Source: Thraustochytrium sp. TN22
Taxonomy: Eukaryota; Sar; Bigyra; Thraustochytrida; Thraustochytriidae
Assembly (NCBI GenBank): GCA_013306675.1
Contig: JABLUY010000016.1
Coordinates: 186,001 to 250,000 of the forward strand
DNA length: 64,000 nt
Direction of reading: 5' to 3'
Shown here piece by piece: positions 1 through 64,000 of this stretch (position 1 is the stretch's first letter; each line of letters opens with the position of its first letter). The notes beneath the pieces were generated by a model. That model ran no database searches. It was given only the letters and a program-made list of their open reading frames with translations, and had not been told where the DNA came from. The position numbers and the translations under genes are program-made.

Positions 1-2
1 TC

Positions 3-3000
3 TGGCTCTCGTCCATGGCGTTCACATCGATGGCCTTTCTTTTCTCCACCCTCACGCGCAGCACGTCGAGCGCGCGCCTGCTGGGCATCGCCATCTTCAT
101 TCTGACCTTTATCGCGGCGCCCATCATGGTACCGCTGCTCATGGCCACCGGGGACCCGGCCGACGATACGGCGCGTACGGTGATGAGCCTGCTGCCCATC
201 TTCTCCTTCTTTCACGTGCTGGACGAGATGATCGCCAGCAGCTCGGGCAGCTCCAAGAGCGGCATGTCGTGGGACGATCGCAAGCTCAACATTCTGCCGG
301 TAAACGACCAGGGTGGCGAGAATGCCGTGTGGACGCTCCAGGACTCCTTCGGCTCGCTCGTGACCGGATTCTTCGTCATGACCGCGCTCGCATGGTACCT
401 GGACCACGTCGTCCCGAACGAGTACGGCAAGCGCGACTCACTCGTCTTCTTTCTCAAGCCCAGCTTCTGGTTCCCTCGCGCCTCGTCGCGCAGTGGCAGT
501 GCGGCGCGCGTCTCGCCGAGTCGCCTTCCCTGGGGTCGCGGCGCCAAGCAGGTACAGCCGGAGCCGGACGCGAACGAGGACGAGGATGTGCACAAGGAGG
601 CTGAGGCGGCGCGCGCCGGCGACTTTGGGGGCCGCGAGGTGGCGCTGCTCTTCCAGGGCCTGCGCAAGACCTTCAGCGGCGGCATCATGAACCTCGACTT
701 TCACGCCGTGCGCGGGCTGGACCTCGGCATCGACGCGAACTCGTGCTTTGTGCTCCTGGGCCACAACGGCGCCGGCAAGACCACCACGCTGCGCATGCTC
801 GCGGGCAACAGCGACGTGACCGCGGGCGACATTCAGGTCTTCGGTCGCTCCGTCGTGCACGAGATGCCGGAGATTCGAAAGACCATGGGCGTCTGCCCGC
901 AGCACGACATTCTCTGGGACAAGCTCACGGCGCGCGAGCACCTGCGGCTCTTCGCCACCATCAAGGGCCTGGCGCCGGCTCGCGTCGAGGAGGAGGTCGA
1001 TCTGCGCCTGGAGCAGACTTCGCTCACTGCGTTCGCGGACGCGCCCTCCGCGTCCTTCAGCGGCGGCATGAAGCGCCGCCTCTCCATCGCCATCGCGCTC
1101 ATCGGCGACCCGAAGCTCGTCACGCTCGATGAGCCCACCACCGGCATGGACGTCGAGACGCGCCGCGAGGTCTGGGAGATGATCGCCAAGGCCAAGAAGG
1201 GCCGCGTCATCATCCTGACGACGCATTCCATGGAGGAGGCCGACATCTTGGGCGACCGCATCGGCGTCATGAGCAAGGGCCGCATGCAGGCGCTCGGCAC
1301 CAGCCTGCGCCTCAAGTCCAAGTTCGGCCACGGCTATCGCCTCGCGCTCATGCTCGCCAAGGACGCCGACCGCGCCGCCGTCGAAAAGGCACTGCTCGCC
1401 AAGGCGCCCGCCGGCACGGCTCTTGCGCCGCGCGTCGGCAGCGCTGCCAGCGCCGCAGACCAGGACCTTGTGTTGCAGCTACCGCGCGTGGAGTCCAGCA
1501 CTGTGCTGGTCGACTTCCTCGCCTTCGTGGAAGCCTCGCAGGCCGACCTGCGCATCGAGGACCTGGCGCTCAACCTGTCCACGCTCGAGGAGGTCTTCAT
1601 CAAGCTCTCACAGGAGGACCACTTCATCGAGAACCAGGCGCCGCCGGACGCCGCCGCGCCGCAAGAGCCGCCGCAAGCCTTCCAGGCGCGTCGCATGGGC
1701 ACGCGCGTGCAGTTCAACGCGCTCTTTCGCAAGTCCATCGCGTACCAGTGCACGCAAAAGACCAGCTGCTGCATGATCACGGTCTTCCCGGTCTTCATCA
1801 TGCTCCTGCTGCTCTTGCTGGACGCCGCCCTGCTCACGCCCTTCAAGATGGAGGCCATGTGCGGGCCGGGCATTACGACCAAGGACGAATGCCTCATGAG
1901 CGGCTACGATCTCGCCTGCGTCGAGACGCTTGCGACATCGGCCGGCTATCCGTCGACGCTTGAGGCCGTCGTGGGCGCCATCGCCGAGGCGGGGCGCCGT
2001 GGCGGGATTAACCCAAACTGCGGTGCTGACGGCTGCTTCGAGGGACTCGAGGTGCCCCTCTACAACGACATTCCGCTCTACGCTGCGGAGGCCGCGCGCG
2101 CTCATGTCGGCTCCTACTCGACCGCGGAGGCGGCCGATGCCGAGGCGGCCGCGCTCGCCACGTGGTGGGCTGACCTGAACTTTCTCCTGCGCAACAACAC
2201 GTGCGAGCGACTCTACAGCGCGCACTTCGACGAGGACCTGGCCTGCGAGGACGCCGTCGGCGCTGCAGCAGCAGTGGCCTGCCAGACCGAGGTGCGCGCC
2301 CTTCAGGCCGCCGCGGACTACGTTGACTCGAACAACGGCACCGAGACGCAGAGCGCCGGCATCGGCATGTGCTTGCGTGCAGACGGCGCCGCGAGCGGCT
2401 TTCGCGTGCCCCCGGACGCGGACTACGCGCGTGTCGTTGCGTGGCAGGCCGAGCGCGATGCCTGCCAGCTTGCCGCCGACGTGACGCTCTGGGCGCACTT
2501 CGACGAGGCCGACTTTTCCGCCTGGCTCAGCGCCGTGCAGGGCGCCACAACCAAGGACGGGATTCTTGGGAGCATGGACCTCAGCGGCTTCGCACAGTCG
2601 TATCTGCAGGACTTTGTGGGCCGGGCGGTCCTCGCCTTTATGGCCAGCGATGCCCAGGCGTCCATCGCCTCGAGCGCAAGCTCCGGCTTCGACGGGGTGG
2701 CCTTGCTGAGCGCCGCGTGCGCACACGGCCCGTACACCGCGCAGGCCACAGGCGTAATCTCCGCCAGCGCCTCCGCGGCGAGCATGACGCTGGACGCGGC
2801 CCGCGTTGTCAGCAACGTGTGCGCCTTCGCCAGCAATCTTGACGTCGTGCGCGCGCTGTCCTTTGACCAGAGCTTCGCGACGAGCGAGGCGATGCGGAAC
2901 GATGGCCTCTTCGCGGACTGGGGTGGGCGCCACGTGGAGACGGAGCTGATGCGCGAGGCGGGCGGCGAGCTCCCGGCCGAGTCGCAACACTTTCGGCACC

Positions 3001-5096
3001 AGTACCACGCACACTGGCAAGCGTACGAGGTGCAGACGGCGACGGCGAACGAGCTGGAGTACACTGCCTTTTACAACAACTCGGCCACCTCAAACCAGAA
3101 TACGGGCAACTGGCAAGCCCTCGTGCAGGCCATGGACGACGCTTTCGTGCGCGGCGCCACCGGCCAGGGCGTACGACTGCTCACGCAGCGCATGCCGGAG
3201 ACCTTTTCATGCAACCGTGATGCATGGCTGAACGGCGAGGCGGAGAAGCTGGAGTGTGACTTGCTGCAGGGCTTCTTGGCGCTTTCCGTGCTGGACTTCA
3301 TCGGCATCTCGCTCTTCCCCTACCTCCTCATGGCGCACATGTTCGTGATCGTGAACTTGGTGGTGTACGAGAAGGAGCACCGGCTGCGCATGATCATGAA
3401 GATGATGGGGCTGAGCATGCGCGTGTACTGGGCGGTCAACTACGTCTTTTACTTTGCGCAGTACGCCGCCATGGCCGTCATGATGTGGGTCATGGGCGCG
3501 GCCGCCAACGTGCAGACCTTCACGCTGCACGACTCGGGCGTCATCTTCTGGTTCCTCTTCTCCTGGGGCAACCTGCTCGTGGTCTTTGCCATGTTCCTCT
3601 CGGTGTTCTTCAAGTCCTCGCGCACCAGCACGGCCGGCGTCTTTCTGCTCATGCTCGTCCTGAACACGACGGGCGCCAGCCTGCTGCAGACGCTGACGGA
3701 GGACCAGAACACAACTGAGTCCGCCTTCACCGTGTACATGCTCGTGCCCCCGCTGGTGATGATCCGCGCCATGCTCTGGCTCGGTCTGGCGGGCGCCTTC
3801 AAGGAGCCCATCACCATGGAGAACTGGGGCACCTTTGCTGGCGGCGCCGTGCAGCGCTGCATCGTCTTCATGTGGATGCACATATTCATCTTCGCCCTGC
3901 TCGTCTGGTACCTGGACAAGGTGCTCGCCGTGGGGTACGGCGTACCGGAGAGCCCGCTCTTCTTCTTGCGCAAGGAGTACTGGTTCCCGTCGCCCACAGA
4001 GACGGGCGGCGGTCTCAAGGCGGAGGCACTCCCTGCGTGCGTGCGCGAGAGCGACCTGCCCAGCGACGTGCGCGAGGAGCACGAGCGCGCGGTGCGCGAG
4101 GAGGAGGGCGGCGCGGGCGCCCCCCTTGTGCGCGTGGCACGCCTGCACAAGCGCTTTGGGCCGGCGAGCGGGCCGATCGCGGTCAAGTCGGTCTCGCTCG
4201 CCATTAACGAGCGCGAGTGCTTCGCGCTGCTGGGCCACAACGGCGCCGGCAAGACGACCACGATCAACTGCCTGACGGGGCTCTTTCCGCCCACGTCGGG
4301 CAACGCCATGGTGCAGGGCTTCTCGATCCGATCCGCGCTCAACCACATCTACCAGCGCATGGGCGTCTGTCCGCAGCACGACATCATCTGGGAGTCGCTG
4401 AGCGGGCCGGAGCATCTACGATTCTACGGCCGTCTCAAGGGCCTGCGTGGCGCAGAGCTCAAGCGTGCCGTGGCCAAGGCCCTGCACGACGTCAACCTCA
4501 CGTACGCGGGCAAGCGGCCTGCTGGCAAATATTCGGGCGGCATGAAGCGCCGGCTCTCGACGGCCATCTCGCTCATTGCCAACCCGCTCGTGGTGTACCT
4601 GGACGAGCCGAGCACCGGGCTGGACCCGGCGTCGCGCCAGCAGCTCATCCAGGTCATCTCTCGCGCCAAGGGCGACAAGGCCGTGGTCCTGACCACGCAC
4701 TCCATGGAGGAGGCCGACCTGCTCGCAGATCGCGTCGGCATCATGTCAAAGGGCCTGCTGCGCTGCATCGGCACGCCAGCGCAACTCAAGCAGCGCTTCG
4801 GCAAGGGCTACACCTGCAGCATCACGACCGCCGACAAGACCGACGCGGCGCATCGGCGCGTGCTCGACTTTGTTTGCGCGGCCTTTCCGTCCGCCAAGCT
4901 CCGCAATGAGCAACTTGCCGGTACCTCGCACTTTGAGATTGACCGCGCAGAGATCGTCCTGTCGGACGCCATCCGCCGCATCGAGGCTGCGCGCGCAGAC
5001 CTCGGGATCGTTGACTTTGGCCTCTCGGCGACCACGCTTGAAGAGGTCTTTGTGTATCTTGCGCACCACCAGGACACGCAAGAGGATGAGCATTGA
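3..5096 (+). CDS. ABCA-type full ABC transporter, 5'-truncated by window edge
   Basis: This is the C-terminal part of an ABCA (ABC1-class) lipid or sterol-type exporter. The frame is open to the left edge, so the first transmembrane domain lies mostly outside; the Met at 15 is internal. Numbering from that Met, the last helices of TMD1 are at about 1-60. NBD1 has Walker A GHNGAGKTTT (about 249), Q-loop CPQHDI (about 294), signature SGGMKRRLS (about 350) and Walker B TLDEPTTG. TMD2 starts with a helix near 590, followed by a roughly 470-residue extracytosolic loop and a helix cluster at about 1090-1310. NBD2 has Walker A GHNGAGKTTT (about 1405), signature SGGMKRRLS (about 1507) and Walker B YLDEPSTGLDP. 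Both H-loops (TTHSMEEAD) are present. Motifs are intact in both halves, so a functional ATPase is expected. The substrate cannot be read from sequence. It is convergent with HIBCH. Confidence 0.93.
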   Translation, partial: WLSSMAFTSMAFLFSTLTRSTSSARLLGIAIFILTFIAAPIMVPLLMATGDPADDTARTVMSLLPIFSFFHVLDEMIASSSGSSKSGMSWDDRKLNILPVNDQGGENAVWTLQDSFGSLVTGFFVMTALAWYLDHVVPNEYGKRDSLVFFLKPSFWFPRASSRSGSAARVSPSRLPWGRGAKQVQPEPDANEDEDVHKEAEAARAGDFGGREVALLFQGLRKTFSGGIMNLDFHAVRGLDLGIDANSCFVLLGHNGAGKTTTLRMLAGNSDVTAGDIQVFGRSVVHEMPEIRKTMGVCPQHDILWDKLTAREHLRLFATIKGLAPARVEEEVDLRLEQTSLTAFADAPSASFSGGMKRRLSIAIALIGDPKLVTLDEPTTGMDVETRREVWEMIAKAKKGRVIILTTHSMEEADILGDRIGVMSKGRMQALGTSLRLKSKFGHGYRLALMLAKDADRAAVEKALLAKAPAGTALAPRVGSAASAADQDLVLQLPRVESSTVLVDFLAFVEASQADLRIEDLALNLSTLEEVFIKLSQEDHFIENQAPPDAAAPQEPPQAFQARRMGTRVQFNALFRKSIAYQCTQKTSCCMITVFPVFIMLLLLLLDAALLTPFKMEAMCGPGITTKDECLMSGYDLACVETLATSAGYPSTLEAVVGAIAEAGRRGGINPNCGADGCFEGLEVPLYNDIPLYAAEAARAHVGSYSTAEAADAEAAALATWWADLNFLLRNNTCERLYSAHFDEDLACEDAVGAAAAVACQTEVRALQAAADYVDSNNGTETQSAGIGMCLRADGAASGFRVPPDADYARVVAWQAERDACQLAADVTLWAHFDEADFSAWLSAVQGATTKDGILGSMDLSGFAQSYLQDFVGRAVLAFMASDAQASIASSASSGFDGVALLSAACAHGPYTAQATGVISASASAASMTLDAARVVSNVCAFASNLDVVRALSFDQSFATSEAMRNDGLFADWGGRHVETELMREAGGELPAESQHFRHQYHAHWQAYEVQTATANELEYTAFYNNSATSNQNTGNWQALVQAMDDAFVRGATGQGVRLLTQRMPETFSCNRDAWLNGEAEKLECDLLQGFLALSVLDFIGISLFPYLLMAHMFVIVNLVVYEKEHRLRMIMKMMGLSMRVYWAVNYVFYFAQYAAMAVMMWVMGAAANVQTFTLHDSGVIFWFLFSWGNLLVVFAMFLSVFFKSSRTSTAGVFLLMLVLNTTGASLLQTLTEDQNTTESAFTVYMLVPPLVMIRAMLWLGLAGAFKEPITMENWGTFAGGAVQRCIVFMWMHIFIFALLVWYLDKVLAVGYGVPESPLFFLRKEYWFPSPTETGGGLKAEALPACVRESDLPSDVREEHERAVREEEGGAGAPLVRVARLHKRFGPASGPIAVKSVSLAINERECFALLGHNGAGKTTTINCLTGLFPPTSGNAMVQGFSIRSALNHIYQRMGVCPQHDIIWESLSGPEHLRFYGRLKGLRGAELKRAVAKALHDVNLTYAGKRPAGKYSGGMKRRLSTAISLIANPLVVYLDEPSTGLDPASRQQLIQVISRAKGDKAVVLTTHSMEEADLLADRVGIMSKGLLRCIGTPAQLKQRFGKGYTCSITTADKTDAAHRRVLDFVCAAFPSAKLRNEQLAGTSHFEIDRAEIVLSDAIRRIEAARADLGIVDFGLSATTLEEVFVYLAHHQDTQEDEH

Positions 5097-5135
5097 ACAT
5101 GAAAATTTGCTCCTGTGGGTTTGCCATTCATTTGG

Positions 5136-5360
5136 AGTAAGGGACGGCGAGCTCGCCACGGGAGCGCGTGTCGGGCAGCGGCGCGTGCTGGCGCTCGATA
5201 AAGACTTTGACGGTGGCGTGCTTGCTGCAAAACGTCGGCCATGAGGAGGTTTTCCTGTGTCTAACTTTATCACCTACGCTCAGCTCGCCACAAGCGTGCG
5301 TGTCGGGCAGCGGTGCAAAGTGGCGCATAATGAAGTCCGCGGGCGCGTCCTTGATGCTTG
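5136..5360 (-). repeat. Two extra tandem copies of the HIBCH C-terminal coding segment
   Basis: Two segments, about 5136-5225 and 5268-5355, are diverged copies of the last ~90 bp of the HIBCH coding region. Anchored on GTCGGGCAGCGG (+ strand), the three copies start at 5170, 5302 and 5465, so spacing is 132 and 163 bp. On the minus strand the extra copies encode FIMRHFAPLPDTHACGELSV and VFIERQHAPLPDTRSRGEL, against FIERHFAPLPDSHPRGELSV in the gene. Both extra copies are read by one continuous minus frame (5128-5415) and each is preceded by an acceptor-like TTTTGCAG or CTTGCAG at its 5' side. They are either dead partial duplicates or alternative terminal exons. Confidence 0.8.
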
Positions 5361-5431
5361 CTGCAAGAAGCCAAGAAATTGATATTTGTTTTTCCCCTGT
5401 CTGTGATTTTTTCACCCATCATTTTGCAACT

Positions 5432-6700
5432 TTAGGAGACGCTGAGCTCGCCACGAGGGTGCGAGTCGGGCAGCGGCGCAAAGTGGCGCTCGATAAAGTC
5501 CTCAGGCACGTCCTTAACGGAGGCATACTTCCACTTGGGAGAATGGTCCTTGTCAATGAGCGTGGCGCGCACACCTTCGAAAAAGTCGCCGTCCTCGACG
5601 CAGATGCGCTGCGTGAGGCGGTACTCGTTCTTGAGCGCGGTGCCAAAGTCCACGGAGTCATCGGCGTGGCGGCGCACAGCCTCGAAGCTGAGGCAGAGCG
5701 AGGACGGCGAGGCCTTGCTGATGGCCTTGAGCGAGGCCTCGGCCCAGGCGCGGTCGTCGGCGTCCGCGGCCTCGTCCGCACACATCTGCTCGAGACGCTC
5801 GATGATGTCAACGACCGAGTCAGCGCTGAAGCACTTGTCGATGGCGGAGCGGCGTGCCTCAAGCGCCATGGCCGGGTCCTTGGGGGCGGGTGGCTGCGCG
5901 CCCTCGCCAAAGCGCTTGAGCACGGCGTCAATCTCGTCAAGCTTTGGCTCGGCCTCGGCAAGCGCCTCGCAGGCGGCCTCGACGGACTCGCGCGGCACGA
6001 AATGCGTGCACAGGCCAGCGTAGACACAGTCGGCCGCGCCGAGGCGCGCACCGGTGAGCGCGAGGTACATGCCGACGTGCTGACCGGCGGCCAGGCGCGA
6101 GAGCGCGTAGGTGCCGCCGACGTCCGGGAAGAGCCCGATGCCGGTCTCCGGCATGGCGAAGAGCGTCTTCTCGGTAGCCACGCGGATCTTGCCGTGCAGA
6201 CTCAGACCCACGCCGCCGCCCATGGTCACGCCGTCCCAGAAGCTGACTTGCACCAGACCGGCGCGGTCGTAGGCGGTGGCGATGCGGTAGTTGAGCTGGT
6301 ACTCCTCGTAGAAGAAATCCTGCGCCACGGAGCCGCCCTCAAGCGCGCTTTTGCGCACCGAGGCGATGTCGCCGCCGGCGCAAAAGGCCTTGTCGCCGGC
6401 GCCCACCATGATGAGGCACTGCGCCGCGCCGGAGCCGACCCACTCGTCGTACTTGGGCTTGAGCTCGCGCACCATGCCAAGGTCCAGCGCGTTGAACTTC
6501 TTCGGCCGGTTGAGCAGCACCTCGTTCGTCGTGCCGGACCGCGCGCGGACCACCACGGCGGCCTCCTCCTCGGCCGCGCCGCCGCTCGTGGACAGCGCCA
6601 TGGCGCCGCCGGCCCGCGCCAGCGTGCGCTGCGCCTGCGCCTGCGCCTGCCTGCAGCTCCGCACCGCCGCCTGCGCCGCGCCCAGCCTCGCCGCGAGCAT
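5432..6700 (-). CDS. HIBCH: 3-hydroxyisobutyryl-CoA hydrolase, mitochondrial (valine catabolism)
   Basis: Crotonase-fold thioesterase that releases 3-hydroxyisobutyrate from its CoA ester in valine breakdown. The oxyanion-hole segment (AFCAGGDIAS), the turn GVTMGGGVGLS, and the E/D pair in MPETGIGLFPDVGG, typical of HIBCH rather than ordinary enoyl-CoA hydratases, are all present, as is the long C-terminal extension with ENEYRL-like text (KNEYRLTQRI). The frame is open further upstream to 6868, but the Met at 6700 is preferred: it begins an Arg/Ala/Gln-rich, acid-poor leader (MLAARLGAAQAAVRS) fitting a mitochondrial presequence and gives 422 residues, close to the family's ~385 plus leader. 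Its C-terminal coding end is repeated twice just downstream. Confidence 0.9.
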   Translation of the reverse strand: MLAARLGAAQAAVRSCRQAQAQAQRTLARAGGAMALSTSGGAAEEEAAVVVRARSGTTNEVLLNRPKKFNALDLGMVRELKPKYDEWVGSGAAQCLIMVGAGDKAFCAGGDIASVRKSALEGGSVAQDFFYEEYQLNYRIATAYDRAGLVQVSFWDGVTMGGGVGLSLHGKIRVATEKTLFAMPETGIGLFPDVGGTYALSRLAAGQHVGMYLALTGARLGAADCVYAGLCTHFVPRESVEAACEALAEAEPKLDEIDAVLKRFGEGAQPPAPKDPAMALEARRSAIDKCFSADSVVDIIERLEQMCADEAADADDRAWAEASLKAISKASPSSLCLSFEAVRRHADDSVDFGTALKNEYRLTQRICVEDGDFFEGVRATLIDKDHSPKWKYASVKDVPEDFIERHFAPLPDSHPRGELSVS

Positions 6701-7322
6701 GACTTGGGCTGGGCCTTGGGTTTGGGCTTTGCTGAGTCGCGAAACTTGGGCTTTCGCGGCGGCGCTCTGCGCGACCTCCACGCGCCCGACCGAGCTGCTG
6801 ACCTGCCGGTGACACCAACTCGGACTCGCTCGGACCTCTTCCCCGCTGGCTGCACTGCAGCGAACCAACCAGCGGCGTCAAGCCAAACGCCGCGAGCCCG
6901 TCCGCTGCGGGTCTGCCGCCAGCGGCGTGGAGCGCGAGACGAGCTCGAGGTCAGCTCGAGCGCAAATCGAGGCGCGAGCAGCGAGAAGATCGCATTTTCC
7001 CACGGGACGCTCGCAGCGAGTCCTGCAGTGGCGCCTGCCAGTGGGAGGATGATGGGATCAAGGATACCGAAGCGGCGCGAGCCTCGAGGGAAGGGGACGC
7101 ATAGGTGTTTTGACTCGGACGCGGGTGGTGACTGTGCCGAGGCCTGCCTGCCACGAGAATAATATTAAGATTTGGTTGATCTTACTGAGAAGAGGACAGC
7201 AAGGGAGAACGTAGTAGGAGCAGACGTGCACGTCAAGGCTCGGTGCGGGTTGCTGAGCGGCCACGGGTCGCTCAGGCTGGTTCGATGGTGCGAGGCCAAG
7301 GCTCGGCTGACCGGTTGCAAGA
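6701..7322. other. Intergenic, HIBCH 5' side to SDR 3' side
   Basis: About 620 bp between two genes on the minus strand. It should hold the HIBCH promoter and the SDR 3' UTR. I see no credible gene; ORFs here are short and compositionally biased. Confidence 0.5.
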
Positions 7323-8123
7323 CTACCAGGTCCACCCCTCGGCGTATGGACGCAAGTCGAGCTCAAAGGTCCAAGCAGAGCGGTGCTGGTTGTGAATGCT
7401 GAGGTAGGCGTTGGCAATCTCGGCGGGCTGGAGCAGGGACTCCTCGGCGCGGCGCGCGTGGAACATCTCGTCGCCAATGATTCCGTGGACGAAGGCAGTG
7501 TCAATGGGGCCGTCGATGATGGCGTGTGCGACGTGGATGCCCTTGGGTCCGAGCTCTCGCGCCATGGCCTGCGCGAGCGCGCGCTTGGCGAATTTGGCGC
7601 CTGCAAAGGCCGCGAAGCCCGCATTGCTGCGCACGCTGGCCGTGGCGCCCGTGAAGATGATGGTGCCGCGGCCGCGCGGCGACATTACGCGCGCCACCTC
7701 GCGGCCCATGTGGAAGGCGGTCAGCGCTGCCATCTCCCAGATCTTGGTGTACTTGCGTGTCGTCGTCTCAACAATGGGAAAGTTCATGTTGGCGCCGATG
7801 TTGTGCACGGCAACCTCGATGGGACCCACCTCGCGCTCGATGCGGTCCACGAGGTCCACGACCTGCTCCTCCTTGCGCGCATCGCACGCGAAGGCGACGG
7901 CGCGGCCGCCGTCCGCGGAAATGGTCTCCACGAGACTCTGCAGCGGCTCCTTGGTGCGCCGCACCACGCAGGCCGTGAAGCCCTCCTGGGCGAACCGCCG
8001 CGCCACGGCGCCGCCCGTCGCGTCGCCCGCGCCCACCACCAGGCACACGCCCTTGCTCTGCGCCGCGCTCGCGCTCGTCAGGTGCCGCCCGAGCCGCGCC
8101 AGCCTCGCCGCGGGCGGCGCCAT
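7323..8123 (-). CDS. Atypical short-chain dehydrogenase/reductase
   Basis: A 266-residue Rossmann-fold SDR. The Met at 8123 is chosen because the frame upstream is only translated GCGAGC microsatellite. After a short Arg/Ala leader comes the nucleotide-binding segment VVGAGDATGGAVARRFAQ, in place of the usual TGxxxGxG. Then come an NNAG-like motif (HNIGAN), the serine region (GATASVRSNAG) and AFAGAKFAKRALAQ where YxxxK is expected, followed by MARELGPKGIHVAH and IDGPIDT. The catalytic Tyr is therefore Phe. I recall bacterial SDRs of this subgroup with the same AAFAxAKF text, so the change may be family-wide rather than a local loss. The substrate is unknown. The N-terminus could be an organelle leader. 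Confidence 0.85.
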   Translation of the reverse strand: MAPPAARLARLGRHLTSASAAQSKGVCLVVGAGDATGGAVARRFAQEGFTACVVRRTKEPLQSLVETISADGGRAVAFACDARKEEQVVDLVDRIEREVGPIEVAVHNIGANMNFPIVETTTRKYTKIWEMAALTAFHMGREVARVMSPRGRGTIIFTGATASVRSNAGFAAFAGAKFAKRALAQAMARELGPKGIHVAHAIIDGPIDTAFVHGIIGDEMFHARRAEESLLQPAEIANAYLSIHNQHRSAWTFELDLRPYAEGWTW

Positions 8124-8188
8124 GTTCTCGCTCCGCTTCTGCTGTTCGTCCACTTGCCGAGGCCTCGAGCGTCGAGGGCGCCGAACTG

Positions 8189-8257
8189 AGCGAGCGCGAG
8201 CGCGAGCGCGAGCGCGAGGGCGAGCGCGAGGGCGAGCGCGAGGGCGAGCGCGAGCGC
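8189..8257. repeat. GCGAGC/GCGAGG microsatellite
   Basis: About 69 bp of near-perfect hexamers (GCGAGC with GCGAGG variants) 65 bp upstream of the SDR start. It is translated as Arg-Ala/Arg-Pro repeats in open frames, which makes spurious ORFs run through the promoter. Confidence 0.9.
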
Positions 8258-9547
8258 AACCTCGCTCCGAGTTGAGGATTTGAGGATTTGATGCCGCCGC
8301 GAGCGGCGAAGGATGCTGTGACTGTGAGTGAGTGAGTGAAAGATGTTGGAACCAGAACGTGATCGATTTCACAGGGAGCACGACCATTTGCTCCTCGGCC
8401 CCGCCGCGCGCTTCGCCCGAGCCGGGCCAGGACTTGACGCAGAAGAAGGAGTTTCCATGCCACTGCAGCTCCGGGCCACGCTTGCCTTGGCCGTGGCCGC
8501 AACGCCAGCGCGCCTAGCTCCCGAGGTCGAGGCCAAGCTCACCAAGGTTGGTGAACAGGTCGTACTGGGGGGAGGGATGTGCCGCAAACGCCAAATAATG
8601 CATCATGCGTTGGCAGAGCTGCCGGAGGCTAGGCCTGACGTAGCTGCAAACGTGAGACACTTGTCCGCTGACGTTTGAGGTGTTGTACGGCGCAACGCGA
8701 AGTTCACGAGGCAGTTGGACTTGCTGGACTGGATGCGCCGGCGGAGTCGGGACGACTGTGTGGTGGGCCTCGGTCCAGTTGCCACTGCGCCGCCCAACGT
8801 CGCGCAAGGCCAGAGCGAAGCGGCCGCGCACGTGTGGCGTGGCACAATGCCGGGACGCGCGCGAGCAGACCGCAAGCGACCTTTGCCTTCACCTACTGCA
8901 CTGCGCTGGGCTCTGTCCTCTGTCCCTGTCCCCGTGCCTGCAGCAGCGCCGCGAGTCCTGGTCCTCCGACTCGTCCTGCCAGTGGTCCTCACAGTCAGCT
9001 CGCGGCCAGCCTCACTGCACAGGGCCACTTTCGCGCACCCGTGTGCGTCAAGTCGCCCCCGCTGCACCTTACGGCCCGCAGTCCGGCCCCCGCCCGACCG
9101 GGGCGGGGCGGCTCTCGAGGTCGGCCTCCCGGCGCGCGTAAGGCGGCCGCGGTGGCCCGCGGGGTGGCCACGAGCGGACTCAGCCTCCAAGGGCAGACCG
9201 AGCGCGGCGGAGTCGGACTCCGCGCTTGCCATGCCTGCTGCTGCCAAGCTCTGCTCGTCTCGTCTGGTCTCGTCTCGTCTCGGAGTCGGCGCGGCGATCA
9301 CCAGCTTGCTTCCTGTCGTCGTGTCCGAGTCGTCGAGGCTCCCTCCGGCCCGGCGCCTTGGTCCTTCCCTTGCGCGCCTTGCGCCCCGGCCGGTGCTGGT
9401 TGGCGTGAGTCCTGCTTGCCGGCCACTGCTGGTTCTTGCCGCCCTTGACGCCTGGTAACCTGTCAGAGGAGAGGATGGCGGCACGGGGCGCGGCGAGCGC
9501 GGCAGCAAACCCGAATCGCAATCAGAGCTCGAGCTAGCTAGCAAGAA

Positions 9548-9570
9548 GCAGCAGCAGCAGCAGCAGCAGC
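9548..9570 (+). repeat. CAG/AGC trinucleotide run
   Basis: Seven or more uninterrupted AGC units upstream of the nitronate monooxygenase gene, outside any supported coding frame. Confidence 0.9.
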
Positions 9571-9610
9571 GCATCCGCGTGAGGTACGTGCTCGTGCCGC
9601 GACATAGGCA

Positions 9611-9631
9611 GGGCGGGCGGGCGGGCGGGCG
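9611..9631 (+). promoter_or_regulatory. (GGGC)5 run, candidate G-quadruplex
   Basis: Five consecutive GGG tracts separated by single C residues on the coding strand, about 135 bp before the nitronate monooxygenase start. This satisfies the simple quadruplex pattern G3N1-7 repeated four times. Any regulatory role is inference. Confidence 0.5.
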
Positions 9632-9764
9632 GCGGACGCGGAGGCGGCCCAGGAGGCGCAGGGGGATGAGATGAGAGAGATGTGAACTCGTTGAGCTGGG
9701 CGGTGCGGCGGGGACTGACGCGGAGCTGGACTCGGACGCGCTCGGCTGCAGCTTAGCAAGGAAG

Positions 9765-10835
9765 ATGAGCAAGACCATCAAGACCCCGCTCACGGAGCTC
9801 TTCGGGACGCAGAACCCGGTGATGCTTGCTGGCATGAACCAGGCCGCCGGCCCCAAGCTCGCGGCGGCGGTGTGCAACGCCGGCGGCATCGGCAGCATCG
9901 GCGGCGTGAGCTACACGCCCAAGGTGCTGCGCCAGATGATCGCGGACCTCAAGGCGGACCTCAAGGACAAGAACGCGCCCTTCGGCGTGGACCTGCTCCT
10001 GCCCCAGGTCGGCGGCAACGCCCGCAAGACCAACTACGACTACACCAAGGGCAACCTGCCGGCCCTGATCGACATCATCATCGAGGAGAAGGTGGCCCTC
10101 TTCATCTCGGCCGTCGGCGTGCCGCCCAAGTGGGCCGTCGACAAGCTCCACGAGAACGGCGTCGTCGTGGCCAACATGGTCGGCGCGCCCAAGCATGCCG
10201 TCAAGGCCGCCGACCTCGGCGTGGACATCATCATCGCCCAGGGCGGCGAGGGTGGCGGCCACACCGGCGACATCCCCACCAGCGTCCTCATCCCCGAGGT
10301 CTGCGACGCCATGAAGGGCCGCAAGAGCGCCTTCACCGGCAAGGACATCATCGTCGTCGCCGCTGGTGGCATCTACGATGGCCGCGGCCTCGCCATGGCG
10401 CTCGCCCTCGGCGCCTCCGGCGTCTGGGTCGGCACCCGCTTTGTCGCCGCCGCGGAGGCCGGCGCGCCCCCTCGCCACCAGCAGGGCGTCATCAAGGCCG
10501 GCCACAACGACACCATCCGCACCATCATCTACACCGGCCGCCCCATGCGCGTGCTCCGCACCCCGTACATCAACGACTGGGAGGTCAACAAGAACCAGCA
10601 GATCCGCGAGCTCACCGGCAAGGGCATCATCCCGGCCATTGACGACATGGAGAAGAAGGAGAAGTCCGGCAAGGAAATTACCTTCGAGGACCGCATGAAC
10701 GCCACCCCGCTCCTCATGGGCAAGAACGCCGGCGCCATCAAGTCCGTGCTCTCGGCCCAGGAGATCGTCAGCGAGATGGTCGGCACTTGCTGCGAGATCA
10801 TGGAGAACGGCCCCAAGTTCGTCTCCAAGATGTAA
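9765..10835 (+). CDS. Nitronate monooxygenase / 2-nitropropane dioxygenase family FMN enzyme
   Basis: A 356-residue TIM-barrel flavoenzyme. The N-terminal PVMLAGMNQAAGPKLAAAV plus NAGGIGSIGG is the family signature. IIAQGGEGGGHTG carries the conserved active-site His region, and AAGGIYDGRGLAMALALGA followed by GVWVGTRFVA is the FMN-phosphate-binding end. The family oxidises alkyl nitronates or related acids with FMN and O2. The physiological substrate here cannot be assigned; an enoyl-ACP-reductase (FabK-like) relative is a less likely alternative. There is no obvious leader, so a cytosolic location is likely. The start is well supported because the family N-terminus begins immediately. The gene's 3' end is duplicated about 300 bp downstream. 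Confidence 0.9.
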   Translation: MSKTIKTPLTELFGTQNPVMLAGMNQAAGPKLAAAVCNAGGIGSIGGVSYTPKVLRQMIADLKADLKDKNAPFGVDLLLPQVGGNARKTNYDYTKGNLPALIDIIIEEKVALFISAVGVPPKWAVDKLHENGVVVANMVGAPKHAVKAADLGVDIIIAQGGEGGGHTGDIPTSVLIPEVCDAMKGRKSAFTGKDIIVVAAGGIYDGRGLAMALALGASGVWVGTRFVAAAEAGAPPRHQQGVIKAGHNDTIRTIIYTGRPMRVLRTPYINDWEVNKNQQIRELTGKGIIPAIDDMEKKEKSGKEITFEDRMNATPLLMGKNAGAIKSVLSAQEIVSEMVGTCCEIMENGPKFVSKM

Positions 10836-11040
10836 GCAGCAGCGCCTCCCCTACCAACCATCTCACATTTTATCTAATCCATCGATGTTGCCGACGCCAC
10901 TGTTTGGTCTGGTTTTGAGATTGCCATACAACCTCAGGCTGCAGCTCGCTCGACAGTCAACTCGCCCACCCACCCCTCGACGATCACCGGGGCCTCTGTG
11001 ACTGGAAAGGACTGTCGTCGCGGTCGCGGGCGGCATGCCT

Positions 11041-11130
11041 CAGCGTCTCAACAGCCCCGGTCTTGTTCATGAGATGGTCCTCACCCCTCATGCGAGATTG
11101 TGGAGAGCGGACCTACGCTCGTCTCCAGGA

Positions 11131-11161
<31 letters not shown>

Positions 11162-11205
11162 TTGCAAACCATCTCACAACTTATGTTGCCGATGCCGACG
11201 TTCTC
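11041..11205 (+). pseudogene. Duplicated 3' end of the nitronate monooxygenase gene
   Basis: This stretch aligns to the last ~95 coding bases and the start of the 3' UTR of the gene at 9765-10835, offset by ~300 bp. TGCGAGAT at 11091 matches 10791, CTCGTCTCCA(G/A)GATG is shared, and CCATCTCACA...TGTTGCCGA matches the 3' UTR. The coding remnant reads ESGPTLVSRM against ENGPKFVSKM. An expanded CAG run (about 11131-11160) sits where the parent has two AGC units after its stop codon. A small length change before the shared TGCGAG breaks the frame. The copy ends at the dynein-like gene's stop codon. Confidence 0.75.
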
Positions 11206-11213
11206 TCCTTCCT

Positions 11214-11852
11214 TCAAATCGACACGTAACCCTGGCCTACCCAATCGACGACCGCCGGGTCGCAAGGAAGTACAATGCGGTAAGCCTCGCTGCCAAAAGC
11301 GTCCTGGACGCAGATGCACTGCACGCCATCCTTATACGCCGCCTCCTTCTCCTCGTCGTCGATGTTGTCGTCGTCCTTTAGCCCCAAACGTGTCGACGCC
11401 TCATCCGGGAGCAAGACGAATGGGTCAAAGACGCGTTCACCTGGCTGTGGCGCCCGGGTGAACCGCACGAATACGCACGGGCCCAGAGTCCGCTTGCCAA
11501 GCAGAAAGGGACCTTCCAGACGGCCGGAGCGCGAATTCCAGCGCAGTCCCTCCAGGAGGGGCCCGGGGAGGATCACGTCGGCCCACGTCGCGTGCTCGGT
11601 CCCGACGCCCAAACGTGCGGCAACATGCAGCTCCGGGACTGCACAGCCCAGCCGCTTCGCTGCTTTCGCGAAGATGTCCCAGAGCTGCGCGCGAGCAGCT
11701 CGGGGCCGCTCACTAGCTGCGGCACCCAAATGCACCACCGTGGCGGACGTAGACAGCTCTTCAGCGGACAGAGCTCCTCCCATCTCTGACTCCGCCTCAG
11801 CCTGCTGCTGCCGCAACTGCTGCTCTGGCTCCACCAAAACTGTGCTTTTACG

Positions 11853-11887
<35 letters not shown>

Positions 11888-14800
11888 GGTCCTGCTCGGA
11901 GAGCATTGCCGAGGCGAGGAGCTGCCGGAAGGATGCCGACGTGCTGCTCGCGTGACGCGTGTCGCAGATGCCATCTGCGCCGCACACCTCGAACCAGTCG
12001 GCCCGCTCCGTGTCAGCGGCATTTGTGCCGTGCGAGAATGAGTACGAGGCAGACGCCTCATGGACGCTCACCACTTGCACCTGGTACGGCTTCGCCCACG
12101 GCGTCACCATGGCCGCGAAGCGCAGCTGCCCATGCTCAGAGAGCGGGACGGCTAGCTCCGTGGCGTGCACCGCGCACTCCAGCATGCGCGGTCCGGCCAC
12201 CTCGCCGCGGACGAGGTCCTCAGCGCACAGTAGGAATCGTTGCACGTCGAGCTGCGTCGGTGCCTCCGCACGTAATACAGGTCGCATGGCCAGCACGAGA
12301 CGACTCGATTCACGCCCAGATGCTGCCCCGGATGAAGCGGCCCGTGGTGCGGCCTCCTCCGCCGTTTCCGCCACTCCCTTCTTGCCTTGGTTCTTCTGGA
12401 CCTCCTCCTCCTCCTCCACCTCCTCCTTATCATCATCATCGCCACCACCACCATTATCTTGCTCGCGCCAGCACAGCCCTGCCGTATGCTCGATGCGCGC
12501 CAGCCCATGCAGGAGTGCCGTGCGTGCTTCCGCAGAGCATCGCGCCTGGCGACACGAGATCGCCTCCCCCACCAAGAGCCCCGCCAGTACGAGATGACGC
12601 CACAAACGTGTCGGCCGTAGCGTCACGTCGCGCTGCTCCAGGGCGTCCCACGCCTGTAGCGACTGCTTGAAGCGCTCTCCAAAGTTCGCCGACTGCGTCG
12701 ATGGCTCGTTCAGGTCCATGATCGAGCACATCGCGCGTAGCGCCAGCGGCACCTCGCTCACCACGCGGACCGGGACCACCAGGCGCACGCTGAAGTTCAC
12801 GCCATAAGTCCCCTTGCGACCTCGCCGTACCTCGCTGCTGACCTCGGCATCCTCGTCCGACTCGTCGGAACTGCATTCGGAGCCGGAGCCAGAGCTCGAG
12901 CTCGAGCTCGCACTGCCACTCGTGCTCGCTCCGCTGCTCGAGGACCGCCGCCGCGGCCGACGCCGCGATCGCACGGGCAGAGGAACGCGCAGTTGCCGTA
13001 CCCATGACTCCTGGGCGTGCAGCTCGCGCAAGATGGCCGCTGCGCCCGCCGCCGGCACGCAGTCCGGGTCGCCGAGGACGACCCACAGGTGCTTGCACTC
13101 ACGGAAGTTGACGTGGTCTGCACGGCGCTCGAGACCGGCACGCACCGCGGCGACCAGACTGCCGCCCTCACACGCGGCGCTCCAGTCCATGACCTCGATC
13201 TCCGCCGCCTCGCGCGCCGCCTGCAGCACGAGGGAGCGCGCCTGGCTGAGGCCCGGACCGCCTGCGCAAGGGAGCACGACGGGGGTGGCAGGTGGCAGTG
13301 CCAGCACACTCTGTCGCACGAGCGCTGGCGTCTTTGCGTGGCCCTGCTCGAGCCGGCCCTCCAGGGTCGTCACGGAGTTCGTTTTGCGCAGCGTACGCAG
13401 GCTGATGCGCTGGCGGGACTTGCTCAGCGTGCGCTCGATGCAGCGCCGGCCGCTGTCGGCGCCCCCTACCTCATCCGCTGCCGAAGTTGCATCGTCCTTC
13501 GCCATGCTGCGCCGCGCGTGACCCGTGCGGACCGGGAGGACCTCGACCGCGCGCGACTGCTCGTTCTTGATCATGTCCAGCAGCTCGTTCTGCAGCTCGG
13601 TCCAGAAGACGTCCGCTGCGCGAGTCAAGTGCATCGGGCAGGCGCTGGCCACCACGACGAAGCGCGCAAACGGGTCCCAGGCATCCTCACTCTCGGCCTC
13701 CGCCAGCTGCACGTTCAGCGACCGCAAGGGCTGCGCGGCCAACTTGAGCTGTAGGATGTCCACCTTGGCCGCCTCCTGCGGCGGCATGAGGAACATCGCG
13801 ATGCGCTCGTCCCGCTTCGAGGCCGGCCCCAAGGCGCTCGCCATGACGCGCGCCCAGTCCAGCGGCGAGATACGGGCGTGCTCGCCATAGTCCGGCTGCA
13901 CCGAGAGGACAGCCGCGAGCCCCACGTCCACGAGCATGCCCACCGAGGTGCGCCGCCGGATCTCCTCGGAAGCACGGTGTGCGGCGGACCGCAGGTCCAG
14001 CTGCGCCGTCACGCGCCGCAGCTCGTCGCCCTTGCCGCCACTGGGCCCGTGCTCGCGCACGCTGACGCGCGTCATGGTCGCACGCGACGACCTCTCCCCA
14101 ATGCGGTGCAGCGGCTGCTGCTGCAGCTGATGCTTGCGCCGCGAGCCGGCCCTGCGCACCACGTTCTTGCGGTCCGTCCGCACGGCACTCAGGGCCACAA
14201 TCGCCGATCCGTCAAAGATTGTGATTGCCATTGTCCGGCCGAACTCGCGCGTCTCGTGCTGCTCGGTGCGCACGCGCTGTGCGAAGGAGAACTCAAGCGC
14301 GCACACAACGCGCAGCGCAAGAAGCTGCTGCGCGTCCAGCTGCGCGCGAACCAGGTCCAGGCCCTGCAGCACGAGCTGCGCCATCGAATAGACCAGCTTG
14401 GGCCACGACAGCGTCGCCGACCGGTCCACCCAGAGCGACGAGGTCAGCGCACGCACCTTGGCGTCAAAGTTCGTCCACGATGGTCGACACGAGGTCGGCC
14501 AACTGAGCGCTCGGCAAAAGCCTACCATGCGCGCAAAGAGACGGCCCGCGAAGCTAGCCAGCGGCCACACGCGGCGCAGCATGCGGCCCAGACTCGCCAT
14601 GCGCTCGAAGCGCCACGTGTGGAAGCTCTGCAACACTTGCAGGTAGTCCTTGCCGTTGTGCACGACGTGCTCGAAGACTGCGCGGTCCTCCAGGAGAATC
14701 TCTGTCGCGCGCGTGGTCCCGCTCTGCTCCGCCCCGTCGTCTAGAGCTTCGCCGTCCACCTGCGTCCTCGCCGTGCACAACGCGCTCATGAGCGTGGCAC

Positions 14801-17800
14801 GCAGGTCTTCCTTGCGGGCCATGGTTGACAGGTGCACGGTGGCAAAGGCTTGCCACGCCTGCAAGGTCCCCAGGTGCGCTGGCGCGCCGCGCAAGAGCGT
14901 CTCGGCAAACCCGAGCGCCAGCGTAGCGCGGTCGTCCGCGACACCAAAGTCGAAGTCTGTCGTGCCGTCGCGCAGCTTCCACGCGCGAGAGGACCAGCCC
15001 GAGCCGTCGCTCTGCACGATCGCCACATCAAATCGCGCGCTCAGCGCCGCCTCGTCCGCGCTTGCTGATGCCCCGCTGCGCCTGCCCAAGTAGGTCTGTA
15101 GCTCGTTCTCCAGCTCCGCCGATACGTTATCACCAACGTCCGGCACAACCACCAGCACCAGAGCGTCCTGGCGCGCGCGCGCGCGCGAAAAGACGGCGGC
15201 CACGTCCTTGCACGGCGCACAAGCCGCCACCACCTCCAGCCCACGTTCACGTTGTGCCGCGTACTTTGTCAGGAACGCGCGCCCCAGGCCGTCCGGGTCG
15301 CGCAGGACCGGGATGCGCATAGCCCACGGCAGGACCACACGGCCCTGCGCTCGGGCGCAGACACGTACCTCGCGATTGTCCTCAATGAGACCGGCCAGCA
15401 GCCTTGCCTGCGCCATGAGCGGCCGGTCCACGGGCAAATGCGCTTCCAGCCACGCGGTGGTGGCCGCCACGCTCGTGGCGAGGTCCAAGACGTCGGCGAC
15501 GGGGAAGAAGAGCTGTAAGTCGGTCGACCCGAAGTCGATCGGAATTGTCGCAAGCGTGCCGGGGAGCGAGAGAGCGCGCGCCGCCATGCCTTCGTCCTCC
15601 TCGTCCTCGTCCTCATCCTCGTTGTCGTCCGCATCCTTGTCATTTTCGGTGTCGTCGTCCTCGTCACCGTTGCCTTCCACGTGGCTCGCTTTCCCCTCTC
15701 CGCCTTCGTTCTTTGGCGGCGTGGTCGGCGTTTTGCTGTCTCGCGCCGTCCCCGAGGAGGGGTGGAGCGACTGAGACCAGTCGACCAGAGCGGAGCCCGA
15801 GCTGAGGCTCGGTCGCAGACCGCGGTTCAGGAGGACCTCCATCCAAGCGCCCATGCAAGCCCCGCGCAGCGAGGCAGGCAAGGAGCCGAGGTATACCTCC
15901 GAGGCGGCGGCCAGCATCGCGTCCGCGGCGAGCGAGCCGTCCGCTGTATCGTCCTCGTCGCACCGTCGCAGACGCGTCAAGGCCAGCTGCCAGTCGCGCT
16001 GCACGTCCTGTCCGAGGATGTCCTGCAGCTGCTTGGCGCGCCCGCTCTTAATGTCCAGTGACGTAAGTCGCGCGCGCGCGTGCTGGCGCGTCGTGCTCGC
16101 CTCCTCGCGCCGCGCCTCGGCGATCTGCAGCTCTTCGCGCAGACTCGTCACACGTGCCGTCATGTTCCGCCGGGCGGTCTCAAGCACATCCAGCTCCGCA
16201 ACGGCCGTGGTTAGCGCCTCCTGAAGCGGACGGATCGCGGCGATGCCTTCGCGGTACGTGAGCACAGCGAGCATCCACGCGATGAAGATCTCTAGCGTCG
16301 CCCGGCATTCGGCGAACTTCTTACGCCCGCCCTGAGCGGCGCTCAGGGTTCCATTGGGTGCCACGTCGAAGGTGTCCGTCACTGCGGTCGACCGGAGGAT
16401 GCGCGATACCTCCTGCAAAATCTCGTCCGGAATGGTGTCCTTTTGCAGGTCCACAAGGCGCGAGACCAGGGAGCCATCGTCGAGGAGCCTGCTGGACCGC
16501 GCGCACTCCCAGTAGTACTGGCGCGGCGCGAATCGCTCGCTGACCTCCTCGCGCCGTGAACGCAGCACGTCGGCCGGGTCATCGTTCTCGGCACACTCGG
16601 CCTCGACGCGGGCCAGCTCCTTGGCCAGCAGCGCCTCGCGCTCCTCGTCCGGCTCCTGGATCACCATCACGTACAGCGCTCGGAGCACGGCGCGCGTGGC
16701 AGGGCTTGGCGTGCGCAGGTTGCGCACCTCGGCGATGCGCGCGCGCGCGAGCCGGCGCAGGCCGTCCGAGGCGCGGCTCAGTACCGGCCCAATTTGGTCC
16801 ACGGACGCCTTCATCTCGTCGCGCAGTTGGCGTACCTGTGCGTCGGCAGCCGCCCATGCCGTGCTCTCGCGGTTAAAGATCTCCGTTTCGGCCGCCAGCT
16901 CCTGGCGCAGCCGTAGCATCTCCTGGTCAGCCGCCTGCAGGGCCGTCTCGGCGGCGTCCAGCTTGGGCCGCAGCGTCTCCAGCTCGCTGCGCATGCTCAC
17001 CGCAAATAAACTTGCGACATCAATCATAAGCAGCGCCTGCTCCGTGTCGGCGTGCAGCCGCTGCGCCTTGGTCCGCGCCTGCACGAGTCGGCGCGTGGCG
17101 CACCACGCAAGCCGCAAAAAGCTATTTACATTGCCCAGGGCCCCGTGGCTCTGCTCCTGCGCGATTGTGTGCATCTCAAAGAGCGCCTGCGAGAGCTCCA
17201 GCAGACTGTCGTCCAAGCCGACCTCCTCCATGAGATCGCCACCAATGCGTTTGAAGAGAGACACAAGTCGCAGCACCTCCGGTTGGCCCTTGGCGCAGTC
17301 CACGTGTTCGGCCGCCCGCCGAACGACCTGTAGGACCAGGTCTGCCAGTTCTTGCAGGCTCGGTGCGGCGATTGTGACACGGCGCGCGCTCCCGAGCGCG
17401 CTTCGAAGCGCCACGGGGCTCGACGCGTGCACGACCACGCGGAGATTCGCGCGGACGGAAGCCAAGAACGCCGCCTGCGCCTGCGACCGATACGCGCCGC
17501 GAGCCGCGCTCCAATAGGGCGCCACGGACCCCGCCGTTTGCACGCCGGCCGCGTAGTCAAAGGCCGCGAGCTGACGTGTGCGTTCCTCGCCAAGAGCGCA
17601 AAAGGCCTCCCACACCTCGCGCGTGGCACGCGCGGACGGGTCAGTCTCCTGGTCCGTACACTTCTCTGTGGCGACCTTGTCGTCTGCAAACTTCGCGGAT
17701 GGTTGAGCCCACTCAATGAGGTGTTCTGGGACACCACGCCGGACCACCTGCTCGATGCTCTCCAGGACGTCCTCATTGTGGCGGAGCACCGCTTCGTCCA

Positions 17801-20800
17801 CGTAAAGGATCCACACCGGCTGGCCCGCGCCCCGTGACGGCGTCGTCCCGATCCTCACCAAGAGGTCACGTAGATAGGCGTGCCAGGCGTCCCTGGACGC
17901 CGGCACACTGGCGTGCACCAGCTGGTAGCCGTCGAGCGCGGCTGCCTCGGCCAGGAGCACGTGGCGAAGCTGCGGCACTTGTGGCGGCTCGAGGATGACC
18001 ACGGGCTCGCTGCGCGCCAGGGCAAAGCGGAGCTGCGCAAACTGAATGGCGGCGAGCTGCGCTCCGAAATGGCGCATCGTCTGCACGAGCTGGTCAAGCG
18101 GCAACGTCGCGGTCGTCGGCTCCCCGGCGGGCCCGTCGCCGTCGTCGCCCCGAACCACGAGGAACTCGCGCGTGGGCTCCTTGTCACGGTCCTTTCCAGC
18201 GGAGTGTGGCGCTGCCTGGCCTGCGCTTCCGTTGCTGTCCGCCGCTTCATCGCCTTCCTCATGACCCTCCTCCTCCTCCTCCTCCTGCTCCTCCTCGCCG
18301 TCATCGCTGTCAACGTCGCGCGAGGAACGAGATGTTGCAAAAACGAGCCCGTTGCCGTCGCCGGAGGCCGTCGCGCCCTGCCCGTCGAGAAATGTGCCGC
18401 CCTCGCACAGCGACGATGCCAGGGAGGCCTCCGGGAGGAGACCAGACTCGGTGCGCATCACCGTCTTGAGGTCCGCCAAGGCGGCCGTGACCATTTCTCG
18501 CAGCTTGCAGTCCACGGCGGCTCGGCTGGCATCCTGAGCTCGCTGCGCATATGCGCTCACAAAGGTGGCAAGCGCAATCTTGAGCACCTCGTTGAGCGTC
18601 GCGCCCTGTCGAGGCGCGAAACGAAGCAAGTGAACGCAGGCGTCCGCCGTAACGGCGCCGTCTTGGACCGCGCGGCCCAGCACCACGAGCGTGCGTGCCC
18701 ACGGAAGCTCCTCGCTGGCTGGCTGCACCTCCTGCGCTCTGTATGCGCGACGGATTGCAGGCGCATACACGGTCGCGACGGCTTCGGCGTGCATCTCGCG
18801 CATGGCAACCTCAGCGCTAAACGCGGCGCTCAAACGATCTCGATAGAGGCGGTCCTCGTTGCATACAGTCGCCACGAAGTTGCACCCGTGCACCGCGAAG
18901 ACGGCGCCGTGGCCGTCTTGGAAGGTGCCGGTGTCCATGGCAGCCCGCAGGCGCGTTCTCTCGGGCTCGGCCGCGGGCTGGTTGAGCGCAAGGTCGTCCA
19001 CGAAGACCACCGCGAGCGGCTCGCGCCCCTCGGCCGAGGCCTTGAGGTACAAGAGGTCGTCCACAAGCGTAGGCGGCACGAGGTGGCGTCCGCGGAGTCG
19101 CTCGAAGCTGGAAAACGCAGAGAGCGTGCCGTCGCCGCGCGAGAGCCCCATGCGCTGCACCGTCGTGGCGCGGCCCATCTGGGACTCCATGGTCTGCTTA
19201 TAGGCCGAGAGCACGCTCTCGACGACGAGGCGCTTGCCGCTCACGCGCGGTCCCGAGCAAAGGACGTCGGCGCGCGCGCGCATGAGCGACGAGAGCAGCC
19301 AAGCCGCGCGTGTCTGATCCGCAGTGAAGAAGCACTGGTGTGAAGCAGCATCCGGTGGCGCTCGCAAAAGCGTCACGCTCTCGTCTTCCCAATGCAGCCA
19401 ACAGGAGCGCTCCGCGTTGTACACAACGTCGAAAACCGTACTGGGCTTCGCCGCGTCGTCGGCAGCGCTCAGGGGGGGGAAACAGCAGACCGCGTCTTTG
19501 AGACCAACGCGACTCGAGCGGCGTGCTTCCTTGCCGTTGAGAAGGGCCTGCTCCAGCCGGCTGTGCTCCGAGCCCTTGAGAGTGGCGAGTGCGTCATAGC
19601 GCGCGCCCCACGCGCAGCGCAGCGCGGCGTCCACGATCGCGGGCTCGAGGCCCGGGAGTGTGCCGATGGTCCAAGCGACGCCGAGGACCACAGCCGCCTC
19701 CACGTGCTGCCGCGATTCCGTCGCTGGACTCGCTGCCTCCTCCCCGCCGCCCCCTTCAACCTTCTCCCTTTCCTGCACAATCTGCGGCTCCATGTCGGCC
19801 AGGAGCGCGTTCACGACGGTCGCGAGGCGACTCATGAGGAGCGCCGGAAAGGGTTTCTTGCCGTCGCTCATACTCGACAGGTCCCAGAGCACGGGGAGCG
19901 CCGCGAGACACATCTCCTCGATGCGCTTGCGGAAAGGCTGGAACGCTGCGGCGAGCCTGAGAGTGGGCCCTGCGCTTGACCCAAGACCTGGCATTTCGTG
20001 CAGCCAGGCGCTGAGCACGTCGCGAAAGGTCAGCGTGCCGTGGTCGGTCTGGATGAGGACGCACTTGGTGACGAGGGCCGGCGAGGCGCCAGCCAAAGAG
20101 TCCGTCTCGAAGACGAAGACGGAACGCGTCGGGCGCAGAACGCGGTCGCCGGTCCCATTGCCCGCGCAAAAGGCGCCGCCACCATGTGCGTCCAGCAGGT
20201 GCTCGACGAGCGCTGCACTCGTGCTATCGTGGAGCGGGCCATCGAGCACGACGACGCGCATGCCGCGTAGCGCCTCGTGAACGAGGGCCACGAGGTCGTC
20301 GTTCTCCGCGCCGCCAAGAAAGGGCGGCGTTGTGGCAGTGGGTTCACGGCCCGCCTCGTCCGAGCGATGATGCTGGTCGGCCGAGGGCCATGCATATGTG
20401 CGGCGCTTGCCAAAATCAAAGAGTCTGGTGTGCTGTGCGCCCTCGTCCTGAAGAGCCTGCAGCAAGAGGCCATCCTGCGTGCAGTCGGCCTGAGCCGAGG
20501 CAGGCCCATGCAAATCCTCGGGGCGCAGACCGCCGCTGTAGAATCGCACCGCCCTTAGGCTGTCCCCGAGGTCATCGTTCTTGCCGTTGACCAGGCGGAG
20601 TGCGAGGAGCGCAGCGCGCAGCACGAGCGACTTGCCGGTGGCCGGCTTGCCTGCGAGGAGAATTCCGCGAGGCCGGCTCGTATCGCTGGCTCCGGCCGCA
20701 GCGGCCGACCCGAGGAGCGAGGGCGCACGTGAGAGGGGCGCGGTCGTCGGGGCCTCGAGCGGCGGCGCGACGATCTCCGAGGCCTGGAGAAAGTCGAGGC

Positions 20801-23800
20801 AGACCGGAGCGAGGCCGCAGCCTTGCGGCTTGAAGCCCAGTCGGGTCAGGGCGTGCGTGAGCAGTAGGCTGAGGAAGTTGTCGAGGCGGGCCTTTGGATT
20901 AGGCGCGGCTGGGCGGCCCGAAATGGTGGGCGCCTGCGCGAGGACGAGGTTGGTGCGCTTGCGCCGCAGGCGTGAGCGGCGGTTGGAGGGCGCGGCCGCG
21001 GCCTTGACGGCCTGGACGGCCTCCTTGGTGACGCTATGATCGCTGCCAAAAACGCTAGCAACGACCTCTACAGCGCTCTCCAGGTCACGTGCGCGGCCCT
21101 CGATAATGTGCATTAAGGCCTCGGCAATGTACTCTCGCACAGCCCGCAGCGGGTTCAGGGCTCCGTCCGCCGCTTGGAAGCCTTCCTGAGTCAACGAGCT
21201 GTGGCGCCGGGCTGGGGATGCAATGGTACCCAGGGCGCTACGCGCGCGTCGATAGGCCCGCCAGGTCGCATCGACGACAAGCTTGGCGACCGCCAAGTTC
21301 CAATGCTCGCCCTCGTCAATGAGCCGCAGCGCGGCGCAGAGCTCGCGGCCAAGCTTGCGAGCGATCGTGGCCGATAGGCTGAATCTGCACATGAGCAGGA
21401 CAGCGCTCACCACGGCGCAGTCTGCGGAGGTGATGCGATGCAGATCGAGCACCGGGTCGAGCGCGCGGACCATGGGGCGGTCCTGCAAGGTCGCGAAGAG
21501 CGCCGGTCTCGGTCCGGTGGCCCTGCTGACCCGAGAGAAGAGGTCTGCACGCGCCGCCTGCACGCTCTGTGCAAGAGACGCTTGGTGCACGTGGGGCAGG
21601 GAGTCGAGACCCTCGATGAGACCAACAGCACAGGTGGCAAAAATTCCGCGCAGGGTGCGCTCAAACGGCGCGAGCTGCGCCATCCAGGCTGCGTGGACTG
21701 AGACGCAGCGCGAGCCGACCAGGCGAGCGAGCTCGTGAAGTGTGGAGGTCTTGCCGCTGGCGCCGGGCGCCGTGACGCCGCCTACGGCGCCCTGGGCGGC
21801 GGTGACCGCCAACGCCCGCAGGCACTGGAGCGTGACGGGCGCAATGATGAGGCGGGCATGCTCCTCGCTGTCCCAAGTGAGCCCGTGCACGAAGGAGGCC
21901 CCGAGCGTCTCGACGCGGATGACCTCGTCGCCCTCCGTGGCGTAGGCGCGAAAGCCGAGCTCCCAGAGCAGCGGCTGGCGGGCCGCGGCTTCTGCGCGGT
22001 CTCGGAAGTCCTGCAGCGTGGTGACGACCGCGTGCAGGCGGATGTACTCGGCGTGCGAGCTCGCAGCCGTGATACTTCTGCAGACAGACACGATGAGCGC
22101 GTCCAAGTTGGCGACAGCACTTTCCAGGCTTGCGCTATCGGTCTCGGCGTACGGCACGGAGCTCTTCACAAAGGAGGCTGTCTGCACCACATCGAGGGCA
22201 GCCTCGTCGTAGTACGAGGCAAGGTCGCCGATGCGGCGTTCAACGAGCTGCGTGCAGCACATGCGGAGGGCGACGAGGAGGGCGTCGAGCCCGGGGCACT
22301 CACGCACCGCGTCCAGGATGGCGGCCACCGGCACCTCGTCCTCGACGCTGCCCAGCACGGCGGTCCACTCCGCAACGCTGGAGGCGAACTGCGAGCGGCA
22401 GCGCATGTCGAGATCGTGAAGCCAGATCTCGAGCGGCACGCGGCGTGAGTACTCGGCGCCCTGCTTAAGATCGCGAATCTTGAAGGCGATACCGAGGCGC
22501 GACTCGAGCGGCAGCGGGGCGGCGTCGCGCGGCCGGAGAACTGAGCAGACCGCGAGCCTTGTGATTTGGATCTCGGGCGTGAGCGCATCGACCTTGGTCG
22601 GCAGCGTGTCGGCATAGCGCGCGAGCACGTCCTCGGCAGCGCTGTCTGAACGCTGTGCCGCGAGATGCTCCCATTCCAGGTCGAGGTCCTCCACGTGGTC
22701 GAAGATGAGGCCGAGGCTTTTGCGCAGGTAAACGAGGTCGGTCTGCGCGGAGCTGAGGAGCTGCAGAAGCTGGTGGTCCGAGACGAAGTAGAGACGCGGA
22801 CACCGCTCGCGGTGGTGCTCGAGCTTGGCACAGAGCGACTCGTTGAGGGCGTCCATGCATTCGTTGAGGTCTTCAAAAAGCTTGAGGGCAGGCAGGCGAA
22901 ACTCATGCGCCAGCTGAAGATTCGCCACTGCGTCGAGGCGCCGGCCCTGCAGGACGTCAAGGATCAGGTGTAACGTGACGCGCCGGTCACTGACAGTGGT
23001 GGTGAACTGGTCCCAGAGTTTGTTGGCAAAGGCGAAGGACTTGAGCTCCTTGTCCGAGAGCGGCACAGGCTCAGAGCCAGTGACCACCTCGGCAAAGAGC
23101 GCCTCGATTGGCGCCCACCTTGTCTGGAAGGTTTTCGCGGACTCGAGCCACTGCTGCAAGTGCGTAATGGCGCGCTTCCAGGCGCTGGCGCGCTCCAGCA
23201 TGCCGCCAGACCTTGTGTACTGTGACGCCTGGATGCCATCCATTTGCACGAGCTGATCTTCAATCATTTGTAGGATGTTGTCCACGTCGAGCGTCTTGCT
23301 GGCCGGCAGGGGCACAGGCGGCGAACCAGCAAGAGCGGAGTCCTCGGCTGAATCCTGGTGTTTCTGCAGTCCCTGCTGCTGCTGCTGCTGCTGCCGATGC
23401 TGATGCTGCTGATGCTCCTTCCCTGCCCCGGCGCTAAAACCATCACCGCCATCATCTTCGCCGTTGCTGCCGTCATCACCGGCGTCCACATCGCTGCTGC
23501 TGGTCCCCTCCTCGCCCCGGTCGGGGCACCACGGGCTGCTTTTGGCCGACACAACCAGGACATGCGAGACGGTCACGCCTGCCTGGGCAGTCATGATACT
23601 GTGCGCCTGGAGGTCGGCTGTCATGCGGTCCATGTTGAGCTCAACGTCGTACTCGTGCTCTGCAACGGCGCAGATCTCAGCAATCTCGTCAAAGTAGCGT
23701 GCGACGTGGAGGTCCTCGAGCACATGGAGCGTGACGTTGTGAAGGTTGAGCTCTTTTCGAAGGTTCTCACTGCGGGATGCCTGTCCTCCGCCATCGTTTT

Positions 23801-26800
23801 TAAGGCTTTGCGCGTTCCTCGTGTCGGCACCCATGCTACATGCGCTATCCACTGCATGCTCTGAGAGTGTGTCTGCGGGAGGGTCTGAGTCTGCGCCTGC
23901 GTCCATCATGTCCACGTCTGCATTGGCATCCACGCCAACTCCTGCGTCAACGTCTGCCTGTGCGTCGGTGTTTGCGCGTGTGAAGGGGTCCGGAGGCGCA
24001 GTGCTGGCACGGCTACTGCTCCTGCTGCAGGAGTCCGTGAGCCCGAGGAGGTCGGCGAGGTAGCTGCCATCAAGTGGGACCATGACGGAGACGATTTGAC
24101 GCCAGTGGCGCTCGCGAAGCGCCTTGCTGCAGAGCAACCGCAGAAGCGGGAGGTTCTCACCAAAGTCATGCAAGACCTGCTTGGCAGCGAGACAGACGGC
24201 AAGCGCATTGCCGTCGAGCGTGCCGTCGAGCGCGTCGAGCAAGGCGTCGATGGTGGGAACCCAGCCCGCGTCCGCGTCGCTGATGAGTTCTTCGACGTAG
24301 GTGACGTCCACTTCGTTAAAGGGCCCACGGCGCCAGAGCTGGAGCGCCTCGCGCGAGTCCGCGACGACGGACCAGAGCTGTGAGTAGAGGGCTGTTCGCT
24401 CGTGGAGCGCGGCGATCTGGGCGAGCAGGCGCTCAGCATCGACGGTACTCTCGCTCTTGACGAGCGGGATGCCGAGCTTCGCGCGCTCCGGACGGTCGAA
24501 GACAGTGAGGCGCGAGGCGAGGAGCTCCATGGCCTTGTAGGCGTTGCTGACGGTCTCGTGGAGGTTTTCTGCTTCAGCGGCAATCTGTGTCGCTTCGGAT
24601 GGATCGCGCTTGGTCGCGAGCTGCTCGAGCTTGGGGCGTAGCTGCTGGTCGACATAGTCCTTGAAGCGCGCCTTTTCGACGCAGAGTGTGTGCAGGAAGT
24701 CGCTTTCCTGCGAGTGAGCTTTGATGACACAGGCCACGCAGGTGCGCCTGAGGTGTGCCGGCTGGGCGAGGAGGCGCGCGTGCAGGTCAACACTGGGGTT
24801 GTCACGCACATAGTGTAGGCGGTCGAGAAGGTCGAAGCGGCGCTGCGCCGGCGCGAGGCAGCGTGCGGCAATGTCTGCGAGGATATCGTCAAGATCAACC
24901 TCGTACTGCCAGAGCCTGCTGAGGTCGTCGGCTGTCTTGACCTTGAGCTGGATGTTGCGCTGGAGGTCGTGGTACTCGTCGTGCGCGGCGCGCAGCGAGA
25001 GCATGGCCTGTGCATGGATCTCGGAAAGAATGCGTTCGGCCATGCGCGCGCATTGCGCGTGCAGCGCTGCCTTGGCGCTCTGGAAGTCGATCTTGAAGAG
25101 CGGGACGCGCACGTGATTGGGCAAATCATCGTCGATGCGCGCTGCCACGGAGCGCAGGCGCAGGACCTCGCACTCGCTGGCCTGCAACATGGCGAGCTCG
25201 ACCTTGAGTGCGTCGACGCGCTTGAAGCCGGCATCGAGGTCCGCCTCTGACGTCGGAAAGGGCTCGGTCTGGCGAAAGGTGAGCGTCCGGCCCTTGTAGG
25301 AGCGAAAGCGCGACTCGTCGCGCGTGGGAATAGACTCGGTCGCCTCGTTGAAGGGGGCGAGCAGAAAGGCGCCTTCTTCTTCACCGCCAGCGCCCCTGCG
25401 GTCGCCGCCGCGCTTCACAGAGAAGGCAATATTCTCGCCAACGGAGGCATCGCTGGAGCGGCTGCTGCCAGGACTGCTCAGCGAGGAGGAGGAGGAGGTC
25501 GAGGCCGTACTGGCGGCCGTGTGTGCCCATCCGAGGCTGCTGTTCGCGTCCGGATCATCCTCGTCGTGTTCGGCGAAACCTTGACCGTCCAGCGTAGTCC
25601 CATCCGGCAAGGTCTCAAGAAGCGAGATGGAGGGGGGCGCGCGGAACGAGGATGTGCTCAACGGCATGGTCCTGCCGAAGCGTGCAGAGGAACTCCGCGA
25701 GGAGGACTTGATGAGCAGAAAGCTGGCAATGTCGGCACTGCTGTCGAGGCGGCGGGAGCGCTTGGCGAGGGGCAGGGTGAACCACTGCACGTAAAGACTG
25801 AGGTCGAGGTGCGCGACATGCTGCAGATCGGTGTTGATGCCCTGGAGAATGGCTGCCTCGAGCCCGTGCAGCTTCTCGGCGACCTCCTCAGCGGCATCCA
25901 TGGATTCGGTGACGATGGCGTCGAGGCTGCATCTGGCGCCCCAAATACAATCGGCGACGAAGTCGAAGGGATCGTCCGGCAAGTCAGCGCCCTGAAGCAT
26001 GCGGTGGAAGATGAAGAGACGATGCCCGTTGAGGTCGGCGCGGCTGCGACGCACGGTTCTGATACTCTGCAGGAGAATGGGCAGGAGCGGCTCGCTCGCC
26101 GGGCCGCCTCCGTGCGGCATGGCGTCGTCGCGGCGATGCATGGAGCGCAGCGCTGCAAGGACTGGGACGAGGTCATCGGCCGGGTCAGCAATGGACAGCA
26201 GCGTGCGCGCGAGCTTCTCGAGCGTGGCGAGCACACGCTGGCGCACGTCGTCAAGCGCTGGCTTGAAGACGGCGCCCTCGTGGAAGTGCAGCTCGACTCC
26301 AAAGAGCCCGGCGTGGTGTGTCTGCGCTGCGAGGCAGTCCTCAAGGCGCACGTCGATGCGGCGGCCTCGCGACGGCTCGTGGCGCATCACCGTGGCGCGC
26401 AGGCCGGTGCTGGCCTCGAAGATGTTCACGTACCGCTGCAGGGAGACTCGCATGAATTCGAAGAGGTGCTGGCGCGCCACGAGGCGTGTGCGGAGCACGA
26501 GACGCTGTGTGCAGCTGTCCTGGTACTCCTCGAAACTGCGCTCGTAGAAATTGTAGATGGCGCCGTCCGGGCTGGGCTGGCCCTGCAGCTTGCCGAGGCA
26601 CGTCATGATGATGCTATGCAGCCACTTGCTCTTGAGTAGGTGCGCGATCGTCTGCAGGTGCAACTCCTGCTTTTTGGTGAAGGCCTCGGCGCGCATGGGC
26701 GGATGAAGGTCATCGAGATCGGCAAAGAGGGTTACCTCGCGGCCGTTGGCCGCCAGGACGCGCGGGAGCTGGAGTCCGGCCTGGTGCGCGAGCGACACAA

Positions 26801-28808
26801 AGTGGCGAAGATGCTCGTAGCACTCCAGCATGTGGGTGCCGAGTGCCGCGCACGCGTCTGCGAATGGAATATCCCGCTCGCAGCTGCGCTGGCGGCTGCG
26901 AGCTTGCCAGCGGACGAGGGCGTCCTGATGGTCCCGGTACACGGAGCGCAGATGCCATTGCTCCACTTGGAAGGCGTGCAAGGCCAGCATGCGAGGGCGC
27001 GCCCACTCGGGCGTCCCATTCCACTTGCGCAGGAGCCTACGGCGGCGGCGTTGCAGCTGCCGCGCTGGCTTGCTGCTCAAGAAGAGGTTGTACGCACAGG
27101 CCGCGTCGTGAAGGTGCGTCTCCGACTCTCGTGGAAGCTCGTCGCCGAGCATTTCGCGCGCTTTGCGCGCCACACGCTGCAGCGGGGCGGCGCCGTGCTC
27201 GCGTAGCCCGAGGCGGCGCGCGACCTGGTCCAGAAGGACTGACTCGTTCGTGGACGGCGCATCCCGGTGTACGGGCCCCTCTCGAAGCATGGGTGCTGGG
27301 AGAAGGCGCGTGAAGATGGTGTCGACGAGCTCCTGCACGCGGTTCTGCCATGGCGCGTCCGGCTCGTTGAAGGCGGGCTCGCTGCAGTCTGCCCCATGCA
27401 GGAGGCGGTTCATCTCCGCGAGAACATCCGCGAGCGTGAGTGAAGCATGCGAGTCTTGGCGCCCGAGGTCTGTTTTGTCCACGTCTGCGTCCGTATCATT
27501 CTGAACGATCTTGGTGGCGGAGGCGGGGGCGGCAGCGCTCGCGAGCGGAAAGTTGAGCGCGGACGCGATAATGCGGCTGCGCATGGACCAGAGGCGAGAG
27601 GCACCATCGCCTGCGTCAGCGAGGTAGGCGTCCTGGGGGCGCGGGTGGGCGGCGAGGAAGTGGGCATGCTTCCAGCGCATGCCTTCAATGAAGCGCAGCT
27701 CGTCAGCCAGACGAACGCGAGTCCGATAGCAGGCGATAGCCTCGTTTTCAAAGCGGACGATGGTGCGCGGGCAGTGCTTGCGGGCGACCCTTCCATTGCC
27801 GTGGATGCTAACGCCAATGCTGTAGAGGCGCCTCTCCGGGTCGTAGTCGTGGACCTGGCAAGGCACCTCGACCAGGACGGCGCGGAGGGTGCTGAAGGTT
27901 TGCAGAAAGGCCGGCGTTGCGCCCTGCGAGCGCCCTGTGAGGTGCGCGTGGCGGTCGTCAACCCAGTCCTGATCATGTAGCGTGCACGGCGGGCCGGGCT
28001 CGTGGCCGCAGACACCAGGACCGAGGTCAAACTCGTGGAGAAAGAGAACCCGCGTAGTGCGGTCCTTGTCCGGCAGCGTGAAGGTCTTGCGCTGCGGCGC
28101 GCAGACGTGCGCGTCGTCCCTGGTCCCATTTGACGATGCCGTCAGCGCGCTGTCTGGTCGTGGCCGCTTGCGTGGCGGCGTCTTGGCAAAATGCACCAGA
28201 CGGCTCGTATGCGTGCCGACGAGCCGGAACGCTGGACTGTATGCGTTCGCGATGCGCGAGCTCATGGAGTCCTGCGGCGAGGCGAGCGAGAAGGATCGCG
28301 ACGGGTCTGCTTGGAGTGTCGCCGCGGCACGTAGTTTGCGGTCAAGGCTGATGCGGCGCGGCGAAGACGCGAGCCGCGGCGAAGGAAGGCCTGCAGGCCG
28401 CCGGGGTGCTGCCGGCTTTTCTGCTGCCTTCGCCACATACGACTTCCACGCAGACGGGTCCTGCGCTCTGACCGTGTCCGCGAGCTGCGCGCGCGAGTCT
28501 GCGAGCTCCTCCACGCGCGCGTCAGCGAGCTCCTCCACGCGCGGGTCTTGTTCGCGGTCCTTGGCCAGCGTCTCCTCCTCGTCCTCGTGTTCGTCCTCCT
28601 CGTCGTGGTGCGTCTCGTCCTCCGCCGTTTCAGCGGCGGCGAAGAAGACGAGCTCGCGCGTCACGAGGCGCTTGTCGAGGCCGCCCTCACGCAGGTCCAC
28701 GCGCTTGAGCGCCGCCTCCGTGCCTTGCAGCGCGCCCATGATGGCCTGCAAGGCCCTGTCCCAGTCTTCATCGCCGCCGCCCTCTGCGAGCGCGTCGTCC
28801 AGGTCCAT
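11214..28808 (-). CDS. Giant, divergent dynein heavy-chain-like protein with eroded ATPase sites
   Basis: A single intronless ORF of 5,864 codons; ordinary heavy chains have 4,000-4,600. The dynein order is recognisable. AAA1 (about 2330) has APGASGKTS for GPAGTGKTE and GLIEGLD for the Walker B CFDEFN. AAA2 (about 2720) has an intact GKPATGKS and VVLDGPLHDS. AAA3 (about 3190) has GPRVSGKR, with VFVDDLALN kept. AAA4 (about 3605) has no P-loop. A coiled-coil stalk spans about 3930-4250, with KDTIPDEIL as in axonemal chains after the microtubule-binding tip. AAA5/AAA6 follow, with an acidic insert near 4395. The AAA1 Walker B glutamate is lost, so ATP-driven motility is doubtful. Gln-rich runs lie near 1800 and 5646, and acidic runs interrupt linkers. 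The N-terminal tail is ~450 residues longer than usual. The open frame argues for function. A midasin assignment was considered and rejected. Confidence 0.85.
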
Positions 28809-29209
28809 GGCTGGCGGGGCCGGGCCGGGCTGGGCCTGCGCGGCGTGCTGCGCGGCGCCGCACGCCCGGGCTGCGGCGCCTTCGTCTTTGCGGCTTGCTT
28901 GGCGCGGCTTGGCGCGGCGCCGCGCAAGTTCGTAGTGGGAGTAGGGCTCTTTGCTTTGGCCGGTAGCGGGGGTTGCGCCTCGGTTCTCACAGTCAGATCA
29001 CTACCAGCAGGACAACAGTTTGCTTGCAGCCGCGAGGGGAGAGCGCATGGCACTCCAGGCCAGGCCAGGCCAGGCCAACCACGGCAAGGACGTGGCGTGG
29101 CGGCTTTCGCGATGCCCCAGACAGGGCAAGACCTAAAGGTTGATGCGTGTGCCAAGAGCGACAACGATGGAAAAAAGAGAAAGCTGTTGTGGAGTCGCGA
29201 AAGCTGAGG
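28809..29209. other. Intergenic, dynein-like 5' flank
   Basis: About 400 bp containing the dynein-like promoter and the 3' UTR of the next minus-strand gene. A short GGCCA run (about 29056-29083) is the only structure seen. Confidence 0.5.
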
Positions 29210-29692
29210 TCAGGAGCTCGTAGCGTCTGTAGTGTCTGCAACCACAGCAGCGTCAGAAGCGGTACTGGCAAGAGAGCTAGGAGAGACGTCTTGGACGGCG
29301 GCAGCGGCGGCGCGAGCGGCAGCCTCGGCCTCCTGGCGGAGACGGCTTCGCTCGAGCGCGGCGGCCTTGCGCTCGGCTTTTTGGCGGGCAAGGCGCTCCT
29401 GAAGGTCGCGGCGCTCGTCCTCGATGCGCTGCGTGTACTCACGCTCGCGGTCCTCCTTCTCGCGAAGCAAGTCCTTGATGAGGCACTGCATGAGCGAGGC
29501 GTGCGAGATGGCCTGCGGCAGCGTGAGTTTCCTGCGCTCGCATTCCTGCCCAAGGGCGTCAGTCGTGGCGCGGGCGGGTACGCGCGCGAGTCAACTCACC
29601 TGTCTGAGCTCGAAGGTAGACTTGGCGTGGACGTTGTCGAGCGTGAAGTCGGCGGGCGCCACTGCGTCCTCGACCTGGTTGTCGGTTGTCAT
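29210..29692 (-). CDS. Small coiled-coil protein, two exons, function unknown
   Basis: A spliced gene: exon 1 29692-29600, intron 29599-29546 (54 nt, GTGAGT...GGGCAG), exon 2 29545-29210. It encodes 142 residues. The N-terminus MTTDNQVEDAVAPADFTLDN is followed by STFELRQECERRKLTLPQ and a charged helical stretch (LREKEDREREYTQRIEDE, then RLARQKAERKAAALER) predicted to form a coiled coil, and an Ala/Ser/Thr-rich tail. Splicing joins the frames exactly, which supports the model. I do not recognise the family. Its position next to a dynein-like gene and a second small charged protein makes an axonemal role possible, but that is only inference. Confidence 0.7.
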
Positions 29693-30273
29693 GCTGTGCA
29701 ACGCAGTCAAGTGCTACGTGGCGTGGCGTGGCGTGGCGTGGCGAGGCGTGGCGTGGCGGAGCGGCAGCGACAGCAGCAGCGCAGCGCAGCGCCGCGGCGG
29801 AGGAGCAGCCCGTGCGCGCGAGCGCTCGCCCGCCGCACCGCGCAAACTGGGACGCGCGTCCCAGCCCGGACTGATAGAGAAAGAAAGCGCGACGGAAGGT
29901 CGCGTAACGCTCAGGCGTTGCTTAAACGGCGCCGTAACGGCCAACGGATGATGGCGCCGCGGACGGGGTGTGCGTGCGAACATGGTTCGGAAAATGAATG
30001 AATGCGGAGGCCATGCGGAGGCATTATGCGGAGGCATTATGCGAGGTTGCAGCTCGCAACAGGCAACCGTGAATCAGGAACGCGGCGCCGCTGAGTGGAG
30101 CGCCGCGGAACTTGAAAGTCCATTCGCCGAGCGCTGGGCGGCGCTGCGCTACGCAGGGCTGCTGCGCAGGTGCGCGCAGTCCGCGAGCGAGCAAGCGTGA
30201 GCAAGCAAGCAAGCAAGCACGCGAGCGAGCGAGCGTGCTCAGCAGGCAAGCGCGCAGCGCGACACTCGAGACG
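29693..30273. promoter_or_regulatory. Shared divergent promoter region of two small genes
   Basis: About 580 bp between start codons in opposite directions. It contains a GGCGT pentamer array (about 29717-29758), a repeated GGAGGCATTATGC (about 30014-30043), and a GCAA/GCGA tetramer array (about 30182-30234). No core promoter motif is identified with confidence. Confidence 0.45.
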
Positions 30274-31173
30274 ATGGCCACCAAGGAGGCGCCGTCGGAG
30301 GTGTCGATGAACCAGATCTGGCGCGAGGTGATCCGCCGCGAGGACAATGCGCTGAGGAACAAGGAGCGCGTGTACTCGTGCAACCTGAACGCGCTGCGCA
30401 AGGACCGCATCACCGAGGCGCCCGGCGTGCGTGCGGAGCGGCGGCGCGAGCTGACGGCGGAGGAGGACGGTGAGTGGAGTCACGCCATTTACCAAGGAAG
30501 GCGCTGCGAGGCAAGACAGCTGACGAAGGAGGACGTGCTGCAGCGGAGGCCACTCGCATCCTGGAGAGCTACGGCATCAAGACGCGCGTGGAGGATCCGG
30601 CGACGCTGCGCGTGCCGCCCACGTCGAGCGGTCAGTACGGGTAGGTTCTGGCTGTTGATTGGCAAGCGAGGGGCACGCGTTGCAATGCAAGCTGCGGGCT
30701 TTGCACGCGCTCTGTGTGTCTGTCTGTCTGTCGGGTGGCAGGCAGGGCGTCTCGAGTCGGACGAGCTTGATGGTGAGGCGCAGCGTGGCATGACGCAGAC
30801 GAACACCTCTTGCATCGGGCTGCCACTCAGTCACTGCCTGTGCGGCGGCGTGAGGCGTGGCACGTGGCTGTTCGCGCCTGGAGGTGTCTCGATCTCGTGT
30901 ACTCGGGTCGGGCGGGCCGGGCTCGGGCGTGATGGCTGAGCCGCTGAGCGAGGGTGAGCGCGGCCGCGTAGCTTGCGTTACGTATAGCATACATCTCCCG
31001 AGCGTGGGCGCGGCCGCGACGTTGACTGACGGGCTACGCTTCACAGGAACTTCTTGTACTTTACATACCCTGACGAGCGTCGGCAGGAAAACGTACGGCA
31101 GAGCTGCGAGGAGACCAAGTACGCCAAGAACTTTGCGGCCATGACGGGCAAGTCGGCCTTCGCCAAGCAGTGA
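30274..31173 (+). CDS. Small charged protein, three exons, function unknown
   Basis: A spliced gene: exons 30274-30469, 30544-30640 and 31047-31173, with introns of 74 nt (GTGAGT...CTGCAG) and 406 nt (GTAGGT...TCACAG). Phases agree across both junctions and give 139 residues. Exon 1 reads MATKEAPSEVSMNQIWREVI and continues as a basic/acidic helical region. Exon 2 encodes EATRILESYGIKTRVEDPAT, and exon 3 encodes FLYFTYPDERRQENVRQSC and ends TGKSAFAKQ. No family is recognised; the size, charge and short aromatic/proline motifs recall microtubule-inner or other ciliary small proteins, but that is speculative. It is divergent from the small coiled-coil gene. Confidence 0.65.
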
Positions 31174-31489
31174 CGAGGCGGGCGAGCTCGGAGGACTGCG
31201 AGAAGGCGCGAGAAGGAGGGAGGAGTCGGTTTGCTGGTTCGCCGCTCATGACGATGAAACCATGATGAGCAGCGCCGGCCTTCCGACGATGGTGTTGCGT
31301 TCAATGCGTTAGCAGGTAGTGGTAGAGGGTAAAACACACGCGTTTCCTCTTCCCAGGAGCACAAACTCCGCAAGGCCTGGCCTCGCCTTGCGAGGCGCCT
31401 GCCGCGCCTGCGAGCCTCGTCTCGTCACGTTCCTGCCGTGACCGGCGTAGCCTAGCCTAGCCAGGCCCCTCCATCATGCAGCGCATGCC

Positions 31490-32278
31490 GGCGCTGCGAC
31501 GCGCCCGCTGCCCCCTCGCCGCCCGCGGCGCCGCCTCCCCGCGCGGCGGCGTCCCGCGCCAGGGCTGCAGCCCGCGACCCGCGGCGCGCGCGCGGGGCTC
31601 CGCGAGCCGCCGCGACGCCCCGCGCGCCCCCCGCGCCGCCCCCGCGCGCGCGCGCCGCCGCCGCCGCCCGCCGCAGCCTGGGCAGCCTGCGCGCGCGGCG
31701 CGGGCCCGCCGTCCGTTGGCCCGAGCCGCCGCGCAGCCGAGCCGAGCCGCGCGGCGCGGCGCGGGCGGCGGCGGGGCGGCGCGCGGCGCGCGGCGCGGCG
31801 CGGCGCAGACCAGACGCGCAGCCCGCGCGCGCCGGCCCGAGCGCGGCGAGCGGCCCGCGGCGGCGCGGCGCGGCGCATCGCAGCGCGGCGCATCGCAGCG
31901 CAGACGCGCAGCGCCGGCGCGGGGCGAGGCCGGGCCGGGCGCGCAGCGCGGCGGCGCGCGGCGCGGCGAGGCGCGCGCGCGCGCGCGGCGGGCGCGGCGG
32001 CGCGGCGCGCGGCGAGGCGCCGCGGGCGAGCGAGGCCGCGGCGAGCGAGGCCGGCGAGGAGCGGCGGCGCGGCCGGGCGCGGCGCGTGCGGCACGCGGCG
32101 GGCGCGGCGCGTGCCGCGACCCAGGCGGCGGCGGGCGGGCGGGCGCGCAGAACAGAAAGGCGCGCCGGCGGGGGAGGCGAGGCGAGGCGCGGCGAGGGAG
32201 GCGCGGCGAGGGAGGCGCGGCGAGGCGAGGCGGGGCGAGGCGGGGCGGGGCGAGGCGAGGCGAGCGAAGCGCGGCGCG
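31490..32278 (+). other. Extremely GC-rich, G/A-skewed tract before the KIX-like gene
   Basis: About 790 bp made almost only of G, C and A-containing GGCGCGGCG/GGCGAGGCG units, with GCGCGCGCGC runs (about 31971-31987). The purine skew on the coding strand increases towards the start codon at 32279. Long frames exist on both strands but contain only Arg/Ala/Gly/Pro. It looks like a long 5' UTR or CpG-rich promoter rather than coding DNA. Confidence 0.6.
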
Positions 32279-33542
32279 ATGCCGGCGAAGAAGAAGCGCA
32301 GCAGCAGCAGCTGCAGCAGCAGCAGCAGCGGCGGCAGCGGCGCAGTGGAGCAGAAGCAGACCGGCGCCGGGGCGGGGACGGCGCCGGGCGAAGCGGAGGG
32401 CGAGGGCGCAGGCGGGCTGCGCATCGGCGACCTGAGCAACGCCAAGGCGACGGCGTGGCAGGACCCGGCGCGCGATGCGGCGCTGCGCACGCGCGGGTTC
32501 GTGCGCATCGCGCAGATCATCTCGCGCGGCGTGGCCGCGGAGAACAAGCGCAACAAGCCCAAGGAGTACCGGGTGTCGCTCATCCTGGAGCGCATGTGCT
32601 ACGAGAGCGCGTGCACGCGCGACGAGTACGTTGACCTGCGGTCCTTCAAGGTGCTCCTGCACCGCATGGCGGCCGAGAAGGCCAAGCGCCGCACCACGAG
32701 CAACTCGGACGGCTTCAGCTACCCGCTGCTGACGGCGGCGGACTTTGACAAGGCCAGCGGCGCGCCCAGTGCCTCGCTGCATCACCTTTCGTCGGACGCG
32801 CCCGTGCCGCCGCCGGCGCTAGGCCGCTCGTGCGGCCGCGCCACGCCGCCCTCGCTCGCCCTGCAGCAGCACCAGCAGCACCAGCAGCTGCTGCACCACC
32901 ACCACCAGCAACGCTTTCCCCAGCTGCAGCGCTTCGACTTTATGGGCCGCGCGCAGCACCAGCACCAGCACCAGCTCCTCAACCACCACCACGACGCCGA
33001 TGAAGACCTGGCCAGCGCGCTGGGCCTCATCAAGGAGGAGCAGCTCGGGCCCGAGGCTGCTTCCGGCAGCGACCTGGGTTTCGGCCCGTCGGCGGCGTCC
33101 AAACCGCCCACGCCCATTTTGCCGCAGCGCGAGCAGAGCGTCGGCAGCGTCAGCAGCGTCTCGAGTGGCTCGCACAAGATGCTCAAGCTTGAGCCGCGCG
33201 CCCTTGGCTGCTTCGAGGAGGACAACACCACCTCGCGGGCTCTGCTGGATTTCCTGGACTCCTCCTCGGGAACTTTGCCGCTCACGCGCGGCATCTCCAA
33301 CAACAGCACCGGCATGGGTACGCTCATGGAGATGGACTTTACGCCGCTCCCCTTTGGCCACTCGTCGTCCCCCGCCATGCTTTCGCCAATGGCGCCCATG
33401 CCTCCCTATCCCGTCTCGAACGCTTTTTTCCCCGGCGACGAGGAGCCTGACGGAGGGGCCGCCGCCAGCAGCGCAACATCCTCCAGCAACAACTCCAGCG
33501 ACGTCGCGGCCCCCGGCTTCGGAAGCAGCAGCGGCGGCGGCG

Positions 33543-33573
<31 letters not shown>

Positions 33574-34204
33574 CAGCAACAACAGTAACCGCGAAAACAG
33601 CGGGCGTGACCCGGACGGGAAGCCGGGCCTGCGCAAGTCGCTCTCGCTCTCGACCTCGTCTACGCTCTCGACTGCCACCTCGGCGGGATCCGGGTCGCCG
33701 CAGTACCAGCAGAAGCAGCAGCAGCAGCATCAGTCTTCACAGCCCGACCACCTCCTGGATCCCTTTGACGCCAGCAAACTCTGGGCGCTTCAGCAGCCGC
33801 AGCTCGGACCAAGCGCCTACGGCGGCTTTGGTGCCGGCAATTTGAACGGCTCCAACAAAAAGGTGCGCTCTCACAGCGACAGCAATTTGCCCGTCTTTAG
33901 TGGCAACACCGCTGACGCCGTCGCTCCCCTCGAGGACGGCGTCTCGTTTCGGCCCGGCATCCACGGCTCATTCGGCTCCGCCATGCCCTCGCGCCTTTCG
34001 CGCGGCGGCGGTCTGGGCCGCAAGGATCCTCAGGACCGCCACCGCTCCCGCCAGCGCACGCCGCGACGCCGCCAGAGCGTCGCCGGCTCGCGCTTCTTTG
34101 CAGATTCCGACGGCCTCAATGATCGTGGCGATGTTGCCACGCGGCCCGGTGCCCAACTTGGCGGCGCTTGGCAGCGGGCGCGCTGCTTTGCGGGTGCCGA
34201 TTGA
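32279..34204 (+). CDS. Q/S-rich protein with N-terminal KIX-like domain; candidate transcription coactivator
   Basis: A 641-residue protein. The Met at 32279 is chosen because upstream codons are pure GC-repeat. After a Lys/Ser-rich start, residues about 55-140 form a compact helical domain: DPARDAALRTRGFVRIAQII, RVSLILERMCYESACTRDEY and VDLRSFKVLLHRMA. The spacing and the closing pattern E-x-A-x(3)-EY-x-D-L-x-(S/T)-x-K-x-x-L resemble KIX domains of Med15/CBP, which bind activation domains. The rest is low complexity: Gln/His runs, Ser/Asn runs, and a repeated Leu-Ser stretch (SLSLSTSSTLSTATS). The C-terminus is Arg/Ser-rich. The KIX call is by eye. A stramenopile-specific nuclear protein without KIX fold is the alternative. 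Confidence 0.6.
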
Positions 34205-34621
34205 TGACCATGACCATTCTATTGATCTCTTGTTGACATTTTTTTTTCTGTTTCATCCATTCTTTTGCTTGCTCTTCTGCCGAGAATGTTGGGTGAGAAG
34301 AGAAGATCACCTCATCCACCGAAAGTCTTGATGATTGCCGCTGCGGGCTGATTGCTTGCTCTGCAAGGGAGAGCCAAGACTTGCGGCAAAGAGGGACTCG
34401 GACTGTCTGTTTATGAGTTGAGGGCCTGCTCCTGTGCCTACACTACAAAGACCCGGCATCCGCCGTGTGCGTGTCCTGGCACCACAAAAAGTCTTTGCAC
34501 AGTCGCTCACGGCTTTGGCCGACTTACATCGAGGTTGCATCGCATTCACTCGTGTTGGCCGGAAAACGGCAAACGCGTGAAGGTTTGGCACATTCTCAGG
34601 CGTCGTAAACGAATTCATCAG

Positions 34622-34943
34622 TGGGCTTGAGCCACACGAACTCGCGCTGCGCTCGCTCAAGTTGAGCTCGTGCAACTTTTCAGCTCGCGCAACCTTTGAG
34701 CTCGCGCAAATCTTGAGCTCGCGCAACTTTTGAGCTCGCCCAAGCTGCGCTCGCGCAAGCTGTGGGCTTGAGCCACACAAATTCGCGCTGCGCTCGCTCG
34801 AGATGAGATCGCGCAACTTGCGCTCGCTCAAGTTGAGCTCGTGCAACTTTTCAGCTCGCGCAAATCTCGAGCTCGCGCAACTTTTCAGCTCGCGCAACTT
34901 TTCAGCTCGCGCATGATGCGCTCGCGCAAGCTGCGCCAGCATC
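34622..34943. repeat. Minisatellite of GAGCTCGCGCAACTTTT-type units
   Basis: About 320 bp of 16-18 bp units (consensus GAGCTCGCGCAACTTTTCA) organised into two longer repeats of ~143 bp, each starting GGGCTTGAGCCACAC (34624 and 34767). It lies between the convergent KIX-like and vWA genes. The minus strand stays open through it (repeat peptide ARAEKLHELNLSER), but nothing else supports coding. The rest of 34205-35019 shows no gene. Confidence 0.85.
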
Positions 34944-35019
34944 GAGCTGACGTTCATTTTGAGCCGACATTCCTTTCGCACTTGAATATTTATGTCATCC
35001 GAGTCAGGCAGTGGGGAAA

Positions 35020-37443
35020 TCAGCCAATGAGTGCATCGAGCGCGACCTTCATGTCGTAAATGCCCTCCTCTGTAAGAGCGGAAAAGACCGTCGAGGAGGC
35101 ACCCGTAATGGCGGCCAGATCGCTGAGGTGCGAGGAACCCGTGGAAACCGTGGCAGCAAAGACGTGGACGTTGGCACTGTAGGTGGAGGCGGCGTTGGCC
35201 ACAATGTTCTCGAGCTTGTTCTTGGACTTGGTCTTATCGTCGAGCGTGGAAGTGCCGTGCGTGAGGAGGAGAACGACAACCTCGCGCGCGTACGAGTCGC
35301 CGAAGATCTCGGACTGCGCCGTCTGGAGAGTCGGGAGGTAGCACTGCTTGGAGCCCTGGGCGCCGTACTCGCGACCCCTGCGGATGAGCTTCCTGGAGGA
35401 GCGCGTGGTGTCCTTCCAGAAGCTATCGCCTCCACGCGCGTCGGAGACGGCGCAGGATGAGGAGGCCAGGCCGACGCGGAAGGAGGCAGCCTTGTCCATA
35501 ATGAACTTGCGCACCTTGTTGGCGAAGTTGAAGAGCTGGTCCTGGCACGACTGGCCGGTGAGCGCCGCGGCGCAGAGCGTTTCCTGGGCGGCGGAGATGA
35601 CGGAGCGGTCGTAGGCGAGGAAGAGATCCACCGAGGCCAGACTACGCTCGCCGTCGTCAACGATGGGCTCGCGGTAAGCGGTGGGCGGCGGCGTGGAGTA
35701 GGCCGTGGTAGTGCAGAGCGAGGCGTCGAGCTCCTCAAGCACGGTGTCCACGTCGGCCCAGGTGGAGGCAGTGAAGATGTTCTCGGCGAAGCTGTCCTCG
35801 TCGTTGGTGGAGACGACCTTGGAATCATCGTAGGTGAGGCACTCCACCTCACTCGGGTCGGCGGTGGTCACGTCGAAGCCAGCGGAGCACCACTCCGTGT
35901 CGTCGTCCCAGAGGCAGGCTCGGTTCGTGGCGCGCTCAACGCAGCACGAGCTGCCTTCGAGAGCGCCGGTGAAGAAGTCTTCCATGGAGCTGCGGCCGTC
36001 AACGTTGGGCACGCCGACGAGCGCGATGCGCACGCCATCGCCACGCAGCAGCGCGGCGCGCTGGGGCACGATGTTGGTGATGTAGTCGCAGCGCGTGCGA
36101 CTCGTGTACGGGCTCTTGGAGCGCCACTCCCAGACGCCGTCGCCGTAGTTCTGGAAGGGCGTGCCGTCGGTGACGACAATGACAACCTTGTCCTGGCCCT
36201 CCTGGTAGTTGGCCTGCATGTGTGCGCGCACCATATCAAAGGCCTCGGCGAGGTCGGTGCAGCACTCGAGCGAGGAGGAGGCGACGTCGGCGTCGACGGC
36301 AGACTCGAAGGCGGCCTGCGAGGCGAAGGTCTGCAGCGGGATGCGAACCGCCGTGTTGGCCTGGCTGCCAAAGGTGGCGACGCCGATGCGCGAGGTGCCC
36401 CCGAAGCCGACGCTGCTGCCGACGCCCTTGACAATGGCCATCATCTCGTCCTGGAAGCGCGAGAGCTCCATGGACTCGGAGGTGTCGACGAGCACCATGA
36501 CGTCGCGCGAGACGTCCTCGCAGCCGGGCGTCCAGGCCTTGCAAATCTTGTCGAGCGAGGCGTCCACGAGCGGGTCGAGCTCCCAGGTCTCCACGGAGAA
36601 GGCGTGGTCCGCAATGGGCGTGGACACGAGCGGCGTGTAGGCCATGGTGCCGCACGAGGTCTGCGAGGGGCTCACGTCGGTGTTGGTGTAGCAAATCTCG
36701 TTGTCCGGGAGCGTGCCCTTGAAGTAGTCGATGTTGACGAGCTTCGCCGGGTCCTTGTGCGGCACGCCGATGAAGAAGACGCGCACGCCCATCTCCTTGA
36801 GCTTGCGCATCTCCTCCGGCACCAACTCGGTAGCGTACTCGACGCGCTTCTCGTCGCGCTTGTTCTTGGTGCTCTGCGTCCATACATCGAGCGACATGCC
36901 GCGACTGCTGTAGAAGCTCTTGGCGCGCGAGTCGCCCTTGACGCCGTAGTCGCCGCTCAGGTAGTTGATGTACGGCTGGCCGTCCGTCACGAAGAAGGCA
37001 ATGTTCTCAAATCCGCTTGCCAGGCTGCTGTCGCTGAACATCTCCTGCGCCAGGATGGCCGCCTCAGCGTGCGTCGTACAGCACCGCAGCGGCGTCTGAC
37101 CGCGCACATTCGCGTTGACCGCCGTCTCAAAGGTCTCCGGCGTGAACTCCGTGAACGGGATGCGCTCCTCGATGTACTGGTTGAAAGTAATCACGCCGGC
37201 CTCATACTTGGCGCCGTCCGCCGTGTTGCGGAATCCGCAAAAGGTGGAGATGATGAAGTCCATCATGTCCTCGTCGAAGTGCGTCTGCTCAATGCTCAGG
37301 CTTCCGTCCAGGATGAACAGGATGCGCCGGTTCGCCGGGTCGCACTCCTGATACTTCGTGCAGTTGATCACGGCCTCCGCGCCGCGCGGGGCCACCACGG
37401 CCGCCAGCGCCAGCGCCAGCCACGTCGTCACCGCACGCATCAT
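35020..37443 (-). CDS. Secreted protein with three von Willebrand factor A domains
   Basis: An 807-residue protein with a clear signal peptide (Met-Met-Arg, then a 16-residue hydrophobic Ala/Leu core ending near GAEA). Three vWA domains follow. The first, near residue 42, has FILDGSLSIEQ and a full metal-site-like DxSxS. The second, near 315, has VMVLVDTSESM, also DxSxS. The third, near 605, has LFLAYDRSVISA, where the second Ser becomes Val. Each is followed by a Rossmann-like VTDG, VVTDG or LLTHG segment. Cys pairs between domains (CDP, CGF, CCTT, CCVE) suggest disulfides. Such proteins bind matrix or partners at the cell surface. No transmembrane segment or GPI signal is seen at the C-terminus, so release or wall association is likely. 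A second Met lies one codon in. Confidence 0.9.
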   Translation of the reverse strand: MMRAVTTWLALALAAVVAPRGAEAVINCTKYQECDPANRRILFILDGSLSIEQTHFDEDMMDFIISTFCGFRNTADGAKYEAGVITFNQYIEERIPFTEFTPETFETAVNANVRGQTPLRCCTTHAEAAILAQEMFSDSSLASGFENIAFFVTDGQPYINYLSGDYGVKGDSRAKSFYSSRGMSLDVWTQSTKNKRDEKRVEYATELVPEEMRKLKEMGVRVFFIGVPHKDPAKLVNIDYFKGTLPDNEICYTNTDVSPSQTSCGTMAYTPLVSTPIADHAFSVETWELDPLVDASLDKICKAWTPGCEDVSRDVMVLVDTSESMELSRFQDEMMAIVKGVGSSVGFGGTSRIGVATFGSQANTAVRIPLQTFASQAAFESAVDADVASSSLECCTDLAEAFDMVRAHMQANYQEGQDKVVIVVTDGTPFQNYGDGVWEWRSKSPYTSRTRCDYITNIVPQRAALLRGDGVRIALVGVPNVDGRSSMEDFFTGALEGSSCCVERATNRACLWDDDTEWCSAGFDVTTADPSEVECLTYDDSKVVSTNDEDSFAENIFTASTWADVDTVLEELDASLCTTTAYSTPPPTAYREPIVDDGERSLASVDLFLAYDRSVISAAQETLCAAALTGQSCQDQLFNFANKVRKFIMDKAASFRVGLASSSCAVSDARGGDSFWKDTTRSSRKLIRRGREYGAQGSKQCYLPTLQTAQSEIFGDSYAREVVVLLLTHGTSTLDDKTKSKNKLENIVANAASTYSANVHVFAATVSTGSSHLSDLAAITGASSTVFSALTEEGIYDMKVALDALIG

Positions 37444-39089
37444 TCTAGAATCTATTCTTTCGAGCTAGAGTCGCTAGCTCCCTACAGCAACTGTGCCGCT
37501 GCAATGTTTCTGGTTTGCTTGGCCCATAGCTCGGCAAGCACGCCGTGCGGCCACGGCTCGAGCACGCCCTCGCGACGCCGCGGCAGGACCCGCCGCGGCG
37601 CCGGCCTCCACTCGGGGCGCCACTGACCCTCCCGCGTCGGCTTTTGTCCATCGCCCGTGCACGAGACAGAGCGCCAGGGCAGAGTTGGAAGCGAAAGCTA
37701 GCAAAGTCCCAACCGCCGTTAACGGTCGCCCCACGCCCCACCCAAAAGCACGCGAACCTACCGAGCGACCCGGGCCCGGAGCAAGTAAGCAAGGCCTATC
37801 TGGCCCTGTCAAGCCTTGAGCGCAGCCGCAGCGCGTCGGACAGCCTGCTTTTTGCGGCCGCGTCAACTCGAAGTGAGCTGCTAGCTAGAATCAAGCGGGT
37901 GAAGAAGTGACTCGCGAGTCGCCGCCGGAGCGCGCAGCAGTGCCGATCTGGGGTGGCCAGCAACATGGCTGCAAGGGACGATCGCGCTGTGGGCTGAACG
38001 ACAAGCAAGTAAAACAAAGGCATGGCAAGCAAACAAGCGCATGACAACCAAACGCTTGCAGTTAAGTTAGTGACAACCACGACTCTGGAGGGTCACTACA
38101 GAGCGCAGGCTCGTTGACTGCGACTCTTCGTAACTATCCCGCCAAGTTGCGGGCAGATTCGCGGAATTGTCGTCCAACGAGAGGTACAATTTTGCGATAC
38201 GTTCCTGCGCTGGCTCGTCAGAAAGCGTCAGCTGGCTCGACAGCGAGCCGCAACTCTTCGTGTCCCGCAACCAGCGCCTACGTCCCAAGCTCGGAAGCGC
38301 TCAATCTTGTGCTTCCATTGCCGAGGTGCCAAGGCAGCTGGCAGCGTCGGCGACTGCACGACTCGAAGACGGCTGTGCGAGGTGGAGGTCCATATGCACT
38401 TTGAACCGGCTGGACGGCGATAGCCTGGAGTGAAAGGGGGAGGCCTGGAGCGAAAAGCTAGTTGCCTTGGATGCGAATGCGGCAACGGTTGCCCTGGTTG
38501 CTACAAGGATTGCAGCGATGTGGCGGCTCAAGCATGGCGCGCTCTCAGCGCACCGCGCGCGCGCGCGCATGTGGTCATGCAAGGTTGCACAATCGCGCAC
38601 ACCGCCTGAGTTCTGTCAGTCTTGCAAGATCTGTCGTTGGTCGGGTGTTCTTGCAGCCTGCCAGTGGCAGGCCGGCCTGAGCGGCCGTTCTTGAGGCGCG
38701 CCACTGACAATGAGACTCATCTGACTCACCGCGCAATGTTCTCCAGCTCACCCCCAAGCCCAGGCTGCTCTTGCTCTGTGCACGAGGTCTAGCTAGCTAG
38801 TGCACCGCACTTGGCCACATTGCCTTGCTTGCTTCCAGGCTCACTTTGCTTGCTCTCGTGCTCGCTTGCTTGCTTGCTTTTGCTTCCTTGCTTTCACATG
38901 CTTGCTTTTGCTTGCTTGCTTTTGCTTGCCTTTGCTTGCTTTGCTTTTGCTTTCTTTTGCTTGCTTGCTGGGCCGTGTTGCTTGGCCCTGTTGCTTGCAC
39001 GTTGTTCTCGTCGTCACACACGCCGCGGTGGTGCTGCAGGACTTCATCAAGTTGCGGGCTTTGCTGCGCTAAGACTTGCAACCGATGCT
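37444..39089. other. Intergenic between divergent vWA and WDR83 genes
   Basis: About 1.65 kb, lower in GC than the coding DNA. I see no supportable gene; frames are short (under 135 codons) and overlapping. The last 270 bp hold a GCTT-rich repeat. Confidence 0.5.
38821..38990 (+). repeat. TTGCTTGC / CTTTTGCTTG repeat
   Basis: About 170 bp of interspersed GCTT tetramers and CTTTTG units, pyrimidine-rich on the + strand, 100 bp upstream of the WDR83 start. The extended frame through it (to 38811) is a by-product; WDR83 homology starts only after 39090. Confidence 0.85.
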
Positions 39090-40007
39090 ATGCGCGAGGC
39101 GCGGCGCACAGAGCTGCGCGGCGCAGGTCGCGCAGGGGCGACGCTGGCGGCATGCTTCGCCGGCAAGTACGTGCTGACGGCGGGCGGCGACCGCAGCGTG
39201 CGGCTGTGGAATCCGACGCGCGATGAGGGCGAGCGCGAGGTGGCGGTCTTCGAGGGCCCGCACGGGTACGAGCTGGTGGACGTGGCAGTGAGCGCGGACA
39301 GCGACGTGATGGCGTGCTGCGGCGCGGACAAGTGCGGGTTCGTGTGGGACGTGGACGCGCAGAAGGTGGTGCGGCGGCTGCAGGGCCACCGCGGCGCGCT
39401 GACGGCCACGCGGTTCGCGGCGCGCAAGGATAGCCTTGTGCTGACGGGCGGCAAGGACTGCACGGTGCGCGTCTTCGACCTGCGGTCGCATGACCCGGCC
39501 GCCGTCATGACACTGGAGGGCTTCAAGGATAGCGTCACGGCCGTGGGCGCCGCGGCTGAGTCCATTCTGGCCACCTCAGCGGACGGCTCTCTGCGCGTGT
39601 ACGACGTGCGTCAGGCGCGCGTGGCGGTGGACCGCTTTGGCCGCGCACTATCGAGCCTGGATGTGGACGTGGAGCAGAACTGTGCGCTGGTCGCCTGTCT
39701 GGACCCGGGCGTGGTCACCTTTACAGACCTCGGCTCAGGGCGCGTCTTGCAGACATGCCGCGGCCACGAAAACAAGGAGAATCGTATCCCAGCTCGCCTG
39801 TTCCCTCTTGGTCCTGCCACGTACGCTTGTGCAGGCTCCGAGAATGGCGAGCTCTGGCTCTGGGCCCTTGGAACGGGCCGTGAGGCCCTCCGATTGCAAG
39901 TCCAGCGCGGCCCGCTCAGTGCCTTGGCGGTCTCTCGAGCTCATGGCCATGTTCTCACGGCTGCGTACGATGGCTGCATGCTTGTGCATGAGCTTGTGGC
40001 GAGCTGA
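39090..40007 (+). CDS. WDR83: WD40-repeat protein, WDR83/MORG1-like
   Basis: A 305-residue seven-bladed WD40 protein. The blade order and loop text follow WDR83: GKYVLTAGGDRSVRLWNP (family: GNYCLTCGSDKTLKLWNP), GYELVDVAVSADSD, VWDVDAQKVVRRLQGHRGAL, LTGGKDCTVRVFDLRS, LATSADGSLRVYDVRQ, and GHENKE before the sixth blade (family GHKNQE). WDR83 is a scaffold for ERK and mTOR signalling in animals and associates with spliceosomal complexes. The Met at 39090 gives a length close to the human 315 residues. The frame runs upstream into GCTT repeat, which is not part of the protein. It is convergent with H2A. Confidence 0.88.
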   Translation: MREARRTELRGAGRAGATLAACFAGKYVLTAGGDRSVRLWNPTRDEGEREVAVFEGPHGYELVDVAVSADSDVMACCGADKCGFVWDVDAQKVVRRLQGHRGALTATRFAARKDSLVLTGGKDCTVRVFDLRSHDPAAVMTLEGFKDSVTAVGAAAESILATSADGSLRVYDVRQARVAVDRFGRALSSLDVDVEQNCALVACLDPGVVTFTDLGSGRVLQTCRGHENKENRIPARLFPLGPATYACAGSENGELWLWALGTGREALRLQVQRGPLSALAVSRAHGHVLTAAYDGCMLVHELVAS

Positions 40008-40386
40008 CCGTAAGATTTCGCGATCGAACGACCTCGCGAGCGGAAAAGCCGAACATGCGAGGGGGCGTGGTCGATCGCAACCTTGCTGAGACGGGCTCGT
40101 CCGCTCGCTCAGAAGCGCAACACGGTTTGCCTTTGACTGTGAGCGCAGATCGAGCAGAGTGACGGACGATCATCATGGACGGCGATACCCAAGAAACCGT
40201 TGTTGAGACTCGGGTGTCCTCCTTCGCACAAAAGCAAACGAAGCACAAACAAGACGTTGAGTCAAGGTGAAAGTAGAACAGGCGCACAACAGCTTATAAT
40301 GTACACTCATGCAACTTCGAGGACTGCAAGGCGCAGCACGAGCTCGGTCGCGCTCGCCTTGCATATCATTGCACGGCCATGGTGGT
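40008..40386. other. Convergent 3' intergenic, WDR83/H2A
   Basis: 379 bp holding the two 3' UTRs. No animal-type histone 3' stem-loop was identified by eye near the H2A stop. Confidence 0.4.
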
Positions 40387-40770
40387 CTACTGGGGCGCGG
40401 CCTTCTTCTTGGAGGGCATGAGCACGGCGTGGATGTTGGGGAGGACACCACCGGAGGCGATGGTGACGTTGCCGAGCAGCTTGTTGAGCTCCTCGTCGTT
40501 GCGGACGGCGAGCTGGATGTGGCGCGGGATGATGCGGGCCTTCTTGTTGTCGCGCGCGGCGTTGCCGGCGAGCTCGAGGATCTCAGCGGCGAGGTACTCG
40601 AGCACGGCGGCCATGTAGACCGGAGCGCCGCCACCCACGCGGTTGGCGTAGCCGCCCTTCTTGAGGTAGCGGGCGATGCGGCCCACGGGGAACTGGAGGC
40701 CGGCCTTGGCGGAGCGCGTCGTCGACTTGCCGCCCTTCTTGCCGCGGCCGCCCTTGCCCTTGCCCGACAT
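40387..40770 (-). CDS. H2A: Histone H2A
   Basis: A 127-residue core histone. The tail [20 protein letters not shown] leads to [20 protein letters not shown], then [40 protein letters not shown], and [20 protein letters not shown]. The acidic-patch residues are present. The C-terminus ends KKKAAPQ and lacks the SQ(E/D) motif of H2A.X, so this is a canonical replication-type H2A. The Met at 40770 is exact for the family; the much longer open frame upstream is antisense to the promoter and H2B. It forms a head-to-head pair with H2B. Confidence 0.98.
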
Positions 40771-40964
40771 TCTGCTGGTGGCTTGCTGGAGCTGACTGGT
40801 GCTGCGACTCGCTGTGCTTGTCTGGTCCGGAGCTCGAGTTGCGGTTCTGCTCGCCCGCGCCGCCGCCCTGCGCCGGCCCGAGCGCCGAGCGGGAGCCCCC
40901 GGAGAGCGAGAGCGCCTGAAGGGCGGGCGGTCAGCGTGCTGGTCGGTTGGCCGAGCGCGGCCAG

Positions 40965-40984
40965 AACCCGGCGCGCGCCGGGTT
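40965..40984. promoter_or_regulatory. 20-bp perfect palindrome, copy 1
   Basis: AACCCGGCGCGCGCCGGGTT is its own reverse complement. The same element recurs 142 bp away in the same promoter. Confidence 0.8.
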
Positions 40985-41106
40985 TTGTGGTGCGAGCGAA
41001 CCGGACCGCGCGAGCGCCGGCCCCGAGGCGGGGAGAGCGGGGAAAATCTTCTGGCGGGTGCAGGTGGCCAAGCAGGGGAAGGGTGGTTCTCGCGTACGAG
41101 AATCAA

Positions 41107-41125
41107 AACCCGGCGCGCGCCGGGT
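41107..41125. promoter_or_regulatory. Palindrome, copy 2
   Basis: AACCCGGCGCGCGCCGGGT matches copy 1 over 19 bp and is a perfect 18-bp palindrome internally (41108-41125). Confidence 0.8.
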
Positions 41126-41166
41126 CGCGGGGGAGGCGCAGCGGCGGCAAGGGAGGGAGGGCGGGC

Positions 41167-41176
41167 GCGCGGGAAA
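41167..41176 (-). promoter_or_regulatory. E2F/DP-type site
   Basis: The minus strand reads TTTCCCGCGC, a match to the E2F consensus TTTSSCGC, 114 bp before the H2B start. It fits S-phase control of histone genes; binding is inferred. Confidence 0.5.
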
Positions 41177-41289
41177 AACGGGGGAGCGCGCGGCGGGCGG
41201 CGGGCGCGCGGCGGAGGCAAACCAGCAACTCGACGAGCGACAGCAGCAGCCGCAGCAGCAGCAGCAGCAGCACCCGCACCACTAGCAAG

Positions 41290-41652
41290 ATGGCCGGCAG
41301 CAGCAAGGGCGTGAGCAAGAAGGCCGCCAAGAAGGCCACGAAGACGGCTGGCGACAAGTCGAAGAAGCGCGCGAAGCGCTCGGAGACCTACTCCTCGTAC
41401 ATCTACAAGGTGCTCAAGCAGGTGCACCCGGACACCGGCATCTCCAAGAAGTCCATGAGCATCATGAACTCCTTCATCAACGATGTCTTCGAGCGTCTCG
41501 CCACCGAGGCTGGCAAGCTCGGCAAGTACAACGACAAGGCCACCCTCTCCTCGCGCGAGGTCCAGACCGCCGTGCGCCTTGTCCTCCCCGGCGAGCTCGC
41601 CAAGCACGCCGTCTCTGAGGGCACCAAGGCGGTGACCAAGTTCACCAGCTAA
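41290..41652 (+). CDS. H2B: Histone H2B
   Basis: A 120-residue core histone. A Lys/Ala/Ser tail ([20 protein letters not shown]) precedes [40 protein letters not shown], and the C-terminal helix [20 protein letters not shown] ending KFTS. The C-terminal Lys that is ubiquitinated in other eukaryotes (AVTKFTS) is present. The start is the first Met after the CAG-rich leader. The 3' flank is an unusual tandem array of its own UTR sequence. Confidence 0.98.
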
Positions 41653-41660
41653 ACCTGATG

Positions 41661-42110
41661 ACCTATTCTCTGCCTGTGTAAATTGCCTTTTCTCCAGAGC
41701 ATGAACTTGAACTTGCCCTTGTTGGTTGTTGCCAAGCTCACCGGCGACGATGGGACCTGGCCAACGAGAGAAAGCGCCGTGCAGCTGGCATGACCGCTGC
41801 CAAGCTCACCTGCGACGACGGGACCTGACCAACGGGAGAAGACGTCGAGGCGAGGAGGCTCACTGGCGTGCACGGAAGACCTATTCTCTGCCCTTTCTTC
41901 ACAGCATGATCTTCTTCATCTTGTTGGTTGCATGCAGCTGGCATGACCGCTGCCAAGCTCACCTGCGACGACGGGACCTGGCCAACGAACGAAGGCGTCG
42001 AGGCGAGCTGGCTTGGACGCATGGCCTAAAGTGATTCTCTGCCCGTGTAAACTACCCCTCCTCCAGAGCCTGAACTTGAAGTATTTACCTAGTTGGTTGC
42101 ATGCACCGTC
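41661..42110 (+). repeat. Tandem array of H2B 3'-flank units
   Basis: Two alternating modules repeat downstream of H2B. Module A is ATTCTCTGCC...CTCCAGAGC.TGAACTTGAA...GTTGGTTG, at about 41664, 41882 and 42033. Module B is GCCAAGCTCACCTGCGACGA followed by CGGGACCTG.CCAACG, at about 41730, 41797 and 41953. The A copy nearest H2B is the native 3' UTR; the others are diverged copies. No protein is encoded. Confidence 0.85.
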
Positions 42111-43221
42111 AAGCTTGCTCCATGGACCATGCTGCTCTCCCGCAAGGACTGACAGGAACTCTGTGGCCGACGAGAGGAGGCGACTCGGAGGGAAGGTGAG
42201 GCCTCTTCCCTCCCCTCACTGGCTTGCATGCATGTGTGAGCAGAGCTCAAGCACACAGTGTTGAAACCGGTTTCCCCGCGATGCCAATGACATCTCGGGG
42301 TACTGCTCGATCTTGGCAACATCTTTGATCTCGGCAACATCTTTGCTGGCCGGGTACCCGGCTATGCCTACTAGATGGCTGTCTGAGATAGCTCGCTCGC
42401 GCTGCAGGGGGCTCGCTCGCTCTAGATGGTTCAGGCTGATAATCGCTCACTGTCAGCCCTTGCGAAAACCCAGTTCGCGACTCGCACGCTTGCGTTTGCC
42501 TTTGCCATTCTCACGCTCTTGCGCTTGCTCCTGGCCGCCCATTGCACTGATCGCGCCATTCTCTCGGACAGTACTACGCCGTTGCGATCCTCGCCCTTGC
42601 CTGGTGCCACTTGTTGTCGTGGACGGCTGACCGCCTGGAGCTACAGCCCGCGGCTTCAGGCAAGGTAGCCCGGTCAAGAGCGAGCTCCTCCATGCCACGG
42701 CCCGGGCTCAGACGTCAACGTGTGCCATGCCATGCCTGAGACACTTCTGCGAGACAGCCCGGCTCGCGGACAGCACTTACGAGCCTCGCCATGCGGCCGC
42801 TGTGTTTCTGGTGTGATTAGGGATCGCGATTCGCGGGCAGCGAGCGGGATGGCGAAATTTCTCTCGCCCGGACCATGCAGTGGTCGCTGGTCCTAACCGC
42901 GCGTGTGGTGTGCGTGTAGTGTGCGACGCTGTGCGTCAAGGCTTGGGCACGGGCTTGGGCATGGGCCTGCAGTGGGGCGACGCCGTTCGCTGGGCTTGTC
43001 GTCGGCGGCGACGTTCATCGCGTTAGGGCTGTCGCGGCAGGTGTGCGTAGTACCGATGCAGCACGATGGTCTCCCCGTGTGCGACACGGCACGGACGAGG
43101 ATGCTGACGTCAGCAGCACAGCAAAGAAGGGAAACTAACTTAGAAGAAAAACAAGGCGGGTGCGAACGACCGGCCTCGGGGGGGCAAACTATTCGATCGA
43201 GCATGGTCATGGTCATGAACT
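42111..43221. other. Intergenic, no gene seen
   Basis: About 1.1 kb downstream of the H2B array to the SET gene's 3' end. Frames are short and unconvincing. A doubled TTTGATCTCGGCAACATCTT-like unit (about 42310-42343) is the only local repeat. Confidence 0.45.
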
Positions 43222-43869
43222 TCAAGCGCTGGCCTCCTTGGCCTCGAGAATCTCGGATGTAGCGGCGAAGTACTCGGCGTCGTCACAGGCGTCGAGGTCG
43301 GCGAGGTGCTCGGCGGCTTCGGCAGCGCCGCGGGCGCGCACAAAGGGGCTGACCTCCTTGAGAATGGCGGTCCGGTCGGCCAGCGAGAGGTGCTTGAAGC
43401 CCTGCACGAAGCGGGCATGGCCAGCGGCCTTGCAGGTCGGGCACTGGCAGGGGAAGGGGGAGTTCATGTCCCACTCGGTGGTGTTGTAGTTGAAGAAGAG
43501 GTCCTCGCCGGCGGCCACGGGCTTGGTGACGACGAAGGAGGCGGACTTGCGGTCCTCGTCCACGACGATGCGCGTGTTGGTGTCGGCGCAGGCGTGGCTG
43601 ATGAACTCTGCGCCGCGCGTGGGCGCCACATGGATGGTCTCGTCGAACTGCACCGTGTGCATGGTGGGCCTGCCCTGCACGGGCTGCTCGAAGACGTTGA
43701 TGATGGTGCCTGGCGTGAGTGCCACCTTGGCGACGGCCTTGCGCCCGATCGTCTTGGTCGGCACCAGCTCCAGCGCCTCCTCGGTCGGCAGCATGGTGGA
43801 CAGCGGCCTGCGCAGTGCGCCCAGCGCCGCGCGCCAGCCCGCGCCCCTCGTCGCCGTCGCGCTCAGCAT
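43222..43869 (-). CDS. SET-domain protein, probably organelle-targeted
   Basis: A 215-residue small SET protein. The N-terminus (MLSATATRGAGWRAALGALR) is Arg/Ala-rich without acids, like a mitochondrial leader. The SET core follows: TIGRKAVAKVALTPGTIINV, EFISHACADTNTRIV (the NHSCxPN box, altered to SHACADTN), and AGEDLFFNYNTTEW (the ELTxDY box). A short Cys motif CQCPTC replaces post-SET. A C-terminal helical tail ends the protein. Such compact SET proteins bind SAM, and many act on non-histone lysines. The altered catalytic boxes leave activity uncertain. The Met at 43869 is preferred over upstream codons that lie in GC-rich flank. Confidence 0.8.
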   Translation of the reverse strand: MLSATATRGAGWRAALGALRRPLSTMLPTEEALELVPTKTIGRKAVAKVALTPGTIINVFEQPVQGRPTMHTVQFDETIHVAPTRGAEFISHACADTNTRIVVDEDRKSASFVVTKPVAAGEDLFFNYNTTEWDMNSPFPCQCPTCKAAGHARFVQGFKHLSLADRTAILKEVSPFVRARGAAEAAEHLADLDACDDAEYFAATSEILEAKEASA

Positions 43870-45581
43870 CCTGCCGCCCGTGCGCTCGTGCCTGCCTCGC
43901 CGCGCTGCGTGCCCGTGCCGTCGCTCGCTCGCTGTCAATCGGCTTTGCTCGCGCGGCCGGGGCTGAGCGGAGCGGCCGCCACGGCCGTGTGCCGCTTCTC
44001 GCTTCTGGCAGTCACAGGCAGTGCGGTCTGCCCTCCGCCGGCCGCTCGCGGCGCCGGGCCCGCCGCACTCAGCCACACCGGTGGAGGCTGTGAAGCCCTG
44101 CCAGCGCCAGCACAGAGCAGTGCAGGGCGGCGCGCGCGCCACTCCGCAAACACGCGCGCCAAATCGCGGAGACCGCGCCCGGCACCGCCGAAAGCGCGGC
44201 CGCGCTCTTTCACTGCCGCTGGCCCGCCGGGCACTGCGCAGGCCGCAGGCGCGGGCATGACTGGCCGTGGCCGCCGCCGGCGCTGCTGCTCTGGAGCCTC
44301 TGGCAGGACGCCTCGGACTCGGAGACGAGCACGGGCCCGGCGCTCGCGCGGAAGCGCGCGGCGAGCGAGCGCCCCGGCGGACCGGCCGCGGGAGCGGGGA
44401 GCCTGGCCGGCAGTGCCTGGCAGCGGCTGAGGGCCTGAGCCTGTCAGCAGTGTCAGGCGGCAGCGCGGTGGCGGCCGGGCACGGAGCGCCACCTTGGCGG
44501 TTATCCGCGAGCTGCAGCTGATTGATTGATCTCCGGGAGCTCAGGCGGAACGGAGCTGAGGAGACGCCGCGCGGCCTCGGACTGGGCCCCGGACTGGGAG
44601 GACTGACTGCCGGGCAGTGCCGCTGGCGGCTGGCCGGCCGCTCTCCCGGTCAGGCGCTGGCAGGCTGGGCGCTCGTGGCATCGCATCGCAGGATCGCAGC
44701 AGCAAGGCTTGGCAGTGACGGTGGATGGAGAAGAGATCGCGAGTCTCTAGCTAGGCTAGAGCTGCTCGCTGACTACTCACTGGCACTGTCAGCGTTCTTC
44801 CGTCGCGGATCGCGGCCGCGAGGGCCTGCCACAGCTGGTCGTCACGACGGTGTCTCTCCCGGCAGGTCGGCGCCACTGCAGCTGCAGTGCTGCCAGTGCC
44901 ACCACTGGCCACTGGGGGCGCAGGCCGCGCAGCGTCTCGGTCGACCTGCCAGGCTGCCACTCCGAGTCCGAGTCTGGCCGCGCCGCGTCTGAGCCAGGCA
45001 GACTGAGGCAGACTCTGGCCGCCACGGCTCCGACGGCAGTGGCGGCGCGGCACGGCACAGTCCGCTCGCGGGTACTGGTACCACTGCAGTGCAGCACGAG
45101 CTCCCCGTCGCTGTGAGACTCTGAGCCCAAGCCCGGGCCTGAGCTGCAGAGCAGCGGCACTGGCCAAGGCAGGCGCAGCACTGCACGCGCAAGTGCAGCA
45201 CGCGGCACGCCACCGTGACCGTGACGACGGGCCGCAGGAAGCAGGTCTGCCACAAACGGCGTATGACCGTACTAAGTTAACTATGTCTGACGCCGCCCGG
45301 CCTCGATGCGACAAGTTGCCAAGCTTCGGACGCCGCGCCGCGCCCGAACGATGACACGGGCGTAGACAAGGCGCGCCCGCCGCGCCTGCGCTGGCGCAGG
45401 GCCAGCGCGAGCAAGCGCCAGCTCCTAGTTGCGGGCGCGGCGGGCCGGCCAAAGCGGACTTGCGGCGGCCGAGCGCCACTTGTGCGCCGCGCAGGTAACG
45501 CAAGTCGCAAGGCCGGCCTTCCGCCTCGTCCGGGCGCGGCGCAATTCAAATCGTGGGCGGCGGCGGCGCCGCGCGCGCGCG
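43870..45581. other. Divergent intergenic between SET and large Rab genes
   Basis: About 1.7 kb with high GC and many overlapping frames (to 250 codons) lacking any motif. It should hold both promoters. No RNA gene was recognised. Confidence 0.45.
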
Positions 45582-47121
45582 ATGCTGCGCGGCGGCGAGG
45601 CGGCGGCGGCGGCGGCGGCGGCGGCGGGCGGCGAGGCCGGCGCCGCGGCCGGCGGCGGCGGCAGCGACGGCGCGGCCGCGGCGGGCGGCCGCGGCGAGCC
45701 GGCGCGAGACCCGGGCCGGGGCCAGGACCGCGCGCGGGACGAGGCAGCCGTGGACGAGGACGCCGTGTACGAGGAGGACGAGGACGAGGAGACGCAGGAG
45801 GATGGCGCGAGCGGCGCGGACGCGCGTCTCGGGCCGAGCGGCGCCGAGGAGGCGGACAACCTTCTGGACGACGACGGCGTCAGCGGCGACGACGAGGACG
45901 ACGACTGCGACGACCTGGAGCTCGAAGACTTTTCGCAGCGGCGCGGCCGCAACCGCAGCCAGTCGTTTGTGAACGAGCTCGAGGACCAGGTCTTCCGTGA
46001 AAAAGAGGAGGAACTGCGTCGCAAGATCCAGGAGGAGCAACAGCTCCAGCAGGCGCAACACAGCCGCCAGTATCAGCAGCAGATGCTCCTGCAGCAGCAG
46101 ATGCTCCTGCAGCAGCATCAGCATCAGCATCAGCATCAGCAGCAACAACAACAGCAGATGCAGATGCAGATGCAGATGCAGATGCAGATGCAAACGCCCC
46201 AGCGCAACGGCCGCGGGGGGCTGACCAGCTACGACTCCATGGAAAACATGGCGCCGGCCATCAGGACGCAGCTCTCCGCCAAGACGCTGGAGATCATCAC
46301 CAACCTGGATCACACAAAACACAATGCGCGCCTCAAGTCCTCCGGTAGCGGCCTCTTCCCATCGCCGGTCGTGCGCATGTCTGCCGAGGAGGCCGAGGAG
46401 GAGAGCCGCCTCGAGCGCCTGCCGCTCGACCCGTCCGGCCAGGCCAGCGGCGCGGCTCAGGCCAAACAGACCGCCGCCACGCCCGCCAAGGCGCGGCGGC
46501 GCAAGCGCCCCAGCGTCACCGGCGGTCTGCCCTCGATGAACGGCAAAAAGAAGGCAGCCGCCGCCACTGCCGCCGCGCAGGCTGACGACTTGCCCCTTTC
46601 GCCGACGTCAGGAACCTCAGGGACGTCAGGGACGGACACGGCCAAGACCGCCGTCGCCGTCGACGAGGAGGTCGCGACCGCTGCCGACAGCGCCGCGGTG
46701 GCTACTGCCGCGGCAGTAGCCTCCGCGGCGGCGGCCGCTGCAGCAAGCGCTCCGAACGCCCAGGCCGGGGCCGATCCCAGTGCCGGCCAGGAGGTCGAGG
46801 GAGCGCCGGCCGAGGCTGCGACACCCAATCCCGGCGCCGAGACTGGCGCTGCAGCCGCGCCGGCGGACCCGAGTGCACCGGCAGAGACGGGCAACGCAGC
46901 CCCTGCGGCATCATCGCCCGCCGTACCGCCGGCCAACGGCGAAGCGCCTGTCCAGGCAGAGCCGCCCCCCGGCGAAGCCCCGCCCGCACCGCCCGCGGCG
47001 ACCTTGGAGGTCCCGCGGCAGCAGGCAAAGCAGGGCGGGCCGGCCGAGCCCACCAAGCCACCGCCCAGCGGCGGCCTCGGCGGCGGTCCGTTGCCGCTTA
47101 CGGCGGTCGGCCGTAACGAGG

Positions 47122-47157
<36 letters not shown>

Positions 47158-48014
47158 GGCGCGCGGGGCCGACGAACTTCTTCCGCGCCGCCATGATGGC
47201 CTTTTTGTGCAGCAGCGGCGCCCGCACGACGCGGTCCGTTTCAGGCGCCGAGCGGCCCGGCAGCCTGCCCGCGGACGCGCACACGGACGCCGCAGGCCCG
47301 GCGGCGCTGGGTGGGCGGCGGCCCACCGGCGAGGAGGCCGCGCTGTATCGGCGCACGGAAAGCACCAACACGGCGAGCTCGGACCAGAGCGTAGACAGGT
47401 ACGACCACCATGTGAAGATCCTGCTGCTGGGCGACAGCGGCGTGGGCAAGACCAGCCTCATGCTGCGCTTCGCGGACAATCGGTTCCAGGGCAACCTCAT
47501 GAGCACTGCTGGCGTCGACTTCAAGGTGCGGTACCTGGAGGACGCCGAGGCGACGCAGGGTAAGCGCATCAAGTGCCAGATCTGGGACACGGCCGGTCAG
47601 GAACGCTTCCATGTCATCACGCGCACCTACTACCGCGGCGCGCACGGCATCGCGCTCGTTTACGACGCGGCCAACGAGCAGAGCTTCAAACAGATCAGCT
47701 ACTGGATGGAGAACATCCGCAATCACGCCGGCGAGGATGTGTGTGTGGTGGTCTTTGGCAACAAAGTCGACATTCCATCCCGTGTTGTCTCTCCGGAGCA
47801 GGGCCGCGCGGCCGCCGAGGCCTACGGCGCGCACTTTTACGAGACCAGCGCCAAGGTCGGCACCAACGTGCTCGAGGCCTTTGAGACGCTCTCCATGGAG
47901 GCTGTCGCGCGAATCGAGGCCAAGCGGCCCGCCAATGCCGATCCCAAGCCCGGTGCCACCGGCGGCAATGGCGTGCGCATCGACGCCGGCAAGTCTGTCT
48001 GCGCTTGCATGTGA
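45582..48014 (+). CDS. Large Rab GTPase with ~600-residue acidic/low-complexity N-terminal extension
   Basis: An 810-residue protein whose last ~205 residues are a complete Rab of the Rab8/Rab10 type. It has P-loop GDSGVGKTSLM, switch I STAGVDFKVRYL, DTAGQERFHVITRTYYRGAH, FGNKVDI, and ETSAKVGTNV. It ends in CACM, giving a CaaX-like prenylation site with an extra Cys. The N-terminal region has Ala/Gly runs, an acidic stretch (YEEDEDEETQEDG), a serine motif RNRSQSFVNELEDQ, a short coiled coil, Gln/His and Met-Gln repeats, then a long Ala/Pro/Glu-rich linker. No EF-hand or other known 'big Rab' module was seen. The Met at 45582 starts the Ala/Gly segment; an internal start at the Rab domain cannot be excluded, but no intron signal was needed. 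Confidence 0.85.
46063..46191 (+). repeat. CAG / CATCAG / CAGATG repeats inside the large Rab ORF
   Basis: Codon-level repeats give poly-Gln, Gln-His and five Gln-Met units. A unit of ~15 bp (ATGCTCCTGCAGCAG) is also doubled. All keep frame. Confidence 0.9.
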
Positions 48015-48026
48015 AATACTCGCTCA

Positions 48027-48044
48027 TACACACACACACACACA
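48027..48044. repeat. (AC)n microsatellite
   Basis: Nine AC units just after the Rab stop, with further scattered CACACA to about 48110. Confidence 0.9.
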
Positions 48045-48254
48045 AGGAATACATGCAGTGACAGGCGTGCCTTGCCACACACATGCACACAGGCTCACAC
48101 ACATTCATCCACAAAAAGGTCACCAGGAACCCCTTTTGGGCCCATGAGTGAGCGAAACGAATGAGACCTCCCTTTGTACTATTCTACTTACAGCTTCTTT
48201 CTTCAGTCCGCACCGTCATCTACTACATCGTCAGCATGCTTGCGTCGTGACACG

Positions 48255-49418
48255 TCACACGACGGGCGCGACTCGCTTGAGCGCCCGCTCGAAGACGTCT
48301 GCGCAAAACGCCGCGGCCACGTGCCGTGTCGTGAGCACCGGGAGAGCCGCCTCCGTGGCGGCGCGCACCGCCTGCACGGCGAGGCCCACGGCAGCGGTCG
48401 TCGCCTCGGTCTGATAGCGAGGTTCCTCGTCCTCGAACGGGTCCGCCTCCGCAACGAAGGCGCGGTCCGCGCCGAAGACCTCCGCGAAGTTGTCCCGGCG
48501 TGCCGCCAGATCCTCGCCGAAAAGGCAGCGCGCGCGTACCTTTTGCTCCGGCGTCGCCTCTTCGCTGTCCAGCGCGTCCAGCTGCTGAAGGCGCCGCAGC
48601 ACACGCATGCGGTAGAACGGTTTGTCCTCCCACGGGTTCTCGCGCGCGTCCAGCGTCGCCAGCATGGGCAGCAGCTCCAGCGGCGCGAGCTCCAGAAAGC
48701 GTGCCAGCCGATTCCTGTCGACGCAGAGCTTTTGTAGCGACAGGCACAGGTGAAGGCCGCGCAGACTGCCAAGCTCATTGTCCGCGCACTGGAGCTCCTC
48801 TAGCCGTGGCAGCTCTTCGCAAGCGTGCAGCGTGCGCAGATAGTTGCCTTGGACACGCAACACGCGCAACCGGTCCAGTGCGCCAAGGCCGTCCAGCGAG
48901 TCCAGCCGGTTGTGCGAGAGGTCCAGCTCTTCGAGCTGCCGCAGCGCGCTCAGGTCTGACACGCGCACAAGATCGTTGTGGGCCAGGTCCAGCACGCGCA
49001 GGTTGCGGTGCGCGCAGCACGCCGACACCGAGGCGATCGCGTTGTGCGAGAGCCGTGCCACCTGAAGCATCGACCCAGTCCAGCCCGCGCCGCTCGGCCA
49101 CGAGGCGGGCTCCGAGTCGTCATTTTGGTTCTCGCACGCCGGCGCCGCGAAGTCCAGCGCCTCGCGCAGCTCGTTGTGCGAGGCGTCCAGCCACACCAGG
49201 TCGCGAAGCTGCTCCAGCGGCCGCAGGGACTGCAGCTTGTTCCTGCTCACCGAGACCTTTTGCGCCCAGGGCCGCGCCGCCGCCTCCTCGCGCACATGCT
49301 GCAGTCCGCGCCCCTCGGCGCGCAGCTCGCCGTCCACCAGCCGCCCGCTCAGCGGGTCCACGAACATCGCGCTGCGATGCTCCTCGCGCGCGTTTACCTG
49401 TCTGTCTGTGCCGCGCAT
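48255..49418 (-). CDS. SDS22-class leucine-rich-repeat protein, possibly axonemal (LRRC23-like)
   Basis: A 387-residue protein made of about eight short LRRs of the 22-residue SDS22 type: KVSVSRNKLQSLRPLEQLRD, LVWLDASHNEL, VARLSHNAIASVSA, RVLDLAHNDLVRVSDLSALR, ELDLSHNRLDSLDGLGALDR, and VLRVQGNYLRTLHACEELPR. An LRR-cap follows (DARENPWEDKPFYRMRVLRR), then a helical segment (KVRARCLFGEDLAARRDNFA) and an Ala-rich tail. The cap-plus-helix text resembles radial-spoke LRRC23-like proteins, so an axonemal role is plausible but not shown. The start is uncertain: Met 49418 is followed by a donor-like CAGGTAAAC, and Met 49367 is an alternative first codon or the product of splicing from an upstream exon. 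Confidence 0.75.
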   Translation of the reverse strand: MRGTDRQVNAREEHRSAMFVDPLSGRLVDGELRAEGRGLQHVREEAAARPWAQKVSVSRNKLQSLRPLEQLRDLVWLDASHNELREALDFAAPACENQNDDSEPASWPSGAGWTGSMLQVARLSHNAIASVSACCAHRNLRVLDLAHNDLVRVSDLSALRQLEELDLSHNRLDSLDGLGALDRLRVLRVQGNYLRTLHACEELPRLEELQCADNELGSLRGLHLCLSLQKLCVDRNRLARFLELAPLELLPMLATLDARENPWEDKPFYRMRVLRRLQQLDALDSEEATPEQKVRARCLFGEDLAARRDNFAEVFGADRAFVAEADPFEDEEPRYQTEATTAAVGLAVQAVRAATEAALPVLTTRHVAAAFCADVFERALKRVAPVV

Positions 49419-50055
49419 GGCCTTGCAAGCAAGACCGAGCGTGTGGCCTTGCTCGTGTGAGTGACTTGAGTGTTCGAGCGAGGAACGGATAGCTGGGCTC
49501 GCTCGACGGCGAACCCGGCTTGCTGACGTGGCCTGACGTGGCCTACCCTGGTACCAGACAGACACTGGCATGGATTCCACCTTTTCTTTCTCTCTGACCT
49601 GAATTCGCTTCTCATTGTCCTTGCGTCAAGAAGGGTGGTGCAACCCTTGCCCTGTGGTGAAAGCTCGCGTGCGACGATAGCGACACGTGCGAGACGGCAC
49701 TACGAAAGCGACAACAGCGCCCCTCTCTCTCTCTCTCTCTCTCTTTGGAGCCCTCCCTCCTGCTCGCAATGGATGACTGGGACAGCGTCGCGTTCTAGGC
49801 TAGCTGCAGTGGTCACGGTGGTGGTACTGGTAGGCTAGTCTCGCTCAGATTCGCCACGCCTCCCTGTCACTGAGGCTCGCCACGCCTCATCAGAGTCACT
49901 GACAGGCTCGCCACGACGGGGTTGGACGGCCGCGGCAGAGCGCCTCGGCCTCGCGGTCGGCAGACGAGGAAGAAGACCCGCGCGCGCGTGCGTGGGCCCG
50001 AGCGGACGGCGGCGGCGGAGCGGCGGCGGCAGCGACGGCGGGCGGCGCGGGCACG
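49419..50055. other. Divergent intergenic, LRR / ferredoxin-kinase fusion
   Basis: About 640 bp. It holds a (CT)11 run (49723-49744) and a small cluster of three TCGCCACG units separated by GTCACTGA-like spacers (about 49850-49917). No gene is seen. Confidence 0.5.
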
Positions 50056-53046
50056 ATGACGGACTCGGAGGTGGGCTTCTCGCGCGCGGAGATGGACGAG
50101 ACGTCGCTGGCGGGCGCCATGGAGCCGCCGGCCGTGCACGTGTTCGTCATGTACAAGGACGCGAAGGCGTGGGCGGCCAAGGTGGAGAAGATGGAGGAGT
50201 CGCCGATCGGGGCGGTGCAGGCGGCGGTCAAGGAGCTGAACGAGGAGCAGGATGGCGCGTTCGAGATCTGCACGACGGCCGCGCAGGCGCCCGGCGACGG
50301 CCTCGAGGAGGGCGACGTGGTCATCTTCCCGCAGCGCGTGCGCGTGCCGCAGGGCGCGGCGCGCGCGCGCGAGATCGTGGAGGCGCTGATGAAGCAGCGC
50401 AAGGAGGGCGGCGAGCTGCAGCTGAGTGGGACGGAGCGCGTGGAGGAGGGCTTCGTGTTCGTGTGCTGCCACGAGGCGCGCGACGCGCGGTGCGGGTTCT
50501 GCGGGCCCAAGATTCTGGCGGCCACGGAAAAGGCGCGCGCGGCACGCAAGCTGCAGGACTCGGTGCGCGTGGTGCGGTGCTCGCACATTGGCGGGCACCG
50601 GTTCGCCGGGATCAGCGTGGTCTTTCGCAACGACGCGGAGACGACGTGCGACTGGCTGGCGTACGTGCGTGACACGGAGGAGGACGCGAACCACATGCTC
50701 GACCTGGCGACGGGCGTGGAGGAGACGCCGCAGCTGCGCGTGTGGCGCGCGCGCAACGGCATGACACCGGCGGAGCACAAGGACTTTTGCGCTGCCTGCG
50801 CGAAGAAGCAAGGCGGCGACATCGAGGACCTGGGCGGCAAGGGCGCGGCGCCGCAGGTGACGCGGCCGTCGGTCAAGTCCAAGGCGAAGAAGAAGAAGGT
50901 GGAGGATATGACGGAGGAGGAGCTGGATGCCGAGGTGGGCTTTTCGCGGGCGGAGCTGGAGAACCGCGACAGCCCGAACGGCGACGTGAACCCGCCGGAC
51001 GTGCAGCTCTTCGTGGCGTTCAAGGAGCCGAGCGCGTGGGAGGGCAAAGTGGAGAACATGAAGGACTCGCCGATTGCCACCTTCGGGGCGCTCCTCAAGG
51101 AGCTCTACCCGTCGATGCGCAAGATGGAGGTGTACCCGACGGCCGTCGAGCCGGTTGAGGGCGAGCAGGACGGCGACGTCCTCGTGTACCCGCAGCGGCT
51201 GCGCGTGCCGAACGGTGTGTCGCGCGCGCGTGAGGTCGTCGAGGCGGTCGTCAAGCACCGCTCCGAGGGCACGCCCCTGGAGATTGCGGGCAGCGAGCCG
51301 ATCGAGGGCGCGCGCGTCTTCGTGTGCTGCCACCAGGCGCGCGACGCGCGCTGCGGGTTCTGCGGTCCCAAGATCGTCGACGCGCTGCGCCGCGAGGCGG
51401 CTCAGCGCGGCCTGGAGGCGCGCGTCAAGGTTCAAAAGTGCTCACACATTGGCAGCCACCGCATGGCCGGCATGGGCATCGTGGCGCGCGACGACCCGGA
51501 CAAGACCTCGGACTGGCTCGCCTACTTGACGGACAGCACCGAGGACGTGGGCCACGTGCTGGACCTCGCCACGAACGCCAGCATGACGCCGGCGCTCGAC
51601 AAGTGGCGCGCGCGCGTGGGCCAGACCCCGGACGAGCACAAGGACGCTTGCGCCGCCTGCGCGTGCAAGAGCGAGGACAAGCCAAAGGCCACGAGCGGGC
51701 CGCGGCCCAAGGTCCTCTTCGTGCTGGGCGGCCCAGGCGCCGGCAAGGGCACGCAGTGCGGGCTCATCAAGGAGGAGTTCGCCGGCGTCGAGCACCTGTC
51801 GGCGGGCGACCTGCTGCGCGCCGAGCGCCAGGACCCGACGTCCAAGAACGGCCAGCTCATCACCGAGTACATCAAGGAGGGCAAGATCGTGCCGGTGGAG
51901 ATCACCGTGGAGCTGCTGCTCACGGCGATGAAGCGCAGTTCCGCCACGACCTTTCTCATCGACGGCTTCCCGCGCAACCAGAACAACCTGGAGGGCTGGG
52001 AACGCGTGGTGAGCGAGGACGATGCCGACGTCTTGGGCTGCCTCTTCTTCGACTGCCCAGAGGAGGTGATGGAGTCGCGCCTCCTGGAGCGCGGCAAGAC
52101 GTCGGGCCGGTCCGACGATAATCTGGAGTCGATCCGTAAGCGCTTTCACACGTATGTGGACTCGACGCGGCCCATCATTGAGCACTTTGAGAAGCAGGGC
52201 CAGTGCTTTCGCGTCGAGGCGAACCGCGAGGCGCACCTGGTTTTCGCCGACGTGCGCCGTGCGCTGCGCGACGATCTCGGCCTGGACGCCGCCAAGCCGC
52301 GCGTAGTCTTCGTGCTGGGCGGGCCCGGCGCCGGCAAGGGTACGCAGTGCGAGCTGCTCACGGAGAACTTTGACCTCTGCCACCTCTCGGCCGGCGACCT
52401 CCTGCGCGCCGAGCGCCAGAACCCGGACTCCAAGGACGGCGCCCTCATCGAGAGCTACATTAAGGATGGCAAGATCGTTCCGGTCGAGATCACCGTCAAC
52501 CTGCTCCTGCGCGCCATGTTTGCGTCTGGCCGCGGCAGCTTCCTCATTGACGGCTTCCCGCGCAACAAGAACAACCTCGACGGCTGGGCGTCCACCGTGC
52601 GCGACCAGGCTGACGTTCTGGGCTGCCTCTACTTTGATTGCCCTGAGGAGGTCATGGAGAAGCGTCTCCTGGAGCGCGGCAAGACCTCGGGCCGCTCCGA
52701 CGACAACCTCGAGTCCATCAAGAAGCGCTTCCGCACGTACCAGGACGAGACCATGCCCATCATTAACCACTTTGACAAGGACGGCCGCTGCTTCCGCATC
52801 GAGGCTGACCGGAACAAGACTGCCGTTCAGGCCGACGTTAACAACCTCTTTGAGAACCGCCTCGGCTTGCGCCCCCTTAGCGCCTGGACCTCGGCGCCCG
52901 CCGCGCCCGCCGCGTCGTCCTCCTCGTCCTCCTCGCCCAAGCCCTTTGAAGCGGCTCGCAACCTGCCCGTCAGTCTCAAGATGGCGCTCGGTGCGGCTGC
53001 CGCGGCTGGCCTCGTCTACCTTGGCGTCCGTGCCTCGCGCAAGTGA
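50056..53046 (+). CDS. Fusion: two Apd1/Aim32-type [2Fe-2S] domains + two UMP/CMP-kinase domains + C-terminal anchor
   Basis: A 996-residue protein. Two repeats of ~290 residues, both opening EVGFSRAE, are thioredoxin-like ferredoxins of the sucrase/ferredoxin-like (Apd1/Aim32) family. Repeat 1 has CCHEARDARCGFCGP and CSHIGGHRFAG, with candidate ligands C137/C146 and H177/H181. Repeat 2 has C424/C433 and H464/H468. This Cys-x8-Cys plus His-x3-His pattern is what Apd1/Aim32 use for bis-His cluster binding. Two nucleoside-monophosphate kinases follow, with P-loops GGPGAGKGTQC (about 558 and 755), HLSAGDLLRAER, KIVPVEITV, DGFPRN and RGKTSGRSDDN, typical of UMP/CMP kinases. A Ser/Pro linker and one hydrophobic helix near 970-988 ending RASRK suggest tail anchoring. 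All catalytic motifs are intact and nothing interrupts the ORF. The physiological link between redox and kinase parts is unknown. Confidence 0.9.
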   Translation: MTDSEVGFSRAEMDETSLAGAMEPPAVHVFVMYKDAKAWAAKVEKMEESPIGAVQAAVKELNEEQDGAFEICTTAAQAPGDGLEEGDVVIFPQRVRVPQGAARAREIVEALMKQRKEGGELQLSGTERVEEGFVFVCCHEARDARCGFCGPKILAATEKARAARKLQDSVRVVRCSHIGGHRFAGISVVFRNDAETTCDWLAYVRDTEEDANHMLDLATGVEETPQLRVWRARNGMTPAEHKDFCAACAKKQGGDIEDLGGKGAAPQVTRPSVKSKAKKKKVEDMTEEELDAEVGFSRAELENRDSPNGDVNPPDVQLFVAFKEPSAWEGKVENMKDSPIATFGALLKELYPSMRKMEVYPTAVEPVEGEQDGDVLVYPQRLRVPNGVSRAREVVEAVVKHRSEGTPLEIAGSEPIEGARVFVCCHQARDARCGFCGPKIVDALRREAAQRGLEARVKVQKCSHIGSHRMAGMGIVARDDPDKTSDWLAYLTDSTEDVGHVLDLATNASMTPALDKWRARVGQTPDEHKDACAACACKSEDKPKATSGPRPKVLFVLGGPGAGKGTQCGLIKEEFAGVEHLSAGDLLRAERQDPTSKNGQLITEYIKEGKIVPVEITVELLLTAMKRSSATTFLIDGFPRNQNNLEGWERVVSEDDADVLGCLFFDCPEEVMESRLLERGKTSGRSDDNLESIRKRFHTYVDSTRPIIEHFEKQGQCFRVEANREAHLVFADVRRALRDDLGLDAAKPRVVFVLGGPGAGKGTQCELLTENFDLCHLSAGDLLRAERQNPDSKDGALIESYIKDGKIVPVEITVNLLLRAMFASGRGSFLIDGFPRNKNNLDGWASTVRDQADVLGCLYFDCPEEVMEKRLLERGKTSGRSDDNLESIKKRFRTYQDETMPIINHFDKDGRCFRIEADRNKTAVQADVNNLFENRLGLRPLSAWTSAPAAPAASSSSSSSPKPFEAARNLPVSLKMALGAAAAAGLVYLGVRASRK

Positions 53047-53555
53047 TGCTATAACGTGAGACATGATGAAGACCTCCAGCGTCATTCTGGCCGACGCCAG
53101 CTGTTTCTTGATTGCTTGCTCTGCTCGTAGGAAGAGGCAAGGCTTGTACAGCAAACAAGGACCCGGCGCCGGCCTCGCTACGTTTGGTCCTAGTCCAAGC
53201 ACTGCGTCCGCCTACTCCACACCTTTCTGTACAAGACGAAGAATGTACAAGACGAAGCATTTCACTTGGCCTGCCTGGACCTCGTGGAACTTTTGCAGAG
53301 CCTGGGAGCCACGCGCTTTCCTGCATCGCCTGCGAACCTCGCGCGTGTCTGCACCGTCTGTGGACCTCGCAAGTCCAAAACGCCTTTCTTCGACCTCGAC
53401 TTCCTCCTTGTTCTCCTCGTCCAAGGCTTTGGTGGCAGCTAGCAACAAGGCAGCGACTGATCTCGTACGTTGCTTTTAGCCATAATCATGAGCAGTGTGC
53501 TTTCTCTCTCTCTGTGTAATACTACCAGTACAGGCGTCGCAAGCATGTGCCGTTT
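53047..53555. other. Convergent 3' intergenic, fusion kinase / methionine aminopeptidase
   Basis: About 510 bp with both 3' UTRs. A doubled TGTACAAGACGAAG (about 53228 and 53243) is present. A stretch at about 53411-53446 resembles the kinase gene's Ser/Lys/Ala-coding end (52926-52962). A 16-bp sequence, TGATTGCTTGCTCTGC, near 53109 also occurs near 34349 downstream of the KIX-like gene. No gene is seen. Confidence 0.45.
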
Positions 53556-54458
53556 CTAGGTGAGGATCTCAGCACCATGGTCAGTGATAATGATGGTGTG
53601 CTCAGCCTGAGCCGAATAGCCGCCATCCGCCGTGGCGACGGTCCACTTGTCGGACCAAAGCACGTGCTCCTGCGTGCCCTCGCAGAGCGCAGGCTCAATG
53701 GTGATGACCAGGCCGACCGGGAGGCGAAAGTCATCCTCGTGGTCAAAGTGCAGGACGTAGGGCAGGCAGTGGAACGTAGAGCCAATGCCATGGCCGCAAA
53801 AGGTGCGGCTCGTCTCGATGCCCTCCTCGCGGCAGCGGCGCGAGACAAGCTTGCCGACGGTGTTGAGCTTGACATTGGGACCGACGGCCTCGATGCACTC
53901 CTTAAGGATGGAGTCCGAGAGGCTGACGAGGTTGTCGGCGGACTCGCTGACCTGGCCGACGCGAAAGGTGCGGCTCGTGTCGCCGTGGTAGCCGTTGACG
54001 AAGCAGGAGACGTCCAGGTTAACAATGTCGCCCTCTTGCAGCTCGCGGTCGTCCGGGATGCCGTGGCAAATAACCTCGTTGATGGAGGAGCAGAGCGACT
54101 TGGGGAAGCCGCGGTATCCGAGCGGCGACGGGTACACGTTCTTGCTGACGATGAAGTCGTGCACCTTGCTGTCGATCTCGTCCGTGGTGACGCCCGGCTT
54201 GACGAGCTCGCCAGCGTACTCGAGCGCTTCGCCGGCGAACTTGCACGCGTCGCGCATGCGGGAGAGCTCCTCGCTACCCTGCTCAAAGATGGCAAAGCCC
54301 GTGCCAGAGTGCGGGTCCACGCCCGTCGTCGCGTACGGCGGGCGCATGATGTGCTCCGGCACGCCTCGCCGCGCCGAGACCACGCCCTTTTGCAGCGGGC
54401 GCCCGGAACCGAGCCGCCGCGCCTGCGTGCTGGCCGCGCGCCGCGCCGCCGACCGCAT
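53556..54458 (-). CDS. Type I methionine aminopeptidase, organellar
   Basis: A 300-residue MetAP1 that removes initiator Met. Numbering from the Met at 54458, the five metal ligands are D149 (NLDVSC), D160 (HGDTSR), H223 (CGHGIG), E255 (TIEPAL) and E286 (AEHT), with the substrate His 132 (ICHGIP). The leader MRSAARRAASTQARRLGSGR is Arg/Ser/Ala-rich, as in mitochondrial or plastid MetAP1D proteins, and there is no N-terminal zinc-finger domain of the cytosolic form. The frame is open upstream to 54563, but the leader fits the inner Met best. The enzyme likely processes organelle-encoded proteins. Confidence 0.92.
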   Translation of the reverse strand: MRSAARRAASTQARRLGSGRPLQKGVVSARRGVPEHIMRPPYATTGVDPHSGTGFAIFEQGSEELSRMRDACKFAGEALEYAGELVKPGVTTDEIDSKVHDFIVSKNVYPSPLGYRGFPKSLCSSINEVICHGIPDDRELQEGDIVNLDVSCFVNGYHGDTSRTFRVGQVSESADNLVSLSDSILKECIEAVGPNVKLNTVGKLVSRRCREEGIETSRTFCGHGIGSTFHCLPYVLHFDHEDDFRLPVGLVITIEPALCEGTQEHVLWSDKWTVATADGGYSAQAEHTIIITDHGAEILT

Positions 54459-54751
54459 CCTGCCCCGGTGTGCCGCGCCCGCGCCGCCGCTGCCGCGCAG
54501 GAGAGAGTCGAGTTCGAGGTCTCCTGGTCGCGTCGCGAAGTCCGCGGTGGCAGGCAGCTTCACGGACGGCCACCACTGCCACTGCCGTCTCCCAGTCAGT
54601 CAGTGAAGTGCAGCGCAGCGACGCCAGCGTGCGAAGACGAAGACGCGGAAGGACGGCACGCAGCGATCACAGTGCAGTGCAGAAGAGTGGCTCACAGTCA
54701 GGGCAAGGCCGGGGTGCAACCATGGTACAACATAGTATCACTTTCTTGACA

Positions 54752-56812
54752 TCAGGAGCGGCGCGCACGTTTGTTGGTGGGCGCATTCTTCTTCTTCTTC
54801 TTGCTCTTGCTCTGCTGCGCCTGTTGGTTCATGGAGCTTAGGAGCATCAGATTGAAGGCGTTGTTTCGCTGGTGCTGCAGGGTTGGCGCGGCAGCACAAT
54901 CAGTGAGATCGACAAGATCCACGATGTCGTCAGGCGCCGCAGCAAGAGTCGCTCCACGCACCGCAGTGGAGGCCGATTCCTTCGCTTCAGCCAAAGCCGC
55001 AGGCGCGACGCTCTCCACGATGTCTGCATCGTCCTCACCCCGAGGAGTTTGCATGTGATGATGGGGAGACTTGCTCGTGCGCTGCGCAGTGCCAAGGGAC
55101 CTGCTGTTTGGACACTGGATGGACTCCTCTTGCACGTCTCTCGGTGCTTGGCTTGTCGCAGCCCAGGCGGAAAGCAAGGTGGACGGTGCCTTGCGCTTGA
55201 CGGGAAGCTTGGAGGAAAGACTGCCGCTTGAGCTCAAGCTGGAGGTCGAACTTGAGGTCAAGCTCGAGGAAGTGCTGGACGCCGCGCGCGGTGCAGCGGA
55301 CTGGAAAAAGGACTGGAAGCGCGCCTGTTGCGCCGTCTGCCATTTAGAGGTGTCTTCTGCGAGCCACGAGCCGGGGATGTTGGCAGACTCAAAGGTGTCG
55401 AGCGCGAGGCCGAGGCGCGCAACAAAGGGGAGGGGCTCGAGGAGCTCGTAGCAGGCGGCAATGACGTCGCAACAGCCCTGGGCCTCGATCTCGGCGATTT
55501 GGTCTGCAGGGGCGGCATCCTGCTTGAGGAGCGCGAAGCGCAAGAAGGGGTTCGGCTTGGGCACGGAGAGCCGACGGGTGAAGCCACCGCCGCGTGAAGA
55601 GTAGTGCAGCGTGAGCTTCGTGGCGATGCGACCAAACATGACAGCGTCGGCGTAGGCGCGGTCGAAGAGCTCGGAGACGAGGAGGTGCAGCCAGGACTTG
55701 ATTTGCGTCGCATCGGTGATGGGCGTGAAGGACTTGGCGCTGAGCAGCGACTTGGGCGCCATCTTGGGGTTGATGGCGCGATTGTCGATGCCGTTGGCGA
55801 CGCCGAGCACCCAGCGCGCGGTCTCTGCGCCGATGCGAGCTTCGACGGAAGGCCAGTCGACGACCGGCATGAAGTCGGCGAGCGTGGGCGGCGGTGGGTC
55901 CTGGGCAGGCGCGGCGCCGGGCGGGGCGGGCGAGGGCGCGGGCTCCGCGGGCTCCGCGGGGAGTAGGGAGAGCAGGTCGCGACCGAGCGCGCCGCCGAGG
56001 CCGGGGACCTTTTTGAGCGGGATGGAGCGCACGAGCGCCGGCCCGTAGGCGCGCGGCACGACAGTCTGTTTGGCGGGCTTGTTGTGCGCAGACGCGATCT
56101 TGGCGAGGATCTTGTTGGTGGCGATGCCACCGGACATGGTGAACTGGGTGGTGGCCAGGACGTCGTTGCGGATGCGCTCCATGAGGGCAGCGCCGCGGCG
56201 CAGATCGGCGTCGGCGGGACCGAGGTCGGCGGCGGCGTTGCCAAGGACGACGGTGCGCGTCATGGCGGCGTCGACTTCGTCGTCGGAGATGGCGAGCGGC
56301 GAGCCGCGGCGCACGAGCTCTGTGGCGTCGATGTAGGCCTCGTCGATGGAGGCGCGCTCGATGCAGCGCATGGGCACGTGGCGGCGCAGCACGTCCATGA
56401 CCTGGAAGGAGGCCTCGCGGTAGCGGCGCAGCGATGCCTTGGAGTCGTTGCGGCCGGTGGAGGCGTCCTCGCCGTCGTAGCGCGGGCCTGCGGCGGCCGC
56501 CGCGACGGTTGTGGGCTGCGGCGGCGCGCCGCCGGCGTTCTGCGCGGCGAGCTCTAGCACTTCGACGTGCACGAGCTGCACCTGGGGAAAGGCGTGCTTG
56601 ACCTCCTCCGCCGTCATGCCTTTGGGGATACCGAGCGCGCGCATGGGGTAGTTGCGCGCGATCACGCCGCCCCACTGCTGCACGCCCACGGGCACATGGC
56701 GCGGGATGCCCAGCCGCCGGTGCTCCACCTGGCAGTAGAAGGCGTCCAAGTCCAGGTGGAAGATGACCTGGCGCCGCTGCTGCTGCTGCTGCTGCCGCTG
56801 CGCCTCCGCCAT
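54752..56812 (-). CDS. POLH: DNA polymerase eta (Y-family translesion polymerase)
   Basis: A 686-residue Y-family polymerase. Catalytic metal ligands are in HLDLDAFYCQVE (about residue 17-28) and ERASIDEAYIDATE (about 151). Between them are GGVIARNYPMRALGIPKGM and YREASFQVMDVLRRH, typical of eta rather than kappa/iota. The palm/thumb segment is TMSGGIATNKILAKIASAHN, followed by KKVPGLGGALGRDL, and a little-finger domain follows. An Ala/Gly/Pro insert interrupts the palm. A canonical PIP box, QARFQSFF, near residue 496 predicts PCNA binding, and the C-terminus (KSKKKKKNAPTNKRARRS) is a likely nuclear signal. No UBZ zinc finger was seen. The Met at 56812 is chosen because the upstream frame is unrelated GC-rich sequence. 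Confidence 0.9.
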   Translation of the reverse strand: MAEAQRQQQQQQRRQVIFHLDLDAFYCQVEHRRLGIPRHVPVGVQQWGGVIARNYPMRALGIPKGMTAEEVKHAFPQVQLVHVEVLELAAQNAGGAPPQPTTVAAAAAGPRYDGEDASTGRNDSKASLRRYREASFQVMDVLRRHVPMRCIERASIDEAYIDATELVRRGSPLAISDDEVDAAMTRTVVLGNAAADLGPADADLRRGAALMERIRNDVLATTQFTMSGGIATNKILAKIASAHNKPAKQTVVPRAYGPALVRSIPLKKVPGLGGALGRDLLSLLPAEPAEPAPSPAPPGAAPAQDPPPPTLADFMPVVDWPSVEARIGAETARWVLGVANGIDNRAINPKMAPKSLLSAKSFTPITDATQIKSWLHLLVSELFDRAYADAVMFGRIATKLTLHYSSRGGGFTRRLSVPKPNPFLRFALLKQDAAPADQIAEIEAQGCCDVIAACYELLEPLPFVARLGLALDTFESANIPGSWLAEDTSKWQTAQQARFQSFFQSAAPRAASSTSSSLTSSSTSSLSSSGSLSSKLPVKRKAPSTLLSAWAATSQAPRDVQEESIQCPNSRSLGTAQRTSKSPHHHMQTPRGEDDADIVESVAPAALAEAKESASTAVRGATLAAAPDDIVDLVDLTDCAAAPTLQHQRNNAFNLMLLSSMNQQAQQSKSKKKKKNAPTNKRARRS

Positions 56813-57148
56813 GGGGCTCACGCCGCCATGGCCCTGCGCGCGGCGGCCGAAAAAAGCGGCGGCGGCTCGACGCAAGTCTCCCCGCCGCCGCCCGCGGTGG
56901 CGGGCGCCCCGTGCACGGGGCGGGCTGCGTCCGCGGGAGAAGGGGGCTGGCGGGGCGAAATCGGTCGGCCTCGCAGATGCATAGGCCCAGAACCACGAGC
57001 CTCGGCCTCGCCGCGTGGTCGTGATCAGCGGCCCGCGCGCGTCGCCCGCGCTCACAGCCTCGCCAAGCGCATCTCGGGAGAGTCAAGACCGCGGCCAGCT
57101 GCGCTCAGCTGAGGCTGGGACGCGCGCGCGTGACCCGGGACGAGGCTG

Positions 57149-57218
57149 CGGCGCACGGCGCCACGGCGCAGCACGGCGCCGCGGCGCAGCACGGCGCCAC
57201 GGCGCAGCACGGCGCCGC
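57149..57218 (+). repeat. 18-bp GC minisatellite, four units
   Basis: Consensus CGGCGCAGCACGGCGCCR, four near-identical units. It translates as Ala-Gln-His-Gly in spurious frames. Confidence 0.85.
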
Positions 57219-58890
57219 GGCCGCCGCCGGCGCTACGCTCCGAAGTCCGTGCGAACCCCGCGGCCGAGCCGAGCCGGAGGCGAGCGGAGCCGCGCCGCGC
57301 GGCGGGCGACCCGGCGCGGGGCTCCGCGACGCGTCGACTGCGTGCGAGGCGGAGGCGCTGCGCATTGGAGCGCCCGGCACCGGCACCCGCACGCCGCACG
57401 TGAACGCGGGCGAGGAGGGCGAGGGCGCGGCGGCCGCCTTGGCAAGGCCAACTTGAAGGCGCAGGCTGGCGGCGGTCGCGCGCGAACTCGCCGGGAAGCG
57501 CCGCGCCGCCGGAGAACCACGCGCGAGAGCGCCGCGCGGGGGATTGCCGGAGAGACCTCGCCTCTGTGTGCCGCTCTGCGCTCTGCGCTGCGAATCTGCG
57601 ATGATGCGAGCATCGTGGCGAGCACAAGCGAGCACAAAGGCGCCACAAGGCAAGGTGCCAAGGCTGACTGTGAGTGAGGCGTGTCCGATCGGAGGCACGG
57701 GCGGCTCCAAGCCCCACTGGCAGCGGCGCGGCGCGGCGGCTGGCGGTTGTGCTCGTGCTCGACCAGCGAGACGAGGCGAGCCTCCAGTGCCTAGCTAGAG
57801 ATCTTGACCGCCTGCCTGGCTGGCGCGCTGGGGCCTGGCTGGGCGGCCGGCCGGACTCGGCTCGGACTCGGAGTGGTAGCTGTCTCGGTGGCGGAGACTG
57901 GCGCGGCGACGGCCAGCGGCGCGCACCGCGCTCTGCTCCAAAGATTTCTGGCCGACCGTCCGAGTCCGAGTCCGGGTCCGAGTCAAGTTGTCTGGCTGAA
58001 TGCCGACATTTCCTGGGCGTAGCGCGTAGTCCCGGACTCGGCGGAGTTCTTGCGGCGCTCCAGAAGCTTCCTCAGCGGCCGCGCAGGTGCGTCGGTGCAA
58101 TGACGAGCCTGAAGATCAGGCGCTTCAGAGACGCCGCCGACCATGAGAGCGTCAGCCCCCGCAGATCCCGTGCTCCTGACCTGCTCCGGTTGTGTGCCGG
58201 GGGGTCGGCTTGCGAAGTTGCGAGCGCGCTTTGGGTGAGCGCCCTAGCTTTGGCTATGGCTTGCCTTGGCCTAGCTGGCTAGCATAGCATAGCATGGCTT
58301 GCTTGCCTCGCCCTCTCAGCTTCCGCCCTGGCAGCTAGCTGGCTGGCTGCTCGGCGATGCTCGCTCGCACTGCCTCGCAGCGCGCGGCGCTGAGCGGGTT
58401 GTGGAGTGGCGAGGTGCCGCAAAGCGGCGCAGAGCGGCGCAGGCGAAGGCTGGCCTGGTCCAGCTGAGCGGGCCACTGTGGGCGACTGCCAGGGTCGTGA
58501 TAAGTGTGCTGGACGGCGCGTCGCGGCCTCCCACGAGAGTCACTCTCGGCGCGTGGCTGGCTGGCCGTAAATGCATCACAAATGCGCGCACTCGGTGCGT
58601 GCCTGGCGCGGGCCGCGAAGGCGCCGAAGCGCTTGTGAAGATCATCGGGCGGCCACGAGGGCTCAGGCTGGAGTCTGGACCTCAGGCTGGGCTTCTTCGG
58701 GCAGCGTCCGCCCGACAGGGCGCCGAGGAGGCCGGCAGGCCTCGGCGCGTCGGTGGGAGGAGGCTGGGTACGGGCAGCGCGTGTCCCGCGAAGCGCATGA
58801 ACGCGGAACTACCGGAAAGACCCAGGAGCCCCGGGGCAAGGCGCGTGGAAGCGGGACTTGCGCGAGCGAGCGGGGGCCAGGCACCTGCTA

Positions 58891-58924
58891 GCTCGCTCTA
58901 GCTAGCTAGCTAGCTAGAGCGAGC
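58891..58924. promoter_or_regulatory. 34-bp perfect palindrome
   Basis: The segment starts GCTCGCTCTAGC, runs through CTAG repeats and ends GCTAGAGCGAGC; it equals its own reverse complement. It lies 178 bp before the fusion gene's start and could extrude as a cruciform or bind a dimeric regulator. Confidence 0.7.
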
Positions 58925-59101
58925 GACGGGCCTGCGATGGAGCGCAAGCAAACCCGCAACATCTGAGCAAGCTCGCAAGACACAAGCAAGCAGCAGCTCA
59001 AAGAAGAAGAAGAAGAAGAAGAAGCAGCCGCAGCCCAAGCAAGCCGCGCAGGCAGCCGCGAGGTGGACTTGATTTCGAGTCCCTGTACTTAGCCCAAGAA
59101 G

Positions 59102-61540
59102 ATGGCGATCGTGGACCAGCAGCAGCAGCAGGAGCGCGAGCAGGAGACCATGGCGTCGGTGCCGCTCAAGAAGGAGCAGCCGCCAGCCCTGCTGGTGCCC
59201 AAGATCTCGGAGGCGGACTCGTCGGCGGGCGAGAGCGAGACCAAGATGAGCGCGAGCGCGAGCTCGGCGTCGCTGGCGAACCTGGACGCCACGGAGACGC
59301 GGTCGCACAGCAACTCGGTGCACTCGCAGGCGGCGGCCATCCCGCTGCTGGGCTTCGGCACCTTCAACGAGTTCAAGGACGGCGACAAGGTCAAGGAGGC
59401 GGTGAGCGTGGCGGTGCGCGAGGGCTACCGCATGATCGACTGCGCCTCCCTCTACGGCAACGAGAAGGAGGTGGGCGAGGCCCTGACGGAGTGCGTGGAG
59501 GCCGGCGAGGTGGAGCGCGACGAGCTCTTCATCTGCAGCAAGCTGTGGTGCTGGGACGCGGCGCCCGAGGACGTGGAGACGGCGTGCCGCAAGAGCATGG
59601 CCGACCTCGGCGTGGAGTACCTGGACTGCTACATGATGCACTGGCCGAACCGCATGGCCAAGGGCGGCAAGATGGTGTCGCCGGACTTTGGCGGCAAGTT
59701 CGAGTACGACGTCGTCCACGACGGCACGGACATTGAGAAGATCATGGAGACGTACGCCGCCATGGAGCGCCTCGTGGACGAGGGCCTGGTGCGCACGCTC
59801 GGCGTGAGCAACATGGGCCCGCGCACGCTGCAGGGCCTGCTGGAGCGCTGCGCGGTGCGCCCGCTCGTGCTGGAGGTGGAGATGCACCCGTACCTGCAGC
59901 AGCCGGGTCTGCTGGAGCTCTGCGAGAAGGAGGGCGTCAGCGTGGTGGCGTACTCGCCGCTGGGCAAGGTGGGCTACCGCAACAACGGCGACCCGTCCAT
60001 TCTCGAGGACGAGACCATTCTGGAGATCGCCGAGGAGACCAACAAGTCGCCGGGCCAGGTCATCCTGCGCTGGGGCATTCAGCGCGGCGTCTCGGTCATC
60101 CCCAAGAGCCTCAACCCGGACCGCATCCGCGCCAACCGTGAGGTGCTCGACTGGCGCCTGACCAACCCGCAGATGGAGCGCATCAGCACGCTGGACCGCG
60201 GCTTCCGCTTCTGCAGCCCGCCCTGGTTCGACCTCGAGCAGGACTCGGAGTACTCGGTGCGCGGCGGCCACCCGGGCACCCAGGCCTTCCGCACCCCGTG
60301 CGAGGTGGATGGCAACGGCTGCTTCCGCAACAAGTTCGAGCGCCCGGGCAAGTACCTCGAGACCGAGATTGTCATCCAGCGCGGCATCCTCAAGAACCTC
60401 AAGACCATCGGCAAGACCGTCATCCCGGAGGACTCGCACGAGGCGCCGTGCTACCTGGTCACGGACGACATCGTCGACGGCCTCTACGGCGACGAGGTGC
60501 TCCAGGGCTTCCGCGACTGCGGCCTCAGCGTCGAGAAGATCGTCATCCCGTCGGCCGCCATGGACGAGTCCGGCGAGCCCTCGACGGAGCCCTTCAAGAA
60601 CTCGGAGCAGTTCCACCGCATCGTCGACACCATCCTCGCCAACGGCGTGTCCAAGCACACCTGCCTCATCTCGCTCGGTGGCGGCACCGTCGACAACATC
60701 ACCGGCACCATCGCCGGCACGCTCTACCGCGGCATTAAGATGGTCACCATCCCGACCACCTCCATGGCCATGCTCGACGCCTCGTGCGACTTCAAGAAGG
60801 CCTTCAACGTGCAGGAGTTCGGCAAGAACCTCCTCGGCTGCTACTACCCGGCTGACTACCTCGTCATGGACCCGGACGCGCTCTACTCGCTCTCGGACCG
60901 CCACATGCTCAACGGCATCGCCGAGGCCCTCAAGCACGCGCTCTGCCAGTGCACCGAGTTCACCGACCGCATCGTCAGCCCCCTGCGCGGCAAGACCGGC
61001 GAGGAGCTCTCTGCCGCCCTCCACGACGGCGACTACCTCCTCAAGCTCATCATCGAGTGCATGGAGAAGAAGGTCTCCACCCTCGGCCCCAACTACAACG
61101 CCGAGCACGCCTACAACGAGATGGTGCCCCAGTACGGCCATGCCCCCGGCCATGCCATCGAGCACCTCTCCTGGCACCACGGCAACGAGCCCATGCTCCA
61201 TGGCGAGGCCGTCGCCATCGGCATGTGCGTCTCCGCCGAGATCGCCTATCTGCTCGGCATCTGCGACGAGTCCGTCGTCGACGAGCACTACGACATCGTC
61301 GGTGCCACCGGCCTGCCCTGCTTCGTCCCGGAGAAGATGACCATTGACCAGATCCTCGAGACCCTCAAGTTCGACAAGCACTTTGTCGGCGGCAAGGCCA
61401 CCATGGGCCTCGCCAAGCGCATTGGCTGGATGGCCGCCAACCCGGAGAACGACACCTACGCCTTCATGATCGACAACGATACCATGCGCCAGGCCTTTGA
61501 GCGCAACATTCAGCGCCGCGACGCCAAGGCCTCCAACTAA
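59102..61540 (+). CDS. Fusion: aldo-keto reductase + DHQS-superfamily sugar-phosphate cyclase
   Basis: An 812-residue bifunctional protein. After a Gln/Ser-rich leader, residues about 78-385 form an aldo-keto reductase with the full tetrad D113 and Y118 (MIDCASLYGNE), K147 (CSKLWCW) and H180 (MHWPN), plus VIPKSLNPDRI for NADPH. Residues about 400-812 form a sugar-phosphate cyclase: NAD site SLGGGTVDNITGTIAG, IPTTSMAMLDAS, FGKNLLGCYYPADYLVMDPD, and metal ligands E608 (GIAEALKH), H680 (YGHAPGHA) and H700 (LHGEAVAIGM). The GKNLxGxYYP box resembles 2-deoxy-scyllo-inosose synthase more than dehydroquinate or epi-valiolone synthases. Inferred role: cyclise a sugar phosphate, such as glucose-6-phosphate, to a ketocyclitol, then reduce it to a carbocyclic polyol (deoxyinositol/quercitol type). 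Met 59150 is an alternative start. Confidence 0.88.
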   Translation: MAIVDQQQQQEREQETMASVPLKKEQPPALLVPKISEADSSAGESETKMSASASSASLANLDATETRSHSNSVHSQAAAIPLLGFGTFNEFKDGDKVKEAVSVAVREGYRMIDCASLYGNEKEVGEALTECVEAGEVERDELFICSKLWCWDAAPEDVETACRKSMADLGVEYLDCYMMHWPNRMAKGGKMVSPDFGGKFEYDVVHDGTDIEKIMETYAAMERLVDEGLVRTLGVSNMGPRTLQGLLERCAVRPLVLEVEMHPYLQQPGLLELCEKEGVSVVAYSPLGKVGYRNNGDPSILEDETILEIAEETNKSPGQVILRWGIQRGVSVIPKSLNPDRIRANREVLDWRLTNPQMERISTLDRGFRFCSPPWFDLEQDSEYSVRGGHPGTQAFRTPCEVDGNGCFRNKFERPGKYLETEIVIQRGILKNLKTIGKTVIPEDSHEAPCYLVTDDIVDGLYGDEVLQGFRDCGLSVEKIVIPSAAMDESGEPSTEPFKNSEQFHRIVDTILANGVSKHTCLISLGGGTVDNITGTIAGTLYRGIKMVTIPTTSMAMLDASCDFKKAFNVQEFGKNLLGCYYPADYLVMDPDALYSLSDRHMLNGIAEALKHALCQCTEFTDRIVSPLRGKTGEELSAALHDGDYLLKLIIECMEKKVSTLGPNYNAEHAYNEMVPQYGHAPGHAIEHLSWHHGNEPMLHGEAVAIGMCVSAEIAYLLGICDESVVDEHYDIVGATGLPCFVPEKMTIDQILETLKFDKHFVGGKATMGLAKRIGWMAANPENDTYAFMIDNDTMRQAFERNIQRRDAKASN

Positions 61541-61649
61541 AGCATTCAATCGAACAAACAAAGAATTTTGGTACTCTAGCTAACTATCTTACTACTGCTG
61601 TGAATACACACACGATCGAGCAGCTGCAGCAGTAGCATTATTTAATTAA

Positions 61650-61668
61650 CACCGAGTCAGTGGTATTC
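61650..61668 (+). repeat. Left terminal inverted repeat
   Basis: 19 bp, perfect match to the right end in inverted orientation; preceded directly by TTAATTAA. Confidence 0.9.
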
Positions 61669-61978
61669 AAAGGAGGCGTTTGTGCGGACCTTTTGGAGTC
61701 AGCACCATAAAGGACTTTTCGGAAGCGGTTTTTTCGGTTGGCGTCGTTGGCCCAACGGCGAGATACGGCGATTGCCGAGGTCTTGGTGCTGTCGGATGAA
61801 AAGCAAGCGAGCAACAGAGCAAACTCGCTCTGGGCGTGCCCGGCGAAGGCGGGGCAAGCTCGTGCGCGGCCGCGCGCGCGCGATTGCAGGCGCGGGCGAG
61901 CTCTGACGGGCCCTGGGCGGGCCCTGGGCGGTGCTTTGGGCCTCTGGCAGGCATGTAGGGCAGTCAGAAAAGGTTTGA

Positions 61979-63074
61979 ACGGCTACGTGGTCTTGGGTCC
62001 CGTCCAGCCTAACGACCACGCAGAGGTGGGCTCCTTGCAGCACTTCGAGCACGAGTATGGCGTGCAGCTGCGACGTAGATGCGTGTCAGGCGTGCGGCTG
62101 CTGCCCGTGCTGCAAGAATCTGCCACGCTGACGTGCACGTGCAAGAAGAAGCGTTGCAGCAAGTGCAGCAAGTGCCTGAGCTGCGCTTGGAAGTGCGCTA
62201 CGCGCGCTGTGGAGACCGCCGGGCAGCCCAAGGCGCGCGCGGCGGGTGTTGAGGCCACGCGCAAGCTCGTGCAGCAACGCAAGATCCTCAAGATGACATT
62301 GATCTCATGATCAACGAGTCGGCCTTGGACGCTTGCCTGGCGGAAAGGTCCAGGCATGTCTCCGCCCGCGTCTTGTACGCAGTCTTCGGGTGGTCCGGAA
62401 GGCGCTCTCCAGGGTAGGCTCCAAGCTCGCCCGGACCAACTCGGCACATGAGGACGAGTTGGGCGAACAGAACTGGGCCGAGATGGTGCGCGCCATGCTG
62501 AGGGGGTTCAAGAGGATGGCGGAGATCGTCTACCCTGCGGCGCCAGAGCTGCTCGAGCAGAAGGCTCTAGAGAAGCTCGCTCCCATGCGCACACCGGAGA
62601 AGGACGAGCTCCTGCGGCGAAACATCATCCAGGTGATCTTGCGGCACACAGATAGGAGCCCGATGACACGCCTCTTCCGTGCCGCGCTCTGCACAACGTA
62701 CACGCATGAGAAGATCCAGCGGTGCCCTCGCCATCTTTCGGGCGCGATGGGGCGCTGACGAGGCAGCCTGGAAAGCCCTCGATGGTCCGAAGCCGCACAA
62801 GTTTCTCGAGGACAAGACCATCATCAACAAGTTCCACAACCTCAGGCGCGAACTCGCACGCGGCGACGGCACCGCCACACAAGCGCTCGCGCGAGTACCG
62901 GCGCGGGGCCAGCAGGGGCGTCGTGGAGGCGCTGGCAAGCGACAGAGGCTGGCAAAGCAGTATGCGGTGACGCTTGAGCACGCGCTTTACCATGGCATGG
63001 CCCCCGCAAGGGCCGTCACCTACTCCTGGGAGCAGTGGGGCCAGGACGAGGAAGCGTGGAAGGTGAGCCAGTGA
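61979..63074 (+). pseudogene. Decayed or spliced coding region inside the TTAA transposon
   Basis: Protein-like text appears in successive frames on the + strand. A Cys cluster (CTCKKKRCSKCSKCLSCAWK) is at about 62137-62196. INESALDACLAERSRHVSAR is at about 62310-62370. WAEMVRAMLRGFKRMAEIVY is at about 62473-62532. ALAIFRARWGADEAAWKALD and SWEQWGQDEEAWK lie in 62722-63070. The frame changes at about 62292, 62400 and 62725, by frameshift or unseen introns. I do not recognise a transposase family; the Cys cluster recalls CXC or knuckle motifs at transposase ends. An acidic stretch follows at about 63237-63300. Confidence 0.45.
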
Positions 63075-63906
63075 GACCCGTTTCCAAGCGACAGACAACT
63101 TCGTGCCAAGCTTGCCAAGCTCAAGACGAAGCGCAAGAAGCTGGAGGGGCTAAGCAGCAGCAGCGGCGGCGGCGATGGGAGCAGCAGCAGCAACAAGAAG
63201 TGGCGCACGGCCACACCGTTGGCGCCGTGCACCAACCATGAGGACGACGATGACGACCACGAGAGCTGGGATGCTGAGGATGGCGATGACGAGCGAGAGA
63301 GGCAGATCGACCCTTCGGTAGGTGAAGAGCGGCCTTGTCGCCAAGGAAGGGGCCGCGCGGCGCGGCAGAACAAGCCGTACGCCGAGAGTGACGATGACTC
63401 GAGCGAACAGGAACCGCTCGTAGACCCTGGAGGCCGTGGAGAGTAGCCTGAGCTCAAGACGAACGCTTTTCCACATAGAACTTGAACTTCCAGTCCCTTG
63501 TAGGGCGCCTAGCCCGCTTGGGCGCTCCTTGTTGGCGTCCTCCAGGTCCTTCTTGAGCAAGAATCGCAAATCAGGTCCCGCCCTCTGCACCTTTGGCCAA
63601 GAAAAGCTCAGCAAGGCTTCGCTCGCCTCCCCTGACGCCTCCCCCCTCCCCCGCACGCCCCCCCTGGCCTTACTGCTCACGCACGAGAGGCCGCCCGCGC
63701 GCTGCCCTGCTTGGGCCCCTCATCATGGCGGGATCGCGCCGCGCCAACTCAAGCTCACAAGGACGCCGCGCAGGACCGCGCGGGCGCGCTCAGCCCCATC
63801 CCCTGGACCCCCGCGCCCGACGCCGCGCTCGCTTTGGCATTTGATTGATTACCGAAAGGGTCTGAGTTGGCCAAGTCCTCAGCTCAACGTGGAGCCACCT
63901 ACTACG

Positions 63907-63925
63907 AATACCACTGACTCGGTGT
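63907..63925 (-). repeat. Right terminal inverted repeat
   Basis: GAATACCACTGACTCGGTG, the exact inverse complement of the left end, followed directly by TTAA. Confidence 0.9.
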
Positions 63926-64000
63926 TAAAAAACTCTCTCTTGCGGTTCGAGACATTTTGGCGCAGCAGCGCGAGCACTGCTAGTGAGTGAACACACACAC

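What the first reader, a model, noticed from the sequence alone, without database searches (positions are those of the whole stretch)
50056..53046. Four-domain fusion of tandem bis-His [2Fe-2S] ferredoxins with tandem UMP/CMP kinases on a membrane anchor
Seen: two repeats with C-x8-C and H-x3-H ligands, two intact kinase cores and a terminal hydrophobic helix in one 996-codon ORF. Known: Apd1/Aim32 proteins bind a [2Fe-2S] cluster with two Cys and two His, and UMP/CMP kinases are normally soluble single-domain enzymes. Inference: a membrane-tethered enzyme that couples pyrimidine nucleotide supply to redox or iron status. I know of no described protein with this architecture.
Basis: partly seen in the sequence, partly recalled or inferred. 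Interest (0 to 1): 0.82.

Follow-up and report, generated by a model that had tools for sequence, protein, structure and literature searches.

The report
Iron-sulphur ferredoxin–pyrimidine kinase fusion protein
One gene of what looks like a marine thraustochytrid protist joins two Apd1-type iron-sulphur ferredoxin units to two intact UMP/CMP kinases and a possible membrane tail; the protein layout is real and unusual, but a working link between redox chemistry and pyrimidine supply is unproven.

Summary
Window 50056-53046 (+) is one uninterrupted 996-codon frame with two Suc_Fer-like domains (99.3 and 80.2 bits, cut-off 34.9) and two UMP/CMP-kinase domains (246.8 and 255.1 bits, cut-off 207.6). 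Both ferredoxin units carry C-x8-C and H-x3-H; unit 1 fits the published motif exactly, unit 2 has Ser for one Gly. Two separate genes are very unlikely: no stop before 53044 and no in-frame ATG between 51583 and 51928, inside kinase 1.

The host assembly (37.9 Mb) is probably a thraustochytrid, judged by a PUFA-synthase-like frame. These are its only two Suc_Fer-like places found. The four UMP/CMP-kinase-type domains found all lie in multi-domain frames, so kinase fusion looks like a habit of this genome.

The membrane anchor is plausible but borderline. Coupling of kinase activity to redox or iron status is inference only. Conservation of the joined order could not be tested: no set of eukaryotic genomes was available. 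I read it as a new architecture of known families, probably bifunctional, with unproven cross-talk.

The parts
50056..53046 (+). Single 996-codon ORF: ferredoxin unit 1, ferredoxin unit 2, UMP/CMP kinase 1, UMP/CMP kinase 2, Ser/Pro/Ala linker, hydrophobic tail
   Evidence: nearest upstream in-frame stop at 49900
50107..50676 (+). Suc_Fer-like domain 1 (PF06999, profile 1-169/191)
   Evidence: 100 bits; 99.3 bits; cut-off 34.9
50464..50493 (+). C137-x8-C146, predicted cluster ligands of unit 1
50584..50598 (+). H177-I-G-G-H181, predicted cluster ligands of unit 1; exact match to the published H-x-G-G-H
   Evidence: motif as printed in PMC11138216 (passages)
50788..50799 (+). C-A-A-C (residues 245-248), possible thiol pair after ferredoxin unit 1
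   Evidence: function inferred
50977..51534 (+). Suc_Fer-like domain 2 (PF06999, profile 2-168/191)
   Evidence: 80.6 bits; 80.2 bits
51325..51354 (+). C424-x8-C433, predicted cluster ligands of unit 2
51445..51459 (+). H464-I-G-S-H468, predicted cluster ligands of unit 2; Ser replaces one Gly of the published motif
51649..51660 (+). C-A-A-C (residues 532-535), possible thiol pair after ferredoxin unit 2
   Evidence: function inferred
51661..51711 (+). Short linker (17 codons) between ferredoxin unit 2 and kinase 1; no in-frame stop and no ATG
51712..52266 (+). UMP/CMP kinase domain 1 (TIGR01359 1-184/185), catalytic core stretches intact
   Evidence: 246.8 bits; cut-off 207.6; alignment
52303..52851 (+). 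UMP/CMP kinase domain 2 (TIGR01359 1-184/185), catalytic core stretches intact
   Evidence: 255.1 bits; alignment to a solved UMP-CMP kinase
52981..53028 (+). Candidate C-terminal membrane helix (residues 976-991), K before it and RASRK after it; tail-anchor-like, borderline hydropathy

Best explanation
A single nuclear gene of a thraustochytrid-like protist encodes one polypeptide with two working modules. (Shown by sequence) The C-terminal half is a tandem of two UMP/CMP kinases with intact core stretches; (inferred from the family) these use ATP to turn UMP, CMP and probably dCMP into the diphosphates. (Shown by sequence) The N-terminal half is a tandem of two Apd1/Aim32-type units, each a Suc_Fer-like domain holding C-x8-C and H-x3-H; (inferred) each binds one [2Fe-2S] cluster, and because thioredoxin-like ferredoxins act as dimers, the tandem may be an intrachain pseudo-dimer that transfers electrons or acts on thiols. 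(Inferred, weak) A short C-terminal helix with basic flanks tethers the protein to a membrane facing the cytosol, perhaps the mitochondrial outer membrane. The most likely benefit of the fusion is co-localisation and fixed stoichiometry of a redox protein and a pyrimidine kinase, with each module working by its own known chemistry; direct redox gating of the kinase is possible but not shown.
For: Single frame with coding periodicity across the junction. All four domains exceed curated cut-offs on their own. The kinase half matches solved UMP-CMP kinases best (7e9v, 1tev, 1qf9; E 2.6e-61 to 2.1e-59); the P-loop, GKIVPVEIT, DGFPRNxNNLxGW and RGKTSGRSDDN stretches are kept in both copies. The ferredoxin ligands are kept in both copies. 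Low-confidence AlphaFold2 models of the two units (mean pLDDT 56.8 and 60.3) have thioredoxin-like [2Fe-2S] folds among their best PDB matches: Aquifex ferredoxin 1m2b/1m2a (ranks 1-2) and Azotobacter 5abr (rank 9) for unit 1 (prob 0.94-0.97); chains named V2 of respiratory supercomplexes (ranks 1-2; read by me as the complex I 24-kDa subunit, from the chain name) and 1m2d/1m2a (ranks 9-10) for unit 2 (prob 0.98-0.99). These are the only Suc_Fer-like places found in the assembly, so the fusion apparently carries whatever Apd1-like role this organism has. No bacterial-type CMP kinase was found. PMC11138216 (passages): thioredoxin-like ferredoxins function as dimers.
Against: No expression, biochemical or relative-genome evidence. 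Both models are of low confidence, no PDB match reached E 0.001, and unrelated folds stand among the top rows (profragilysin and RtcA for unit 1, calsequestrin for unit 2, besides the thioredoxin-family ERp44). No PDB match by sequence for the ferredoxin half. Unit 2 departs from the published H-x-G-G-H by one residue. By Kyte-Doolittle the tail helix is no more hydrophobic than a soluble kinase segment. Yeast Apd1 needs a free C-terminal Trp for function (PMC11126956, PMC10623007; passages); here the ferredoxin units are internal and the protein ends RASRK. A rough NG86 dN/dS of about 0.45 for the kinases (0.28/0.62) and 0.72 for the ferredoxin units (0.41/0.57) is below one but unreliable under this codon bias, so constraint on both copies is not strongly shown.
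Confidence: 0.62

Rival explanations
1. Passive fusion: the genome readily fuses genes, and the two halves do unrelated jobs from one polypeptide with no selected coupling.
For: Four of the four UMP/CMP-kinase-type domains found are in multi-domain frames with quite different partners: Suc_Fer-like here (two of the four), aldo/keto reductase at C435, HAD/pyrimidine-5'-nucleotidase-like at C434. The same window has an aldo/keto reductase joined to 3-dehydroquinate synthase. Partners differ, so no single functional theme explains them.
Against: One other fusion, pyrimidine-5'-nucleotidase-like plus UMP/CMP kinase, is metabolically coherent. Not every nucleotide kinase is in a long frame: stop-to-stop frames of 149 aa for one NDK match and of 207 and 366 aa for two adenylate-kinase matches (the 207-aa match lacks the first five profile positions, so it may have another exon).
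Confidence: 0.35
2. Redox- or iron-gated kinase: cluster state, or the C-A-A-C thiol pairs after each ferredoxin unit, switches the adjacent kinases on or off.
For: The linker between unit 2 and kinase 1 is only 17 codons; both ferredoxin units carry a C-A-A-C pair after the domain; a review says such ferredoxins, Aim32 among them, may act as a thiol switch on targets (PMC11138216 passages).
Against: No sequence mark of an allosteric contact. The same kinase type stands without a ferredoxin in the C435 paralogue (58.5% and 59.7% identity to kinases 1 and 2). Kinase 2 lies far from the ferredoxins in sequence.
Confidence: 0.15
3. Not one protein: two neighbouring genes, or an assembly or frame artefact.
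For: GC-rich genome in which long spurious frames are common (522- and 586-aa antisense frames); introns may exist in this genome, since one adenylate-kinase match appears in two pieces (C453).
Against: No stop in frame before 53044, no in-frame ATG between 51583 and 51928, 17 codons between unit 2's last cysteine pair and the kinase match, constant codon periodicity. The whole-assembly search shows one 1047-codon open frame, but it reads the same assembly and is no independent check.
Confidence: 0.04
4. dNTP or stress module: the fusion places an Apd1-type antioxidant ferredoxin beside the enzyme that makes CDP and UDP, substrates of ribonucleotide reductase, to protect deoxynucleotide supply under oxidative stress.
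For: Loss of yeast Apd1 or mutation of its iron-binding pocket gives moderate hydroxyurea sensitivity (PMC5126785 passages), and aim32-deleted yeast is hydroxyurea sensitive, which N-acetylcysteine did not restore (PMC8482512 passages). That these kinases feed ribonucleotide reductase is general knowledge.
Against: The Apd1 sensitivity is rescued by N-acetyl-cysteine and suppressed by Yap1, which points to oxidant defence rather than nucleotide supply. No ribonucleotide reductase part is in the fusion.
Confidence: 0.1

Closest known systems
Apd1 / Aim32, bis-histidinyl thioredoxin-like [2Fe-2S] proteins of yeast (PF06999 Suc_Fer-like; that yeast Apd1/Aim32 belong to PF06999 is recalled)
   Same: Suc_Fer-like domain above cut-off twice; C-x8-C and H-x3-H ligands twice, 30 residues between them
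   Different: Two units in tandem, internal position, no C-terminal Trp, joined to kinases and a tail; unit 2 has H-x-G-S-H
Eukaryotic UMP/CMP kinase (TIGR01359; solved examples 1tev, 7e9v, 1qf9)
   Same: Both kinase domains above the curated cut-off with intact core stretches
   Different: Two copies in tandem, joined to ferredoxin units and a possible membrane tail
Viperin and CMPK2 (functional partnership of an Fe-S enzyme and a CMP kinase)
   Same: An Fe-S protein paired with a pyrimidine nucleotide kinase; in bacteria 15% of viperin genes lie next to a CMPK2-like kinase gene (PMC11249213 passages)
   Different: Viperin is a radical-SAM [4Fe-4S] enzyme; no radical-SAM domain was matched here. 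An analogy, not membership
Thraustochytrid fusion gene crtIBY
   Same: Multi-domain fusion in the presumed same protist group (PMC10016063 abstract start and PMC5924542 title and abstract start, seen only in the listing)
   Different: Different enzymes; crtIBY joins steps of one pathway

Membership tests
Suc_Fer-like / Apd1-Aim32 family | PF06999 match above the curated cut-off | tested here: met
   99.3 and 80.2 bits versus 34.9
Suc_Fer-like / Apd1-Aim32 family | Four ligands as C-x8-C and H-x3-H (CX8CXnHX3H as printed in PMC8482512) | tested here: met
   Both units (passages)
Suc_Fer-like / Apd1-Aim32 family | Stricter C-x8-C-x24-75-H-x-G-G-H (as printed in PMC11138216) | tested here: inconclusive
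   Unit 1 exact; unit 2 keeps all four ligands but reads H-I-G-S-H (passages)
Suc_Fer-like / Apd1-Aim32 family | Thioredoxin-like ferredoxin fold | tested here: inconclusive
   Low-confidence models; thioredoxin-like [2Fe-2S] proteins among the best PDB matches but none at E 0.001 or better
Suc_Fer-like / Apd1-Aim32 family | Bound [2Fe-2S] cluster | not testable with these tools
   Needs EPR, Mossbauer or UV-visible spectroscopy
Yeast Apd1 subtype | C-terminal Trp for CIA targeting (a feature of Apd1, not of the whole family) | tested here: not met
   Protein ends RASRK
UMP/CMP kinase (TIGR01359) | Score above the curated cut-off for each domain | tested here: met
   246.8 and 255.1 bits versus 207.6
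UMP/CMP kinase (TIGR01359) | Intact P-loop, NMP-binding and short-lid stretches | tested here: met
   Both copies in the alignment; alignment of kinase 2 to solved UMP-CMP kinases. Roles of the stretches are recalled
UMP/CMP kinase (TIGR01359) | Phosphoryl transfer to UMP/CMP | not testable with these tools
   Needs an enzyme assay
Tail-anchored membrane protein | Single hydrophobic helix close to the C-terminus with enough hydropathy to span a membrane | tested here: inconclusive
   16-residue uncharged run, 5 residues from the end, first-ranked on GES; Kyte-Doolittle 1.54, below a soluble kinase segment at 1.62

The most novel reading that the evidence does not exclude
The fusion is a Rosetta stone for the poorly understood Apd1/Aim32 ferredoxins: their real partner process is pyrimidine nucleotide metabolism at a membrane, with a covalent [2Fe-2S] pseudo-dimer that protects or gates CDP/UDP supply, and thus dNTPs, under oxidative or iron stress. 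That would also recast the hydroxyurea sensitivity of the yeast mutants.
Probability: 0.1. Interest if true: 0.75.

Novelty: new variant of a known kind. Interest (0 to 1): 0.45.

Why it matters
[quoted passage not shown] A natural fusion of the only Suc_Fer-like units found in a genome to an enzyme of known chemistry gives a concrete, testable partner hypothesis. By analogy only, it is a second pairing, besides viperin and CMPK2, of an Fe-S protein with a pyrimidine nucleotide kinase. The value is tempered by the fact that the UMP/CMP kinases found in this genome are also fused to unrelated partners.

Tried and rejected
Relatives: the search for related loci with the two-unit alignment and with the ligand-region alignment in genome contigs and viral contigs, and tblastn of unit 2 in plasmids, gave no relative. 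The patterns chosen were narrow (for example EVGFSRAE), so absence in prokaryotes is not shown; PF06999 itself rings in 4 of 14 control genomes, over the cut-off in 2.

Two genes joined by chance: rejected on the junction evidence. A separate stand-alone UMP/CMP kinase: sought with TIGR01359 (14 matches, 3 over cut-off), the kinase-2 protein (10 matches), PF00406 (14 matches) and PF02224 (0 matches; 14 of 14 controls ring). I found none in a short frame. The four UMP/CMP-type domains counted are this ORF twice, C435, and C434 (189.3 bits, below the cut-off, but TIGR01359 is its best NCBIfam match). The other rows were dropped: the C16 domain scores higher as adenylate kinase; C185, C222, C364, C244 and C453 score 93.6 bits or less on TIGR01359.

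NG86 dN/dS was computed but is not trusted, since GC at codon position 3 is 0.88-0.95 in the four domains. A viperin-type reading was rejected: no radical-SAM match. Literature: searches returned 0 papers; the 7 papers listed showed no such fusion by title, and the 10 of 160 papers listed held none of the three protein terms; (0 papers) concerned the C434 fusion. These searches cover open-licence PMC only, so I do not claim that the architecture is absent from print or from annotated thraustochytrid proteomes.
Full report
What is there. The frame 50056-53046 (+) encodes 996 residues. Pfam finds two Suc_Fer-like (PF06999) and two adenylate-kinase-type (PF00406) stretches, and each quarter passes its curated cut-off when scanned alone. 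NCBIfam's UMP-CMP kinase family TIGR01359 matches both kinase domains, at 246.8 and 255.1 bits against a cut-off of 207.6. The best PDB sequence matches of the kinase half are UMP-CMP kinases (7e9v, 1tev, 1qf9). The first half has no PDB match by sequence at E 1.

Is it one gene? In the coding frame the only stop is at 53044. Between the cysteine pair after ferredoxin unit 2 (C-A-A-C at 51649-51660) and the start of the kinase match (51712) lie 17 codons without a stop or ATG; the next in-frame ATG after 51583 is 51928, already inside kinase 1. Codon-position-3 GC is 0.91-0.97 in the windows around the junction. Third-position G falls and C rises along the gene (G 0.60, 0.47, 0.43, 0.29; C 0.35, 0.47, 0.49, 0.59 for the four domains) without a step at the junction (all). 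Two separate genes are therefore very unlikely, though no transcript was seen.

Ferredoxin half. Both units carry C-x8-C, 30 residues, H-x3-H: residues 137/146/177/181 and 424/433/464/468. Among the top Foldseek matches are thioredoxin-like [2Fe-2S] ferredoxins and chains named V2 of respiratory supercomplexes, with E-values of 0.0019 or weaker, mixed with unrelated folds: supportive, not proof. Each unit is followed by C-A-A-C, whose role is unknown. The units are 52.8% identical.

Kinase half. The two domains are 69.6% identical to each other and 58.5% and 59.7% identical to the C435 kinase of the same genome, so the duplication probably followed the split from that paralogue. P-loop, NMP-site and lid stretches are intact in both. 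The order S-S-K-K, rather than S-K-S-K, suggests that ferredoxin unit and kinase were duplicated separately (inference).

Tail. Residues 976-991 are the only run of 15 or more residues without D, E, K, R, H, N, Q or P; K precedes it, RASRK ends the protein, and its windows rank first on the GES scale. Peak Kyte-Doolittle hydropathy is 1.54, under the 1.62 of a segment of kinase 2. This could be a weakly hydrophobic tail anchor of the kind found on the mitochondrial outer membrane (recalled), but it is not established.

Host and genome context. The assembly holds 37.9 Mb in 453 contigs. It has a 3044-codon frame matching the omega-3 PUFA synthase model TIGR02813 (2539.7 bits with neighbours, cut-off 1010.1; 11 of 14 controls ring, 0 over the cut-off) beside a second, 2083-codon frame that matches part of the same model. 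With the neighbours (Ras-family GTPase, LRR protein, M24 peptidase, Y-family polymerase) this points to a thraustochytrid (inference from recalled PUFA-synthase distribution; the rRNA search failed). One paper gives 58.10-65.69 Mb for three DHA-producing strains (PMC6050695, passage), larger than this assembly, so the genus is open. PF06999 has two places in the assembly, both in this ORF. UMP/CMP-kinase-type domains number four: two here, one at C435 joined to an aldo/keto reductase (with a sub-threshold GOLD match, 23.0 against 28.4 bits), and one at C434 joined to a HAD domain resembling pyrimidine 5'-nucleotidase (TIGR01993 129.4 bits, cut-off 142.9; TIGR01359 186.2, cut-off 207.6). All four are in multi-domain frames. 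Shorter stop-to-stop frames hold other nucleotide kinases: one NDK match in 149 aa, adenylate-kinase matches in 207 and 366 aa. No bacterial-type cytidylate kinase was found. Gaps in the assembly could hide a stand-alone gene.

How it likely works. The kinase half should make UDP and CDP; the ferredoxin half should bind up to two bis-His [2Fe-2S] clusters and transfer electrons or act on thiols. Thioredoxin-like ferredoxins act as dimers (PMC11138216, passages), so a tandem in one chain could be a pseudo-dimer (inference). Yeast Apd1 depends on its C-terminal Trp and does not complement when capped by 25 residues, although the capped form still binds iron independently of the CIA machinery (PMC11126956, passages; also PMC10623007, passages). 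In this protein the units are followed by about 450 residues, so cluster insertion, if it occurs, should not follow that C-terminal route. Direct gating of the kinase by the cluster is not supported by anything in the sequence. The hydroxyurea link of Apd1 (PMC5126785, passages) and Aim32 (PMC8482512, passages) makes a nucleotide connection thinkable; [quoted passage not shown]

Verdict. It is a new arrangement of known families. Whether it is a selected coupling or one of several fusions in a fusion-rich genome is open, and comparison with other labyrinthulid genomes would decide most of it.

Noticed in passing
window 59102-61537 (+): An 812-aa frame joins an aldo/keto reductase to 3-dehydroquinate synthase (PF00248, PF01761, PF24621); an 89% identical copy lies at C103:35195-37603 with one TAA inside.
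   Followed up: partly
L022:2233-4083 (own genome C434): A 617-codon frame joins a HAD domain resembling pyrimidine 5'-nucleotidase to a UMP/CMP-kinase-type domain: opposing activities in one protein, if both work.
   Followed up: partly
L017:3037-5682 (own genome C435): An 882-codon frame with a sub-threshold GOLD-like stretch, a full UMP/CMP kinase and an aldo/keto reductase.
   Followed up: partly
L024:1882-6507 (own genome C16): A 1542-codon frame with an NDK-like domain, two adenylate-kinase-type stretches and a sub-threshold Dpy-30 motif, resembling axonemal nucleotide kinases (recalled).
   Followed up: no
window 50788-50799 and 51649-51660: C-A-A-C follows each ferredoxin unit at the same place; a possible thiol or metal pair not in the published ligand motif.
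   Followed up: no
window 11217-28808 (-): A 5864-aa open frame; the part 11217-20000 has no Pfam match at E 1e-4; the rest was not scanned.
   Followed up: no
window 45429-48014 (+): Ras-family GTPase domain at residues 663-824 behind a low-complexity N-terminal stretch of about 650 residues in the same frame.
   Followed up: no
window 50056-53043: Third-codon-position G falls from 0.60 to 0.29 and C rises from 0.35 to 0.59 over the four domains, without a step at the junction.
   Followed up: no
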